DNA of 64,000 nucleotides from positions 17,692 to 81,691 of the forward strand of contig SUYM01000013.1 in NCBI GenBank assembly GCA_015060455.1, read 5' to 3'. The notes below the pieces were generated by a model. The model saw only the letters and a list, made by a program, of their open reading frames with translations, ran no database searches and was not told the origin of the DNA. Position numbers and translations under genes: made by a program. Source of the stretch: Bacteroidales bacterium (lineage in GTDB: Bacteria > Bacteroidota > Bacteroidia > Bacteroidales > UBA932). The first letter of the stretch is position 1; each line of letters opens with the position of its first letter. Below, piece after piece: positions 1 through 64,000 of the stretch.

Positions 1-291
1 ATTATATAGGGTAAAACCTATTGCCGCGACTGCTGCAACTGATGCGGCAACGGCAATAGCCTTCCAAACATTGAAAATCCTGCGACGCAACCTTCCATAT
101 GCCTTTTGAGAATTAAATTCTCCGGCATTGGCCACAGTGCTGTCCCAAACCCTTCTCATGGCATCGTATTTCTCTATGTTACCTTCGGTTGAAAGCCAAG
201 TCTGCAGATCTGTATTCTGAGAGTCTGTCAACTCCCCTCTGAATGAGGCGATTATCAGATCTGTCGGGAGTTTTTTCATAGTTCCGTTCAT
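1..291 (-). CDS. FecR-like anti-sigma factor, N-terminal part (runs off window)
   Basis: Reverse-strand translation MNGTMKKLPTDLIIASFRGELTDSQNTDLQTWLSTEGNIEKYDAMRRVWDS... then a TM segment; ECF sigma gene upstream on the same strand. Confidence 0.7.
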   Translation of the reverse strand, partial: MNGTMKKLPTDLIIASFRGELTDSQNTDLQTWLSTEGNIEKYDAMRRVWDSTVANAGEFNSQKAYGRLRRRIFNVWKAIAVAASVAAVAAIGFTLYN

Positions 292-463
292 TTGACATAT
301 CGTTTTCTATACGACACATCAAAACACCCGATACCCTATGAAAATTTTAGAAAATTATCCTTACGTCCTGACAGGCCCATTATTTGTTGGACTCATGATG
401 GAATATTTTGAAAAAAAATCTATATTTGCCGTTAGTAGTAACAAACTTACTGATATTACTTTT

Positions 464-649
464 ATGACAACATATACGATCACAATTGATGAAAAGACAA
501 AATCGGGGAAAAGCCTTATCGCTTATCTCCGAAGTTTAGGCATTGTACAAGAGCCCGATGATACCACACTCAAAGCCGTCAAAGAATTAAAAGATGGTAA
601 AGTGACCAGATGCACTTCCTTCGAAGACTATTTGGCGAAAGTACAATGA
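464..649 (+). CDS. Putative RelB/DinJ-type antitoxin (start chosen at internal ATG)
   Basis: MTTYTITIDEKTKSGKSLIAYLRSLG...; directly upstream of a YafQ-like toxin. Confidence 0.6.
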   Translation: MTTYTITIDEKTKSGKSLIAYLRSLGIVQEPDDTTLKAVKELKDGKVTRCTSFEDYLAKVQ

Positions 650-650
650 T

Positions 651-935
651 ATGAGAGAAATAGTTTTCACACATCAATATAAAAAGGACCTCAAACTTGC
701 CAGAAAGAGAAATCTTCCAGAAGACAAACTTAATGAGGTCATTTTTAATTTAGCAAATGATATTCCCTTGACTATGGACAAGAAAGACCATCAACTCACG
801 GGAAAACTTTCTGAATTCAGAGAATGTCATGTTCAACCCGATTGGCTGCTCATTTACAAAAAAGAGGGCAGTGGAGAACTCCACATCTTGAATTTAGTCA
901 GAACAGGCACTCACTCAGACCTGTTCAAGAAATAA
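651..935 (+). CDS. YafQ/RelE-family mRNA interferase toxin
   Basis: MREIVFTHQYKKDLKLARKR...LTGKLSEFRECHVQPDWLLIYKKE...LVRTGTHSDLF matches the YafQ pattern. Confidence 0.85.
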   Translation: MREIVFTHQYKKDLKLARKRNLPEDKLNEVIFNLANDIPLTMDKKDHQLTGKLSEFRECHVQPDWLLIYKKEGSGELHILNLVRTGTHSDLFKK

Positions 936-937
936 TT

Positions 938-1492
938 TTAGAAAAACAGCGTAAAGATGAAATTGCGCTTGACGACTATATGGAGAAGTTTGCGGATGCG
1001 GGTGACATCGGCTTCAACGGTCTTCTCGGAAATGTCAAGTTCCTTAGCGATCTGAGCATTTGTCTTGCCATCATCCCTTTTCATTTTCCAGATGGAGCGT
1101 GCGCGTTCAGAGACAGTCTCCAGCGCAGCAGTGATAATCATCGAGAGATCTCTTATATCGACATCTGCCAAGGCCGGATCAAAGACGGGCACATCGAAGG
1201 TTTCGTCTAAGACTTCAGGTTTTACACCTCGTAGATGGTTCAGAGAGCGGTTCTTTACGGAAATGAAAAGATATGACCGGATAGATTTTCCAATATTGAT
1301 ACGGTCGGAATTTTTCCAGATAAAGATGAACAGGTCCAGAACTACATCTTCCGCATCCATCTTGTCCCCTATGATCTGAAAGGCATATTCGCACAGTGAC
1401 GGATAGAAATACTCAAAAAGAGGGCGAAACGAATTCGGCTTCCCCTCCTTGAAATTGTTCCACAATATATTTTCCCCGTTGGTCTCTATCAT
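938..1492 (-). CDS. ECF RNA polymerase sigma factor
   Basis: Sigma-70 region 2 and 4 patterns (DAEDVVLDLFIFIWKN; NAQIAKELDISEKTVEADVTR). Confidence 0.85.
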   Translation of the reverse strand: MIETNGENILWNNFKEGKPNSFRPLFEYFYPSLCEYAFQIIGDKMDAEDVVLDLFIFIWKNSDRINIGKSIRSYLFISVKNRSLNHLRGVKPEVLDETFDVPVFDPALADVDIRDLSMIITAALETVSERARSIWKMKRDDGKTNAQIAKELDISEKTVEADVTRIRKLLHIVVKRNFIFTLFF

Positions 1493-1582
1493 ATTGCAAA
1501 TATAGAAATATTCAAGTGATTATCACCCATTCTTGGAAAAATGTAGTGATTATCAGCAAACGGTGCAGTGAAAATTTTTAGA

Positions 1583-1622
1583 ACGACCGTGACAGGAATC
1601 CGCCTGTTTTTGTCACGGTCGT
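1583..1622. repeat. Palindromic intergenic repeat, ACGACCGTGACA...TGTCACGGTCGT
   Basis: 12-bp perfect inverted repeat; second copy at 20352-20391, half copy at 1684-1695. Confidence 0.8.
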
Positions 1623-1922
1623 CCTGTTTTTAGGGCAAAACATGTTGTTTTGCGGACCTTCGTGACAATTTTTGCTGATTTTTTGTCACGGTCGTCAGGT
1701 GGGTAGTGTTGTTACGGCGAACAGAGATGTTACAGGCATCTCATGTAGATAGGATTGAACTGGTCGGCAGTGTTTTTTGCGGAGACCTGATATATCTGTG
1801 CAGCATTTGTGATGCAGGTGCTGTTGAACGACGCGCTGTCCATGAAAACGGCCCAAAACGTGGACGGGAAACGGAAAAATGTAAATGCATTTTGTAGGCT
1901 GACATAGAAACGTACCGGGTGA

Positions 1923-2894
1923 CTACATCTTCGCTGAGCGGTGCAGTTGCCAGGAATTGTAGATGTTATGCCAGATGCTGTAAAGGCCGCCGACTATGGC
2001 AGAGGCGGGGGTCATGAAGGTGTATCCGACCCAGATGATGAATACTGTGTTCTTCTGGCCCAGGGCCTGACCGGCAGTGATGCTCTTCTGGGGCGAGTAA
2101 TGGCCTCCGACAGCCTTGCCGCAGGCGAACTGGATGGCACAGCACAGGAGCGACACTGCTGCCATTGCCGCCAGGGTCCATGCGTTCAGCGAACTGGACA
2201 CCACATAACGCACTGACACCGCTATGGCAAGAGTCAGAGCCACTGACCATATATAGAAGGGCAGGTCCGGATTCTTCACAAGTCTCCTGTGCAGGCGTGG
2301 AGCAAGATAGCGGACCAGCCATGCGGCAAGACAAGGCATGATCAGCAGGGGGAACACCTTGGCCACGATCATATTGAAGGCTGCCCAGAAATTCATTCCC
2401 GAAAACGGATGGACAAGCGGGACAATCAGCGGGATAAGGATGGCTGTCAGTATGTTGATGAGGATTGTATATGAGGTCACTCCTGCCACATAGCCCCCAA
2501 GTTTACGCACCACTACAGCGGCTGCGGTTGCAGTCGGGCATATGAGACACAGCATGGCGCTCTCGACGAGAAGCATCCATGTGCCGCGCTCCAGAGAGGT
2601 CCAGCCCAGGATTGCTACTATGCCAAGACCGAGCAGCGAAAACAGTCCGCCCTGGATCAAAAGCAGCCACCAATGCCATCTGTGAGGCCGCAGTTCGCGC
2701 GGTTCGATCCGGCAGAATGTCAGAAAAAGCATCATGAAGATAAGAAGAGGCTGCACGAAAGAGACCACCTCCTCCAACAGCGGACCCAAACGATGCACCG
2801 GCTCGGGCAGGAAATGATACAGAAGATAAACGGATGCTCCCGTCAGCATAGCGATGGGCAGCATCCATTCCCTTATGGCCTTTCTGAAAGACAT
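1923..2894 (-). CDS. BASS-like/bile acid:Na+ symporter-type membrane transporter
   Basis: About 9-10 hydrophobic helices; CPTATAAAVVVRKLGG and GQALGQKNTVFIIWVGYTF motifs. Confidence 0.55.
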   Translation of the reverse strand: MSFRKAIREWMLPIAMLTGASVYLLYHFLPEPVHRLGPLLEEVVSFVQPLLIFMMLFLTFCRIEPRELRPHRWHWWLLLIQGGLFSLLGLGIVAILGWTSLERGTWMLLVESAMLCLICPTATAAAVVVRKLGGYVAGVTSYTILINILTAILIPLIVPLVHPFSGMNFWAAFNMIVAKVFPLLIMPCLAAWLVRYLAPRLHRRLVKNPDLPFYIWSVALTLAIAVSVRYVVSSSLNAWTLAAMAAVSLLCCAIQFACGKAVGGHYSPQKSITAGQALGQKNTVFIIWVGYTFMTPASAIVGGLYSIWHNIYNSWQLHRSAKM

Positions 2895-2896
2895 CC

Positions 2897-4888
2897 CTAC
2901 ACTCTTCCAAGTTCGTTATTCAGTCGGTTACGCTTCTTGTTACAGTCGGATATCCTCAGAAGAATCTCCTCATACTGATCCTCCTGAGCCGTCATCATCT
3001 GCTTGGTGAGGGCATCAAGTTCCAGTTCTATCTTCTTGATATGATAGACAAGCAGGGAGCGCGGCACGAACTGCACAAGCCTTGTGACCAGGGATGTCAA
3101 TGAAGACACATAGTTGGCAACCGTGATCTGATATTTCTCTATCAGGATGTCCCTGGCCACCTCTGCAATGACCGGGTCCATATTGTTAAGAAGCCTGCTG
3201 CTTATCTTCTCCATCTCCAGTCCCTCGTCATACATACGGAAAAACTCATCATAGACCTTCCGGTATGCCGTATTGACAAACTGCGTGTCATCTTCCGCAA
3301 AAGTACCGTCAATAAACTCCGCCACCGTAACACCCTCACCTTCAATATAATACTTGGAGTCCCTGTCAAACTTAAGTTCATCACACCCGTGTTCCAGAAC
3401 AAAACCCAAGATCTCCTTCTCACACGGAGCCAACTGAGGCACCTCCATCAGCAGACCTGTTGTCTGAGGGGCAGGCTCCACTGACGGCTGGACCGGGGAA
3501 GCAGGTGAATCAGGTTCAACCGGCGGCATATCATGAACAGGCTCCGGCAGGCCCTCCCTTTCCTGCCGCTTCCTGTCTTCAACAAGTATACGGGTCCTTG
3601 AGCGGCTGACACTTTCCGTCAGAATATGCTCGGCAATCTCAAACTTATCCGCACAGGTGCGCACATAGACGGCACGCACGATGGCATCAGGAATCAGAGC
3701 AATCGTCTCGGAAATATCCTTTATCAGTTCAGCACGTCTGATGGGATCGTTACCGGCCTCCCCCAGAAGCATGTCAGTCTTGAAGGATATAAAATCCTGC
3801 TCATTGTCCTTTATATATTCCTCGACCTGCTCCAAGGTGTGACTGCGAGCAAAATCATCAGGATCCTGACCTTCCGGCAAAAGTATGACCTTCACATTGA
3901 GCCCTTCCTTCAAGACAAGCCCTATACCCCTGAGAGCCGCCTTGATGCCGGCGGGATCTCCGTCATATATGATGGTTACATTATTGGTGAACTTGCGGAT
4001 CAGACGTATCTGCTCCACGGTGAGAGATGTGCCGCTGGAAGCCACCACATTGGTGATTCCGAGTTGATGCATCGAAAGGACATCAAGGTAGCCTTCCACA
4101 AGGATACACTTGTCCCGGCGCGAGATCTCAGACTTTGCGAAGTTGATTCCGTACAGGGTGTGTCTCTTGTCGTATATTTCCGATGTAGGGGAATTCTGAT
4201 ACTTGGCGACGCTCTTGTCTGTCCTGAGCGTACGTCCGCCGAAGCCTATCACACGTCCGGCGACAGAATATATCGGGAATATGACCCTGTCGCTGAACCG
4301 GTCCACAAGACGCCCGCCGTCATACTTTATGCAGACACCGGTCTCGGTCAGAAACTCCTCCTTGTAGCCCTCCGAACGCGCCTTGTCTGCCAGAGCGGTA
4401 CGTGCAGACGGTCCCCAGCCAAGTCCATATCTGGCTATGGTCTCATCAGTGAGTCCCCTGCTGCGGAAATATTGATATGCCACAGTCTGACCCTCCTGGG
4501 TGAGGAGACTCTCCTTGAAGAATTTCGCCGCATATTCCGACACAAGCATCAGACTCTCCTTATGCTGCTTGCGGGCCAGCATCTCCGCGCTTTCCCCTTC
4601 CTCCACGACCTCGATATTATATTTCTTCGCGAGATATTTCAAGGCCTCCACATAAGACATGCTCTCGTGTTCCATGACAAAGCCGACAGCAGTTCCTGCC
4701 TTGCCGCATCCGAAGCATTTGTATATACCCTTCGAAGGTGACACGGAAAACGACGGGGTCTTTTCGTTATGAAAAGGACAGCATGCCTGATAATTGGCCC
4801 CACTCCTCTTCAAGGTAACAAAGTCCCCTACCACCTCCTCTATACGGGCGGCATCAATTATTCTTTCGACTATGTCGTTAGGAATCAT
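2897..4888 (-). CDS. dnaG: DNA primase
   Basis: CPFHNEKTPSFSVSPSKGIYKCFGCGKAG zinc finger, Toprim EGYLDVLSMHQ. Confidence 0.97.
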   Translation of the reverse strand: MIPNDIVERIIDAARIEEVVGDFVTLKRSGANYQACCPFHNEKTPSFSVSPSKGIYKCFGCGKAGTAVGFVMEHESMSYVEALKYLAKKYNIEVVEEGESAEMLARKQHKESLMLVSEYAAKFFKESLLTQEGQTVAYQYFRSRGLTDETIARYGLGWGPSARTALADKARSEGYKEEFLTETGVCIKYDGGRLVDRFSDRVIFPIYSVAGRVIGFGGRTLRTDKSVAKYQNSPTSEIYDKRHTLYGINFAKSEISRRDKCILVEGYLDVLSMHQLGITNVVASSGTSLTVEQIRLIRKFTNNVTIIYDGDPAGIKAALRGIGLVLKEGLNVKVILLPEGQDPDDFARSHTLEQVEEYIKDNEQDFISFKTDMLLGEAGNDPIRRAELIKDISETIALIPDAIVRAVYVRTCADKFEIAEHILTESVSRSRTRILVEDRKRQEREGLPEPVHDMPPVEPDSPASPVQPSVEPAPQTTGLLMEVPQLAPCEKEILGFVLEHGCDELKFDRDSKYYIEGEGVTVAEFIDGTFAEDDTQFVNTAYRKVYDEFFRMYDEGLEMEKISSRLLNNMDPVIAEVARDILIEKYQITVANYVSSLTSLVTRLVQFVPRSLLVYHIKKIELELDALTKQMMTAQEDQYEEILLRISDCNKKRNRLNNELGRV

Positions 4889-4891
4889 AGA

Positions 4892-5524
4892 CTATTGCTC
4901 GTCAACCTTTTCGTAATCCACATCCTTGATATGGCCCAGTTCATCCTCCAAAGATGTATCCCGCTGAGGCTCTTCCTGCGGCTCCCTGCTGATGACCTGC
5001 CTCATCTTCCATGTTGAAAAAAGTTCCGAAAGACCATACAGGATAAACGAAACGCCGATGATCACTCCGACGAAATTGCCGATGAAATCCGGATGGAAAA
5101 GAAGGAGCGCACCGCACACAAGCACGACAACCGGAATGGTCATAAATCCCGCCGAAGTGCCGGCCGCCCGTCTCAGACTGCCGAGAATCACAATCTGGAA
5201 CAGTCCGGACAGTACAAGAAGAAGCCCGATGATTCCTATTATCAGATTGCCCAACTGATTGGCGAAAATGAACATCAATGCAGCAACTATGAGGTTGAAA
5301 CTGCTGTTGATGATAATCAGAGGTCTCTGGTCTGCCGCCTCCTGTTTAAGACCTATGAACAGGGAGGTAAGGCCGGAAATCAAGATGAACAACGCGATTA
5401 TATATACTACTATGTCCATGGCATTGCCGACAAAGAGCATTGCGACGCCCATTGCGATTGCGATGGCAGCCCTTACAGTGCCACCGGACTTGCTTTTATA
5501 TCCAAATGTTATCATATCCTTCAA
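4892..5524 (-). CDS. HdeD/DUF308 family membrane protein
   Basis: Repeated pairs of TM helices of DUF308 type. Confidence 0.7.
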   Translation of the reverse strand: MKDMITFGYKSKSGGTVRAAIAIAMGVAMLFVGNAMDIVVYIIALFILISGLTSLFIGLKQEAADQRPLIIINSSFNLIVAALMFIFANQLGNLIIGIIGLLLVLSGLFQIVILGSLRRAAGTSAGFMTIPVVVLVCGALLLFHPDFIGNFVGVIIGVSFILYGLSELFSTWKMRQVISREPQEEPQRDTSLEDELGHIKDVDYEKVDEQ

Positions 5525-5594
5525 GTTTATTGAACAACATGCAAAAATAGGATTTTTTTGCTAAATTCGCCTCGGTTTTTAAGACTTATACCAT

Positions 5595-7262
5595 ATGAAG
5601 ACGGATATTGAAATCGCAAGAAGCGTCAAGATGCGCAAAATCACGGAGGTTGCTGCCGAAATAGGTGTACCACAGGAGGAAATCGAGCAGTACGGACACT
5701 ATATAGCAAAGGTGCCCGGAACGCTCATCAATCCGGAAAAGATAGCCAAAAGCAAACTCATATTGGTAACGGCAATCACTGCCACCAAGGCCGGCATCGG
5801 AAAGACGACCGTGTCCGTCGGACTTGCTTTGGGTCTTAACAAGATCGGCAAAAACGCCATTGTAGCCCTCCGTGAGCCGTCATTGGGTCCTTGTTTCGGA
5901 ATGAAGGGAGGTGCCGCAGGAGGCGGATATGCACAGGTGCTGCCGATGGAGAAGATCAACCTGCATTTCACCGGGGACTTCCACGCCATCACCTCTGCAC
6001 ACAACATGATCTCAGCCCTGCTGGACAACTATCTCTACCAGAAACAGTCCGAAGGTTTCGCCCTCAAGGAGGTTCTCTGGAAAAGGGTGCTTGACGTGAA
6101 CGACCGCTCGCTCAGAAACATCGTCACAGGACTTGGTCCACGCACAAACGGACTGACAGCCGAATCAGGTTTCGACATCACCCCTGCATCGGAAATCATG
6201 GCCATCCTCTGCCTGTCATCAGACCTTGAAGACATGAGAAGGCGTATAGACAATATTCTTCTCGGATATAAGTTCGATGACACTCCTTTCAGAGTGAAGG
6301 ATCTGGGCATATCGGGAGCCATCCTCGTCCTTCTTGAGACTGCATTGAAGGCAAACCTCGTACAGACAACGGAAGGCACTGCGGCATTTGTGCATGGAGG
6401 TCCGTTTGCAAACATCGCACATGGATGCAACTCCATCATCGCCACCAGGACCGCCATGAGTTTCGGTGATTATGTCATCACGGAAGCAGGTTTCGGCGCA
6501 GACCTCGGAGCAGAGAAATTCTATAACATAAAATGCCGCAAAAGCGGTCTCAAACCTGACCTGACCATCCTTGTGGCCACGCTCAACGGTCTGAAGATGC
6601 ACGGAGGCACTGCGCTTGAAAATATACACAAGCCAGATGCAGAAGGTGTAAGAAAGGGATTTGCAAATCTTGACAGACATATCCGCAACCTCCAGGGCTT
6701 CGGTCAGAGCGTAGTGGTGTGCTTCAACAAATACGCATCGGACACTGCCGAGGAAATCAACCTTGTGAAGGAACATTGCGCGGAACTTGGCGTGCCGTTT
6801 GCGCTCAACAACGCCTGGGCAGAAGGCGGACAGGGCGCAGTCGATCTTGCCAACCTCGTGGTGGAGACCATAGACAGCAATCCTTCCGGTCCGCTCCAGT
6901 TCACATACAGCGACGATGAGAAACTTGCAGACAAGATCAAGGCAGTTGCAACCAAGATCTACGGAGCCGCAAACGTGTCCTTCTCGAGCACAGCGCTCAG
7001 AAAACTTGCAAATGCGGAGAAGATCGGCTGCGCACACTTCCCTGTCTGCATAGCCAAGACACAGTATTCGTTCTCACAGGATGCAAAGGCATACGGCGCT
7101 CCTTCGGGCTTTGATTTCGAGATCAAGGACATAGTGATCAACACAGGTTCTGAAATGGTGGTTGCCATAGCAGGAGACATCATCAGAATGCCGGGACTCC
7201 CAAAGGTTCCGCAGGCTACCAGGATCGACATCGTGAACGGCGAGATTGAAGGTCTGAGTTAG
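5595..7262 (+). CDS. fhs: Formate-tetrahydrofolate ligase
   Basis: TPAGIGKTT-like P-loop ([15 protein letters not shown]), full-length family match. Confidence 0.96.
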
Positions 7263-7282
7263 GGCTCAAAACATCTTACCTG

Positions 7283-8101
7283 ATGAAGAACATCTTTGAC
7301 ACACATAATCATTGCGAATTTTCATTTGACGGAAAGCGCACTACGGCCCTTCGTAGTGCGCAATCTGCATATGAGAAAGGTCTTGGAGGCATCATTTTCA
7401 CCGACCACTGCGACCTGTGGACACCCCCAGGCATTGAAGAGAAGGACCAGGGTTTTGACATAAAGGCCCAGCAGGAGGAAATCGACCGCGTGCAGGGACA
7501 GTTCCGGGACGGCTTCAAGGTGCTGAAAGGAATCGAAATCGGCATGCACCCTGAGAGCATAGGTCAGGTACGGGAGATCATGTCGGAATATGAATTCGAT
7601 CAGGTGATAGCCTCCGTACATTATCTGGACAACGCAGACCCCTACGACGGCAGTTATTTCGAAGGAAAGGACTGGAAACAGGCATACGGGCTCTACCTTG
7701 AAACCATATACAACGAGGCTGTCAGACTCGGCGATTTTGATATCATCGGGCATTTCGATTATGTAGCAAGATATGCCCCCTATCCCCAGGACGGCATCAC
7801 CTACAAAGATTTCGGCGATGTGCTTGACGCGATCTTCCGCCTTCTTATAGAAAACGGCAAAGCCTTGGAAATCAACACAAAGAAGGCAGGAGGAGGCAGA
7901 ACCAGGCCGACAACGCCGGACAAGGACCTGCTGCTGCGCTATCGACAGCTGGGAGGAGAGATTCTGAGTCTCGGTTCCGATTCACATGTGGCGGAAGGAG
8001 TTGCAGTAAGTTTCGGTCATTATATAGACCTGCTCCGCTCGTTGGGCTTCCGTTGGAATGCGCACTACGAAAAACGGCAACTTGTCCAGTTGCCGTTATA
8101 A
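7283..8101 (+). CDS. PHP-domain histidinol-phosphatase-like protein
   Basis: DTHNHCEFSFDG, FTDHCDLW, SLGSDSHVAEGV metal-binding motifs. Confidence 0.85.
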   Translation: MKNIFDTHNHCEFSFDGKRTTALRSAQSAYEKGLGGIIFTDHCDLWTPPGIEEKDQGFDIKAQQEEIDRVQGQFRDGFKVLKGIEIGMHPESIGQVREIMSEYEFDQVIASVHYLDNADPYDGSYFEGKDWKQAYGLYLETIYNEAVRLGDFDIIGHFDYVARYAPYPQDGITYKDFGDVLDAIFRLLIENGKALEINTKKAGGGRTRPTTPDKDLLLRYRQLGGEILSLGSDSHVAEGVAVSFGHYIDLLRSLGFRWNAHYEKRQLVQLPL

Positions 8102-8141
8102 ACCTCTACGTCATTCCGAGGAGCGTAAGCGACGTGGGAAT

Positions 8142-9290
8142 CTACAACACATACGCCCTGACATCCGCCGCAGTGATCCTGTCACCCGAAAGAATCAGCA
8201 GTCTCTCGACGACATTGCGAAGTTCCCTGATGTTTCCGGTCCAGTTCTTATCTATCAGCATCTGCATCGCATCCTCATCCACAGGGCGAGGCAGCATGCC
8301 TGTCTCCGCACATATCTGCTCGATGAAATGGGCGACCAGCAGAGGAATATCTGATTTGCGGTCATCGAGAGTCGGAACATTTATCACTATGACGCTCAAC
8401 CTATGATAGAGGTCCTCACGGAATGTCCCCTTGGCAATCTCATCTTTCAGGTTCTTGTTGGTGGCAGCCACAACCCTGACATCCACGGTTATATCCTTGT
8501 CGCTTCCCACTCTTGACAGTTTTCTTTCCTGCAACACACGCAGAACCTTCGCCTGTGCCGCGAGCGACATGTCTCCGATCTCGTCAAGGAAAAGAGTGCC
8601 TCCGTCTGCCTGCTCAAACTTGCCCTTATGCTGCTTGATGGCCGATGTGAACGAGCCCTTTTCATGTCCGAACAATTCACTTTCAATCAGTTCCGACGGT
8701 ATGGCCGCGCAGTTCACCTCTATGTACGGCATTGTGGATCGACGGCTTTTCTGATGCAGATTGCGGGCGACAAGTTCCTTGCCCGTACCGTTTGCACCGA
8801 TGATCAGCACCCTTGCATCAGTTGCAGCCACCTTCTCTATCATATCCCTTATATTCTCGATTGCCGGAGACTGTCCTATCATCGGCTGTCCATAGACCTT
8901 CTTCTTCAATATGCGCGTCTCCTTGACAAGAGACACCTTTTCAGTTGCATTCTTGATGGTGATCAGGATGCGGTTCAGGTCCAATGGCTTGGAAATGAAA
9001 TCAAATGCACCCTTCTTGATGCATTCCACAGCAGTATCGATATCTCCATGACCGGAAATCATGACAACTGCCGAATCGACTCCCATTTCATTGAGTCTGT
9101 CCAGAACCTCCAGGCCGTCCATGCCGGGCATCTTTATGTCGCAGAAGATGACATTGTATTTTTCCTTCTGCACCATTTCACAGCCCACAGTTCCATCCTC
9201 AGCCACATCCACATCATAACCTTCGTCGGAAAGTATCTCCCCGAGGGAATTCCTGATCGATCTTTCGTCATCAATAATAAGAATCTTCAT
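8142..9290 (-). CDS. Sigma-54-dependent response regulator (NtrC/AtoC-type)
   Basis: Receiver domain, GANGTGKELVARNLH Walker A, ESELFGHEKGSFTSA GAFTGA-like loop. Confidence 0.93.
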   Translation of the reverse strand: MKILIIDDERSIRNSLGEILSDEGYDVDVAEDGTVGCEMVQKEKYNVIFCDIKMPGMDGLEVLDRLNEMGVDSAVVMISGHGDIDTAVECIKKGAFDFISKPLDLNRILITIKNATEKVSLVKETRILKKKVYGQPMIGQSPAIENIRDMIEKVAATDARVLIIGANGTGKELVARNLHQKSRRSTMPYIEVNCAAIPSELIESELFGHEKGSFTSAIKQHKGKFEQADGGTLFLDEIGDMSLAAQAKVLRVLQERKLSRVGSDKDITVDVRVVAATNKNLKDEIAKGTFREDLYHRLSVIVINVPTLDDRKSDIPLLVAHFIEQICAETGMLPRPVDEDAMQMLIDKNWTGNIRELRNVVERLLILSGDRITAADVRAYVL

Positions 9291-9424
9291 ATTATTAGAG
9301 TTTATTGTATTATTATCGTTGTTTCTTCTACTGCTTTTATGACGGTTTGTGAAAGCAATATGAAGATTGGTCCACGTTACCCTCTCCCTAAGTTTATATT
9401 TCCTGAACTACAAATATCAACATT

Positions 9425-9456
9425 TTTGGGAGTTTAAGCAATATTTTATACTTTTG
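9425..9456 (+). promoter_or_regulatory. Bacteroidota-type promoter upstream of cmk
   Basis: TTTG (9425-9428), 20 nt, TACTTTTG (9449-9456), matching TTTG/TAnnTTTG. Confidence 0.55.
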
Positions 9457-9476
9457 CTTAATTTTAAAAAAGGCTA

Positions 9477-10157
9477 ATGCATATACCTGATATAATCATC
9501 GCCATCGACGGCTGTTCATCCACAGGGAAAAGTTCCTTTGCAAAAATCATAGCAAAGGAATTCTCATTCCTGTATCTTGATTCCGGTGCCCTGTACAGAG
9601 GTGTCACCCTGCTGTCCATGGAGAACGGACTCATCGGCGACGACAATACAATTAACGTGCCTGCGCTGACTGAGGCTTTGAAGAGTCTTGACCTTCATTT
9701 CGGAGAAAAAGGGACCTACATGGGTGAGAGATGCATAGAGGAAGATATCCGGTCTCTTGCCGTTGCCGGAAAGGTCAGTCCCATTGCAGCCGTTCCGCAG
9801 GTGCGGGACTGGGTTGACAACAGACTCCGCGAGTTCGGCAGGAACAGAAGGGTCGTGATGGACGGAAGAGACATAGGCACCACAGTGTTCCCTGATGCAG
9901 AACTGAAGATATTCATGACTGCGAATCATCAGGTGCGCGCACAAAGAAGGGCAGATGAAATGAGGGCAAAGGGCATCGACGTCAATCTTGAAGATGTCAT
10001 GAGGAACCTCCAGGAGAGGGATCATATAGACTCCAGCAGAGAGACATCCCCATTGACCCAGGCGAAGGATGCTGTCGTGCTTGACAATTCCTATATGACC
10101 ATGGAGCAGCAGATGGACTGGCTGAAAAGGCTTATCGTTGAGAAGTTCGGGTGTTAA
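9477..10157 (+). CDS. cmk: Cytidylate kinase
   Basis: IAIDGCSSTGKSSFAKIIAKE ... DGRDIGTTVFPDAELKIFMTA. Confidence 0.95.
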   Translation: MHIPDIIIAIDGCSSTGKSSFAKIIAKEFSFLYLDSGALYRGVTLLSMENGLIGDDNTINVPALTEALKSLDLHFGEKGTYMGERCIEEDIRSLAVAGKVSPIAAVPQVRDWVDNRLREFGRNRRVVMDGRDIGTTVFPDAELKIFMTANHQVRAQRRADEMRAKGIDVNLEDVMRNLQERDHIDSSRETSPLTQAKDAVVLDNSYMTMEQQMDWLKRLIVEKFGC

Positions 10158-11137
10158 AAGATTTTTCTATGCTTACAGTAGATATAGACAGCAATTCCGG
10201 ATTCTGCGCAGGCGTCATCCGGGCCATTGGAAAGGCTGAGGAATTTCTTAAAGAGGGTAAGGCCGACAAGTTATATTCCTTAGGGGCCATCGTTCACAAC
10301 GACGCCGAACTCACAAGGCTCGTTGACAAGGGTCTGGTGACAATAGACAAGGAAGACCTTGACGAAATGGTGGATGCCTGTGGAGAGACCTTGCTCATCA
10401 GGGCTCATGGCGAGCCACCTACAACATATCAGCAGGCGGAAAAACTTGGTTTCAAGATCATCGACTGCACCTGTCCGGTAGTGCTTCAACTCCAGAAGGA
10501 GATTCATCAGACATATCATCAAATATGCGAGGAGGGTCGTGGACAGATCATCATCTTCGGAAAGCCGGGACATGCGGAGGTGCTTGGTCTGGTGGGACAG
10601 ACAGACGGGAATGCCATTGTCATCGAGAGCCCGGCCATGCTTGAACAGGCCGTATCTGACGGGATCATCGGACTGGACGTTCCGACCCATATATTCAGCC
10701 AGACGACCAAAAGCCCTGATGAATATTCCAGAGTGTGTGCAAGACTTGAAGAGATGATGGCGGCGGAGTGCGAACTCTCAATCGAAAGATTCAAAGGCAG
10801 GGGTCTGCTGGTCGTTCATGACACAATATGCTCACAGGTGGCGAAAAGACACGAAAGGCTGTCGAAATTTGCCTTGGAGCACGATGTGATCATATTCGTT
10901 TCCGGCAAGTCATCATCAAACGGAAAGGTCCTTTGCGACCTGTGCAAGTCACTGAATATCAGAACCTACCATATAGACCTCGTTTCCGAAATCAAAAGAG
11001 AATGGTTCAGAGCGGACGACAAGGTCGGCGTATGCGGAGCCACATCCACACCAAAGTGGCTGCTGGAAGAGGCTGCAAAGCATATTCTGGAACTGAACAA
11101 ATATGTCCCTGCTTGGGAAGAAAAGTTTAACAACTAA
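10151..11137 (+). CDS. ispH: 4-hydroxy-3-methylbut-2-enyl diphosphate reductase
   Basis: GFCAGVIRAI, IDCTCPVV, TTKSPDEY. Confidence 0.95.
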   Translation: MLKDFSMLTVDIDSNSGFCAGVIRAIGKAEEFLKEGKADKLYSLGAIVHNDAELTRLVDKGLVTIDKEDLDEMVDACGETLLIRAHGEPPTTYQQAEKLGFKIIDCTCPVVLQLQKEIHQTYHQICEEGRGQIIIFGKPGHAEVLGLVGQTDGNAIVIESPAMLEQAVSDGIIGLDVPTHIFSQTTKSPDEYSRVCARLEEMMAAECELSIERFKGRGLLVVHDTICSQVAKRHERLSKFALEHDVIIFVSGKSSSNGKVLCDLCKSLNIRTYHIDLVSEIKREWFRADDKVGVCGATSTPKWLLEEAAKHILELNKYVPAWEEKFNN

Positions 11138-11154
11138 TATAAATATCAATTATT

Positions 11155-11721
11155 ATGGCAACAACTGCAGATTTCAAAAACGGACTTTACCTTAATTTCA
11201 ATGGAAAGCCATGCCAGATCGTATGGTTCCAGCACGTGAAGCCAGGTAAGGGTCCTGCTTTCGTAAAGACAAAACTCAGAAACCTTGAGAACGGTCGTAT
11301 CCTTGAGAACACCTTCACAGCAGGTGCAAAGATCGACACCATCAACGTAGAGAGAAGGCCTTACCAGTTCCTTTACAAGGATGAGGACGGATTCAACTTC
11401 ATGCACGAGGAGACTTACGAGCAGATCCACCTCGACACTGACCTCGTTGACAACGCTGACCTGATGAAGGAAGGACAGCACGTGGAGATGATGTTCCTTG
11501 CTGACGAGGAGCGCTGCCTCACCTGCGAACTCCCTACTTACGTTGAACTTGAGGTAACCTACACAGAGCCTGCAGTAAAGGGTGACACAGCCTCTACAAA
11601 CGCCCAGAAGGAGGTTACTCTTGAGACCGGAGCGATCATCATGGCGCCTCTGTTCATCAACATCGGTGAGAGAATCCGCGTGAACACCACTGACCGTTCA
11701 TACGGCGAGCGTGTGAAATAA
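11155..11721 (+). CDS. efp: Elongation factor P
   Basis: EF-P three-domain sequence, GERIRVNTTDRSYGERVK C-terminus. Confidence 0.96.
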   Translation: MATTADFKNGLYLNFNGKPCQIVWFQHVKPGKGPAFVKTKLRNLENGRILENTFTAGAKIDTINVERRPYQFLYKDEDGFNFMHEETYEQIHLDTDLVDNADLMKEGQHVEMMFLADEERCLTCELPTYVELEVTYTEPAVKGDTASTNAQKEVTLETGAIIMAPLFINIGERIRVNTTDRSYGERVK

Positions 11722-11741
11722 TTATATATTGTTCATAAAAT

Positions 11742-11776
11742 TTGGTCGGAATAATAGTAATTATTGTTCCGATTTT
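11742..11776 (+). terminator. Rho-independent terminator after efp
   Basis: GTCGGAATAATAGTAATTATTGTTCCGAT followed by TTTTGTTATTTTT. Confidence 0.6.
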
Positions 11777-11838
11777 GTTATTTTTGCATATCGTAAGACC
11801 TGTCAAGGAAACGTACATTAACCAAAACCCTTTATATT

Positions 11839-12291
11839 ATGAAGAAAATCATTCTTATGGCAGTCGCAGTGCTTGGTTTCACTGTTGCTGCAGTCGCTCA
11901 GCCAAGAGCAGTCGGAGCAAAGCTCGGATGGGGCGTAGATGCCAGTTATCAGCACACGGTAGGAAAGGACTTTGTTGAAGTTGGTCTCGGTCTCAACAAC
12001 TTCATTTCACTTGATGCCTATGCTACATACAACTTTATGATTGCACAACCTCAGTGGACAGACAGAGGTGAATGGGGATTCTATGCCGGTCCCGGTGCGG
12101 CAGTCGGCATGAACCTGATTGGCGACAACTCATATTTCCACCTTGCCGCAGCAGGTATGGTTGGTCTCGAATACACATTCTGGTTCCCACTCCAGCTTTC
12201 ATTCGATCTCAAGCCACAGCTCGGATACGGTTTCGGATACGGATTCCATTGGAGTGTAACACCTTCACTTGGCGTACGCTACAGATTCTAA
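11839..12291 (+). CDS. Small outer-membrane beta-barrel-like protein (paralog of 13125-13715)
   Basis: Signal peptide; shared GLEYTFWFPLQLS.DL.P..G and C-terminal VRYRF. Confidence 0.65.
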   Translation: MKKIILMAVAVLGFTVAAVAQPRAVGAKLGWGVDASYQHTVGKDFVEVGLGLNNFISLDAYATYNFMIAQPQWTDRGEWGFYAGPGAAVGMNLIGDNSYFHLAAAGMVGLEYTFWFPLQLSFDLKPQLGYGFGYGFHWSVTPSLGVRYRF

Positions 12292-12307
12292 TCTGACTAC
12301 ACAATAC

Positions 12308-12346
12308 AAGACTGCGGCTCCCGTTCCTCGGAAGCCGCAGTCTTTA
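12308..12346 (+). terminator. Strong hairpin terminator
   Basis: AAGACTGCGGCT...AGCCGCAGTCTT stem followed by TATAT. Confidence 0.7.
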
Positions 12347-12356
12347 TATCTCCGGA

Positions 12357-12968
12357 TTACCTTGTAAGAGTCGTAAGCAGAGAAGCGTCGGCAGCAATTG
12401 CGCTGTTCATATCGAAATGTGAGCAGACTTCTTCTTTCAGGAATCGGGAGGTCGATGCCGTATTGGCGGGATCCCATGTAAGCAGAACCACATGAGTCTT
12501 GAGAGCCTTCAACTTACGGGCAAGCATTTCGTGGTCCGCATCTCCGGTAATGAGGACCACATAGTCAAACTGCCTGAACAAGGTCAGTTCATAAGTGTCC
12601 AGGGCGAACCACGTATCGACGCCCTTCTCAATGACTCCGCCACGAGGATCTGTCCTGAGATGCTTATAATGGAAAATCACATCATTCTCAATCAGCATGT
12701 CCTCGAATTTCCTTTCATCATAGAGAAGGTTTCTGGTTCTGGCATCATTCGCCCTATAACGTCCCCTGTAATAATGGCATTCAGTAATATACAGATGCCT
12801 TATTTCTATTCGTTCTTCGGCAGAGATCCTCTGACATATATAGTCCAGCAGTCCCCTCAGGTTCACCTCTCTCGTTCCGGAAAAGCCCTCATTGATCTTT
12901 GCATAGTAACCGCCGTCAATGAATACGCCGATTGACATGTTGTTTTCGTGAGTCATATAAGTAATCAT
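12357..12968 (-). CDS. NYN/PIN-like domain protein (LabA/DUF88-type)
   Basis: GVFIDGGYYAK, FALDTYELTLFRQFDYVVLITGDADHEMLARKLK. Confidence 0.8.
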   Translation of the reverse strand: MITYMTHENNMSIGVFIDGGYYAKINEGFSGTREVNLRGLLDYICQRISAEERIEIRHLYITECHYYRGRYRANDARTRNLLYDERKFEDMLIENDVIFHYKHLRTDPRGGVIEKGVDTWFALDTYELTLFRQFDYVVLITGDADHEMLARKLKALKTHVVLLTWDPANTASTSRFLKEEVCSHFDMNSAIAADASLLTTLTR

Positions 12969-13124
12969 TGGTTCAACTCCTGCAAAGTTATAAAAATAGA
13001 GAGATGATTTACAAGTTCGGGATTGCTGCGACAGGTAATTCGTCTGAAATTTCGTGCCGGCTTTCGCTTCTTTATGCTATCTTTGCAGGTAAGGTTTGAA
13101 ATTTGCAGTTCAAGACTATAACAT

Positions 13125-13715
13125 ATGAAGAAGATACTACTTGCAATCATAATTGCTGCAACAGCAATCAGCGCATACGCACAGCCGCGCGCCGCAGGTC
13201 TGCGTGTCGGTGTAAGCGGATTTGAAGCGGACTATCAGCACACTTTCGTCAACAACGACCAGTTCCTCGAAGGTACGTTCGGAGTCGATTTCGGATATAA
13301 CATCAACGGAGAGCCAGGAGTAAAGGCTGCTGCCACATATAATTTCATATGGGCACATCCTGCATGGACAAACAAGGGTTCATGGGCATTGTACGCCGGT
13401 CCGGGAGTGGCAATCGGATATGTCAACGACAATACTGCATGGAAAGGTGCAGACGGCAACATTCAGATTTCCGGAGAGATGAACGGTTTCATGCTCGGCA
13501 TCTGCGGGCAGGTCGGTCTGGAATACACATTCTGGTTTCCACTCCAGTTGTCTGTCGATCTGAGGCCTGTTGTCGGACTGCATGTCAGTGAATCTTACAG
13601 AGTCAACAATCCGATAGAGCCGTCAAAACCATTTATTTACAAATCACAGGCAAGTTTCTACGACAACGGTCTGCTCGGACTTGTTCCGTCGATTTCAGTG
13701 CGCTACCGATTCTGA
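13125..13715 (+). CDS. Small outer-membrane beta-barrel-like protein (paralog of 11839-12291)
   Basis: Signal peptide, GLEYTFWFPLQLSVDLRPVVG, ends SVRYRF. Confidence 0.65.
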   Translation: MKKILLAIIIAATAISAYAQPRAAGLRVGVSGFEADYQHTFVNNDQFLEGTFGVDFGYNINGEPGVKAAATYNFIWAHPAWTNKGSWALYAGPGVAIGYVNDNTAWKGADGNIQISGEMNGFMLGICGQVGLEYTFWFPLQLSVDLRPVVGLHVSESYRVNNPIEPSKPFIYKSQASFYDNGLLGLVPSISVRYRF

Positions 13716-13860
13716 CGGGACGCTCCGCACAGTTTTGCATAAACGAGCCACGACGCAACAATTTTCGGAAAAAACCTTGCGTCGTGGCCTCTAATGAGTT
13801 GGCACAGCGAATATTAAGATCCATTATAGGTTCAGATCATCTGTAACGTTTTTACAATAA

Positions 13861-13891
13861 AAGTGTCGCTTTGTGGGTACCTGCGACACTT
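13861..13891 (-). terminator. Minus-strand hairpin terminator downstream of 13915 ORF
   Basis: AGTGTCGC...GCGACACT stem followed on minus strand by TTTTATTGT. Confidence 0.5.
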
Positions 13892-13914
13892 TCTATATGT
13901 TTTCGTTGCGGGTG

Positions 13915-14109
13915 CTATGGATTCATCAGGTCCGTGTTTACGAATCCGTTGATTTCCTGGATAAGGTCTATGGAGACCCTGGCCTTGCGGCGCTGCTGAT
14001 CTGTCGCATCAGGAGATTCGATAACCTGCATATACACGTTAATGGCATCACCGAAACGGCACTCCCGTCTCAACTGTTCCGCCTTTTCCAATAATTTTTC
14101 CGATTCCAT
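13915..14109 (-). CDS. Small hypothetical protein (64 aa)
   Basis: MESEKLLEKAEQLRRECRFGDAINVYMQVIESPDATDQQRRKARVSIDLIQEINGFVNTDLMNP; terminator follows. Confidence 0.6.
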   Translation of the reverse strand: MESEKLLEKAEQLRRECRFGDAINVYMQVIESPDATDQQRRKARVSIDLIQEINGFVNTDLMNP

Positions 14110-14153
14110 ACTAATAGTTTTAACGAACGGGCTGGTATTAGAAACTTTTATAT

Positions 14154-14296
14154 AAACGACACAGCGAGGATTGCTGGAGGTGACATGCCACCCCGGCCAG
14201 GGTCGAGAGCGACTTGTACAAATGGTCCTGTGGACCTTTGTAGCGAGCAGCCATCGGGAGGACGGGGTCACCGGAAACAACCTCGCTGTGTCGTTT
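14154..14296. ncRNA. Candidate structured RNA / closed-stem element, strand unknown
   Basis: Perfect 16-bp closing stem AAACGACACAGCGAGG/CCTCGCTGTGTCGTTT, inner GGTGAC/GTCACC pairing, terminal hairpin TACAAAtGGTCCtgtGGACCTTTGTA. Confidence 0.5.
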
Positions 14297-14308
14297 TACA
14301 CTATAGTA

Positions 14309-14881
14309 CTAAACCAGTCCGGAGAATCCCATGAAGGCCATTGCAAGAAGGCTGGCTGTGATCAGGGCGATCGGAATGCCTCTGAATGCCTTTGGCACGT
14401 TGTTGAGGGCGAGTTGTTCGCGAAGTCCGGCAAAGAGTACCATCGCAAGGCCGAAGCCGAGGGATGTTGCGAAGGCATACCATGTAGCCTGACCGAGGTT
14501 ATAGTCCTTTGTCACCACTGTGAGGGCGACTCCGAGAACGGCGCAGTTTGTGGTGATCAGAGGAAGGAAGATACCGAGCGCTGCATAAAGCGACGGGCTG
14601 ATCTTCTTCAGGACGATTTCCACCATCTGCACGAGGGCCGCTATCACAAGGATGAACGAGATGGTCTGCAGGAACTCGAGTCCGAATGCCACAAGGGCCA
14701 TGTTCAGCAGGTATGTAACCACAGTCGCAAGCGTGATCACGAAGCATACTGCCATGGACATGCCGGCTGCGGTGCTGAGCTTGTTGGACACTCCAAGGAA
14801 CGGGCACACTCCAAGGAACTGTGCAAGCAGGATATTGTTTACGAATATCGCCGATATGAATATTATTGCAAATTCTGCCAT
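14309..14881 (-). CDS. rnfA: Rnf complex subunit RnfA
   Basis: FVNNILLAQFLGVCPFLGVSNK...; order in Rnf operon. Confidence 0.95.
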   Translation of the reverse strand: MAEFAIIFISAIFVNNILLAQFLGVCPFLGVSNKLSTAAGMSMAVCFVITLATVVTYLLNMALVAFGLEFLQTISFILVIAALVQMVEIVLKKISPSLYAALGIFLPLITTNCAVLGVALTVVTKDYNLGQATWYAFATSLGFGLAMVLFAGLREQLALNNVPKAFRGIPIALITASLLAMAFMGFSGLV

Positions 14882-14900
14882 GATATTATTTATTTATTCC

Positions 14901-14965
14901 TTGTCATGCTGAACAAAGTGAAGTTCCGTATTCAACAGATCCTTCGCTGGCGCTCAGGATGACAG
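14901..14965. repeat. Intergenic TGTCAT-type palindromic repeat
   Basis: TTGTCATGCTGAACAAAGTGAAG...CCTTCGCTGGCGCTCAGGATGACAG. Confidence 0.7.
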
Positions 14966-14980
14966 TCAGGTGTGTCTTTT

Positions 14981-15562
14981 TTACTTAGATGTAAGTTTTT
15001 TAAATATCACTATAAGATATCCCAGCGCCATGAAGGCTCCCGGAGCAAGGACGAATGCGAGGATGCCGTCGCCCTCGATGAACTTGAAGCCGAATGCCGA
15101 GCCACTGCCGAGCATCTCGCGCACGAGACCGAGGATGGTGAGAGACATGGTGAAGCCGAGTCCGATGCCGATGCCGTCAAGAGCCGAATCCACTACACTG
15201 TTCTTGTTGGCAAAAGCCTCCGCACGGCCGAGGACGATACAGTTCACAACGATGAGCGGAATGAACAGACCGAGAGTCTCGTATATATCCTGAAAGTAGG
15301 CCTGCATGATGAACTGAAGCAGGGTCACGAAAGTCGCAATCACAACGATATACGACGGTATGCGCACCTTGTCTGGAATATAGGCAGCGATCGCCGAAAT
15401 AACTATGTTGGAGAGTATGAGGACAAACATTGTGGCAAGTCCCATGCTCATTCCGTTGATGGCCGATGTGGTGGTGGCCAGGGTCGGACACATACCCAGG
15501 AGGAGGACAAACGTAGGGTTCTCCTTGATGAGGCCTTTGGTTATAAGTTGAAATTTTCCCAT
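14981..15562 (-). CDS. rnfE: Rnf complex subunit RnfE
   Basis: LLGMCPTLATTTSAINGMSMGLATMFVL... Confidence 0.95.
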   Translation of the reverse strand: MGKFQLITKGLIKENPTFVLLLGMCPTLATTTSAINGMSMGLATMFVLILSNIVISAIAAYIPDKVRIPSYIVVIATFVTLLQFIMQAYFQDIYETLGLFIPLIVVNCIVLGRAEAFANKNSVVDSALDGIGIGLGFTMSLTILGLVREMLGSGSAFGFKFIEGDGILAFVLAPGAFMALGYLIVIFKKLTSK

Positions 15563-15564
15563 GA

Positions 15565-16263
15565 TTATTCCTCCGTGTTAGATTTCTCGACTTCGCTCGA
15601 AATGACAGAAGTGCGCTCGCTCGAAATGACAGAATCACCTTCGGCAGATGCGGCCGACGATGTTGTTGAGGAGCCGGTAGCGGCATCCAACGGCATCGGT
15701 GTACCTACGATGGTTGCAAACACATTGGCTGCAACTGCAAGACCGTCAGCATAAGCCCGGGAAGTTATGGTCGAAGCTGTTATCGCATCGACATCACCAC
15801 CGTCTTTCTTTACCTTAAGAGTCTTCTCTGCTGGATTGAAACCCTTGAACTGATCTGTAAATGCAGGCTCCACACATTTCGCTCCAAGACCCGGAGTCTC
15901 AGCCTGTGAAAGCACCTTGGTGTTCCAGATCACTCCATCCACATCGAATCCGACCTTGATGACAATAGGGCCGCCAAAGCCGAGAGGGGTAACATTTATG
16001 GCACAGCCCACCGTATTGCCGTCCTTGTCATAGGCGAGATTATATGTATAGGTGCCACCATTGTACTCGACGGTTCTTTCCTCTTCGATGGCCACAGCCG
16101 TTTCCGGCAGGACCTCCTTGATTGCCGCCTCGTTCTTGGCAGCAGCCGCAGCAGCGATAGGCTCAGCAGTGAGGGCATATACTCCTGCGAGCAGAGCCGA
16201 ACATACAAGACAGATTGCAAAGAGGCAAAGGGTCATGTTCCTGAATGATGATTTGACTGCCAT
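15565..16263 (-). CDS. rnfG: Rnf complex subunit RnfG, with repeat-derived C-terminal tail
   Basis: VLSQAETPGLGAKC, GGDVDAITASTITSRAY flavin attachment motif; tail SVISSERTSVISSEVEKSNTEE. Confidence 0.95.
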   Translation of the reverse strand: MAVKSSFRNMTLCLFAICLVCSALLAGVYALTAEPIAAAAAAKNEAAIKEVLPETAVAIEEERTVEYNGGTYTYNLAYDKDGNTVGCAINVTPLGFGGPIVIKVGFDVDGVIWNTKVLSQAETPGLGAKCVEPAFTDQFKGFNPAEKTLKVKKDGGDVDAITASTITSRAYADGLAVAANVFATIVGTPMPLDAATGSSTTSSAASAEGDSVISSERTSVISSEVEKSNTEE

Positions 16264-16268
16264 AACTC

Positions 16269-17234
16269 CTACCTCCCGTATTTTTTAGTGTGGCACACCT
16301 TGTTGATGAGCGGAACCACAGAGTTCATGATAAGGATTGCGAACGAGACGCCTTCCGGATATGCTCCGAAATAACGTATGAGCATGGTGATGAGACCTAT
16401 TCCCACACCGAAGATCACTCCTCCCCAGTTGCTCATAGGTGAGGTCACATAGTCGGTAGCCATGAAGATGGAACCGAGCATGAGACCACCTGTGAGAAGA
16501 TTGAATACAGGGTCGGTATATACCTCAGGATTGATGAGCCAGAAGATTCCGGAGAAGATAGCAACGGTAGCCCAGATCGACAGGGTGATGTATGGTCTGA
16601 TCACTCTGCGGGCGAGCAGATATACGAATCCTATCAGAAGGGCGATGGCAGAAAGTTCTCCGGCGGAACCACCGATGTTATAGAACAGGGTCTGGAGATA
16701 ATCCATTCCTTCGAGTGCCTTGACTCCGCCTTCCTTTGCGATGCCGAGAAGAGTTGCTCCTGTGTAGCCGTCAGCAAGGGCATTGCCGATGAATCCTGCC
16801 GGCTTTGTCCAGTCTGTCATATAGGTCGGGAAGGATATGAGCAGGAACACACGGCCTGCGATGGCAGGGTTGAAGAGGTTCTGTCCGAGACCTCCGAAGG
16901 TCATTTTTGCCACTCCGATTGCCACAACCGCTCCGATAAATACCACCCACCAAGGTGTAGTGGCAGGAAGGTTGAGTGCAAGGAGCACACCGGTGATGAC
17001 TGCGGACCAGTCTCCGATGGTGCATTTTCCTTTCAGAAGGAATCTGGTTATAAGGTACTCCAGCAGTACGCATGAAGCAACGCTGACTCCGAGGACGAGG
17101 AGTTCCGACCAGCCGTAGAAGAGGACGGAAACCACCACTGCCGGGAGCAGCGCAATCACGACGTCACGCATCAAAGACTTGGTGGAAGTCTTTGTATGAA
17201 GGTGCGGTGACGGTGAAACGATTAGTTTATCCAT
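16269..17234 (-). CDS. rnfD: Rnf complex subunit RnfD
   Basis: SPHLHTKTSTKSLMRDVVIALLPA..., DGYTGATLLG. Confidence 0.95.
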   Translation of the reverse strand: MDKLIVSPSPHLHTKTSTKSLMRDVVIALLPAVVVSVLFYGWSELLVLGVSVASCVLLEYLITRFLLKGKCTIGDWSAVITGVLLALNLPATTPWWVVFIGAVVAIGVAKMTFGGLGQNLFNPAIAGRVFLLISFPTYMTDWTKPAGFIGNALADGYTGATLLGIAKEGGVKALEGMDYLQTLFYNIGGSAGELSAIALLIGFVYLLARRVIRPYITLSIWATVAIFSGIFWLINPEVYTDPVFNLLTGGLMLGSIFMATDYVTSPMSNWGGVIFGVGIGLITMLIRYFGAYPEGVSFAILIMNSVVPLINKVCHTKKYGR

Positions 17235-17260
17235 ATTAATAATCTGTTATTAATTTATTC

Positions 17261-17366
17261 CTGTCATCTTGAGCGTCAGCGAAAGATCTTGATTGAACAG
17301 ATTCTTCACTTCGTTCAGAATGACATATGATAGTTCAGAATGACATATGATAGTTCAGAATGACAA
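17261..17366. repeat. Intergenic repeat with 20-bp tandem extension
   Basis: CTGTCATCTTGAGCG...TTCACTTCGTTCAGAATGACA followed by two copies of TGACATATGATAGTTCAGAA. Confidence 0.75.
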
Positions 17367-17379
17367 TAAAAATTCCTTT

Positions 17380-18741
17380 TTATTTTTGTCCCCTGCCACG
17401 TATAATTCTGATGACGTCGCCCTTGGCTATACGGATGATGTCCAGAAGCGGGATGTTCGCCGGACAACTGTAAAGACAGCAGCCGCACTCGATACAGTCC
17501 TGAACAGCATTGTCTTCAAGTTCTTCCATCATATTGTTGCGTGCATATTTCTGCAACAGGAATGGTTCCAGACCCATAGGACAGGCCTCCGCACATTTTC
17601 CGCAACGGATACATGCGCTCTCGACTCCGCGCACTGTCTGTTCTGCCGTCAGATAAAGCAGCGAAGACGAGCCCTTCACAGTCGTTGCATCCAGATTGGC
17701 AATCGCCTTACCCATCATAGGACCGCCGCTGATGATCTTCGCAGCCTCCTCAGGCACTCCGCCTGCATATTCTGCAATATAGGAAAGCGGCATACCGATA
17801 CGGAACTTGTAGTTGTGCTGCTTCTCCATCGGCACACAGTCTCCGGTTACAGTCAGTACATTGGTAATGAGCGGCATATTCTTCTGAACAGCCTCATATA
17901 CTGCAAGCGAAGTGGCCACATTCTGCACCACGGCACCCACATCGATAGGAAGTCCCATGGACTTGACCTGACGCTTCATCACAGCGTCGATGAGTTGCTT
18001 CTCACCACCCTGCGGATATTTCTTTTTGAGAGGCATGACTGATATTCCATCATATCCCTTCGCCGAAGCCTGAAGTTCGGCAACGGCAGCCTTCATTGCG
18101 GCGATGGCCTCAGGCTTGTTCTCCTCGATGCCGATGACGGCCGGACAGCCTCCGAGAACCTGCTTCATTATTGCAGCGCCGATGACAATCTCCTTGCTTC
18201 TTTCAAGCATGATGCGGTTGTCAGACGTAAGATAAGGTTCACACTCTGCGCCATTGAGAATCAGGCAGTCAGCAGTCTTGCCCGGAGGCGGACAGAGTTT
18301 CACATGAGCAGGGAAGGTCGCGCCGCCGAGTCCTACGACACCGTTGAGTTTGATCTTTTCAAGTATAACCTTGTTGTCCTCCGGAATATCAGTTACGATA
18401 TCCTCCGAAAGGTCAATGCCTTCTGCCCACTCGTCACCCTCGACATCAATCTCTATATGCATCACATTGTTTCCTGCAAGGTCCTTGCGAGGTGCAACAG
18501 CCTTGACTGTTCCCGACACAGACGAATGAACGTATGCGGAAATGAATCCCGCAGGTTCAGCAATCACCTGACCCGCCTTGACCTTGTCACCTGCCTTTAC
18601 AATTGGGGTCGCAGGTGCTCCAAGATGCTGGGCCACAGATATATATACCTTCGAAGGAACTGGAAGAACCTCTATCTTGCAGTCCTTTGATATCTTCTTG
18701 TCGCTTGGGTGGATACCACCGATTGAAAAAGTCTTCAACAT
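17380..18741 (-). CDS. rnfC: Rnf complex subunit RnfC
   Basis: GGVGLGGATFPAH-like, two 4Fe-4S motifs CIRCGKCAEACP and CIECGCCLYSCP. Confidence 0.96.
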   Translation of the reverse strand: MLKTFSIGGIHPSDKKISKDCKIEVLPVPSKVYISVAQHLGAPATPIVKAGDKVKAGQVIAEPAGFISAYVHSSVSGTVKAVAPRKDLAGNNVMHIEIDVEGDEWAEGIDLSEDIVTDIPEDNKVILEKIKLNGVVGLGGATFPAHVKLCPPPGKTADCLILNGAECEPYLTSDNRIMLERSKEIVIGAAIMKQVLGGCPAVIGIEENKPEAIAAMKAAVAELQASAKGYDGISVMPLKKKYPQGGEKQLIDAVMKRQVKSMGLPIDVGAVVQNVATSLAVYEAVQKNMPLITNVLTVTGDCVPMEKQHNYKFRIGMPLSYIAEYAGGVPEEAAKIISGGPMMGKAIANLDATTVKGSSSLLYLTAEQTVRGVESACIRCGKCAEACPMGLEPFLLQKYARNNMMEELEDNAVQDCIECGCCLYSCPANIPLLDIIRIAKGDVIRIIRGRGQK

Positions 18742-18744
18742 AGC

Positions 18745-19656
18745 CTATTCCTCCTTGGTTACTGGTTTCTCGACTTCTGCCGGTGCAGCAGGTTTCGGCG
18801 CCTCGGCTGGTGCCGGTGCTGCTGGCTTCGGCTTGATTACCGGGAAATTCACAGCATGGATTGCTCCAGTAGGACACTCAGCGACACATTTCTTGCAAAG
18901 TCTGCACTTTGTATAGTCAATATATGCGAGATTGTTCTCAACAGTAATCGCATCGAACGGACATACTTTCGCACACTTGCTGCAACCGATGCAGGCAGCC
19001 TTGCATGCCTTGCGGGCAGCAGCACCCTTGTCCTTGTTGACGCATGAGACAAAGACGCGCATATTCCTGCGACCCTTGTTACGAAGTTCAATGACATTTT
19101 TCGGACAAGCCTTCACACAGGCACCACAGGCCGTACATTTTTCCTCATCAACCACAGGAAGACCGGTCTGGGGATCCATTGAAATGGCTCCGAACTGGCA
19201 GACTGCCACACAATCTCCGCATCCGAGACAACCGTAAGCACAAGCCGTATCTCCGCTGTAAAGGGCAGCCTTCACGCGACAAGACTGATGTCCGCCGTAC
19301 TCATTGATCTTCGGGCGGTTCTCACAAGATCCGTTGCATCGTACCACAGCCACCATAGGCGCCTTCTCGGCAACCTCGCGGCCAAGCACAGATGCAACCT
19401 TCTGCATGACGTCATTTCCTCCGACAGGACAGAAGCACTTGTCCATATCTTCTGATTCCACGCAGAACTGAGCGAATGCACGGCAGCCTGCCTGTCCGCA
19501 GCCTCCGCAGTTCGCTCCCGGCAATACCTTCTCCACCTCGTCAATCCTCGGGTCTTCCTCCACCTTGAACTTTTCAGCCACGATGTAAAGGACAACAGCG
19601 AGGACCACTCCGAGCATGACAAGGATTGCAATAGTCCATATTACTGTTTGTGTCAT
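18745..19656 (-). CDS. rnfB: Rnf complex subunit RnfB
   Basis: [18 protein letters not shown] and multiple CxxCxxC ferredoxin motifs. Confidence 0.96.
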
Positions 19657-19658
19657 AA

Positions 19659-20081
19659 TTATTTGATGTAAAATACAAATTCGTTATTGAGTTTTCCGCG
19701 AAGCAGCCAGACAACAAAGTAATAGACCGCAACTCCGGCAACAGAGCCAAGTCCGGCGATTATCTCCTTATGATCAGAGTTCCCGAAAACCGCCGACAAA
19801 GATAATATTAAAATCATCAAAATGAGCAAAGGAACTACATAAGATATCCACACTGCCTTCATTCCCATGGACATTTTTGTACAAAGTTCGACCTCGTCTC
19901 CCACATTATACGTAGCGTACGGGTCAGTAGGAAGGGAAATCAGTTTCTCCTCTTCCTCCGACATGCCGCAGAGCCCCTTGGCATGGCACTCGGCACAGGC
20001 AGACGAAACAATGATTTCCACCGTTGTAAATTCGGGAGTCATCTCCACGACTTTTGCTTTATGTCTTATTTCATTTTTCAT
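19659..20081 (-). CDS. RseC/MucC-type SoxR-reducing system protein
   Basis: [23 protein letters not shown] + two TM helices; heads Rnf operon. Confidence 0.85.
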
Positions 20082-20351
20082 ACTTTCAGTTGTTAATCAA
20101 ACTTCTCCCAAAGATCTTCTAACGACTTGATACTTTCAAAGTCTTCAATATAGATTCCGCGAGATTTCCTGGCAACATCTTTGAGTTCTGTAATCATTGC
20201 CTTCCTAGCATCTTTACCATCCGATAAATCCTTCCAAAATTATTTAGTTTTAAAGGGTTACTTCTTTTTACCTGTAACGTTACTTAATTACATTGCTGAA
20301 AGAACTATCAAAATTAGTCATTTTTTCGAGATATAATTCAAATTTTTGAGA

Positions 20352-20391
20352 ACGACCGTGACAAAACCAGGCAGATTTTTGTCACGGTCGT
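20352..20391. repeat. Second copy of ACGACCGTGACA...TGTCACGGTCGT palindrome
   Basis: Identical 12-bp arms to the 1583-1622 copy. Confidence 0.8.
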
Positions 20392-20439
20392 CCCGTTTTC
20401 AAGGCAGCGGCGCGCCACGAACGTCAGATATATATAACA

Positions 20440-21300
20440 TCATTTCACCAGTGATGTAAACGGATATTTCAAATTTTTATACGAAGTCATGCGACCTTTG
20501 GCTGTACCGACAAGAAGAGGGGCCTCGAAATAGACCGGAAGGCGGTTGTCGTCATCGGTGACCCATATCAGCATGTCGGCCTCTCCCTTGAACACCTCTC
20601 CTTCAAGCAGTTTGGCTCCGAACTTTATGGTCTTCACCACTCCAAGACCCGGAACCTTGATGGTCTCCCTGCCATGTAGAATGAAGTAAACATTGAACAC
20701 CTCTTCGTCGATGGCGAAGGTCATGGGATATTTGCGGCCCGGCTCTATGATGTCAAAATTCATATTACGGGCATAGTAGAAGAGTGTAGGCAGGTCGAAG
20801 GTGCAGGGTGTCAACGGGATATCCACATTGCTTGCGCCGACCTTCGATGTATAGAGTTCAGCCCTGATGACAGGCTCTGCGGCAGACCAGTCATATACGT
20901 ATGAATTCTTTGCCTCATAGTCCCCCTCCCGGGAATGACGGAAGAATTTCAACGGCTTCAATCCGTCACGGGTGAAACATGATGAAAAATCCTCCCGGAC
21001 CTTGAAGAAAAAGTCATACATCGGCGTAGTGCGGCCGTGCATGGTGCATCTGTATGCCTTCTGTCCGTTGAAGGTCAGACTGTCAAGCCTTACGGTCGCA
21101 GATCCCACATCGGAATCTATCATTCCCCACTCATACTCCAAGGTAAAGGTCGCCTCCTCACCATGGGCAAAGGCCAGAGAGTCGTCAGAAACCGTCCTTA
21201 CAGGAATGCAGGAGGCAGAAACAGAATTCTCCTGAGCAGACAGAGGCATGACTGCCGCAGCAATGCACAGGAGAACCGATATTATCTTAGGTATAAGCAT
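20440..21300 (-). CDS. DUF3108-like periplasmic protein
   Basis: Signal peptide; GEEATFTLEYEWGMIDSDVGSATV ... ARNMNF. Confidence 0.65.
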   Translation of the reverse strand: MLIPKIISVLLCIAAAVMPLSAQENSVSASCIPVRTVSDDSLAFAHGEEATFTLEYEWGMIDSDVGSATVRLDSLTFNGQKAYRCTMHGRTTPMYDFFFKVREDFSSCFTRDGLKPLKFFRHSREGDYEAKNSYVYDWSAAEPVIRAELYTSKVGASNVDIPLTPCTFDLPTLFYYARNMNFDIIEPGRKYPMTFAIDEEVFNVYFILHGRETIKVPGLGVVKTIKFGAKLLEGEVFKGEADMLIWVTDDDNRLPVYFEAPLLVGTAKGRMTSYKNLKYPFTSLVK

Positions 21301-21303
21301 CTG

Positions 21304-22830
21304 TTACATGAAATCCGATGTTCCATCAAGACCTGCGCCAGAATCAGAAGGGGCAGGAGAATATACGGCTGCATCATCATTGTTCATGGCCGAAGCGACT
21401 GAAACAGTCTGAGCGATGTTGACAAGGCTTTCCTTCTCATCGACGAAGCGCACCTCGTCCGAACGGAAGCGCATATCGATGTCGCCGATGGCACCGTTAC
21501 GATGCTTTGCGATGATAAGTTGAGTCCTTCCGACATCGGCTGCATCCGAACTGATACCCTGATAATCATGCCTATGAATAAAGAGCACCATATCTGCATC
21601 CTGCTCGATGGAGCCTGATTCCCTGAGGTCACTGAGTTGAGGCCTGCGGTTGCTGCCCACACGATCTTCCGACTTACGGGACAACTGGGACAGAGCGATG
21701 ATAGGCACATTCATCTCCTTGGCGGTGGCCTTCAATGTTCTTGAAATGGCTGCAACCTCCTGCTCACGCATGGCACGAAGTTCGGCAGGACCCTGCATCA
21801 ATTGAAGATAATCGACGACCACAAGACGCACTCCCTTCTGCTTGACAAGTTTCTTCACCTTGGAACGGAACTCCATGACAGGAAGCGAAGGTGTGTCATC
21901 TATATAGATAGGCGCGCTTTGCAGACGGGTAAGTTGGATATTGAGTTGCTCCCACTCCCAGTCTTCGAGTTTGACACCTCCCTTGATCTTATCTGCACTG
22001 AGCCTTGTCTCCGACACCATCATACGCTTGGCCAACTGTATCGCAGGCATTTCAAGCGAGAAGAATGCAACAGGCATATTGTGATCCACGGCGGCATTTC
22101 TTGTGAGGTTGAGAACAAATGCAGTCTTTCCCACAGACGGACGGGCGGCAAGAATGATAAGGTCGGAAGGCTGCCAGCCCTGGGTCATCTGATCCAATGT
22201 AGGAAAACCGGAAGGCACTCCGCTCAATCCGGAGACCTTCTGCAGACGCTCAATGTCGTCCAATGCGGCGGTTATAACCTTTCCGATGTCCTGGACATCC
22301 CTCTTCACATTGTTCTGGATGGCTGCAAACAGTTTTGTCTGAGCCATGTCGATGAGGTTGTCCACATTGATTGCATCGTCGTATGAAGACTTGAGGATAT
22401 CATAGGAGGCGGTAATCAGTTCTCTCTGGATACATTTCTGCTTGAGTATCCTCACATAGTATTCGATATGGGCAGCCGCACCGATCTTCTGGGACAACTG
22501 TACCAATGCGACAGTTCCACCTATCGCATCAAGGGTCTTCTTTGCCTTCATCTTCTGAGATACCGACAGAAAATCAAGGGCGATATGCTCGTTGTTCAAC
22601 TCCTTCATCGCCTCGAAGATCATACGGTTCTTCTCACTGTAAAAGCAACTTTCAGTCAGTTCGCCCAGCACCTCATCGATGCAGTTCGGTTCTATCAGAA
22701 GGGCGCCGAGGACTGCCTCTTCGACATCAAGAGCCTGAGGCGGAATATTTCCCACTTCAAGCCCTAATGTATCCAAGTTGACCTTTTCGTCCTTACTTCT
22801 GACGGACCTTCTTTTTCCGCCTTCCGCCAT
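21304..22830 (-). CDS. dnaB: Replicative DNA helicase
   Basis: AARPSVGKTAFVLNLTRN, SQLSRKSEDR. Confidence 0.97.
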   Translation of the reverse strand: MAEGGKRRSVRSKDEKVNLDTLGLEVGNIPPQALDVEEAVLGALLIEPNCIDEVLGELTESCFYSEKNRMIFEAMKELNNEHIALDFLSVSQKMKAKKTLDAIGGTVALVQLSQKIGAAAHIEYYVRILKQKCIQRELITASYDILKSSYDDAINVDNLIDMAQTKLFAAIQNNVKRDVQDIGKVITAALDDIERLQKVSGLSGVPSGFPTLDQMTQGWQPSDLIILAARPSVGKTAFVLNLTRNAAVDHNMPVAFFSLEMPAIQLAKRMMVSETRLSADKIKGGVKLEDWEWEQLNIQLTRLQSAPIYIDDTPSLPVMEFRSKVKKLVKQKGVRLVVVDYLQLMQGPAELRAMREQEVAAISRTLKATAKEMNVPIIALSQLSRKSEDRVGSNRRPQLSDLRESGSIEQDADMVLFIHRHDYQGISSDAADVGRTQLIIAKHRNGAIGDIDMRFRSDEVRFVDEKESLVNIAQTVSVASAMNNDDAAVYSPAPSDSGAGLDGTSDFM

Positions 22831-22832
22831 GA

Positions 22833-23642
22833 TTATTCAAAGTCAGGATTTACCAATATTCTACCGCAGTACTCGCAGACAATCATCTTTCTGTTGGCTG
22901 CAATGTCGATAAGTTTCTGCGGAGCAATTGTATTGAAGCAGCCTCCGCAAGAGTCCCCGTTGAAGAGTGAAACCACAGCAAGGTGGTTCCTGCAACTGAG
23001 GCGGATATGCTCATATGCGCTCATTGTCCTTGCATCGATCTTAGCGGCACAGGCATCTCTGTTGGCACGAAGCACCTCTTCCTCTCTTGAAGTAGATTCA
23101 ACGATGGTAGCAAGTTCCTCGTTCTTCACCCTGAGGTCTTCCTCCCTTACGGCAATCTTCTCTTTCAGAATTTCAAGTTCATTCTTCTTGTCCAGAATAC
23201 GCTCCTTTGTCTCGGTAATATTCTTCTCCGCAATCTGTCTGAGAAGTTCCTGGTTCTCGATCTCCTTGTTGAGAGAGTCATACTCACGGCTGTTTGCCAC
23301 ATTCTCGATCTGGGTCTTGTACTTCTCGATCTGTGCATCGCACTCGGCAATATTGAGTTTGTTGTCAGAAATCGACTTTGTATAACCCTCAATCAACTCT
23401 GATGTACGAACTGACTTTGCTGTAAGTTCTGCAATTTCAGTTTCGAGAGCCTCAACCTCCATCGGAAGATCACCCCTGAGTTGAAGGATCTTGTCAATCT
23501 CAGTATCAGCCTGCTGAAGTGCATAAAGAGTCTTAAGTTTCTCTGCAACAGAAAGTTCAGAATCCGCAAAACTCTTCTGAATCGATACGAAGGTCTCCCT
23601 CTGGTCGATAGGAGTTTCGATTTTCTTTGTCTTTTTAGCCAT
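22833..23642 (-). CDS. Coiled-coil C4-type zinc ribbon protein
   Basis: Long coiled coil and CGGCF...CEYCGRILV. Confidence 0.85.
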   Translation of the reverse strand: MAKKTKKIETPIDQRETFVSIQKSFADSELSVAEKLKTLYALQQADTEIDKILQLRGDLPMEVEALETEIAELTAKSVRTSELIEGYTKSISDNKLNIAECDAQIEKYKTQIENVANSREYDSLNKEIENQELLRQIAEKNITETKERILDKKNELEILKEKIAVREEDLRVKNEELATIVESTSREEEVLRANRDACAAKIDARTMSAYEHIRLSCRNHLAVVSLFNGDSCGGCFNTIAPQKLIDIAANRKMIVCEYCGRILVNPDFE

Positions 23643-23660
23643 ATCGCTTAAAAATAATAT

Positions 23661-24437
23661 CTAAAAATATAAAACTGGGTTACTGTTTAAATTCCGCGTA
23701 ATGCGAACCGCAAAGGTAGGAAAATTTTTCTTTATCAAAGAAAATAAAATATCAACTATCTCTCTTTCACTCTCATAATGACCTATATCCATTATCATGA
23801 AGCCCTCCGGAGTGAAGAAATTGTGATATGAAATATCGCCGCTTATGTACAGTTGCGCTCCCGAGCGACGGGCTGCGGATATGAGCGAACCGCCAGACCC
23901 TCCACACACAGCCACACGTGAGATCTCGCCACCCGACGGTCTTGATGCCCTTATTGTCTTCAACGAGAACCTGTCCTTGACCAACTGAAGGGCTTCCTGT
24001 GCGCTGACCGGCTGCGGAAGATCTCCGACCACCCCGAGTCCGACACCATCCCCCTCGTCTGCCAATATCCTCACATTTTCAAGACCCAGCCTTGCCGCCA
24101 TCGCGCCGCTCACCCCTTCAAGCACCTTGTCTGCATTGGTGTGGGCCGCATATATGCTTATCCCTGCCCTGACAGCCTTGATGACGGCGGCTCCCACCAT
24201 ATCGTCCGGACTGATCTTCTTCAAGCCGGAAAAAATCAGCGGATGATGGGTGATGATCATATCGGCACCTGCGGAAACCGCCTCATCGACAAGATCCGGA
24301 GTGCAGTCCAGCGCCATGAGCACCGATGTCACCTCATCCTCAGGAGACCCGACACACAGTCCGCTGTTGTCCCATCCTTCCTGGATAGAAAGCGGGGCGA
24401 AATCCTCTATTACCTTTATTATATCCTTTACCTTCAT
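23661..24437 (-). CDS. Nif3-like dinuclear metal centre protein
   Basis: QEGWDNSGLCVG, ITHHPLIFSGLK, YAAHTNADK. Confidence 0.9.
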   Translation of the reverse strand: MKVKDIIKVIEDFAPLSIQEGWDNSGLCVGSPEDEVTSVLMALDCTPDLVDEAVSAGADMIITHHPLIFSGLKKISPDDMVGAAVIKAVRAGISIYAAHTNADKVLEGVSGAMAARLGLENVRILADEGDGVGLGVVGDLPQPVSAQEALQLVKDRFSLKTIRASRPSGGEISRVAVCGGSGGSLISAARRSGAQLYISGDISYHNFFTPEGFMIMDIGHYESEREIVDILFSLIKKNFPTFAVRITRNLNSNPVLYF

Positions 24438-24441
24438 ACAC

Positions 24442-24759
24442 TTACAGTTCCTTGCGTATTTCCGAGAGTTGCTGTCTGATCTGCCTGAGCGAGGCCAGCA
24501 CCTTCTCTTTGTTCATGCCTCCGTTCCTGTTCTCGTTCAGACGCTTGGCCGCGCCTTCAAGAGTGAGGCCCTCGACCTTTACAAGATGGTAGATGGTCCT
24601 GAATGTCTCCACATCAAGTGGGGTGAACAGCCTGTTGCCCTTGGCATTGCGCTGAGGGCGTATGAATTTCGGAAATTCATTGGACCAGAAACGCACAAGG
24701 GATGTGCTTTCGTTCAGAATGGCTGCAACTTCGCCGATTGTATAAAAATGTTTCTCCAT
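24442..24759 (-). CDS. MerR-family regulator
   Basis: YTIGEVAAILNESTSLVRFWSNEFPKF. Confidence 0.85.
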   Translation of the reverse strand: MEKHFYTIGEVAAILNESTSLVRFWSNEFPKFIRPQRNAKGNRLFTPLDVETFRTIYHLVKVEGLTLEGAAKRLNENRNGGMNKEKVLASLRQIRQQLSEIRKEL

Positions 24760-24834
24760 AGTCTGTTGTTTTCAGATCCCCACGTCACTGCGTTCCTCGG
24801 GATGACGTGTCATGTCAGTACGATGACGTGCACG

Positions 24835-25785
24835 TCAATCCAGCGACTGTCCTGTGCTTGCCGACATGATAAGCATATTCACATATTCGTCCGGCGAGAC
24901 CGATTCAAAGAAATGATGAACCGGATCCACCGTCACCGTATCTCTTATGATTTCATAATGAAGGTGCGGAGCAAAGGAGTTGCCGGAAACACCGACATAG
25001 CCTATCACCTTTCCCTTCTTTACGCGGTTGCCTTTTCTCACCTCCATGTCGGCAAGATGGGCATATCTTGTGACATATCCACCCTTATGAGTGATCGACA
25101 CCACATTCCCAAGACCCTTCCTTGACCTGACGACCTCAGTAACCACACCGTCACCCGCCGCCCTCACCGGACTGCCGCTCGGGGCAATCAGATCAAGTCC
25201 GTTGTGCATTATCTTCACCTTATAGAACGGATTGACCCTCTCCCCAATGGATGCTCCTGTCTGCGCAAAGGAAAAGTCACTCAATGGATTGGCCATAGGA
25301 GGCATCGTGAAGTCTTTCTCCTGGAGCATCGATATTATGGCCCTGAAATTATCCTCCACATCTGACGCACGGGTCTTCAGCACAGCAAGCCTGTCCTCGG
25401 ACCGCTTCACTATGTCCCTGTCCTGAATCGTATCAAGGCTCATCAGATAGTCAAGGGACGCTCCCGGGTCCATATTCGGGGCGGAAGCATGAAAAATCTC
25501 CTCATAGATATTGTCATCCCTGACCATCAGTCCGTCTATCACCCCTGAAAGCATATCCTCCTTCTGCTGAAGTTTCGGATATTCTCTGGCATACATCCTG
25601 TTCTCATTTCTGAGACGGCGTTCCTGCTCCGTACTGAAAAACAGGGAGAATATCACATAATAGAGAACTGCCATGGACAGCGAAGCCACAAACAGCAGAA
25701 GCACCTTGCGGACAACCCCCCAGATGGAAGTCCTGACCCTCTTGAAATCGAACTTGTTCCCGTCAAATTCATACTGTCTTCCCAT
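24835..25785 (-). CDS. M23-family metallopeptidase
   Basis: HNGLDLIAPSGSPVRAAGDGVV ... HLHYEI. Confidence 0.9.
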   Translation of the reverse strand: MGRQYEFDGNKFDFKRVRTSIWGVVRKVLLLFVASLSMAVLYYVIFSLFFSTEQERRLRNENRMYAREYPKLQQKEDMLSGVIDGLMVRDDNIYEEIFHASAPNMDPGASLDYLMSLDTIQDRDIVKRSEDRLAVLKTRASDVEDNFRAIISMLQEKDFTMPPMANPLSDFSFAQTGASIGERVNPFYKVKIMHNGLDLIAPSGSPVRAAGDGVVTEVVRSRKGLGNVVSITHKGGYVTRYAHLADMEVRKGNRVKKGKVIGYVGVSGNSFAPHLHYEIIRDTVTVDPVHHFFESVSPDEYVNMLIMSASTGQSLD

Positions 25786-26810
25786 CAGCCTTTCCTCCTG
25801 TTCTTATGAGACGGATGAAGGGTCACCCTTTCCGAGGCATCCGCCGTATTCTGCACCATTGTGGAATATTCCTCCGGTGTTATCGTAAGGTCAAAATAGT
25901 TGGCCGGATTCACATGGGCACCCTTATACAGGACCTCATAGTGAAGATGAGGGCCGGACGACCTGCCGGAATTACCGCTTTCTCCTATACACTCACCCCT
26001 CTTGACCTTCATGCCTTCGGTGACACCGATGGATTTCAGATGGGCATATCTCGTCTTGTATCCGAAACCATGATCCACAAGCACCGAGTTGCCATATCCG
26101 AAGAACTCGAAACGCACCGACTCGACCACTCCGTCGCCGGTGACATAGACCGGATTGCCGGGTTTAAGGGCGAAATCAACGCCGCTGTGCCTTTTCGAGC
26201 GTCCGGTGAAAGGGTCTTTTCTGAATCCGAAACTGCTGGAAAGACGATATATCTTCCTGTCAGGAACAACAGGCGGGATTGCGGGCACACAGGAAGCCAT
26301 GTCACCGGCACGCTTGGACAACAGGGCAACCTCATCGAAGGATTTGCTCTGGACGTATGACTTCTTCGTAAGGACATCAAGCCGCATGACCGTGCTTTTC
26401 AGCAGGCCGTTCTGATCGATTCCTTCAAGATATTCATATCTGTTCACTCCTCCAAAACCCGCTTCTCTGACCTCCGTCGGTATCTCGTGCATACCGAAGA
26501 TGGAACGGTATATGTCATCATCCCTCATCTGCAACGACACCAGCGCGTCCTCGTATTTGTCCAACTGGCTGTTCATCACCTGCATCCTTGACACCCACTC
26601 TGCGTTCTCCTTCTTCAATATCGCTGTCTTCGGAAGTTCCATGTCAAACACAGAAACATATAGCCAGAAATACAGCAACGTCAACAGAATGCTGCACGCA
26701 AAAAGCCCTAATGAACGCAGGAGACGCGACTTTCTGGAACGTCTGGACACCTCGTACGAGAGGGTACGCGGATTGAGAACATATTTACTTGTCTTTGCCA
26801 TAGCCCGCAA
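25785..26810 (-). CDS. M23-family metallopeptidase (tandem paralog)
   Basis: HSGVDFALKPGNPVYVTGDGVV ... GPHLHYEV. Confidence 0.9.
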   Translation of the reverse strand: MRAMAKTSKYVLNPRTLSYEVSRRSRKSRLLRSLGLFACSILLTLLYFWLYVSVFDMELPKTAILKKENAEWVSRMQVMNSQLDKYEDALVSLQMRDDDIYRSIFGMHEIPTEVREAGFGGVNRYEYLEGIDQNGLLKSTVMRLDVLTKKSYVQSKSFDEVALLSKRAGDMASCVPAIPPVVPDRKIYRLSSSFGFRKDPFTGRSKRHSGVDFALKPGNPVYVTGDGVVESVRFEFFGYGNSVLVDHGFGYKTRYAHLKSIGVTEGMKVKRGECIGESGNSGRSSGPHLHYEVLYKGAHVNPANYFDLTITPEEYSTMVQNTADASERVTLHPSHKNRRKG

Positions 26811-26940
26811 AGTTAGTCATTTTTTGAATTTCGACAAAAAATAATTGACTGTCATAACCTTATGGTTCCTTACTTAAAGTCAGCGGAAGGCGCATTGGAG
26901 GTGCTTCTCATGGGCATATGACACAAGGACAGGCCCAGTA

Positions 26941-26972
26941 TTGCGGATAATCAGAATTTTTTCGTATTTTTG
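26941..26972 (+). promoter_or_regulatory. Probable Bacteroidota promoter upstream of alaS
   Basis: TTG (26941), 21 nt, TATTTTTG (26965-26972). Confidence 0.4.
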
Positions 26973-27045
26973 CAGGCTATTATGCCCGTGCGCGCACGAC
27001 CTAAGCGGCAGGGGTGAGGAAATACGGATATAAAAATTACGAAAT

Positions 27046-29661
27046 ATGACTTCAAAAGAGATTAGAAAAGCCTTTCTTGACTTCTTCGCTTCAAAGGGGC
27101 ATCAGATTGTGCCTTCGGCACCTATGGTCGTAAAGAACGACCCTACGCTCATGTTCACCAATGCCGGTATGAATCAGTTCAAGGACTGGTTCCTCGGCAA
27201 CAGCCCTGCAAAATGGAAGAGGGTTGCGGACAGCCAGAAATGCCTTCGCGTGAGCGGAAAGCACAACGACCTTGAAGAGGTGGGACGCGACACCTACCAC
27301 CACACAATGTTCGAGATGCTCGGAAACTGGAGTTTCGGAGATTATTTCAAGGTGGAGGCCATCGACTGGGCATGGGAACTGCTGACCGAGGTATATAAAC
27401 TTGACAAGGACAGACTTTATGCAACGGTGTTCGAAGGCTCCGAGGCAGACGGCACCACCCTTGACACAGAGGCCCTGGAAGCATGGAAGAAGCACCTGCC
27501 GGAGGACCGCATCCTGCTCGGAAACAAGAAGGACAATTTCTGGGAAATGGGAGATACAGGCCCATGCGGACCATGTTCGGAGATCCATATCGACCTGCGC
27601 AGCGACGAGGAAAGGGCTGCGGTGCCGGGAGCGTCTCTCGTGAACAAGGACCACCATCTGGTCATCGAGATATGGAACAATGTGTTCATGCAGTACAACC
27701 GCAAGGCGAGCGGAGAACTGGAACTGCTTCCTAACAAGAACGTGGACACAGGTATGGGCTTCGAGCGTCTGTGCATGGCATTGCAAGGCAAGCAGTCCAA
27801 CTATGACACCGACGTGTTTACCGGAATGATAGCAAAGATCGAGGAACTTTCCGGACATAAATACGGCAACACCACCGAGGAGGACATCGCGATGCGTGTG
27901 ATCGCCGACCATATCCGTGCAATCAGTTTCTCCATCGCAGACGGCCAGTTGCCATCAAATGTGAAGGCAGGATATGTGATCAGACGTATCCTCCGCCGTG
28001 CCGTACGCTACGGATATACCTTCCTCGGTTTCAACGAGCCGTTCATCTGCCGCCTCGTGCAGCAACTTGTGGATGACATGGGCGAGTTCTATCCTGAAAT
28101 CGTAAAGCAGCAGACGCTCATCGAGCGTGTGATCAAGGAAGAGGAAATGGCCTTCCTCCGCACCCTTGACAGAGGTATCCGTCTGATGGACAACATCATG
28201 GCAAAGTCCGCAGAAACAAAGATCATCAGCGGCGAGGATGCATTCGTGCTCTATGACACCTTCGGATTCCCTATCGACCTTTCTGAACTGATTGCCTCAG
28301 AGAAGGGATATAAGATTGACCTTGAAGGTTTCCAGACCGAACTTCAGAAGCAGAAGGACCGCGCCCGCAACGCCACTGCCATCGAGTCGGGCGACTGGGT
28401 CGAGTTCACCCATTGCGACAATATCGAGTTCCTCGGATATGACCTCACAGAAATCGAGGGCGTGCAACTTACCCGCCACCGCACGGTGAAGGCAAAGAAC
28501 AAGACCATGTACCAACTCGTGTTCGAGCGCACTCCGTTCTATGGTGAGATGGGTGGTCAGGTCGGTGACACCGGATATATCGTATCAGAAAGCGGCGAGA
28601 AGATCAATATCGTCAACACTATCAAGGAGAACAACCTCACAATCCATGTGGCCGAGCGCATCCCTGCCGATTGCAGCGAGAGTTTCAGCCTCCATGTCGA
28701 TGCGGAGAGAAGGCTCCAGATCGAGAACAACCACAGTGCTACCCACCTCCTCCATCAGGCTCTCCGCGAAATCCTCGGAACGCATGTGGAGCAGAAGGGC
28801 TCATACGTATGTGACAAATATTTCCGCTTCGACTTCTCACATTTCGAGAAACTCAGCGAAGAGCAGATCGACCTTGTGGAGAACCGTGTGAATGCCCTTA
28901 TCAGAGCGAACTACCCTCTTGACGAGAACCGCAACGCCACGATGGAGCAGGCTCAGCAGATGGGTGCGATGGCGCTGTTCGGAGAGAAATACGGGGACAC
29001 TGTCCGTGTGGTTAAGTTCGGAGACTCATGCGAACTCTGCGGAGGTACACATGCTGCCGCTACAGGTCAGATCGGATTCTTCAAGATTGTTTCGGAATCG
29101 GCGATCGCAGCAGGCGTGCGCCGTATCGAGGCAGTGACAGGAGTTCATGCGGAACTTCTTGTGGACGGAATGGAGACTACGCTTCGCATCGCAAAGGCAT
29201 TCTTCAACAATGTCCCTGACCTTGCAGGAGCGATAAGGAAAATGATAGAGGAGAACGAGAACTACAAGAAGCAGATGGAAGAGGTCATCAAGGAGAAGAC
29301 AGTGACCATGAAGAACACTCTCAAGGGTCTGGCAAAAGAAATCAATGGTGCCAATGTAGTCACCATCGACCACTCCGTCGATCCTGTCATGCTCAAGAAT
29401 GCAGCGTTCATGCTCCAGAAAGAGGCTCAGAACCTTGTGATAGCAGCAGCATTCGAGGCTGCCGGCAAGCCGCAACTTCTGCTTATGTACTCGGAGGATC
29501 TTGTGAAGGCAGGCAAGAATGCCGGTGCCGATGTCCGCGAGGCTGCAAAACTCATCATGGGAGGTGGCGGAGGCCAGCCGGGATTGGCTACTGCCGGTGG
29601 AAAGAACACCGACGGCCTAGCAGACGCGCTTGCCAAACTCGTCGAATCAGCAACGAAATAA
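27046..29661 (+). CDS. alaS: Alanine-tRNA ligase
   Basis: [15 protein letters not shown]..., [29 protein letters not shown]. Confidence 0.98.
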
Positions 29662-29677
29662 AAATAGCATTAACAAC

Positions 29678-29763
29678 CTTGTACCTGTTCTTGTATTTAG
29701 TGCAGGTGCAAGGCAGTCAAGGAGTGAGTACCGCAGCATACTTTCGTATGTGAGGACACTCAC
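29678..29763. other. Hairpin-rich intergenic element (two predicted stem-loops)
   Basis: CTTGTACCTG/CAGGTGCAAG stem; GTGAGT...CATACtttcGTATG...ACTCAC nested hairpin. Confidence 0.5.
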
Positions 29764-29803
29764 GACGAAGACAACGCAGTAACTGTGCTAAAGACTGAAC
29801 AGA

Positions 29804-32263
29804 ATGAAAAAATTAGACCAGTTCATACTCAGATCATTCATAGGACCGTTCTTCGCGATCCTGTTTGTGGTCATATTCATCCTGATGATGCAGTTCCTGT
29901 GGCTGTACATCGACGAACTGGTCGGCAAAGGCCTCAGCATGAAGGTCATCCTGGAATTCCTCGGCTGGGGAAGCGCAACTCTTCTGCCGCTGTCCCTGCC
30001 GCTTGCCACACTACTGGCTTCCATGATGACACTCGGAACGCTTGGAGAGAACAATGAACTACTGGCAATCAAGGCTGCCGGCATTTCATTGCAGCGCATC
30101 ATGATACCTCTTGCGACGGTCTGCATGCTGGTCAGCATAGGTGCATTCTTCATATCCAACGACCTTATACCGTTGGCTTACAATAAGATATACACTCTCA
30201 GAGACGACATCGGCAAGACCAAGGAAGAGATAAAGATACCTGCAAAGGTCTTCTACAACGGCATCGATGGATATATCCTGCGCGTCAATGAAAGAAACGA
30301 CGAGACCGGCATGATGCACGGGGTCATGGTGTATAACCATACGGGCAACAAAGGCAACACAAGCCTTACGATCGCTGACTCGGCCGAAATGAAGATGTCC
30401 AAGGACAAGACTTATCTTACATTCGTGATGTATCACGGAAGCAACTATGACGAGACCAACAACAAGAAATATCGCGACACGACCCTCCAACTTCAGAAAA
30501 TAGACTTCGACAAGCAGACCATGGTCATCCCGCTGGAAAACTATGCGTTCCAGAAGTCAGACACCAGCCGCTTCAATGACCAGGTAAAGTCCATGAACCT
30601 CAAGCAACTCACCTACAGTCAGGACTCTATCGGCAGACTGAACGCCGCCGGAAAGGTAGAGAATCTGGAGGCAATGCAAAGGTCAAGACTGCTCAGATAC
30701 AACGCACAGTTGGATACATCTCAAACCGGTCAGAAAAGAGCATTTACACACGAGAAACTGCTGACATGGGAAAATATCGACGATGAGATAAAGGCTGTGG
30801 AGAAGGCAAAGAAGAACGCTGAGGAAATGCAGATGAACCTGACTTCCTTTTCAAGAGAGCGGTACCATCACACCTTCATACTCAGGCTGATAGACATCGA
30901 AATCCTGAAGAAATTCGCCCTTTCTATCGCGTGTTTCATATTCTTCTTTATCGGAGCCCCATTAGGTGCGCTCATCAGAAAAGGAGGACTGGGAAGTTCA
31001 GCCATCATATCTGTGCTGTTCTTCGTCGCATACTGGGTGATTGACATATCAGGAGTCAAACTCGCCAGGGACGGAGCGGTGGCGCCTTTCAGCGGAGTCT
31101 TCTTCTCCAGTTTCGTACTCTTCCCCACCGGACTGTTTCTGACATGGAAAGCAATAAACGACTCTGCAATATTCAATCTGGATGCAATAAAGAGCGGGTT
31201 CAGAAAAATAAAGACAAAAGTCATGAGCATATTCAAGAAGAAACGTATCGTATATATGGGTACGCCGGAGTTTGCAGTTGCGCCGCTTGACGCTCTGATT
31301 AAGGAAGGCTACAATATAGTGGGAGTGGTTACAGTTGCCGACAAGGCCAGCGGACGCGGACTGAAGGTGAACGAGAGTGCAGTAAAGAAATATGCTGTTG
31401 AACACAACATCCCTGTACTGCAGCCGCTTTCGCTCAAAGACCCTGAGTTCCTCGACGCGCTGAGGGCCTGGAAGGCAGACCTTTTCGTGGTTGTTGCGTT
31501 CCGAATGCTGCCTAAGGTAGTCTGGGAGATGCCGCCACTGGGAACATTCAACCTTCACGCCGCGCTCCTGCCTCAATACCGTGGAGCCGCCCCTATCAAC
31601 TGGGCCGTGATCAACGGAGACAAGGCAACAGGAGTAACTACCTTCATGATAGATGACGGAATGGATACAGGAAAGATCATGTACAGAGAGCAGTATATCA
31701 TCGATCCTGATGAAAATGTAGGTTCAGTGCATGACAACCTCATGGAGATAGGTTCGCGACTCGTCGTACAGACTGTCGAGGCAATCTTCGACGGCAGCGT
31801 AGAGTTCCGCGTGCAGAGAAGTTTCATCCAGGGTTCCGAGATCCTGCGCCCTGCTCCGAAACTCAGCCGTGAACTCTGCCACATAGACTGGAACGACAAG
31901 ACAAGACATCTGTACAATCTCATCCGCGGTCTGAGTCCTTATCCTGCCGCATTTACGGAACTGGTGAGGGACGGCAAGGTAACCCAGATGAAGATATACG
32001 GCTCTCAGAAGGTGACAGGAGACGAGTATGCTGACATGCTCTCACGAAGCGCACTGGACAGCGCCGCACCGGGCACGATCCTCTCGGACGGCAGGACCTA
32101 CCTTGCTGTCGCGACCGCAGACGGAGCCATCTCGATCACCGAGTTGCAACTTGCCGGCAAGAAGAGGATGCCGGTCAAGGACTTCCTCATCGGATTCCGC
32201 GATCCTGAGTCATATACGACCACGCAGGGAACATCATCACAGATAACAGGCAAGAAGGCTTAA
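29804..32263 (+). CDS. fmt: In-frame fusion: LptF/LptG-type permease (N) + methionyl-tRNA formyltransferase (C)
   Basis: Single 819-aa ORF: YjgP/YjgQ-like permease to about aa 470, then KKRIVYMGTPEFAVAPLDAL...FNLHAALLPQYRGAAPINWAV (Fmt). Confidence 0.9.
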   Translation: MKKLDQFILRSFIGPFFAILFVVIFILMMQFLWLYIDELVGKGLSMKVILEFLGWGSATLLPLSLPLATLLASMMTLGTLGENNELLAIKAAGISLQRIMIPLATVCMLVSIGAFFISNDLIPLAYNKIYTLRDDIGKTKEEIKIPAKVFYNGIDGYILRVNERNDETGMMHGVMVYNHTGNKGNTSLTIADSAEMKMSKDKTYLTFVMYHGSNYDETNNKKYRDTTLQLQKIDFDKQTMVIPLENYAFQKSDTSRFNDQVKSMNLKQLTYSQDSIGRLNAAGKVENLEAMQRSRLLRYNAQLDTSQTGQKRAFTHEKLLTWENIDDEIKAVEKAKKNAEEMQMNLTSFSRERYHHTFILRLIDIEILKKFALSIACFIFFFIGAPLGALIRKGGLGSSAIISVLFFVAYWVIDISGVKLARDGAVAPFSGVFFSSFVLFPTGLFLTWKAINDSAIFNLDAIKSGFRKIKTKVMSIFKKKRIVYMGTPEFAVAPLDALIKEGYNIVGVVTVADKASGRGLKVNESAVKKYAVEHNIPVLQPLSLKDPEFLDALRAWKADLFVVVAFRMLPKVVWEMPPLGTFNLHAALLPQYRGAAPINWAVINGDKATGVTTFMIDDGMDTGKIMYREQYIIDPDENVGSVHDNLMEIGSRLVVQTVEAIFDGSVEFRVQRSFIQGSEILRPAPKLSRELCHIDWNDKTRHLYNLIRGLSPYPAAFTELVRDGKVTQMKIYGSQKVTGDEYADMLSRSALDSAAPGTILSDGRTYLAVATADGAISITELQLAGKKRMPVKDFLIGFRDPESYTTTQGTSSQITGKKA

Positions 32264-32275
32264 AATATTATAAAT

Positions 32276-33535
32276 ATGAGCACAACCAAATATTTCCCAA
32301 CTACGGAAAACATAGAGAAGGCATCGGAGATCCTGAAAGAGATTCTGGAGCCCACGCCTTTCCAACTGAACGCTGACCTGTCGTCCAAGTATAACGCAGA
32401 TGTATTTCTCAAGAGAGAGGACCTGCAGATGGTCCGTTCATACAAGATACGCGGAGCGTACAACAAGATCAGGTCGATAGACCCTGAAACCTTGAAATAT
32501 GGTATCGTATGTGCAAGCGCAGGAAACCACGCCCAGGGAGTGGCCTTCTCATGCAACAAGTTGCATATCATGGGTTCTATATATATGCCTACAACCACTC
32601 CTAAGCAGAAGATCGAGCAGGTGAGGATGTTCGGCAAGGACTATATAGACATTGTGCTGACCGGCGACACCTTCGATGCTGCCAACACTGCTGCAATGGA
32701 ATTTGCCCGCAAGAGCGGAAAGACATTCATCCCGCCGTTCGACGATCCTAAGATCATGGAAGGACAGGGCACAATAGGCCACGAAATCATGACCCAGACA
32801 AAGGACAAACTTGATTATGTATTCATTCCTATCGGTGGAGGCGGACTGGCATCCGGTCTGGGAGCATATATCAGGCAGATGTCACCCGAGACGAAGATCA
32901 TCGGAGTAGAACCGGCAGGCGCACCCTGCATGAAGGCAGCCATCGACAAGGGCGAGGTCGTGGAACTTGAAAACATCAACAAGTTCGTGGATGGAGCGGC
33001 TGTCAAGAAGGCCGGTGCAATGACCTATCAGGTGTGCAAGGAAATCCTTGACGACATCGTAGTCGTTCCTGAGGGAGCCGTCTGCACCACCATCATACAC
33101 ATGTATAATAAGAGTGCCATCGTGGTAGAGCCAGCAGGAGCGCTCTCGATCGCAGCCCTGAACTTCTATGCCGACAAGATAAAGGGCAAGAAGGTGGCAT
33201 GCGTGGTCAGCGGAAGCAACAACGACATCACCCGCATGGAGGAAATTCGTGAGAAATCCCTGCTTTACGAAGGACTGAAACACTATTTCATCATCACCTT
33301 CCCGCAGAAGCCGGGCGTGATGCTTTCATTCATCAGGGACATCATCGGTCCTACTGACGATATGGTATATTTCCAGTACATCAAGAAGACCAACAAGGAG
33401 TTCGGTCCGGCAATCGTCGGTATCGAACTTGCAGACAAGGCTGATTTCCATGCTCTTCTGCGCAGGATGGAGGCTCATCATATAATGTATGAGCATATAA
33501 ACGAGAACAATAAATTATTTGAAATACTAATCTGA
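32276..33535 (+). CDS. ilvA: Threonine ammonia-lyase
   Basis: KREDLQMVRSYKIRGAYNK, IPIGGGGLASGLG. Confidence 0.93.
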   Translation: MSTTKYFPTTENIEKASEILKEILEPTPFQLNADLSSKYNADVFLKREDLQMVRSYKIRGAYNKIRSIDPETLKYGIVCASAGNHAQGVAFSCNKLHIMGSIYMPTTTPKQKIEQVRMFGKDYIDIVLTGDTFDAANTAAMEFARKSGKTFIPPFDDPKIMEGQGTIGHEIMTQTKDKLDYVFIPIGGGGLASGLGAYIRQMSPETKIIGVEPAGAPCMKAAIDKGEVVELENINKFVDGAAVKKAGAMTYQVCKEILDDIVVVPEGAVCTTIIHMYNKSAIVVEPAGALSIAALNFYADKIKGKKVACVVSGSNNDITRMEEIREKSLLYEGLKHYFIITFPQKPGVMLSFIRDIIGPTDDMVYFQYIKKTNKEFGPAIVGIELADKADFHALLRRMEAHHIMYEHINENNKLFEILI

Positions 33536-33549
33536 TAAAACGAACTATC

Positions 33550-34584
33550 ATGAGCACACCTAACTGGAACAATCTGACATTCTCTTACAGCAAGACGAAT
33601 ACGATTCTCCGTGCAACCTATAAGGACGGAGCATGGTCAGAGGTAGAAAGTCTGACTGACGACAATCTGAAACTCAGCGCATTTGCAGGCTGTCTTCACT
33701 ATGCAATCGAGTGTTTCGAGGGTTTGAAGGCATTCCGCGGCAAGGACGGCAAGGTGCGCATCTTCCGCCCGGAGGAAAACGCAAAGCGTCTCCAGAGATC
33801 TGCGGCATATCTGGGCATCGAGGCACCTTCAGTTGAGATGTTCGTGGATATGTGCAAGAGAGTGGTCAAGGAGAATATCGATTTCCTCCCTCCATACGAG
33901 GTGACAGGAGCATCGATGTACATCCGCCCTACCCTCATCGGAAGCAATCCTCAACTCGGCGTGCAGTCTTCAAAAGAGGCTACGTTCCTTATGCTCTGCG
34001 CTCCGGTAGGTGCATACGTGGGCGGAGCGCTTGACGCAGTCGATGTGGTCATCGCACGCAACTATGACAGGGCTGCCCCTAACGGTTCAGGTTCATATAA
34101 GGTGGGCGGAAACTATGCCTGCTCGCTCTATTCATTGAACGTGGCACACTCGTTGGGCTACAAGGCTGTGCTTTACCTTGACCCACGCACAAGAGAGCAT
34201 ATCGACGAGTTCAATTCATCAAACTTCTTCGGAATCAAGGGCAACACCTATGTGACTCCGGAGTCTCCATCTATCCTCCCATCCATCACAAACAAGTCTC
34301 TTGAAACCGTTGCAAGACATCTGGGAATGGAGGTTGAGCGCAGACCTGTACCGGTGTCGGAACTTGCAGAGTTCGAGGAGGTCGGAGAATGCGGAACAGC
34401 CGTGGTGATCACCCCTGTACACAAACTCGTTGACAAGCCGTTCCTTGAATCAGAGGAAGAGACCGTTTACACCTACGGCGACGGCAAGTGCGGCCCTAAG
34501 TCCCTGAAACTTTACAACTACATCGTAAGCATCCAGAAAGGCGAGATCGAGGATCCGTTCGGCTGGATTACATACGTGGAATAG
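33550..34584 (+). CDS. ilvE: Branched-chain amino acid aminotransferase
   Basis: CLHYAIECFEGLKAFRGKDGKVRIFRPEENAKR, EVGECGTAVVITPV. Confidence 0.95.
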   Translation: MSTPNWNNLTFSYSKTNTILRATYKDGAWSEVESLTDDNLKLSAFAGCLHYAIECFEGLKAFRGKDGKVRIFRPEENAKRLQRSAAYLGIEAPSVEMFVDMCKRVVKENIDFLPPYEVTGASMYIRPTLIGSNPQLGVQSSKEATFLMLCAPVGAYVGGALDAVDVVIARNYDRAAPNGSGSYKVGGNYACSLYSLNVAHSLGYKAVLYLDPRTREHIDEFNSSNFFGIKGNTYVTPESPSILPSITNKSLETVARHLGMEVERRPVPVSELAEFEEVGECGTAVVITPVHKLVDKPFLESEEETVYTYGDGKCGPKSLKLYNYIVSIQKGEIEDPFGWITYVE

Positions 34585-34600
34585 CATACCTTTCATACGA

Positions 34601-34640
34601 TCATGAGCAGCATGGCACTAAGCCATGCTGCTTCTTTATA
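34601..34640. repeat. Left near-identical copy of about 41-bp repeat; also a perfect 11-bp hairpin after ilvE
   Basis: tcatgagcagcatggcactaagccatgctgcttctttata; right copy at 55199-55240 with one mismatch and one indel before the ends diverge. Confidence 0.8.
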
Positions 34641-34642
34641 GA

Positions 34643-35938
34643 TCAAAAAACATTCAATGTATCAACACATGAACGAGCACGCTCATGCAGTTTTTGCATT
34701 GTCGATAATTTAGAATTAACAGGCATCTTCAACACCAAATTCCCATAATATAAAGCCTTTGCTTTATTGTCTGTTTTAACGTGCATCTCCATCAACAATA
34801 TAAGGGGATATAGGCGTGATGGGACCATATAATGAGCGTGGATATAACATTTTTCTGCTTTGTCGTACTGCATCATACCTTCATAGTTTTTTCCCATTAT
34901 ATTGTAAAACATGGGGTCGGAAGATATACGCGAGCCTTTTTCAAGCACCTCATTACTTTTTTGATATTGTCCGAGTTTATGTAGTGCATATCCGTAATCA
35001 TATAGGAAGCGGTAATTATCACTCAACGTATTATATAAATTGTCATACTCCTGCACAACTTCATCATAGAGTTCGTAAGATGAAAGGTATCTGGTGCTTT
35101 TCCATACACTTTCTGCCTCACTTTCAATATGGAATACACTCAACGGATATGAAAAGAAGGCAAATACGGAAAGTGAGATTAGTCCATACCCAAGAGGACT
35201 TTTTTTACGAATAAGAACAATTAATAGAATAATTAAAATCAAAATAGTCGCAATCATTGCCACTACTCCATATTCAACACCAATCCTTAAATACTCGTTG
35301 AACGCATACTCCGGACATCCGGCGACCCTGACAATCATCTCACACCTCTCTTTTTCCGCAAAATATTCTGCCTGAGTTCTTCCATATACGCCCAATATCG
35401 CGTTCGGTCCGCTGCCGGTCAAAGGATTATCGCATATCGCTCTTAATTCCATATGCCATATATGTAGTCTTCCAATGGCAGAATCCCATTTAATACAGAA
35501 AATTCCAACTAAAAGGGTCACGACAGATATGGCAACTATAGCCGCTAATTTTCGATTCTCTGTTACCCATTTGTGTAACCCATATTCCGTATATGCAAGA
35601 ATTAAACACACTATCCCAAAACCTAACCATGCTGCTCTGCTCATTGATGCGGGAAGTACCAACATACATAGCACAGCAGAAACTGCCGCCACAATCTGAC
35701 AAAATCTGACACACCTGTACTTCTCACCTCGGCTGATGATCAGATAAGAAACAAGTATTGATAGAAATATAGATATCCATCCGCCGAATGGTCCCGGATT
35801 TTCAAAACTGCCAGTCATAGCAAACTGTACATGTCCGGAGGCTCGAACGCCTAATATCTGAAGTAATCCTAAGATAGACTCGTAAGATGCGATAACTGAT
35901 ATCAGTAAAACAAGAATTATGTTAAACGTTTTCTTCAT
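34643..35938 (-). CDS. O-antigen ligase/WzyC-like membrane protein with C-terminal TPR region
   Basis: Multiple TM helices, PASMSRAAWLGF, NPLTGSGPNAI, then TPR-like helices. Confidence 0.7.
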   Translation of the reverse strand: MKKTFNIILVLLISVIASYESILGLLQILGVRASGHVQFAMTGSFENPGPFGGWISIFLSILVSYLIISRGEKYRCVRFCQIVAAVSAVLCMLVLPASMSRAAWLGFGIVCLILAYTEYGLHKWVTENRKLAAIVAISVVTLLVGIFCIKWDSAIGRLHIWHMELRAICDNPLTGSGPNAILGVYGRTQAEYFAEKERCEMIVRVAGCPEYAFNEYLRIGVEYGVVAMIATILILIILLIVLIRKKSPLGYGLISLSVFAFFSYPLSVFHIESEAESVWKSTRYLSSYELYDEVVQEYDNLYNTLSDNYRFLYDYGYALHKLGQYQKSNEVLEKGSRISSDPMFYNIMGKNYEGMMQYDKAEKCYIHAHYMVPSRLYPLILLMEMHVKTDNKAKALYYGNLVLKMPVNSKLSTMQKLHERARSCVDTLNVF

Positions 35939-38900
35939 GAAATAACTCTATCGCATTTACTGAGACAGAATACAGGCAAAACCATAATAACAGCAATAAG
36001 TGAAACGATCATTCCTCCGATAGTTCCTATGGCGAAATCGAACCAAAAGACTTCCTGCGGGCCGTCTATAAGGAAAGGTATCAATCCCAGAACCGTAGAA
36101 ATTACTGTCAGCATTATAGGGTTTATCTTTCTACCGAGCGCCTTCACATAGCCGCGGATTCCTGTCAGTTCTGGATTATGTTGTATTACATCCTTATATG
36201 TCAACACTAAATATATTCCTGCATTCACGACAATTCCACATAGCATTACGAATGCCGCAAATCCGCCCTGATCAAAAGATAGATCGGACAAGCCAAAAGT
36301 CAGGAAAAGACCTATGAATGAAATCGGAATCATAAATATTACAGCCAGCGGAAGGCGAAACGATTCAAAGATAATTGCCAGCATCACGAAAATAACTGCC
36401 ACTATCAGGAATATCAGCCAGGCATACTTGTCTTTGTTCTCATCCCACCAGCCTCCTTGAGGGTTATAAGCCTTATAGCCTATCGGAAGTATTTCTTCGT
36501 TCATATGCTCTACAGCATTATTTATAACCTTGTTGGACAGTTCATAGCTTCCAATAAAGTCAAAACGCACACTTAGTTCATACGATTGATTATTTTTAGA
36601 TATGGTAACTCCAGATATTTTTTTTTCAATATTACCTATTTCTTGCAGAGGGACAGAGACATCTTCTACACAAACTGGAGTATGCAGAAAGTGCCAGTAG
36701 TCATATTTTTCTTTTTCAGATGATCGCAAAACCACCTCCGTCATTTCGCCTTCAGTGATGATAGATGATACGGAATTATCATATAATTGCGAAGCCAATG
36801 CTGAATAATACTGATATGGAGTGATATTCACTAAAGCCATTCTCTTGAAGTCATATGCCATATTAAGCTCGGTTTTGGGGCGCCCGTTCCATCCGGTTCC
36901 CCAAACCTCAGCTCCAGAGACTCGTCTATTCTTGGATATGTTTTCAATCAGATATTCTGCATATAGTTTAAGTTCCTGATAGTTGTAACCCCTGAGAGTT
37001 ATTCCATGTGACTTATGATTTGTCACAATATTGTTATTAAATCCGTTATCGTCTATACCATAAATCAACCAGTTAGCACCACCAAAGTTTATAGCCATTG
37101 AGGTTACCAGAGACTTGAGTTGCAACGGAAATGCAGTGTCTTCATATTCCGGTTTGAATTCTACTATTATTGACGCATTATCATATGAAGATATTTTTGT
37201 TGTAAACACCTTGATTTCATCAAACCCTGCAAGATAATTCTCCATTGATTTCACCACCTCATTCAACTGATGTACGGTACATCCTTCAAGCATTCCTGCT
37301 TTGATATGCAGAGTCTTCTGCTGAGGCTCACGATAGAAATTTGATCTATCTAATGCTCTATAGAATGCTCCAAAAGAAGATCCAGCGATTTTGTCTATTG
37401 CCTGTCTGTTGTCAGCATATGGTCTCCAGGATACAACTTTCTCCACCCCTTTCTGCCAGAGGTTCTTGTCCGTTTTCTTCTCCAACTGTGCGGAAGTCGG
37501 AAGCAGGCAAAGTGGCAAACCGAAAATAAGAATGAAAACGAAGATATAGACCCATCTGTGCCTTAGGCCCCATCCTATATATATTCTATAACTCTCTGCC
37601 CATCTTACCTGACGTCTGTGCTTTTTCATTGACGACACAGAAGCCGAAGTCTGCACCGGAAGATAATCCATCAGCGCCGGTATGAACAGCCAAGACACAA
37701 AAAGAGAAGCCACAAGATTAAGCGAAATGACCCAAATGAAGTCCTTCAGGTTTGCCTTCTCGCTCTCCGGCAGAAGGAGGACCATCAGCAGAGCCGCAAT
37801 AGTTGTCCCCACGGCAGCGAGCAGAGAAGGAAATGCCTTCCTGTCGCGGAAATGGGCATAATGGTCTATCATCACGATAGTGGTATCTATCACTATACCC
37901 AGAGAAACGGTAATTCCAGCAAGGGTGTATATGTGGATGCTGATACCGGCAAAGGCATAAATTGCAAGTGCAATCAGCAGATTTACAGCAAGAGTCAGGA
38001 CTATTATGAGCATATATCTCCACGAACGACTCACTGCAAAGACAAACAGCAGAAGAATCAGCAGGCATAGTCCTGTACGAAGATATATCTTATCAAGCTC
38101 TCCCGACACATATTCGGATGAATCGTATGCTATGCTCGCGGTTATCTCTTCCGGAAATTCACGTTGCAGTTTCAGCATTGTCTCGCGGACATCTTTTGTC
38201 ACGGTTAAGAGATTGACGTCTCCAGCTACTCCAACAGAGAGGGTGATGGTGTTAAGTCCGTTGACTCTGTAGTATGATTCTGGGAGCGACTCCTGATATT
38301 TCCAGTCCGCAACATCTCGCAGATGAACGATTCTTCCCTCTGAATTCTTCACAGGGATGCTTCCAAAATCCTCTCCTTCATTCATAGAGGCAAGCCTTAC
38401 GGCCATAGTTTCACTCCCAGCCTCGGATATTCCTATCAAAGTCTCGGAATATGCGTTACGGAATGCTTCTGCGATATCAGATGGGTTCACCCCGGCAGAC
38501 GCAGTCTTGGCTGCATCAAAGGTTATCACCCAATGGTATGGAGTCACACCATAAAGCGACACGTTGTCAACACCCTTTACAGCGGAAATGTCCGGCATGA
38601 CGTGCTCGCGGACATACCTCTCTATCTCCTGTGAAGGCAAGCTGCCTTTTATAAGATAGGACATTGCAGTTGTAACCCTTTGTCCTTGGGCATTATGAGA
38701 GATTGATGGGTATGATACATCGTCTGGTAGGTCCGGGTATATGTATCTGATTGCCGAAGCAATTTCAAGACGAGCCACAGACAAGTCTGTCCCTCTCCCA
38801 AATTTTGCCCTTACTCGCCCTCGTCCAAGATACGAATCCGATGACACTTCCGTGACACCTTCTACACGTGAGATCACCCCTTCCAATTTTGATGTAACTT

Positions 38901-39072
38901 CAGACTCTACAATTTCAGGAGATGCTCCCGGATAAGAAAACGATATAGTTACAGTTCTACTGGCAGAAGATGGTTTATACTGAATATTCAGCATAGGAAG
39001 CGATACTATGCCGATCACCGACAGCACAGCCATCACTAACAATACTGAGAATGATGAAATCTTTCTACTCAT
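35935..39072 (-). CDS. RND-family efflux permease (second of a tandem pair)
   Basis: MSRKISSFSVLLVMAVLSVIGIVSLPMLNIQYKPSS...; AcrB-like topology. Confidence 0.9.
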   Translation of the reverse strand: MSRKISSFSVLLVMAVLSVIGIVSLPMLNIQYKPSSASRTVTISFSYPGASPEIVESEVTSKLEGVISRVEGVTEVSSDSYLGRGRVRAKFGRGTDLSVARLEIASAIRYIYPDLPDDVSYPSISHNAQGQRVTTAMSYLIKGSLPSQEIERYVREHVMPDISAVKGVDNVSLYGVTPYHWVITFDAAKTASAGVNPSDIAEAFRNAYSETLIGISEAGSETMAVRLASMNEGEDFGSIPVKNSEGRIVHLRDVADWKYQESLPESYYRVNGLNTITLSVGVAGDVNLLTVTKDVRETMLKLQREFPEEITASIAYDSSEYVSGELDKIYLRTGLCLLILLLFVFAVSRSWRYMLIIVLTLAVNLLIALAIYAFAGISIHIYTLAGITVSLGIVIDTTIVMIDHYAHFRDRKAFPSLLAAVGTTIAALLMVLLLPESEKANLKDFIWVISLNLVASLFVSWLFIPALMDYLPVQTSASVSSMKKHRRQVRWAESYRIYIGWGLRHRWVYIFVFILIFGLPLCLLPTSAQLEKKTDKNLWQKGVEKVVSWRPYADNRQAIDKIAGSSFGAFYRALDRSNFYREPQQKTLHIKAGMLEGCTVHQLNEVVKSMENYLAGFDEIKVFTTKISSYDNASIIVEFKPEYEDTAFPLQLKSLVTSMAINFGGANWLIYGIDDNGFNNNIVTNHKSHGITLRGYNYQELKLYAEYLIENISKNRRVSGAEVWGTGWNGRPKTELNMAYDFKRMALVNITPYQYYSALASQLYDNSVSSIITEGEMTEVVLRSSEKEKYDYWHFLHTPVCVEDVSVPLQEIGNIEKKISGVTISKNNQSYELSVRFDFIGSYELSNKVINNAVEHMNEEILPIGYKAYNPQGGWWDENKDKYAWLIFLIVAVIFVMLAIIFESFRLPLAVIFMIPISFIGLFLTFGLSDLSFDQGGFAAFVMLCGIVVNAGIYLVLTYKDVIQHNPELTGIRGYVKALGRKINPIMLTVISTVLGLIPFLIDGPQEVFWFDFAIGTIGGMIVSLIAVIMVLPVFCLSKCDRVIS

Positions 39073-42000
39073 CTTTTCTTCTGTATATCGAATAATAGAG
39101 CGCCGGAAGCACAAACAGGCTCACAAGAGTTCCAATGGTCATACCCACAATGATCACAATTGACATCGGATATTGGAGGTCATCACCCATATTGCCTCTG
39201 CTGAGGAACGGGCAAACAGCCAAAATCGTCGTAAGCGAAGTCATTATGATTGCCTTCCGCCTTCGGCTACTAGCCTCGGTCACGGCCTGTCTGAGCGCAT
39301 AGCCTTCCTTCCTCATCCTGTTTATCGTGTCTATCTTCAGAATCGAGTCGTTGATCACGATTCCACATATGACTACAAGACCGATCATCGACATCAGATT
39401 GATGCTTAACCCCATAACCCACAGGACAATCAGTGAAGCGAACACATCCACGACTATCTCAGACAAGATTATCACCGGCTGAAGGAGCGACTCAAATTGG
39501 GAAGCCAGAATCAGATATAGCAGCACAACAGCAATAATCAGGACCAGCATGAGTTCCAACACCATCTTCCTGTTCGAGAACCACGAGCCACTATAACTCA
39601 CCTCATATCCGTCATTTTCGCCAACCACGGAATTCACAATTGCCATCACTTCAGGGACATTATCCACATCCAGAGAGACGGGATAATAGTTACCCTCTGC
39701 CCCGGACACAACGGTCTTGAAATCCGCCATATAAGTTTGACGCATAAGTACCGAAACAGGAATCCTTACACCATCCTTGACAATAAATTTCTCCGAAAGA
39801 ATTTCAGCAAGGCTTCCTGCGTCATCTCCGGTAAGCACGGGGATCGTTCTTGCCCCCTGAACAATCGAGAACAATCTGTTTTCATTAAGGGAATTCCTGA
39901 GAACAGATGACAACTCCAAATATGACACATCATACAATGTCATCATCTGCGGATCTGCAATGAAAAGCGCATCGGTCTTTACCGGAACATCCTCAATATG
40001 CACTCCCGGCAGTTTAGCGCGAAGTTTCCCCAGCAACCCACGTAATCCTTCTACCTCAAGACGCGGAAGCGATGCTGGTCTTATCCTTGCGACCAGCGGA
40101 GCCTCGCTTTCGGCGAAAACAGCATCAAAGATATTGCCCGAGACTTCAAACCCATATACAGCAGAAGGATATTTCTCTGAAACGGCCTTTGCCAAAGCAG
40201 TCTTTACTTCTTCGACAGTCTTCATATCCTCGCAGTTCACATAGATTGAGGTTTCTCCGGTTCCAAGTTCACCGCTATGACCGAGGATGAACCTCTGCAT
40301 TCCCACCATTGAGGTGGTCTGAAGGCATTCATTCCGGATCATATTCTCCAGAGATGCTACTCTGCGTTCATTCTCCCAAATGCTTATCTGCTCGTTCCAG
40401 TCGATGGTCATTATAGTCTCCGTATAGGTCATCTCCGGAAGTCTTTCCTTTGGCATCAGTGCAAAACAAACCACGGCTCCCACCACGGACACTGCAAGAA
40501 TGCTCCACGCCACGACTCTATGCTCTATGAACCATCCCATTATTTTCTCGTCCCATCTGCGGAGCGGTTCATCAAAGGATATGCGCTCAAGCAGAGGATT
40601 GGCACGGAAGGACGGAAGCTTGCGATACCACCAATAGTAATAGACAGGTATCACAGTAAGTGTGACCACATAGGATGTCAGCAGGACAATTGTCACAGCC
40701 ATCGCCTGGTCGAAGAAGAGTTCGCCGGCGATTCCGCTGACGAAGATCAAAGGAATGAAAACCGCACACGTAGTAAGTACAGAACTGAGCATCGGTCCTG
40801 CGACCTCCTTGGTGCCTTCAATCACAGCATCCCGCAAAGCCTCTCCTCGCTGCCATCTTCCAGTGATGTTATCTACAAGGACGATGGTATTGTCCGCCAT
40901 CATTCCCACTCCCAGAAGAAGGCCTGAAAGAGATATTATGTTGATGGAAAGCCCCATCACGTAAAAAACGGCCATCGAAAATATCAACGCAACAGGCATC
41001 GTCAGAGACACAAGTGCAGGAGAACGGAAGTCCTTCATAAAGAAGAATATCACAAGACAGGCAAGAATAACTCCTACCATGATGTTCTGCACAAGATTGT
41101 TGATCGAATATTCCAGCAACTGGGTCTGGTCTCGGGTAACAGTAAACTTTATCTCCGGATACTCATTTGAGAAGTTTCCCATCATTGTATCCATACTTCT
41201 TCTCAAAGCGGACATTCTTGCATCGTTCTGCTTGATCACTGCCATACACACTGACCTTTTCCCGTCAGAGCGGACAAGTCCGGTCTTCTTGCCCGGTTGC
41301 TGCTGAACGCTTGCAATATCCTTTATCTGCATCACCCTGTCCCCGGTCCTGAACCAGATGTTCGCAATATCCTCGCAGGCGGCGACGCTAGAAAGGAACT
41401 TTACATTATACCTATACTGGCCGTCGTGGATGGTAAGCGATCCGAGATGGATGTTTGACGAATTTACGATATTCTCGAACTGAGCCTGAGTCAGTCCCAA
41501 CTGATCCAGCTTCCTCTGGTCAGGGATTATCATTATCTGATCATCGATATAACCGCTTATATCCACCATAGCCACCTCTTCCTGCTGTTCCAGACGCTTG
41601 CATATCACGTCCTGCGCAAAGCGGCTCATCTGATTGAATGCCTCTTCGGTATCCTCTACAGGAGTCAGATTTATGTAGAACGCAGGAATATCGGTAGCGC
41701 TGGCTTTCAACACCTTAGGACGGTCTATATCAGGAAGGACAGACATACATCTGTCGATCTTCTCATTCACCTCCACAAACACATAGTCCATGTCAGATCC
41801 GTGACTGAATCTAAGTCTGATAGTGCCGAATCCGTCTCTGGACTCGGTAGTGATCTCTTCCACTCCGTTCACCTGCATCAGTTGTTGACGTAGCGTCTTT
41901 ATGACGCTTTCATCCATCTCTCGTGCAGACATCTGAGAAGAAACCGCCTGAATGGTTATGTAAGGAATATCCATATCCGGAATCAACGACACAGGCAGAA

Positions 42001-42085
42001 GTCTCATGCTCACAATACCGAGCACGACCACCACCAGCATCATCATAGTCACGGAAATCGGTCTATCCAACAGGGTCTTCAGCAT
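39065..42085 (-). CDS. RND-family efflux permease (first of a tandem pair)
   Basis: MLKTLLDRPISVTMMMLVVVVLGIVSMRLLPVSLIPDMDIPYI..., GVGMMADNTIVLVDNI. Confidence 0.92.
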   Translation of the reverse strand: MLKTLLDRPISVTMMMLVVVVLGIVSMRLLPVSLIPDMDIPYITIQAVSSQMSAREMDESVIKTLRQQLMQVNGVEEITTESRDGFGTIRLRFSHGSDMDYVFVEVNEKIDRCMSVLPDIDRPKVLKASATDIPAFYINLTPVEDTEEAFNQMSRFAQDVICKRLEQQEEVAMVDISGYIDDQIMIIPDQRKLDQLGLTQAQFENIVNSSNIHLGSLTIHDGQYRYNVKFLSSVAACEDIANIWFRTGDRVMQIKDIASVQQQPGKKTGLVRSDGKRSVCMAVIKQNDARMSALRRSMDTMMGNFSNEYPEIKFTVTRDQTQLLEYSINNLVQNIMVGVILACLVIFFFMKDFRSPALVSLTMPVALIFSMAVFYVMGLSINIISLSGLLLGVGMMADNTIVLVDNITGRWQRGEALRDAVIEGTKEVAGPMLSSVLTTCAVFIPLIFVSGIAGELFFDQAMAVTIVLLTSYVVTLTVIPVYYYWWYRKLPSFRANPLLERISFDEPLRRWDEKIMGWFIEHRVVAWSILAVSVVGAVVCFALMPKERLPEMTYTETIMTIDWNEQISIWENERRVASLENMIRNECLQTTSMVGMQRFILGHSGELGTGETSIYVNCEDMKTVEEVKTALAKAVSEKYPSAVYGFEVSGNIFDAVFAESEAPLVARIRPASLPRLEVEGLRGLLGKLRAKLPGVHIEDVPVKTDALFIADPQMMTLYDVSYLELSSVLRNSLNENRLFSIVQGARTIPVLTGDDAGSLAEILSEKFIVKDGVRIPVSVLMRQTYMADFKTVVSGAEGNYYPVSLDVDNVPEVMAIVNSVVGENDGYEVSYSGSWFSNRKMVLELMLVLIIAVVLLYLILASQFESLLQPVIILSEIVVDVFASLIVLWVMGLSINLMSMIGLVVICGIVINDSILKIDTINRMRKEGYALRQAVTEASSRRRKAIIMTSLTTILAVCPFLSRGNMGDDLQYPMSIVIIVGMTIGTLVSLFVLPALYYSIYRRKDE

Positions 42086-42089
42086 AACC

Positions 42090-43169
42090 TTATTTCTTTA
42101 ACTGTACCTTTGAACCGTCAGCAAGATTAAGATTACCCTTGACGATTACTTTGTCTCCGTCATTGAGTTTAGCGCCCCTGTCTGCATTGGCCGTAACTAC
42201 ATGTGAATCTCCGTTAGAACGGATAATATTCACGTATGTCCAGTGTGCGACACCATCGTCAGTATAAGTGAAGAGCACATCTAGATTGTCACGCACAACT
42301 ACGGCATTTCTCGGTACCACCAACTGTCTCGGAATCATGCGTTCTACGATCACCTTCACATTCATTCCATCAATCAACGAACCGTCATTACGGACTGTAG
42401 CACGGACCGCAATCTGACCGTTCTTATCGACTGTCGGGTTTATCTCGCTGACCTTGCCTGTAACTGACTTCGACGGATCAGCAAAAGGAATCACCTTCAC
42501 CTGAAGCCCTTTCTCCAGAAATGCATATTCTGATTCCATTACCGAGAAATCCACATCAAGGCTGCTGTCGTCAATCACTGTGCAGAACGGATCAACAGTT
42601 ATCCTGTCGTACTCCTTCAGTTTCAAATCTGCGACTTTTCCACTGTATGGAGCCTTTAGAACGGCCCCCTCAAAGTCCAGTCGGGCTCTTTCCAGACTGT
42701 TCTTTGCAGAAGTATAGCCCGAACGCATCTTTGCCATAGCAAGAACCTTCTGAGGTACGCCTGCAGTATCCTTGGCAGCATAACCCTGACCGGCAAGCAC
42801 ATCGTAAAGTTCCAGTTCCGCCTTTCCCAAAGCAATCTGAGCAGCCTCCATAGAAAGTTTGAGATCAGGTCTGTCAAGTTCCGCAATCACGCTTCCTGCA
42901 GACACCTTTCCCCCATTGACCACATTCAACTCCGACACGATGCCACTGCTTCCAAAAGACAGAGAAGCCCTGCGTCCGGCCTTAAGTTTTCCGTTTGACA
43001 GCAACTGATGGGCAAAGTCCGTCCTCTTCAAAGTAATGACTTCCACCTCATTTATCCCCGGCATGGCAACGATCTTTCCATCCTTAAACTCATCTGCAGA
43101 AGGATTCCCACAGGCTGTGATTGCCATTGTCGTACACATGACGACCATTATATTCAAAAACTTTCTCAT
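42090..43169 (-). CDS. RND adaptor / membrane fusion protein (HlyD-like) lipoprotein
   Basis: Lipobox TACG; SVIAELDRPDLKLSMEAAQIAL..., FEGAVLKAPYSGKVADL. Confidence 0.92.
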   Translation of the reverse strand: MRKFLNIMVVMCTTMAITACGNPSADEFKDGKIVAMPGINEVEVITLKRTDFAHQLLSNGKLKAGRRASLSFGSSGIVSELNVVNGGKVSAGSVIAELDRPDLKLSMEAAQIALGKAELELYDVLAGQGYAAKDTAGVPQKVLAMAKMRSGYTSAKNSLERARLDFEGAVLKAPYSGKVADLKLKEYDRITVDPFCTVIDDSSLDVDFSVMESEYAFLEKGLQVKVIPFADPSKSVTGKVSEINPTVDKNGQIAVRATVRNDGSLIDGMNVKVIVERMIPRQLVVPRNAVVVRDNLDVLFTYTDDGVAHWTYVNIIRSNGDSHVVTANADRGAKLNDGDKVIVKGNLNLADGSKVQLKK

Positions 43170-43267
43170 CTTGCTGTCATTTCAATGTATATTTAATAAT
43201 TGCTGCTCCTTCCTTGTAAATAACTTTATCATATTCTGCCTGAGACGAACTGTTCACGTATCCCACC

Positions 43268-44263
43268 TTAGTCCTTGAAATAGTGATAATATAAGATGTT
43301 GGCTTGATTTGTATTCATACCATATAAAAGGTCATTTGCGTTATCTATTACAAAAACATTTATATATTTATCCAACAAAATACGTTTCCTGAGATTTCCC
43401 TCCCAATCAAACACATGAATTTCCGGTAAAATATCTTCATTAAAAGATCCATTAAAACAAAGCGCATAGATATTATCATTGTAAATACATGGGTAAGAGC
43501 CATAGGCTATATGATTTTCCTTTTCTCCAGGCTTGTATCTACGAAAAGTATTTGGCACACGCACATCTACATCTATTGTGTTCTCCTCATTTATATCCAA
43601 TATTCTAATCTTTCTAAAATTTGCATACAAACTGGCGACTTTATTCTCCGTAGGATGTTTTAGAATATGCTTTATGTAAGTGAATGCCTTCATCTCCCCA
43701 TTATAGTCACCCCATTCCGGATACGCACACAAATACTCCGGCTCATTGTCAGTATATTTATATAAAATGAACTCGGCATCCTCGTTGGCAAGATTCATAG
43801 ACAAATAACCATTTTCTACAAATATTCCATTCTGCGGATGCTTCCGAGTATTTATCTTTGATGACGACAAAATATTAATTTTATCTCCATCAACAACCAC
43901 CTCCTTCTTTAGTCCTCCTACATCCATGCATACAAATCCCTCATTGGTTCCAACTATACTTCTAGCATCAATATGCATAAATTCATTTGGTCCTCTTCCT
44001 TTTATACCAATATTAGTATAATGCCCTGAAAGTGGATCACTGAATATTGAAAACAAGGTATCGCCTTCACACTGATATACAACTAAATTATCACCTTGCA
44101 TAAACATCTTTGCGGGCATCAGCATTTCTCGTGACAAATCTATTTCATGCAGCGAAACTTCACTTGTCACTTCTGCATTTTCAACTATTCGAACGTTTGT
44201 CCGATTGCAGCAAACAAAAATTACCAAAAGGAAGGGTAAAGATATTTTTATAACAGTATTCAT
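43268..44263 (-). CDS. 6-bladed beta-propeller-type lipoprotein (module A)
   Basis: Lipobox-like VCC; IKGRGPNEFMHID; start at 44263 overlaps upstream NVEALA stop as ATGA. Confidence 0.7.
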   Translation of the reverse strand: MNTVIKISLPFLLVIFVCCNRTNVRIVENAEVTSEVSLHEIDLSREMLMPAKMFMQGDNLVVYQCEGDTLFSIFSDPLSGHYTNIGIKGRGPNEFMHIDARSIVGTNEGFVCMDVGGLKKEVVVDGDKINILSSSKINTRKHPQNGIFVENGYLSMNLANEDAEFILYKYTDNEPEYLCAYPEWGDYNGEMKAFTYIKHILKHPTENKVASLYANFRKIRILDINEENTIDVDVRVPNTFRRYKPGEKENHIAYGSYPCIYNDNIYALCFNGSFNEDILPEIHVFDWEGNLRKRILLDKYINVFVIDNANDLLYGMNTNQANILYYHYFKD

Positions 44264-44541
44264 CGCATGCATTTTTGATTTACATTTGATGCAGAGGATA
44301 CTTTTTTGATTGTACAGTCAAAACAATCACGAACCTCCAAATATAAAGAAGGATCATAGTTATCATTGTCCACCTTCCAGCAGTCAACGTAACCATCTGT
44401 ACCTATTTCATTTCGGGCCAAAGCTTCAATGTTTGCGTGAAATAAAGAATCGGACCGATTACTTTTAACAAGCAAAGCAATAGCAATAACATTACATAAA
44501 AGTACAGTAGTAGCGACACAAGCATAAATTCTTTTCATCAT
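44260..44541 (-). CDS. NVEALA-type peptide precursor (module A)
   Basis: TM leader then FHANIEALARNEIG, Cys-containing core CWKV...CFDC...C. Confidence 0.75.
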   Translation of the reverse strand: MMKRIYACVATTVLLCNVIAIALLVKSNRSDSLFHANIEALARNEIGTDGYVDCWKVDNDNYDPSLYLEVRDCFDCTIKKVSSASNVNQKCMR

Positions 44542-44562
44542 ACGATAATTTTAAATTAAACA

Positions 44563-46035
44563 TTAGTCTATCATTTCTTTAACATCAAGATTCAGATTAC
44601 TTCCCTTGATGAAATCATAAAGGGTATATTGTCTCAAAGTGTAATAGTAATCCCAGAAGTTGCTCACATCTGTGATATATTTCCGGAGGGCAGTATTGTT
44701 TTCCAACTGAGCGGTATTAAGTTCCATCACGCTTGCCTTGCCGCTACGGAACTTCTCCATCATAAGTTCATACCTCTCCTGGGCAATCAGCATCGCCCTT
44801 TTAGATACAGAACACTGATGTCTCTGATTATTGAACTGTCCTACTGCAGTAAATATCTTACGACGGAAATCATTCTCTGACTGCTGCACCTGAGCCCTCA
44901 CAACTTCCTGTGCCGCCTTGGCCTTCTGCACCTTACCCTTACCAAGTCCCCAATCAAAGATCGGCACACTGAAAGACAGACCAACAACCTCCTGATCAAG
45001 CAGATCAGAATACACTCCACCGAAATCCGGAGCTGTCTGAGATAATCCGAAACGTGCATTCAGAGACATAGATATCCCTCTCGATGCTTTAGCCTGTGCA
45101 ACAGCCGCCTCAGCATTCAGAAGATTGATCTCATTATTCAGACTGAAGGTTGAATTCTCCAAAGCCTTAGCCATTACCAAATCATAATCAATATACACAT
45201 CCGGAAGATTCGTCTCCAGCACAGGTGTTATCTCATAAGACTCATCGTATCCAAGAACGGAGTTCAACACCATCTGAGCCTCACGGACAGCAACAGAGGT
45301 TTCATTAATGGATATACTGTCATTGAGGACACGCAGTTCCAACTGCAGGAGTTCATCTCTGGTCACTGAGCCCAACGCCTGACGTTCCCTTGCCACACTC
45401 AGCATCTTTCCTGTATTAGTATAGTTACTGGTAGCAATCTCATAGTTCATCCTTGCTAGAATCAGCGAATAATATGCTCGCACAGTATTAATGGTAATCT
45501 GTTCCATAGACTCCAGATACTGTCTCTTTCCCTTCTCATACTCCTTTGGCTCAATCTTCTTGTCCCACTTGAACTGATTGTATGTAAAGAGGGGCTGATG
45601 ATACGATATCGTGATAGGCTGCGAATACCAGGTAAGACTTTTATCCATACCGAACTGATCAATACGGGACAGATCGGAATAAACTGACAGAGTGCCACCT
45701 GTGAATGTCAGATTCTGCTTCACTTGTATGCCTATACTATTCTGAAGGTTATATGAATTCACATACTGGAAACTACCGTCCTCATAACTCTGAATTAAAG
45801 TCAGCGACCTGTCGAAGTTCATAAGCCCTCCGTACAGATTGAACGACGGCAACCGGCTTGCTCTATATGAGCGATATGCCCAATATGTTGAAATAAAGGA
45901 CTGTTTGGCTTCCTTAGCCTCAACCGACTGAGTACGGGAAATGGAAATAGCCTCTGCCATAGATACTGTTTGTGCATCTATGCCAGGCAAAAATGATAAC
46001 CACAGACCAATTGATATAACTAAAAGTTTTTTCAT
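44563..46035 (-). CDS. TolC-like outer membrane efflux protein
   Basis: Signal peptide, two OEP repeats, VGLSFSVPIFDWGLGKGKVQKAKA. Confidence 0.92.
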   Translation of the reverse strand: MKKLLVISIGLWLSFLPGIDAQTVSMAEAISISRTQSVEAKEAKQSFISTYWAYRSYRASRLPSFNLYGGLMNFDRSLTLIQSYEDGSFQYVNSYNLQNSIGIQVKQNLTFTGGTLSVYSDLSRIDQFGMDKSLTWYSQPITISYHQPLFTYNQFKWDKKIEPKEYEKGKRQYLESMEQITINTVRAYYSLILARMNYEIATSNYTNTGKMLSVARERQALGSVTRDELLQLELRVLNDSISINETSVAVREAQMVLNSVLGYDESYEITPVLETNLPDVYIDYDLVMAKALENSTFSLNNEINLLNAEAAVAQAKASRGISMSLNARFGLSQTAPDFGGVYSDLLDQEVVGLSFSVPIFDWGLGKGKVQKAKAAQEVVRAQVQQSENDFRRKIFTAVGQFNNQRHQCSVSKRAMLIAQERYELMMEKFRSGKASVMELNTAQLENNTALRKYITDVSNFWDYYYTLRQYTLYDFIKGSNLNLDVKEMID

Positions 46036-46835
46036 TCAGCATTGTTTACTATCCCAACAATAAAATCACCTGGCATAAAACCAATATACCTGCTGTCACG
46101 TGAATTCAAGACATTATCTCCGCCTAAAAAATACCAATCTGATAAAAATTGATATTCTGATATAACCTTCCCATTCAACAGCAGAACTTCATCTTTTTCC
46201 TCAAGCCACATCCCTGTCTCATAATGAATCTGTTTCCTATAACTTCTATAATTCCCTAACGTCAAATGAATACTCCCACCTTTTTTAGGAACATATATTG
46301 GTCCCATGTCAAGTATTGTCCAGTTCCGCGGTCTGTCCACATTCCATGCATCAACATAGACCCCCATATTCCTCAACTCAGCGTCACCAAGTTCTGAGAT
46401 TTCATTCTGAAAACACTTAGGTCCGAAAGATATTCCATTCTGAGGATGAACATAATGACCATCAACAATCTTGATTGTATCTCCCGGACACCCGTAACAC
46501 CGCTTGACATATACTCGGTTGATAGTAAACGTAATGGAATCACGACACCTGAAATACGGATCATTTATCACAACAATATCCCCCACATTCGCTTCGCGCA
46601 ATCCTGGCATGCGGAAGCACTTAAGTTCAGGAGAATCGAAATTAAAATCAGTATATATTCTTGCACCAAGAGTCAGCTTATTCACACAAACTCTTTCTCC
46701 ATCAAATAACGTTGGTTCCATTGACGATCCCCGTACTATGAAAGTATCACAGATGAACACTCTGACCAGCAGACTAATCACCAATAAAATAGCAGCAGTT
46801 AAAACAACTATTGTTATATACCTGAAAACCTTCAT
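46032..46835 (-). CDS. S26 signal peptidase I
   Basis: VRGSSMEPTLFDGERV (Ser), VYVKRCYGCPGDTI (Lys), FLGGDNVLNSRDSRYIGF. Confidence 0.92.
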   Translation of the reverse strand: MKVFRYITIVVLTAAILLVISLLVRVFICDTFIVRGSSMEPTLFDGERVCVNKLTLGARIYTDFNFDSPELKCFRMPGLREANVGDIVVINDPYFRCRDSITFTINRVYVKRCYGCPGDTIKIVDGHYVHPQNGISFGPKCFQNEISELGDAELRNMGVYVDAWNVDRPRNWTILDMGPIYVPKKGGSIHLTLGNYRSYRKQIHYETGMWLEEKDEVLLLNGKVISEYQFLSDWYFLGGDNVLNSRDSRYIGFMPGDFIVGIVNNAE

Positions 46836-46844
46836 CCCGTATCA

Positions 46845-47123
46845 TCAAAGAATTATTACCTGTGTCAGCACAGTGCCTGATTTCATACTATATAATTCTA
46901 TCATATAGTCACCTGTCGGCTTATTCAATACTATCAGCACCGTATCCTGATATACCCAAAAGTCCTTTGCATGCAGAAGTTCTCTGGATAGCGGCAAAAT
47001 TTCATAAGTCGTCAGGACTTCCGTATCAATTTTATCTAAATCGAAGTTTTTCCTCTTGCCATTCAAAAACATAATCAGCGTTGTATTGACAACTATACAA
47101 AACAGATAGAACGCATATGACAA
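46845..47123 (-). pseudogene. Truncated N-terminal copy of a 6-bladed beta-propeller gene
   Basis: DLDKIDTEVLTTYEILPLSRELLHAKDFWVYQDTVLIVLNKPTGDY... nearly identical (aa and DNA) to 52712-53752, then stops. Confidence 0.85.
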
Positions 47124-47274
47124 AAAAGGAAGCTCTCATAATATCCCAAAAGGACTATTAAACACGCAAATATAATTATATATTTGATTTATAGGAATTC
47201 TAATGTTCAAATTTACGGAATTATCCCTTTTAGGCATGTAAATCTCCTAAACAAAAAAGTAAGAGATACTTATA

Positions 47275-47856
47275 TTATCTCTTACTAACTCTGGGAAGAA
47301 AATATCCTAAAACACATTTAGGATTCCTTACGCATAATTGAATATGATTTTTCTCTTTGAAACCAGCTGTATTATATAAATCTCTTCCTTCCCAAAATGC
47401 AGCACGAATTGAATCATACGGCTTAATTCCATTTTTCTCGTGAAAGTCATGAATTGCTTGAATTACAGCGCAATCAAGGTCTCTTAATAACAAATCACCA
47501 TTTATCCCTCCTTGACGTCCGGCTCTATTTGTGATACTTATCTTTATACTGTCTTCAATAAGACTATCATATGAGGTCTTAATAATCTCTGAAGATTTGC
47601 GTTGTGTCAAATCAAGACAATTACCAAGGTATAAAACAGCACCAACAACAAAAGGGTCATCCTTCTTATACTCTGTAGCAAACTCTAAGGCTCTATCATA
47701 ATCATTTTCCCAAAAATAAATACCACTTCCCAACCAATCATATTTATTTTTGCTTGGCTCTAGGTCTTTTGTACCATTAATCACATCCAAACCAAGCGAC
47801 TTTGCACACCCATGGTAGCCAATTATCAAATTAGGGTAATGTTGTTCCATTTTCAT
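47275..47856 (-). CDS. Putative ADP-ribosyltransferase-like (PARP/ART-fold) toxin
   Basis: IIGYHGCAKS...YDWLGSGIYFWENDYDRALEFA resembles ART YHG...G.Y motifs; ATGA overlap with upstream small ORF. Confidence 0.55.
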   Translation of the reverse strand: MKMEQHYPNLIIGYHGCAKSLGLDVINGTKDLEPSKNKYDWLGSGIYFWENDYDRALEFATEYKKDDPFVVGAVLYLGNCLDLTQRKSSEIIKTSYDSLIEDSIKISITNRAGRQGGINGDLLLRDLDCAVIQAIHDFHEKNGIKPYDSIRAAFWEGRDLYNTAGFKEKNHIQLCVRNPKCVLGYFLPRVSKR

Positions 47857-48059
47857 TTACTACCTATAACTTCTCCGTCCCGATTCAACTCAAGTCCCAA
47901 ACTTCTCAAATACCGACGAGCGGTTCTAACACTTCTTGACTTCTGTCGTCCATATTCCTTCATTTCCTGAATATAATCATCTATTGTAATCGTTGTTTGA
48001 GAACTTTCTCCTTCCCAGACAATAGTTCGACACATAGTTATTTTCTTAATTGATGCCAT
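47853..48059 (-). CDS. Putative antitoxin partner (68 aa)
   Basis: Small ORF immediately upstream, 4-nt overlap with toxin. Confidence 0.55.
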   Translation of the reverse strand: MASIKKITMCRTIVWEGESSQTTITIDDYIQEMKEYGRQKSRSVRTARRYLRSLGLELNRDGEVIGSK

Positions 48060-48369
48060 ATTACAACCTCCTATTTTAAGTAAGTCCCTGCAAATGTAAT
48101 AATTAATTTACAAACTAGACATTGTACAGATGCTATTTCATATATAAATATGACCACTTTCATGCAAATTCTGTACGGTTACTAAAGAGCCTATGAGATT
48201 TACGAAGTGTAATCATCCTATTTTGTTACATGTTATCCCATATATGCTGTGTGTAACTACATATATGGGATTTTTTTATATTTGTGCTTTACAAGTAGTA
48301 GAGTAACAATCTACATTATTAACGTATAGGCTTCTTTACAAGCCTAAAAGGGATAATTCCGCAAATTTA

Positions 48370-50268
48370 TCAATGCCAAATTATTGTCTTCTTTTCATCA
48401 TCCCACACGAATATACGATTCTGAACCCCGCGGGATATACCTTTTATATAATATAATGCTCCTGACGGAAGATCGGAAACTCTCAAACAAACATCATCAG
48501 CTGTTATTGAGGTATGAAATTTCCATGACGAGTCATGCCAATAATATATTTCATACTCATCTCCCGGGATAATCGCATTACCGTCTCCTCGTCTTACATA
48601 CATAATCTCCTTCAGGGTAACAGGTTCGCCAAGATCAATGATTTCCAATAGTTTATTTTCGTTCGGGCTATAATTAGTCAAGGGGTCTCCATCCACAAGT
48701 GAATTTCCAATTATAGGCCTTATAAAGTTACCATCAACGCCCACGAAGAAAAGTTCTGCCATATCACACTTTCTGCCATCCTCTGCACATAAACGCCAAT
48801 ATCTATGCGGTTTTGTTTGACGAACTATGACCTTCCCGGAAGTGAGCAACCATTCAGGCAACTCAGATACAATCTCTGACTTACTGAACAACGGGTCGTC
48901 TGAGGCTTCAATATAGCCGCCATGGAGTGCTTTGTGTATAACAAAGACATGCTGAAACATCGGATATTTCCTACAAATCTCAAAAGATTCAGTATCCCTA
49001 AAATTGGGAGTAAATTCATTTATATTCCCGTCAAAGTCCAAATGAAACGGCTTACTTAACGGTATCTGCTCACCATTCTCATAACCGACTACCATATAAG
49101 TAATATTTTTTCCCATTCCTTTAAAAAATGCCCTTCCACAACACTTATTTCCCCAATAGACCGGTTTCCAATCGAAATTATCAAATACCGCTATATACAC
49201 ATCACGCCGAGAATATCCGGTTCCCTTTATCAGAGGCACTTCGATATCTACAGTTTGCATATATTCATCTGTAACATCCTTAAAGAACGGGGTACGACAG
49301 AGAGGTGGCACATCGCCTTGATACTTCTTCAAAAGAGCCATACACTCCTTGTTCTGAGCGTATGTCCTTCTAAACACTTTTGCAAATTTGCAATGTGAAT
49401 AGTGTGGATAATCCGGATTACTCGCGTATGGATTAAACATGGTCGTCTTCCCTCTAAGATTAGGAAAAATACACCAATAATGCCCATAATATCTATCTGG
49501 CCACTGTGGCGTATAATCAATACCAACAGGAATACCCTTACTGCGCATGATTCTGACGGCCATCTCTGAGTAATCCTCGCAAGAAGCACCGGGCAAAAGT
49601 GCGAAAGTTGAAGGACGATATATGTTATGACCAAACGAGTCGTGATGCCATTTCTGCTTCACTATCATTCCCTTTAACTTATCATTAACGCGACAAATAG
49701 CCGCACGCGGACAGCCCTTATAGTCATCACACTCGTTCAGTTTATCAATATAACTTTTGGCAATAGGTTCCAAATCCACACGCCATTCATCCATTGGCTC
49801 CGACTGTCCACATGTATAAGGAAGCAGCCACTCGCAAAATTCTTCGAAATCTATATGTTGCGCCCACTCTCCTTCTCTCCACTGAGCGAAAGCCAAGTCT
49901 ATATTACGAATAAGAAAATCTGCACGAATTACTCTACTGTCAAACTCATAAGAAATCCTGTCATCGTATCCCGAAGAAAGTTCCGGCAATTTTCGAAAGG
50001 CTATATCAGGCGATTCACTAAATTCGAAGAGACTGTCTACAGCATCATAATATGTGGAGTAATCCCCAATCATAGATTTATGACCTGGCATGTTCGTAAT
50101 AAGCCACTCTGCTGCCTGTAACTTCTCTTCATCCCCGGATGCAGCATAATGTTCAAGCACCTTTTCCAATTCGCCTCTATTGTCACCTGCAAACTCCAAT
50201 GCCTGCTGCAATCCATCAGCACACGAAACAGTCAACACAAAAACAACCAATAATATAAATCTATTCAT
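48370..50268 (-). CDS. Transglutaminase-like lipoprotein with C-terminal discoidin-like region
   Basis: VSC lipobox; PGASCEDYSEMAVRIMRSKGIPVGIDYTPQWPDRYYGHYWCIFPN (Cys/His transglutaminase core). Confidence 0.75.
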   Translation of the reverse strand: MNRFILLVVFVLTVSCADGLQQALEFAGDNRGELEKVLEHYAASGDEEKLQAAEWLITNMPGHKSMIGDYSTYYDAVDSLFEFSESPDIAFRKLPELSSGYDDRISYEFDSRVIRADFLIRNIDLAFAQWREGEWAQHIDFEEFCEWLLPYTCGQSEPMDEWRVDLEPIAKSYIDKLNECDDYKGCPRAAICRVNDKLKGMIVKQKWHHDSFGHNIYRPSTFALLPGASCEDYSEMAVRIMRSKGIPVGIDYTPQWPDRYYGHYWCIFPNLRGKTTMFNPYASNPDYPHYSHCKFAKVFRRTYAQNKECMALLKKYQGDVPPLCRTPFFKDVTDEYMQTVDIEVPLIKGTGYSRRDVYIAVFDNFDWKPVYWGNKCCGRAFFKGMGKNITYMVVGYENGEQIPLSKPFHLDFDGNINEFTPNFRDTESFEICRKYPMFQHVFVIHKALHGGYIEASDDPLFSKSEIVSELPEWLLTSGKVIVRQTKPHRYWRLCAEDGRKCDMAELFFVGVDGNFIRPIIGNSLVDGDPLTNYSPNENKLLEIIDLGEPVTLKEIMYVRRGDGNAIIPGDEYEIYYWHDSSWKFHTSITADDVCLRVSDLPSGALYYIKGISRGVQNRIFVWDDEKKTIIWH

Positions 50269-50292
50269 GGCACCAAAACTTACGTTTCTACA

Positions 50293-51369
50293 TCAGTCAA
50301 ACACCAGGGAGTGTTCCATAGGAAATTTTATCACTTTTTCTGTGTCATAGTCAATCACATACAGTTCTCGCTGCTTTACATCAATATCGAAATACAATGC
50401 CCTGACAGGAAGTTTTATCTTAGCCAGTGGTGTGCCATTCCATTTGAAGAGATAAATTACAGGCGGTCCGAAAGCACCTTTATCCAACTCTTCAATCGTG
50501 CACCCGATATGTAAGCCTGCAAAAAAACTCTCATATACCTTTGCGTCATAGAACATCTTTCTTCTTTCATATCCATCTTCTCTCTCCAATTCATTTACAT
50601 CAGTAATCGATTCTCCGATGACAAGGGTCCTTTGAAAATCATTATCATAAGAATATAGATGAATAACATTCATAAGCGAACCAAATTCAACAATCATCTG
50701 TTTATCCTGGTTAACCACTATGGATGTTGCCAACAGATTGGCATCAGACACATTAACTGAGTTCAGTTTTACCATAGCCCGGTTAAAATACTCCTTCTTG
50801 TGGCCTGACAACATAAATCTTTCAAATCCCGTAGCATCCACATTCCATCTTCTGCAAAGCAATGTATCACCCGCTATCTTGAAATATCGCGCTCCAGAGG
50901 CGAGAGATAACGAATCAGCAACAACATCCCACGTCCCATATCCTAATTTCAACGACTCAACCAAATCATACACAAGGTAGTTACCTTTATAATCAAACAG
51001 ACCTACGTTATATGTTCCATCTTGAACATCGAAGTCAAGCCAGGAAACAAAAGGCTGATACAGAACCTCACCCGGTCCTCGTCCAATTCTAAGGAAAGGA
51101 GGATATCGACACTCTATGTCCTTTGAATAAACAGACAGACAACCCATAGTATCATGACACGATATCAGAATATAATCGTCCAACACTTTGAGTCCATGAC
51201 TACCAATAGTTTCGATTCCAATATTCTCGTATGATTCGGGTTCTATTTCCATCGGAAAGTCACTAACATAAACAATGTCGTCAAATGCGAACTGTTCTCT
51301 CCTGTTGCAGGACAAAAGCAACATGAGAGAACAAACAACCATCGCTAAATATCTACAAACATTGACCAT
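50293..51369 (-). CDS. 6-bladed beta-propeller-type lipoprotein (module B)
   Basis: LSC lipobox; LRIGRGPGEVLYQPF; FKWNGTPLAKIKLP. Confidence 0.75.
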   Translation of the reverse strand: MVNVCRYLAMVVCSLMLLLSCNRREQFAFDDIVYVSDFPMEIEPESYENIGIETIGSHGLKVLDDYILISCHDTMGCLSVYSKDIECRYPPFLRIGRGPGEVLYQPFVSWLDFDVQDGTYNVGLFDYKGNYLVYDLVESLKLGYGTWDVVADSLSLASGARYFKIAGDTLLCRRWNVDATGFERFMLSGHKKEYFNRAMVKLNSVNVSDANLLATSIVVNQDKQMIVEFGSLMNVIHLYSYDNDFQRTLVIGESITDVNELEREDGYERRKMFYDAKVYESFFAGLHIGCTIEELDKGAFGPPVIYLFKWNGTPLAKIKLPVRALYFDIDVKQRELYVIDYDTEKVIKFPMEHSLVFD

Positions 51370-51381
51370 CTGTGAAAAATC

Positions 51382-51651
51382 TTACTTACAAAACCCCATA
51401 CCACTGTAACCTCGACCTGGAATCACACTACACGTACCACAATACCTTACATCATCCGTCGGATCAGACATAACTGTCTCCCAACATCTGACATACTCTC
51501 CTGATTCTACCTGAGACAACGCTTCTACATTTTCCTCAAACAACATAACAATATTTAACACCCTCGGACTATCCGCCCTAAAGGTAACACACACCCAACT
51601 GGCGAACATTGCAATAACAATCGTCAATACTATAGTCGTCGTAATTTTCAT
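51382..51651 (-). CDS. NVEALA-type peptide precursor (module B, second)
   Basis: TM leader, FEENVEALSQVESGEYVRCWETVMSDPTDDVRYCGTCSVIPGRGYSGMGFCK. Confidence 0.85.
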   Translation of the reverse strand: MKITTTIVLTIVIAMFASWVCVTFRADSPRVLNIVMLFEENVEALSQVESGEYVRCWETVMSDPTDDVRYCGTCSVIPGRGYSGMGFCK

Positions 51652-51665
51652 ATCAATACCCTTTA

Positions 51666-51920
51666 TCAGTAACACGCACTCTTATCTGCACCACGACCCG
51701 GCAAAATACTACACGTACCACAATACATACATTGTTCTGACGGATCAGATGTTATTCTCCGATAGCACTTCGAACCTCCACTCTCCGCTCCAGCTAGTGC
51801 TTCGACATTTTTTGAAAAAACTGGATTCATAGTGCCAGTCCCGTTAAAAACGTAACCTGACAAAGAAATCACCACTGCAAGGGAAAAAATTGCAAATGCA
51901 AAGAAAAATTTGCGTATCAT
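51666..51920 (-). CDS. NVEALA-type peptide precursor (module B, first)
   Basis: TM leader, FSKNVEALAGAESGGSKCYRRITSDPSEQCMYCGTCSILPGRGADKSACY. Confidence 0.88.
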   Translation of the reverse strand: MIRKFFFAFAIFSLAVVISLSGYVFNGTGTMNPVFSKNVEALAGAESGGSKCYRRITSDPSEQCMYCGTCSILPGRGADKSACY

Positions 51921-52075
51921 ATTATCATATAAATTATTAATAATCTAATATACTATAAATATAAAGTTTCCTTTCAATATTAACAATTCTTCAAGTCACC
52001 ATTATACTCTATTAACAAATCCGTGGTTACAAGGTAAGAAACAGTCCCATCACACCGCTATTCTTGTCGTTGGGA

Positions 52076-52633
52076 TTACGGCTTTTCGGTATTCATCTCA
52101 TCCACTACTTTACAGAATAAATTCCAAAGAGCATCACCTGCTAAAGGGTCCCCCACAAATATAGGCTTTCCATTTCGACCTATCAAAAAGCTATGAAAAC
52201 GCTTATCTGACGGGATATGAAAGTTTTGTCTCGCAAAACTTCTATCATAATCAAGATAAACTGGAAAATCCTGATTCCGTCCTCGCAACGCATCTACTAC
52301 ATCTCCATATTCTTCTGCACCTGGAGACAATATCGTCATGACGACAAATGTCCCGAGACTATCAGCCAATTCATATATTGGTTTTCTCTCATGAAGATAA
52401 TTAATCTGACACAGACTACATGACAGGGAATCACTGTAAAAAATCATCACCGGCATATCCTCTTTTGTCTTTGACATAGAAAGTACACCTGACTCCACTT
52501 CTTGAAAACACGCAGGCAAGACTATATCCCGGCTCGTAAATTTTGCCAACTCGCGAGAAATTCTCGTCCGTTCGGAGCAAGAAAGCATCACAAGCAAAAG
52601 CATATTACAGATAAAAAATCTTGCAAGCCTCAT
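52076..52633 (-). CDS. Thioredoxin-like lipoprotein
   Basis: LSC lipobox; VMIFYSDSLSCSLCQINYLHE; PSDKRFHSFLIGRNGKPIFVGDP. Confidence 0.65.
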   Translation of the reverse strand: MRLARFFICNMLLLVMLSCSERTRISRELAKFTSRDIVLPACFQEVESGVLSMSKTKEDMPVMIFYSDSLSCSLCQINYLHERKPIYELADSLGTFVVMTILSPGAEEYGDVVDALRGRNQDFPVYLDYDRSFARQNFHIPSDKRFHSFLIGRNGKPIFVGDPLAGDALWNLFCKVVDEMNTEKP

Positions 52634-52711
52634 TGTAAAGAAATTTTAAAATTGTCCGATGCTGTATTGAGTTGGGCGCAGGATTTGGTTCAAATCATAA
52701 TAAATTACCAT

Positions 52712-53752
52712 CTATCTGTGAAATTTATACAATACCACAAGACCATCATCATCTTTTCCCCTAACGTATAAAGTATTCCCATCTGAGGAGGTCGATATTG
52801 TAGCAAGATATTTATCAAGGAAGAAAGATCCAAGCAAGTTACCAGACCAGTCAAATTGAAAAATATAAGTTCCGCTGATTTTTTCTACATTTTGGCCAGA
52901 ATATGTAACATAAAAAGAATCGCCCGCATTACATGCCCCCATATAACTATAAAACACCGCTTCGAAAAACGACACGCGCCCATCGTTATAGGAATACTTT
53001 ACATTCAATTTTTTCGGTCCTGTAATTTTAGTTAACGGAGCAAGAGAATAATCATAAATCTCAATTTGGCTCAAATCCAAACCGGCAAAAAGTACAAGTC
53101 TTTTGCTTTCATTTATAAGTATGTGTCCTTGAGAGACGTTAAACGCATTCAATTTACGAGTATCCGGGTTCCTACCATCAGAGTAAAAAAAACGAGGTTC
53201 CTTGTTGTCCACACCATCATCAGATGAACTAAAACAGTACGGATTCAGAAACAACATTTTACCACCTATTTCATGAACATCATACACATTCAATTCTTCT
53301 TTATATTTCTTGAATGGTTCTAATTCATAGGCATCTTTATATTGTATGATTTCCTTTAAATCAATAACAGTATAGTTGCCCTTGACAAAATCTCTTACAT
53401 ATAAGGAATCTGTATTTACTCTGGCATTGCAATTCAACATTTCCATCGGACCATTCCCTTTCCTTATCTTCCTTGTCAACATTGCGCCTGATTTTGTGCT
53501 GTAGAATTCCACCCAATAGTCACTCGTCGGCTTATTCAATACTATCAGCACCGTATCCTGATATACCCAAAAGTCCTTTGCATGTAGAAGTTCTCGGGAA
53601 AGTGGCAAAATTTCATAAGAGGTAAGTACCTCCGTATTTATTTCATCCAACTTGAAAGTTTTTTCTTCATGCCATTCAATTACATAATCAGTGTTGTATT
53701 GACAACCACACAACACTGACAGAGCGCACATGACTAAAAGGTTAACTCTCAT
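52712..53752 (-). CDS. 6-bladed beta-propeller-type lipoprotein (module C)
   Basis: MRVNLLVMCALSVLCGCQ lipobox; RKIRKGNGPMEMLNCNA; ATGA overlap with NVEALA stop. Confidence 0.75.
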   Translation of the reverse strand: MRVNLLVMCALSVLCGCQYNTDYVIEWHEEKTFKLDEINTEVLTSYEILPLSRELLHAKDFWVYQDTVLIVLNKPTSDYWVEFYSTKSGAMLTRKIRKGNGPMEMLNCNARVNTDSLYVRDFVKGNYTVIDLKEIIQYKDAYELEPFKKYKEELNVYDVHEIGGKMLFLNPYCFSSSDDGVDNKEPRFFYSDGRNPDTRKLNAFNVSQGHILINESKRLVLFAGLDLSQIEIYDYSLAPLTKITGPKKLNVKYSYNDGRVSFFEAVFYSYMGACNAGDSFYVTYSGQNVEKISGTYIFQFDWSGNLLGSFFLDKYLATISTSSDGNTLYVRGKDDDGLVVLYKFHR

Positions 53753-53982
53753 AAGTCTACTTGTTTTCCGGAGCATGATAACGTATTCCCCAAATAGGAC
53801 CCTTCGCACTCACCTTCTTCTCCTACACACTTGAAGATAACTTTACCTCTGACATTAGTGATCTCACAAGCTGCCAATGCCTCAACCTCTAAATTCCAAA
53901 CGCATGTGCTCTTTGAAATATTTAACACTACTGCGACTATTGCTGCAACAGCCACAAGCATAAAAAATAAAATCTTTTTCAT
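53749..53982 (-). CDS. NVEALA-type peptide precursor (module C)
   Basis: TM leader, CVWNLEVEALAACEITNVRGKVIFKCVGEEGECEGSYLGNTLSCSGKQVDL. Confidence 0.82.
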   Translation of the reverse strand: MKKILFFMLVAVAAIVAVVLNISKSTCVWNLEVEALAACEITNVRGKVIFKCVGEEGECEGSYLGNTLSCSGKQVDL

Positions 53983-54009
53983 AGAACATTTGATGTTAAT
54001 AAAGTGTTA

Positions 54010-54396
54010 TTAAATATCTACATTTTCTTCATCCGCCTCAAAAATATGCCCCTCTATTATACTTTCAAAAGGATAATCATCCTCTACAAAAATAATCTTA
54101 ATTTTTGTTTTTCCTACATACTGGTCTAAATAATATGAAAATATTTCTTTATACATCCCCTCCAAATACATACAGCAGGGGGTATGGATATTAGATTTTT
54201 CATATGCTTGAATAAATATGATAGCCTTTGCAATACAAGCCGAACATGAGGCATCTAAATTATAGCGAATAAACCCTCCTTTGTTAATTTGTTTTGAAAA
54301 AGCCTTAATTTCATTGTTCATATCCAAAACGGCTCTATTAGAGTCATCTACACAACTAAAGAAAAGGGCACAAAGAAGAATAAGCAGTCTTTTCAT
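54010..54396 (-). CDS. Small lipoprotein with CxxC (SCSACIAKA) motif
   Basis: FFSC lipobox; LDASCSACIAKAIIFIQAY; distal gene of island. Confidence 0.5.
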   Translation of the reverse strand: MKRLLILLCALFFSCVDDSNRAVLDMNNEIKAFSKQINKGGFIRYNLDASCSACIAKAIIFIQAYEKSNIHTPCCMYLEGMYKEIFSYYLDQYVGKTKIKIIFVEDDYPFESIIEGHIFEADEENVDI

Positions 54397-54506
54397 CTTA
54401 CCATTAATGTCAGTTCGACGAAATTAAGTTATTGATTATTAGGTAAATAGTAATATATTTTGTAAATTTGAAATCGCCACAAGTCAGCTTCACAAAATAC
54501 ATTGCT

Positions 54507-55130
54507 ATGATCTCAAGGGATAAAATTACTAAAATTTTCTGTATGGCCGATGACTTTTGCAAACTTTATGACCGCTTTATCAAGGCTAATGGTCTTGCAC
54601 CTAAGCGCGACAAGTCCAAACGCAAGTATCATCGCGACCCGAAGATGTCCTCTGCTGAGATCATAACCATAATGATATTGTTTCATTTAAGTGGATATAA
54701 GTGTTTCAAGCATTTCTATATCAATGAAGTACAGGAGCATATAACGGATATGTTTCCTGTAACGGTTTCCTATAACCGCTTTACTGAACTTGAAAGGACT
54801 GTTGTGATCCCGTTCATACTCTTTGTGAAGAAATGCTGTATGGGGAAATGCACTGGAATCAGTTTCGTCGACAGCACGTTGCTTAGAGTATGCAGGAACC
54901 AGCGCATTCATATGCACAAGGTCTTTAAAGGTATAGCTCAGCGAGGACAGTGTTCGATGGGATGGTTCTATGGCTTCAAACTTCATCTGATCTGCAATGA
55001 GATGGAAGAATTGTTGAGCTTTATGGTAACTCCAGGCAATGTTGATGACCGTGAACCTCTGAAGAACAAGACTTTCGTTGAACAGCTGTCTGGAAAGTTG
55101 GTCGGCGCAGGTGTGGGATTTCAGCAGTGA
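54507..55130 (+). mobile_element. IS982-family transposase, 3'-truncated remnant
   Basis: KITKIFCMADDFCKLYDRF...FHLSGYKCFKHFY...GWFYGFKLHLICNEMEELLSFMVTPGNVDDREPL; C-terminal part missing. Confidence 0.85.
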
Positions 55131-55155
55131 CAAACCTGAACTGAAATCACTGTAA

Positions 55156-56139
55156 TCACACCGCCTTCAGTTCAAAAGCATAATCATAAGGAATCCTTTC
55201 ATGAGCAGCGTGGCACTCAAGCCATGCTGCTTCTTTATGACTGATATTCGAAATCTCCACAGATGAACTATCCATGAAATGGGAACAGACCTGTTCCATT
55301 ATAGCCAATTCCTGTTGCGAAAAAAGTGCAATGTCAGGTTTTATGGTTGAAGATAATGTAATTCCCTCCTTACCCCACGATTGCTTAGGTTCCTGCACTA
55401 TTTCATCAAAGTGACTATATATCCGGCTCCAACGCTCCGGCACCGGGCCATAATCCAATGCCTTATATGACAATCCTGTTATCGACATACCATTCTGACG
55501 ATAGGACATGAAGTCAATATAAAAGAGCAATTTATTCATTTTTGTACAGAACACACCATCACATTTATCAATTATATATAATAATGCATTCTTGAGTCTG
55601 TCAAGGGATATCCTTCCGAAACCGTTTTCCTGCCCACGCCCGCAAGCAAAAAGACGGCTGAGTTCATAAGAATGTATATTCGACGGTTCTTCGGAAAGAC
55701 TCTTCAGTCGCAAAGTCAACTTTTCGTATTCCTTTTGTAAAAGGAGATGTCTGGAGTTCTCTACCATATCCAGAAAGACCTCAGCTTTCATTATGGACCG
55801 GATCATTCTTCCGTTTGACACACTCGGTACTTCTCCTCCTTCATACAGTCTCCACTGATTAGGTCCGAATCCCAAAATCAACGACATTTTAGACGCAGAC
55901 ACACCATAGAACTCACGCAGTGTCACAATTTCATCTACAAACGGTAGCCCATACTTAGCCCTATACTGATTTGTCACCTGAAGGAATGACACGGCATCCG
56001 ATTCATCTGTGGTGAACATTTCACCCGTATCTTCACATAGCCACGAGGCGTGAGTATATTCAAATTTCTCACCTCTGAAGTTCCATGTACGCTTATCGTA
56101 CACCTGCTTCATTTCCTTACCTGTAAACGGACTTTTCAT
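55156..56139 (-). CDS. MqsA-like antitoxin with fused C-terminal Panacea (SocA-like) domain
   Basis: MKSPFTGKEMKQ...FRGEKFEYTHASWLCEDTGEMFTTDESDAV... HTH FGPNQWRLYEGGEVPS; C-terminal KMNKLLFYIDFMSYRQNG...YGPVPERWSRIY. Confidence 0.8.
   Translation of the reverse strand: MKSPFTGKEMKQVYDKRTWNFRGEKFEYTHASWLCEDTGEMFTTDESDAVSFLQVTNQYRAKYGLPFVDEIVTLREFYGVSASKMSLILGFGPNQWRLYEGGEVPSVSNGRMIRSIMKAEVFLDMVENSRHLLLQKEYEKLTLRLKSLSEEPSNIHSYELSRLFACGRGQENGFGRISLDRLKNALLYIIDKCDGVFCTKMNKLLFYIDFMSYRQNGMSITGLSYKALDYGPVPERWSRIYSHFDEIVQEPKQSWGKEGITLSSTIKPDIALFSQQELAIMEQVCSHFMDSSSVEISNISHKEAAWLECHAAHERIPYDYAFELKAV
55199..55240. repeat. Right copy of the about 41-bp repeat, inside the Panacea-domain gene 3' end
   Basis: tcatgagcagcgtggcactcaagccatgctgcttctttatga. 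Confidence 0.8.
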
Positions 56140-56503
56140 TTTGTTACTGCCTGTTTCAAAGGATACTTCATCCGCATTTCTGCCAAATGAAAAGAAATAC
56201 AAATTGTCTGCCCTCCAAAATCGCTGATCATTATCTTTATATAGATTTCCCTCCCTTTGACATCTTTTCCGAAAACCCACATCTCACCCAATCTGTTAAG
56301 GCTATCAACGACCGGTCCCTCAACGTAGTCTTCTGCATTCAGACTTTCAATAACTACTTTTCGATACGAAGGCACTATCTCCAACTCTTCAAGAGCTTTC
56401 TGATTCTTCCCATATCATCACGATAAATTATTCCATAGATCTTCATCTTTGCATGGAACATATCAAAAAAACTCTGGACCTCGTCTTTCGTCAAAACACT
56501 CAT
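56136..56503 (-). pseudogene. MqsR-like toxin with apparent frameshift
   Basis: Frame 1 MSVLTKDEVQSFFDMFHAKMKIYGIIYRDD then another frame GKNQKALEELEIVPSYRKVVIESLNAEDYVEGPVVDSLNRLGEMWVFGKDVKGREIYIKIMI. Confidence 0.65.
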
Positions 56504-56650
56504 ATCCTTCTTCTTGTTCCTCAAACGCAAAGATATGGTCATATTTGGAAAAATGCAAGTTTTTCAACCTTAAAGTTGAACGTCAACTCCTATAAGACCC
56601 AAAAGAACAAGGCATGCCGATTCCCTTCGGTCGCTCGATATGACAGAGTT

Positions 56651-58648
56651 TTACAGCTTTTCAGTCAATACATCGTCCAGTGATATTACCACCCTGATCG
56701 GAACCTTGTATTCACGGACTATATTCTCGTCCTTGTCCGTCTCTACCACGTTCATCTCTGACTTGGACATTATAGCATCCCCCGCAGCATCTGCTATCTC
56801 ATGACATATGACCGCTGATTCTTCTGACCTGATCAGAGCTCCCCTGTATGTATTGTCTATCAGAAAACAAGGATTTTCTGGTTCTCCAGAACGGGCTCCC
56901 AAAACCATCAACAGTTCTCCTGCAGAGTTCTGCAGGATATCATATTCACCCCTTGCATAGTCTGTGGCTTCATCAGACTGGATGTCGACAGCATCGGATA
57001 TATCATATTCGCAACTTCCACCCAATGCTGCAACAGACCTTACGAGAAGGACTTTCACATAATATTCCCTTACCACCTCGTCATCGTGAGTTTCTACAAC
57101 AAGAATATTCTGTTTATTCAGCAACTCCCTGCGAGCCACAGAATCAATATCAAGCATTAACGCAGACTCGCGCGAGATATAAAGCAGGGCTTCTTTTCCC
57201 GAGTAATCCATGACAAATCTCGGATTCTGTGGTGCAGCTTCTCTCGCTTCTATAAACAGGCATATTTCACCCTGCTCATTCATGCTCATATCGTATGTAC
57301 CTGCGCCCCGGTTTTGATTTTTGGTCCGGTCACCTGCCTCGACAGAAGTCTCCCTGGTGCAATACAGACACTCATAAAATTCTTCTCCTGTAAAAGTGAC
57401 ACGATATAACGCCTCGACATCCTCATATGACTCCTTTATGAAGGAATTGACAAACTTCGGCATATATCTGATGATGACAACATCTGAACTGAAAATTTCC
57501 TTCAGAGCCTTTTTATTGTTTTCAAACTCTATCCTATAATATCTTATATCGATACGCTTGTCATCCATCTTCTTACGGAAAGGCAATTCATACTGCTTAC
57601 CATCCTTGACATAGACAAGCATAGGTTCAAAAAGTTCTTTCTTGAAGGAGTACAGTCTTAGTTCCTCATCCATGAAGAACATATCCGCACAGCCATAATT
57701 AGATTTGTTTTTTTTCGTATGGCTTGGGGTTGCCAGCTTTATTCCCGACCATGCCTTTATATATGGTCTGCCGTAATCCTGCCCCATGTCAAAGTCATAA
57801 AAACACAGGTCCGAAGAAGACAGATACCAGGCCGTAACCTTTGACAGATGCTCAATCAATCCCTCTTTGGAAGTTATCCTGCCGGAAAGATTTTCCTTTC
57901 TGCCGATGATGACATCTATGAAGCCTTCGATGCGCCTGTCCTTGACACTCACCATCTTTTGACGGATCGGGATAGTGAGGGCAGCACTATACTCGGCAGT
58001 ACGCATGTCTGCAATACTGTCAAGATTGTCTCCCCTTGTCCCTGCATAGTATTTACAGAACAGTTCACAGACATCCTGCATCACACTCTTAAGATCGGAT
58101 TGGATCAGATATAAGGCATCCCACCGGTCTTCGCGAGGAGAGTCCATATCCGATAATGTTTTGGCACACTCCAATAGCACGGCATTATAGTCCGAAATTT
58201 TCTCACGAAGCATTGAAATAGCAATGTATATCCTGCTATCCTCATGCATATCTGAGGTTTCGTGCACATAACTCAGGGACAGTTTCAGTTCATTCAGAAA
58301 TTTCCTGCTCGGATAAGCCGTGAAATCATGATTGACAAGATACAGTTCTACCGCATACATCTTGGCAAACCGCTCGAAGATATCGGCTCGGAGAGCAGAG
58401 AGCAATTCACTCTGAACATCAAAGGAAATCCTTCTTGTGTTCCTTTCTGTCCTTTCCTGTGACCGGAGAGTCGCCACCGCATAATACAGGGAGAAAAATG
58501 ACACCATAAGGGCTATTGTGGCCACGGCAAAGGAACACCAGTCGAATGTTCCCAAAGTCGTATTACTGGCTGTTGTCGCACTTGCTTCGGCAATCCTTGT
58601 GAGGACTGTATCGTTCTGTGTATTCAGAATATTCAGAATATGTATCAT
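56651..58648 (-). CDS. Membrane-anchored protein of unknown function with internally duplicated C-terminal module
   Basis: One TM near the N-terminus; two diverged repeats ending VVETHDDEVVREYYVKV / VVETDKDENIVREYKVPI. Confidence 0.7.
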   Translation of the reverse strand: MIHILNILNTQNDTVLTRIAEASATTASNTTLGTFDWCSFAVATIALMVSFFSLYYAVATLRSQERTERNTRRISFDVQSELLSALRADIFERFAKMYAVELYLVNHDFTAYPSRKFLNELKLSLSYVHETSDMHEDSRIYIAISMLREKISDYNAVLLECAKTLSDMDSPREDRWDALYLIQSDLKSVMQDVCELFCKYYAGTRGDNLDSIADMRTAEYSAALTIPIRQKMVSVKDRRIEGFIDVIIGRKENLSGRITSKEGLIEHLSKVTAWYLSSSDLCFYDFDMGQDYGRPYIKAWSGIKLATPSHTKKNKSNYGCADMFFMDEELRLYSFKKELFEPMLVYVKDGKQYELPFRKKMDDKRIDIRYYRIEFENNKKALKEIFSSDVVIIRYMPKFVNSFIKESYEDVEALYRVTFTGEEFYECLYCTRETSVEAGDRTKNQNRGAGTYDMSMNEQGEICLFIEAREAAPQNPRFVMDYSGKEALLYISRESALMLDIDSVARRELLNKQNILVVETHDDEVVREYYVKVLLVRSVAALGGSCEYDISDAVDIQSDEATDYARGEYDILQNSAGELLMVLGARSGEPENPCFLIDNTYRGALIRSEESAVICHEIADAAGDAIMSKSEMNVVETDKDENIVREYKVPIRVVISLDDVLTEKL

Positions 58649-58653
58649 AATTA

Positions 58654-59751
58654 CTATTTAGGAGCGATGCGGTACAGGAAGACTGCAATGATGGTAAAGA
58701 CCACATTAGGCAGCCAGAGGGCTATCGCCGGTGGCAGTGCACCCGTATGCACGAACATCTGACTGAAACGGAGGAAGAGGATGTAGGTGAAGGCGAGGGC
58801 GATGCCTATACCGATGTTCCAGCCGATGCCGCCGCGACGTTTCTTCGATGAGAGCGCCACGCCCATGATGGTCAGGATGAAGGCGGAGAACGGAAGGGCG
58901 AAACGTGTGTTCTTCTCTATGAGGGCGAACTTCACATTGCCGTCACCTCTGTTGAGCTGGGTCTCGATGAGTTCATTCAACTCACTGTAGTTCAGCGTCT
59001 CCACTGTATTTTCTGTAAGATAGAAATCCTTGACGGTGAGCGGAATGATGGTGTCTATCTGCCTTCCGCTGCGGACGCGGTCGGTCAGGTCGGCGTTATA
59101 ATCCCTTATAAAGTATTTCTTCAATGTCCAGCACCCCTTTGTGGTGTCATAGACAGCAGATTCCGCAGAAATCTTGGAAACGAGTTTGCTATCCTCTATC
59201 TTTTCGAGGGTGAAACGATATGCGGTGTTGTTCCATGAACTGAACGACTCTGCAAAGACATACTCTCCCGGTGCAATCTCATAATGCACGTTTCTTCCCA
59301 CGCCCTTGAAGCGCTGCTTGATATATTGGTTCTCGAATTCCAGACGCGTCTTATTGGCCTCAGGGATGACAAACAGGTTCAAGCCCAACGAGAACATGGC
59401 TATCAAAGTGGCGGAGAATATATACGGGACCATCATCCTGTGAAAACTCACGCCACAGGAAAGAATCGCCACAATCTCGGTGTCCGCAGCCATCTTCGAC
59501 GTGAAGAATATCACCGTTATGAACACGAACAGCGGACTGAACATATTCATGAAGTACGGCACGAAGTTAAGATAATAATCAAATACGATGGCCTTGAGCG
59601 GCGCCTCCTTGCTGACGAAGTCATCGATCTTCTCGCTGATGTCGAAGATGATGACGATGCCGATGATAAGAAGCAACGCCACAAAGAAGGTGGTTATGAA
59701 TTTCTTGACTATGTATACGTCAAGTTTTCTTGGTCTGAGATCAAACTCCAT
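58654..59751 (-). CDS. LptF/LptG-family permease (YjgP/YjgQ)
   Basis: LDVYIVKKFITTFFVALLLIIGIVIIFDISEKIDDF... Confidence 0.9.
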   Translation of the reverse strand: MEFDLRPRKLDVYIVKKFITTFFVALLLIIGIVIIFDISEKIDDFVSKEAPLKAIVFDYYLNFVPYFMNMFSPLFVFITVIFFTSKMAADTEIVAILSCGVSFHRMMVPYIFSATLIAMFSLGLNLFVIPEANKTRLEFENQYIKQRFKGVGRNVHYEIAPGEYVFAESFSSWNNTAYRFTLEKIEDSKLVSKISAESAVYDTTKGCWTLKKYFIRDYNADLTDRVRSGRQIDTIIPLTVKDFYLTENTVETLNYSELNELIETQLNRGDGNVKFALIEKNTRFALPFSAFILTIMGVALSSKKRRGGIGWNIGIGIALAFTYILFLRFSQMFVHTGALPPAIALWLPNVVFTIIAVFLYRIAPK

Positions 59752-59755
59752 TTCC

Positions 59756-60886
59756 TTACAGTCTTGTTGTTATCCTCCTGATGGTCTCGTCCTTCCATGC
59801 CTTGAAATCACCCGCCTTGATGTGCTTGCGTGCCTCACGCACAAGGTCAAGATAGAAGGCAAGGTTGTGCTCGCTGGCAATCTGTCCGGCAAAGATCTCT
59901 CCTGCCACGAACAGATGGCGCAGGTATGCCTTGGTATATGTATGATCGACGAACGATGTTCCCTTAGGGTCGAGCGGAGAGAAATCATCCGCCCATTTCT
60001 TGTTCTTCATGTTGATGATGCCGTCCCATGTGAAGAGCATTCCGTTGCGGCCGTTTCTTGTCGGCATCACGCAGTCGAACATATCCACTCCCCTGGCGAT
60101 ACCCTCCAGAAGGTTTGCAGGCGTGCCGACACCCATCAGGTAACGCGGCTTGTCCTGCGGAAGTATAGGACATACCACCTCCAGCATCTCATACATCTTC
60201 TCGGTAGGTTCACCCACGGCAAGACCTCCGATAGCATATCCCTCGCGGTCCAGGGCTGCTGCATGTTCGACCGCCTCCCGACGAAGTTCCGGATAGACAC
60301 ACCCCTGAATTATAGGGAAAAGGGCCTGGGAGTATCCGTAAAGAGGTTCTGTCGCGTCAAAATGCTTTACGCAGCGCTCCAGCCACCTCTGAGTCAGTTT
60401 GAGTGACTTCTTCGCATACTCGTATGTCGCATCGCCTGGGCAGCACTCGTCAAGGGCCATCACGATGTCGGCCCCGATGATACGCTGGGTGTCCATATTG
60501 TTTTCAGGCGTGAATATATGCTTCGAACCGTCTATATGCGAGCGGAAAATGCACCCGTCTTCAGTGAGTTTTCTGATAGAGCTGAGGGAAAACACCTGAA
60601 ATCCGCCGCTGTCCGTAAGGATAGGCCTGTCCCATGACTCGAACTTATGGAGTCCGCCGGCAGCCTTGAGCACATTCAGACCGGGACGCAGATAGAGATG
60701 ATAGGTGTTGCCGAGGATGATCTCGGCCTTGATATCTTCCTTAAGGTCTCTATGATATATGCCCTTTACAGAGCCTACGGTGCCCACAGGCATGAATATA
60801 GGCGTCTCTATCTGTCCGTGGTCCGTGGTGATCACACCGCAGCGGGCAGAGGAATTGGGGTCATTATGCGTCTTAACGAACTTCAT
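59756..60886 (-). CDS. tgt: tRNA-guanine transglycosylase
   Basis: ILGNTYHLYLRPG, LTDSGGFQVFSLS, RYLMGVGTPANLLEGIARGVDMFDCVMPTRNGRNG. Confidence 0.97.
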   Translation of the reverse strand: MKFVKTHNDPNSSARCGVITTDHGQIETPIFMPVGTVGSVKGIYHRDLKEDIKAEIILGNTYHLYLRPGLNVLKAAGGLHKFESWDRPILTDSGGFQVFSLSSIRKLTEDGCIFRSHIDGSKHIFTPENNMDTQRIIGADIVMALDECCPGDATYEYAKKSLKLTQRWLERCVKHFDATEPLYGYSQALFPIIQGCVYPELRREAVEHAAALDREGYAIGGLAVGEPTEKMYEMLEVVCPILPQDKPRYLMGVGTPANLLEGIARGVDMFDCVMPTRNGRNGMLFTWDGIINMKNKKWADDFSPLDPKGTSFVDHTYTKAYLRHLFVAGEIFAGQIASEHNLAFYLDLVREARKHIKAGDFKAWKDETIRRITTRL

Positions 60887-60936
60887 TCAAATTCTTTTTA
60901 ACCTGCGAAGATAAGAATTTTATGAATAATAAAGTG

Positions 60937-60944
60937 TATCTTTG
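60937..60944 (+). promoter_or_regulatory. -7 box (TATCTTTG) upstream of hsdM
   Basis: Matches TAnnTTTG, 20 nt before the start codon; weak T-rich -33. Confidence 0.4.
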
Positions 60945-60963
60945 AGGTTTCAACCCACTAAAT

Positions 60964-62457
60964 ATGATAACAGGCGAAATCAAAAATCGTATTGACACGA
61001 TTTGGGATACCTTTTGGACTGGAGGTATTACCAATTCTATAACTATATTGGAACAGATGACTTATCTGTTCTTCATGAAGATGTTGGATGACTCCCAGAA
61101 GACAAAGGAAGCAAACGCATCATTCATGGGTGTCGCGGTAAAGGACCCTACATTCAAGTCTGGAATGTGGAAGAATCCTGACACTGGAATGGATGTTCCT
61201 TATGACAATCTTCGTTGGTCGGTCTTCAAGAACAAGGAAGCAGAGGAAATGTATCGTATCATCAGTCGTGATGCTTTCTCTTTCATCAAGAACTTGAATG
61301 ACGGTCGAGAAAGCGCATACAGCAGATTCATGTCTAATGCAACTTTCCTTATTCAGAATCCAAGGACTCTTGTCAAGGTTGTAGAGGGTATCGATGCCCT
61401 TGATATGAACAACCGTGACACAATGGGTGATGTCTATGAGTATGTGCTGGGCAAGATGGCAGCATCCGGTAACAACGGTCAGTTCCGTACCCCAAGACAT
61501 ATCATCAAGATGATGGTTGAGATGATGAAACCGACCTTGAAAGATAGCATCTGTGACCCTGCAATGGGTTCGGCAGGCTTCATCGTTGAAAGTGCGAAGT
61601 ATATTCAGGAGCACTACAAGTCAGAACTGTTGCAGAGGGCGAATGCAGATCACTATAAAAATGGTCTTCTTCATGGATTTGATACTGATACAACAATGCT
61701 TCGCATCGGTGCCATGAACCTCATGCTTCATGGTGTGGATAATCCTGATGTAGAGTATAAGGATAGTCTTTCAACTGACAATACCGATGAGAATAAATAC
61801 ACCTTGTGTCTTGCGAATCCACCATTTGCAGGCAGTCTGGATTATGATGCGGTAAGCAAGTCTATCCTTGCTATCACAAAGACCAAGAAGACCGAACTGC
61901 TGTTCATGGCACTGTTCGTAAGAATGTTGCAGATGGGTGGAAGGTGTGCTTCTATCGTTCCTGATGGTGTGCTTTTCGGTACAAGTACAGGTCACTTGTC
62001 AATCCGTAAGGAGATAGTTGACAATCAGAGATTGCAGGCAGTTATCTCAATGCCATCAGGTGTGTTTAAACCATACGCAGGAGTATCTACTGCGATTTTG
62101 GTGTTCACGAAGACCAATGCAGGTGGTACTGACAAGGTATGGTTCTATGACATGAAGGCAGATGGATTCTCTTTGGATGACAAGAGAAATCCTGTTGCTG
62201 ACAATGATATTCCGGACATCATCAATCGTTTCCATAACCTTGCCGGGGAAGAAGGCAGGACACGAAAGGAACAGTCTTTCCTTGTTCCGGTAGAGGAAAT
62301 CCGTGAGAAGGGTTATGACCTGTCTATCAATAAGTACAAGGAAATCGAAAGGGAGAAAGTTGAGTATGAAAGCAGTGATGTGATTCTTGACAGAATAACA
62401 TCATTGGAAAGGGACATCATATCTGCCTTGAATGATTTCAGGACTAAGTTTATGTAG
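60964..62457 (+). CDS. hsdM: Type I restriction-modification methyltransferase subunit
   Basis: NGQFRTPRHIIKMMVEM, CDPAMGSAGFIVES, LANPPFAGS. Confidence 0.96.
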   Translation: MITGEIKNRIDTIWDTFWTGGITNSITILEQMTYLFFMKMLDDSQKTKEANASFMGVAVKDPTFKSGMWKNPDTGMDVPYDNLRWSVFKNKEAEEMYRIISRDAFSFIKNLNDGRESAYSRFMSNATFLIQNPRTLVKVVEGIDALDMNNRDTMGDVYEYVLGKMAASGNNGQFRTPRHIIKMMVEMMKPTLKDSICDPAMGSAGFIVESAKYIQEHYKSELLQRANADHYKNGLLHGFDTDTTMLRIGAMNLMLHGVDNPDVEYKDSLSTDNTDENKYTLCLANPPFAGSLDYDAVSKSILAITKTKKTELLFMALFVRMLQMGGRCASIVPDGVLFGTSTGHLSIRKEIVDNQRLQAVISMPSGVFKPYAGVSTAILVFTKTNAGGTDKVWFYDMKADGFSLDDKRNPVADNDIPDIINRFHNLAGEEGRTRKEQSFLVPVEEIREKGYDLSINKYKEIEREKVEYESSDVILDRITSLERDIISALNDFRTKFM

Positions 62458-62458
62458 T

Positions 62459-62713
62459 ATGGATAGTATAGGAACAATAGCATCTGTTGTCGCAGCAGTA
62501 GGCACTGTGCTTTCTTTGTGGTATAGCAGAAGAATGAGCAAAGGCAGTATCAGAAAACGAATTGCAAAGAAACAAAGACAGATAAGTGATATTGACAATG
62601 AACTGGTAAGGAGATATGGAATCAATAGAGGTCATTGTCATCCTATAACATCATTAGACCAGAAGAAAGCAAAACTTATTCAGGAGATTACAGATTTGCA
62701 AAACGAATTATAG
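62459..62713 (+). CDS. Small TM/coiled-coil protein (84 aa) between hsdM and hsdS
   Basis: MDSIGTIASVVAAVGTVLSLWYSRRMSKG... ; starts 1 nt after hsdM stop, ends 5 nt before hsdS. Confidence 0.6.
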   Translation: MDSIGTIASVVAAVGTVLSLWYSRRMSKGSIRKRIAKKQRQISDIDNELVRRYGINRGHCHPITSLDQKKAKLIQEITDLQNEL

Positions 62714-62718
62714 TCGAG

Positions 62719-63876
62719 ATGAAACAAGGGTGGAAAATAAAGAAACTTGCTGATGTATGCACAAGTGATTTGGGTAAAACATTAAATCAGTCCAAAGACA
62801 CGGGTGACATGCATCCATATCTATGTGCCATAAACATCTTCTGGGATAAGGTAGACTTTACTACGGTAAAGCAGACCCGATTTGAACTATCAGAAATTGA
62901 AAGATATTCAGTTAGGAAGGATGATTTACTTATTTGTGAAGGTGGAGATATAGGTAGAGCAGCAATATGGGATAAAGATGAGACGATGCTATATCAAAAT
63001 GCTTTACACCGAGTGCGTTTTGATGGGAGCATAATTCCGAGATTTTGTTTATTGTATCTTCGTTTCTTGAAAAATACAGGTATTTTAGATGGACGTTATG
63101 GTAAAGGTGTAACAATAAAACATCTTGTAAAATCATCATTACTTTCAATACCTATTCCCGTTCCACCTATCGCAGAACAGGAAAAGATAGTTGCTGAACT
63201 TGATTGTCTTTCGGGGATTATTGAGAAGAAGAAACAGCAGTTGAAAGAACTTGATAATCTTGCACAATCTATCTTCTATGAGATGTTTGGTGACCCTGTG
63301 GAGAATGATAAGGGGTGGGAGAAAAAAAGACTTGATGAGATTGGTAAGGTTATAACAGGTAATACACCTTCAACAAAGGATGAAAGTAATTACTCTTCTG
63401 CAGACTATTGCTTCGTAAAACCAAGTGATATTGCAAAGGATAGTATATCCTACATTTCCAATACTGAGTTTTATGTTTCTGAAAAGGCATATATTAATTC
63501 CAGACAATTACCCAAAGGCAGTGTGCTGACAACCTGCATTGGAATAATAGGTAAAGTTGGAATATTACAGAAAGATGCAACTTGTAACCAGCAAATCAAT
63601 GCTATCATTCCCAATAAGGATATTGATGCTAAATTCCTTGCCCATGTCTTGTTTATGATAAGAGATGTTTTGACAGATGTGGCAAATGCCCCAATTGTAC
63701 CAATAATTAACAAGAAAGAATTTTCATCAGTAAGCATTCCATTCCCACCACTTGACTTACAACAAAACTTCGCATCCAAAATTGAATCAATCGAAAAGCA
63801 GAAAGAACTGATTGCCCGGTCTATCAAGGAGACTGAAACGCTTTTCAACAGCAGGATGGACTACTATTTCAACTGA
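62719..63876 (+). CDS. hsdS: Type I restriction-modification specificity subunit
   Basis: Two TRD-like halves, PIPVPPIAEQEKIVAELDCLSGIIEKKKQQLKELDNLAQSIFYEMFGDP linker, IPFPPLDLQQNFASKIE. Confidence 0.93.
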   Translation: MKQGWKIKKLADVCTSDLGKTLNQSKDTGDMHPYLCAINIFWDKVDFTTVKQTRFELSEIERYSVRKDDLLICEGGDIGRAAIWDKDETMLYQNALHRVRFDGSIIPRFCLLYLRFLKNTGILDGRYGKGVTIKHLVKSSLLSIPIPVPPIAEQEKIVAELDCLSGIIEKKKQQLKELDNLAQSIFYEMFGDPVENDKGWEKKRLDEIGKVITGNTPSTKDESNYSSADYCFVKPSDIAKDSISYISNTEFYVSEKAYINSRQLPKGSVLTTCIGIIGKVGILQKDATCNQQINAIIPNKDIDAKFLAHVLFMIRDVLTDVANAPIVPIINKKEFSSVSIPFPPLDLQQNFASKIESIEKQKELIARSIKETETLFNSRMDYYFN

Positions 63877-63905
63877 TGTAAGGGAATTCCTAAAGCCGCA
63901 TAAGA

Positions 63906-63936
63906 TTTGCAGAGAGAAGAGAAATTATTATATTTG
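63906..63936 (+). promoter_or_regulatory. Bacteroidota promoter downstream of hsdS
   Basis: TTTG (63906-63909), 19 nt, TATATTTG (63929-63936), ATG at 63942. Confidence 0.6.
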
Positions 63937-63941
63937 CGAAA

Positions 63942-64000
63942 ATGGGAACTGAAATGACACAGATTATTTTGAATGTAGAAAACCCTGACATTATTCCGAG
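63942..64000 (+). CDS. Start of an ORF running off the window
   Basis: MGTEMTQIILNVENPDIIP...; promoter directly upstream. Confidence 0.5.
   Translation, partial: MGTEMTQIILNVENPDIIP

What the first reader, a model, noticed from the sequence alone, without database searches (positions are those of the whole stretch)
51382..51920. Tandem NVEALA peptide pair with shared YCGTCS[IV][IL]PGRG core
The two adjacent precursors differ in leader but share the post-motif core pattern C-x(n)-SDP-x(n)-YCGTCS(I/V)(L/I)PGRG-x(n)-C. Conservation of the Cys/Gly core after the EAL(A/S) motif looks like a leader/core arrangement with selection on the mature peptide.
Basis: partly seen in the sequence, partly recalled or inferred. 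Interest (0 to 1): 0.75.

Follow-up and report, generated by a model that had tools for sequence, protein, structure and literature searches.

The report
Modular NVEALA peptides with cognate propellers
Two small cysteine-rich proteins side by side in a gut bacterium are export precursors whose front half is shared within a genome and whose back half, the likely released peptide, travels between genomes together with its own partner protein, a pattern that looks like a toxin with its immunity protein and that gives a so far unstudied protein family a testable function.

Summary
They belong with the NVEALA family (Pfam PF14055; sub-threshold scores), which no paper in the held library names. In 89 precursors from 33 related genomes, leaders are alike within a genome (70% against 33% for cores), while similar cores recur between genomes on unrelated leaders (52% core, 35% leader = background). 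The boundary is at NVEAL[A/S/T]-x-x-E. Eighty of 89 precursors precede a six-bladed propeller lipoprotein; propeller type follows core type (29 of 31; shuffles mean 4.1, maximum 12), not leader. All 12 array-bearing genomes tested carry an extra S26 signal peptidase in or near the array; 15 of 15 array-free relatives carry none. Propellers occur without peptides, and one stands intact behind a frameshifted peptide. I read this as Sec-exported, S26-cleaved, disulfide-bonded secreted peptides with cognate propeller proteins, most likely toxins with immunity proteins. Leader/core modularity and core-propeller pairing are shown by sequence; cleavage, export and killing are inferred.

The parts
51666..51920 (-). 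NVEALA precursor A (84 aa): membrane-spanning leader, NVEALA, Cys-rich core of type A (...YCGTCSILPGRGADKSAC)
51382..51651 (-). NVEALA precursor B (89 aa): leader, NVEALS, four-Cys core of type B (...YCGTCSVIPGRGYSGMGFC)
   Evidence: AlphaFold2 model
50293..51369 (-). Six-bladed beta-propeller lipoprotein, cognate partner of the A/B cores (lipobox LLLSC)
   Evidence: (pLDDT 93)
53749..53982 (-). NVEALA-type precursor (EVEALA), different core; its core type recurs in L121
52712..53752 (-). Propeller lipoprotein partner of the 53749-53982 precursor (TolB_like, sub-threshold); its likely start overlaps the precursor's stop
44260..44541 (-). NVEALA precursor (93 aa, PF14055 29.8 bits, above cut-off); its core type recurs in L116
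43268..44272 (-). Propeller lipoprotein partner of the 44260-44541 precursor (PF15869 TolB_like, 53.4 bits)
52076..52633 (-). Thioredoxin-like lipoprotein with a CxxC-type motif (SCSLC), upstream of A; in the same place (TRX-A-B-propeller) in L065, L068 and L073
   Evidence: a relative (L069) scores weakly as Redoxin
48370..50268 (-). Transglutaminase-like lipoprotein with F5/8 type C domain; fused to the S26 peptidase in L116 and L124
46032..46835 (-). Cluster S26 signal peptidase (PF10502), second copy in the genome beside the housekeeping one on contig C50; Ser and Lys boxes intact
44563..46035 (-). TolC-type outer membrane channel (PF02321)
42090..43169 (-). HlyD/CusB-type membrane fusion protein
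39065..42085 (-). RND-type inner membrane pump protein 1
   Evidence: RND assignment from sequence reading
35935..39114 (-). RND-type inner membrane pump protein 2
   Evidence: RND assignment from sequence reading
34643..35938 (-). O-antigen-ligase-like (Wzy_C) plus TPR membrane protein, recurrent in the cassette
46862..47140 (-). Truncated propeller remnant, 82% DNA identity to 53474-53754

Best explanation
A and B are precursors of two related secreted, disulfide-bonded peptides of about 40 residues, members of an array of peptide/partner pairs. The leader (positively charged start, membrane-spanning helix, short linker, NVEAL[A/S/T]) takes the precursor through Sec into the inner membrane. 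The cluster's S26 signal peptidase cuts after the A-L-A/S of the motif (a -3/-1 small-residue site) and frees the core into the periplasm. The thioredoxin-like lipoprotein helps form its disulfides, the transglutaminase-like protein acts with the peptidase, and the TolC-MFP-RND pump expels the peptide. The downstream six-bladed propeller lipoprotein, held in the envelope and probably facing the periplasm, is the specific partner of its core and most likely the immunity protein against it. Shown by sequence: leader/core modularity, core-propeller pairing, presence/absence link with an extra S26, orphan propellers. Inferred: cleavage, disulfides, export route, toxicity and immunity.
For: Leader/core double dissociation: within-genome leader-similar pairs 0.70 leader and 0.33 core; between-genome core-similar pairs 0.52 core and 0.35 leader against a background of 0.34. 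Boundary: identity 0.82-1.00 through NVEAL[A/S/T], 0.21 and 0.34 at the next two positions, 0.92 at the conserved E, at most 0.20 after. Core-propeller pairing: 35 of 38 (expected 1.7); 29 of 31 after removing near-duplicate genomes and A precursors (shuffle mean 4.1, maximum 12); propeller similarity does not track leaders (rho 0.03). S26: 12 of 12 array genomes against 0 of 15 array-free relatives, p = 5.8e-8; two S26-transglutaminase fusions. Cores carry an even number of Cys in 68 of 89, p = 6e-7. Partner kept without peptide: stacked orphan propellers; a frameshifted peptide before an intact propeller; a propeller orthologue in G428 without the matching core found in that genome. Core modelled as a compact beta fold at pLDDT 82-90. 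No C39 peptidase in the own genome, 83% complete.
Against: No activity data for any member. Core and propeller are contiguous, so joint inheritance could in part be linkage. Net charge of cores is about -1, unlike typical cationic bacteriocins. T at the presumed -1 position in 19 of 89 is unusual for signal peptidase I (general knowledge). S26 was found beside only 11 of 19 NVEALA-bearing loci in the RND-based sample (many loci are cut by contig ends or the 10 kb flank), and 11 S26 loci there had no detected NVEALA gene. RND pumps usually export small molecules, so peptide export by one is an assumption. The source genome is an incomplete MAG.
Confidence: 0.55

Rival explanations
1. Peptide signals with cognate receptors: each core is a secreted pheromone and the propeller lipoprotein its binding receptor, so arrays encode strain-specific communication or kin recognition.
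For: One-to-one core-propeller pairing and high diversity suit ligand/receptor pairs equally well; orphan receptors can also occur; TPR proteins near DUF6377/BT3442-type families sit beside four arrays.
Against: No transmembrane sensor or regulator is part of the shared cassette; propellers carry a lipobox without the acidic surface-export signal in 55 of 57; peptide decay with retained partner and stacked orphan partners fit immunity better.
Confidence: 0.25
2. The propeller is a dedicated chaperone, modification or export partner of its core, not a receptor or immunity protein; the peptides serve some other envelope or host-directed function.
For: Propeller directly downstream of nearly every precursor and probably periplasmic; other maturation-type proteins share the cluster.
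Against: A maturation helper should be useless without its peptide, yet intact orphan propellers are common and one outlives a broken peptide; S26, TolC and RND are shared within the cluster while propellers are one per peptide.
Confidence: 0.12
3. Not secreted peptides at all: NVEALA proteins are small inner-membrane-anchored proteins whose Cys-rich domains stay attached and work in the envelope.
For: Leader is a long membrane-spanning helix followed by a second predicted helix over the motif; cleavage was not observed.
Against: Sharp change of constraint at a site that fits the -3/-1 rule and an extra signal peptidase present only where arrays are.
Confidence: 0.08

Closest known systems
Pfam PF14055 (NVEALA protein)
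   Same: Same motif and leader architecture; 44260-44541 scores above the cut-off (29.8 bits), A and B below it (21.8, 20.2; cut-off 27).
   Different: No function for the family was found; the leader/core modularity, propeller pairing and S26 link are not described in any paper of the held library.
Bacteroidetocins (PMC6671954)
   Same: Bacteroidota peptides with a leader, four Cys and a nearby thiol oxidoreductase gene.
   Different: Those use a double-glycine leader and an ABC transporter with peptidase domain and show no immunity protein; here a membrane-spanning leader, S26 peptidase, TolC-MFP-RND proteins and a per-peptide propeller, and no C39 domain found in the genome.
Two-peptide (class IIb) bacteriocins
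   Same: Two related peptides encoded in tandem, kept together in five lineages.
   Different: Class IIb peptides are exported by peptidase-containing ABC transporters and usually lack disulfides (general knowledge); joint action of A and B is untested.
RiPP precursor clusters
   Same: Leader/core arrangement with hypervariable cores on shared leaders.
   Different: No modifying enzyme of a known RiPP class was identified; a RiPP survey of Bacteroidales (PMC10352776) mentions neither NVEAL nor propellers nor signal peptidase.

Membership tests
Pfam PF14055 NVEALA | Profile match over the curated cut-off | tested here: not met
   A 21.8 and B 20.2 bits, cut-off 27; only 44260-44541 passes. A and B are best described as relatives of the family below its threshold.
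Pfam PF14055 NVEALA | N[V/I]EAL[A/S/T] motif after a membrane-spanning leader, then a Cys-bearing tail | tested here: met
Double-glycine bacteriocins / bacteroidetocins | Double-glycine leader with C39 peptidase ABC transporter | tested here: not met
   No C39 domain in the own genome (genome 83% complete); leader ends in EAL[A/S/T], not GG
Toxin-immunity (bacteriocin) systems | Peptide and partner co-inherited as a specific pair | tested here: met
Toxin-immunity (bacteriocin) systems | Partner gene found without the toxin; toxin rarely without the partner | tested here: met
   38 propellers without a detected NV-like gene upstream, at least one of them (L122) actually preceded by a divergent precursor; about 18 with too little room for one; 80 of 89 precursors have a propeller downstream, several of the rest lie at contig ends or near one
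Toxin-immunity (bacteriocin) systems | Growth inhibition and protection by the partner | not testable with these tools
   needs experiment
Two-peptide bacteriocins | Two peptides that act together | not testable with these tools
   Only conserved tandem order shown
Signal peptidase I (S26) | S26 profile and Ser/Lys catalytic boxes | tested here: met
   PF10502 90.7 bits, TIGR02227 79 bits; boxes GSSMEPTL and VKRCYGCPGD read

The most novel reading that the evidence does not exclude
A so far undescribed class of Bacteroidota secreted peptides in which an interchangeable Sec-type leader is cut by a cluster-encoded S26 signal peptidase, the core leaves through a TolC-RND pump, and a core-specific six-bladed propeller lipoprotein gives immunity, with core-plus-propeller cassettes passing between genomes onto local leaders.
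Probability: 0.4. Interest if true: 0.85.

Novelty: new variant of a known kind. Interest (0 to 1): 0.7.

Why it matters
NVEALA proteins are a Pfam family without a known function, found in gut and rumen Bacteroidota. The data give a concrete, testable anatomy: where the precursor is probably cut, which peptidase probably cuts it, which partner recognises it. If the toxin/immunity reading holds, these arrays are a large store of narrow-spectrum peptides with matched resistance genes that could shape competition among commensal Bacteroidota, with an export route unlike that of bacteroidetocins. The core-propeller matching is also useful by itself, since it predicts binding pairs from sequence.

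Tried and rejected
Double-glycine/C39 export: rejected, no C39 domain in the own genome, with the caveat of 83% completeness. Known fold for the core: no PDB fold or sequence match. Literature under NVEALA, PF14055, DUF4934, DUF6377: nothing on function (the five PF14055 papers appear from their titles to be mostly about Plasmodium gene numbers); general searches gave only background. dN/dS was not attempted because the pairs are too diverged. A first count of 38 propellers without peptide is too high: one (L122) has a divergent precursor (NVNVLA) upstream, and one (L119 11981) a broken one, so I rely on the roughly 18 with no room for a precursor.

Full report
What is there. On the minus strand, precursor A (51666-51920) and precursor B (51382-51651) lie 14 nt apart. 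The tails align at 51% while the leaders do not align. Against Pfam both score as NVEALA (PF14055) but below its cut-off; a third precursor at 44260-44541 passes it and a fourth at 53749-53982 has no Pfam match.

Surroundings. The genes from about 54.0 to 34.6 kb run the same way: precursor/propeller pairs, a thioredoxin-like lipoprotein, a transglutaminase-like lipoprotein, an S26 signal peptidase, TolC, a membrane fusion protein, two RND proteins and a Wzy_C/TPR protein. The same gene families recur around NVEALA arrays in other genomes of the family.

Leader and core. In 89 distinct precursors from 33 genomes, pairs within a genome with similar leaders show 0.70 leader and 0.33 core identity; between-genome pairs with similar cores show 0.52 core and 0.35 leader identity, the latter equal to background. 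Anchored on the motif, identity stays at 0.82-1.00 through position 5 (the A/S/T), falls to 0.21 and 0.34, rises to 0.92 at a conserved E and then stays at or below 0.20. Leader DNA is 83% alike within arrays with 76% identical synonymous codons, and the 30 bases upstream are 55% alike, which fits spread or homogenisation of a 5' module. The sample was gathered with a motif search, so precursors without the motif are missing; the leader/core contrast itself does not follow from that choice.

The A/B pair. The order A then B, with 8-15 nt between, is found in five lineages (window, G150/G172/G252, G282, G531, G477). B cores form one group (support 0.973 on a short alignment) and core identity exceeds leader identity in all A-A and B-B comparisons. 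So the duplication is probably older than the split of these lineages and both copies were kept.

The propeller. Eighty of 89 precursors have a six-bladed propeller lipoprotein directly downstream; several exceptions are at contig ends or have one a little further on. The window's propeller at 50293-51369 is modelled with pLDDT 93 and matches propellers (NHL domains, DFPase) in the PDB. The most similar propeller in another genome belongs to a precursor of the same core type in 35 of 38 cases (expected 1.7), and in 29 of 31 after removing near-duplicate genomes and A precursors (500 within-genome shuffles: mean 4.1, maximum 12). Leaders show no such link in the rank correlation (rho 0.03, p = 0.12) and only a weak one in best matches (14 of 58 against 6.7 expected). 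Contiguity of core and propeller may contribute.

The peptidase. Twelve genomes with arrays each have the housekeeping S26 gene of about 450 residues and at least one further S26 gene in or near the array (in G428 about 12 kb away); 15 relatives without detected arrays have only the housekeeping gene, Fisher p = 5.8e-8. In two genomes the S26 domain is fused to the transglutaminase-like domain. Among 80 loci collected through the RND protein, without regard to NVEALA, the two co-occur more than expected (p = 0.002) but not strictly: 11 both, 8 NVEALA only, 11 S26 only. The motif fits a signal peptidase site (A at -3; A, S or T at -1 in 82 of 89), though T is unusual there. Cleavage was not observed.

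Function. Cores carry an even number of Cys in 68 of 89 and the B core is modelled as a compact beta fold (pLDDT 82-90) without a PDB match. Most propellers lack the acidic surface-export signal (2 of 57 have three or more acidic residues), so they probably face the periplasm. Propellers without peptides are common, about 18 with no room for a precursor, several of them 36-49% and one 76% identical to peptide-linked propellers elsewhere. In L119 a precursor is broken by an 8-base gap and stops while its propeller remains intact at 82% identity. G428 holds a 76% identical propeller without the matching core anywhere found in its genome. Partner kept while peptide is lost is what immunity predicts; signalling with orphan receptors remains possible.

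Distribution. In the family sample 23 of 200 genomes had a PF14055 match at E <= 0.01; in an order-wide sample of 118 genomes 4 had one at E <= 1e-5. The system is patchy and reaches several families of Bacteroidales.

Noticed in passing
window 47275-48059: Two small genes (193 and 68 aa) sit between the transglutaminase-like gene and the S26 peptidase; the larger matches the PADLOC model PD-T4-9_A weakly (E 2.7e-6). They may be a toxin-antitoxin or defence pair inserted in the cluster.
   Followed up: partly
window 46862-47140: Truncated copy of the 52712-53752 propeller (82% DNA identity), a sign of local duplication and decay.
   Followed up: yes
window 54468-55130: IS982-family transposase at the edge of the cluster, possibly involved in its movement.
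   Followed up: no
window 55156-56280: Gene matching the MqsA-type antitoxin model below its cut-off (46.5 bits, cut-off 61.8).
   Followed up: no
window 54010-54396: Small lipoprotein with a CSAC motif and no Pfam match, just upstream of the array; may be another redox protein.
   Followed up: partly
L068:13033-14280, L073:10501-12303, L081:7797-9449, L082:3256-4989: TPR proteins related to DUF6377 and, for L082, the BT3442 family lie beside NVEALA arrays; possible regulators.
   Followed up: partly
L124:4971-7520 and L116:1815-4385: Single proteins joining an S26 signal peptidase with a transglutaminase-like and F5/8 region.
   Followed up: partly
L173, L174, L186, L187, L189, L193, L195, L198, L214, L219, L223: RND loci with an S26 gene, several also with the transglutaminase-like and Wzy-TPR genes, but no NVEALA gene found; they may carry other peptide families.
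   Followed up: no
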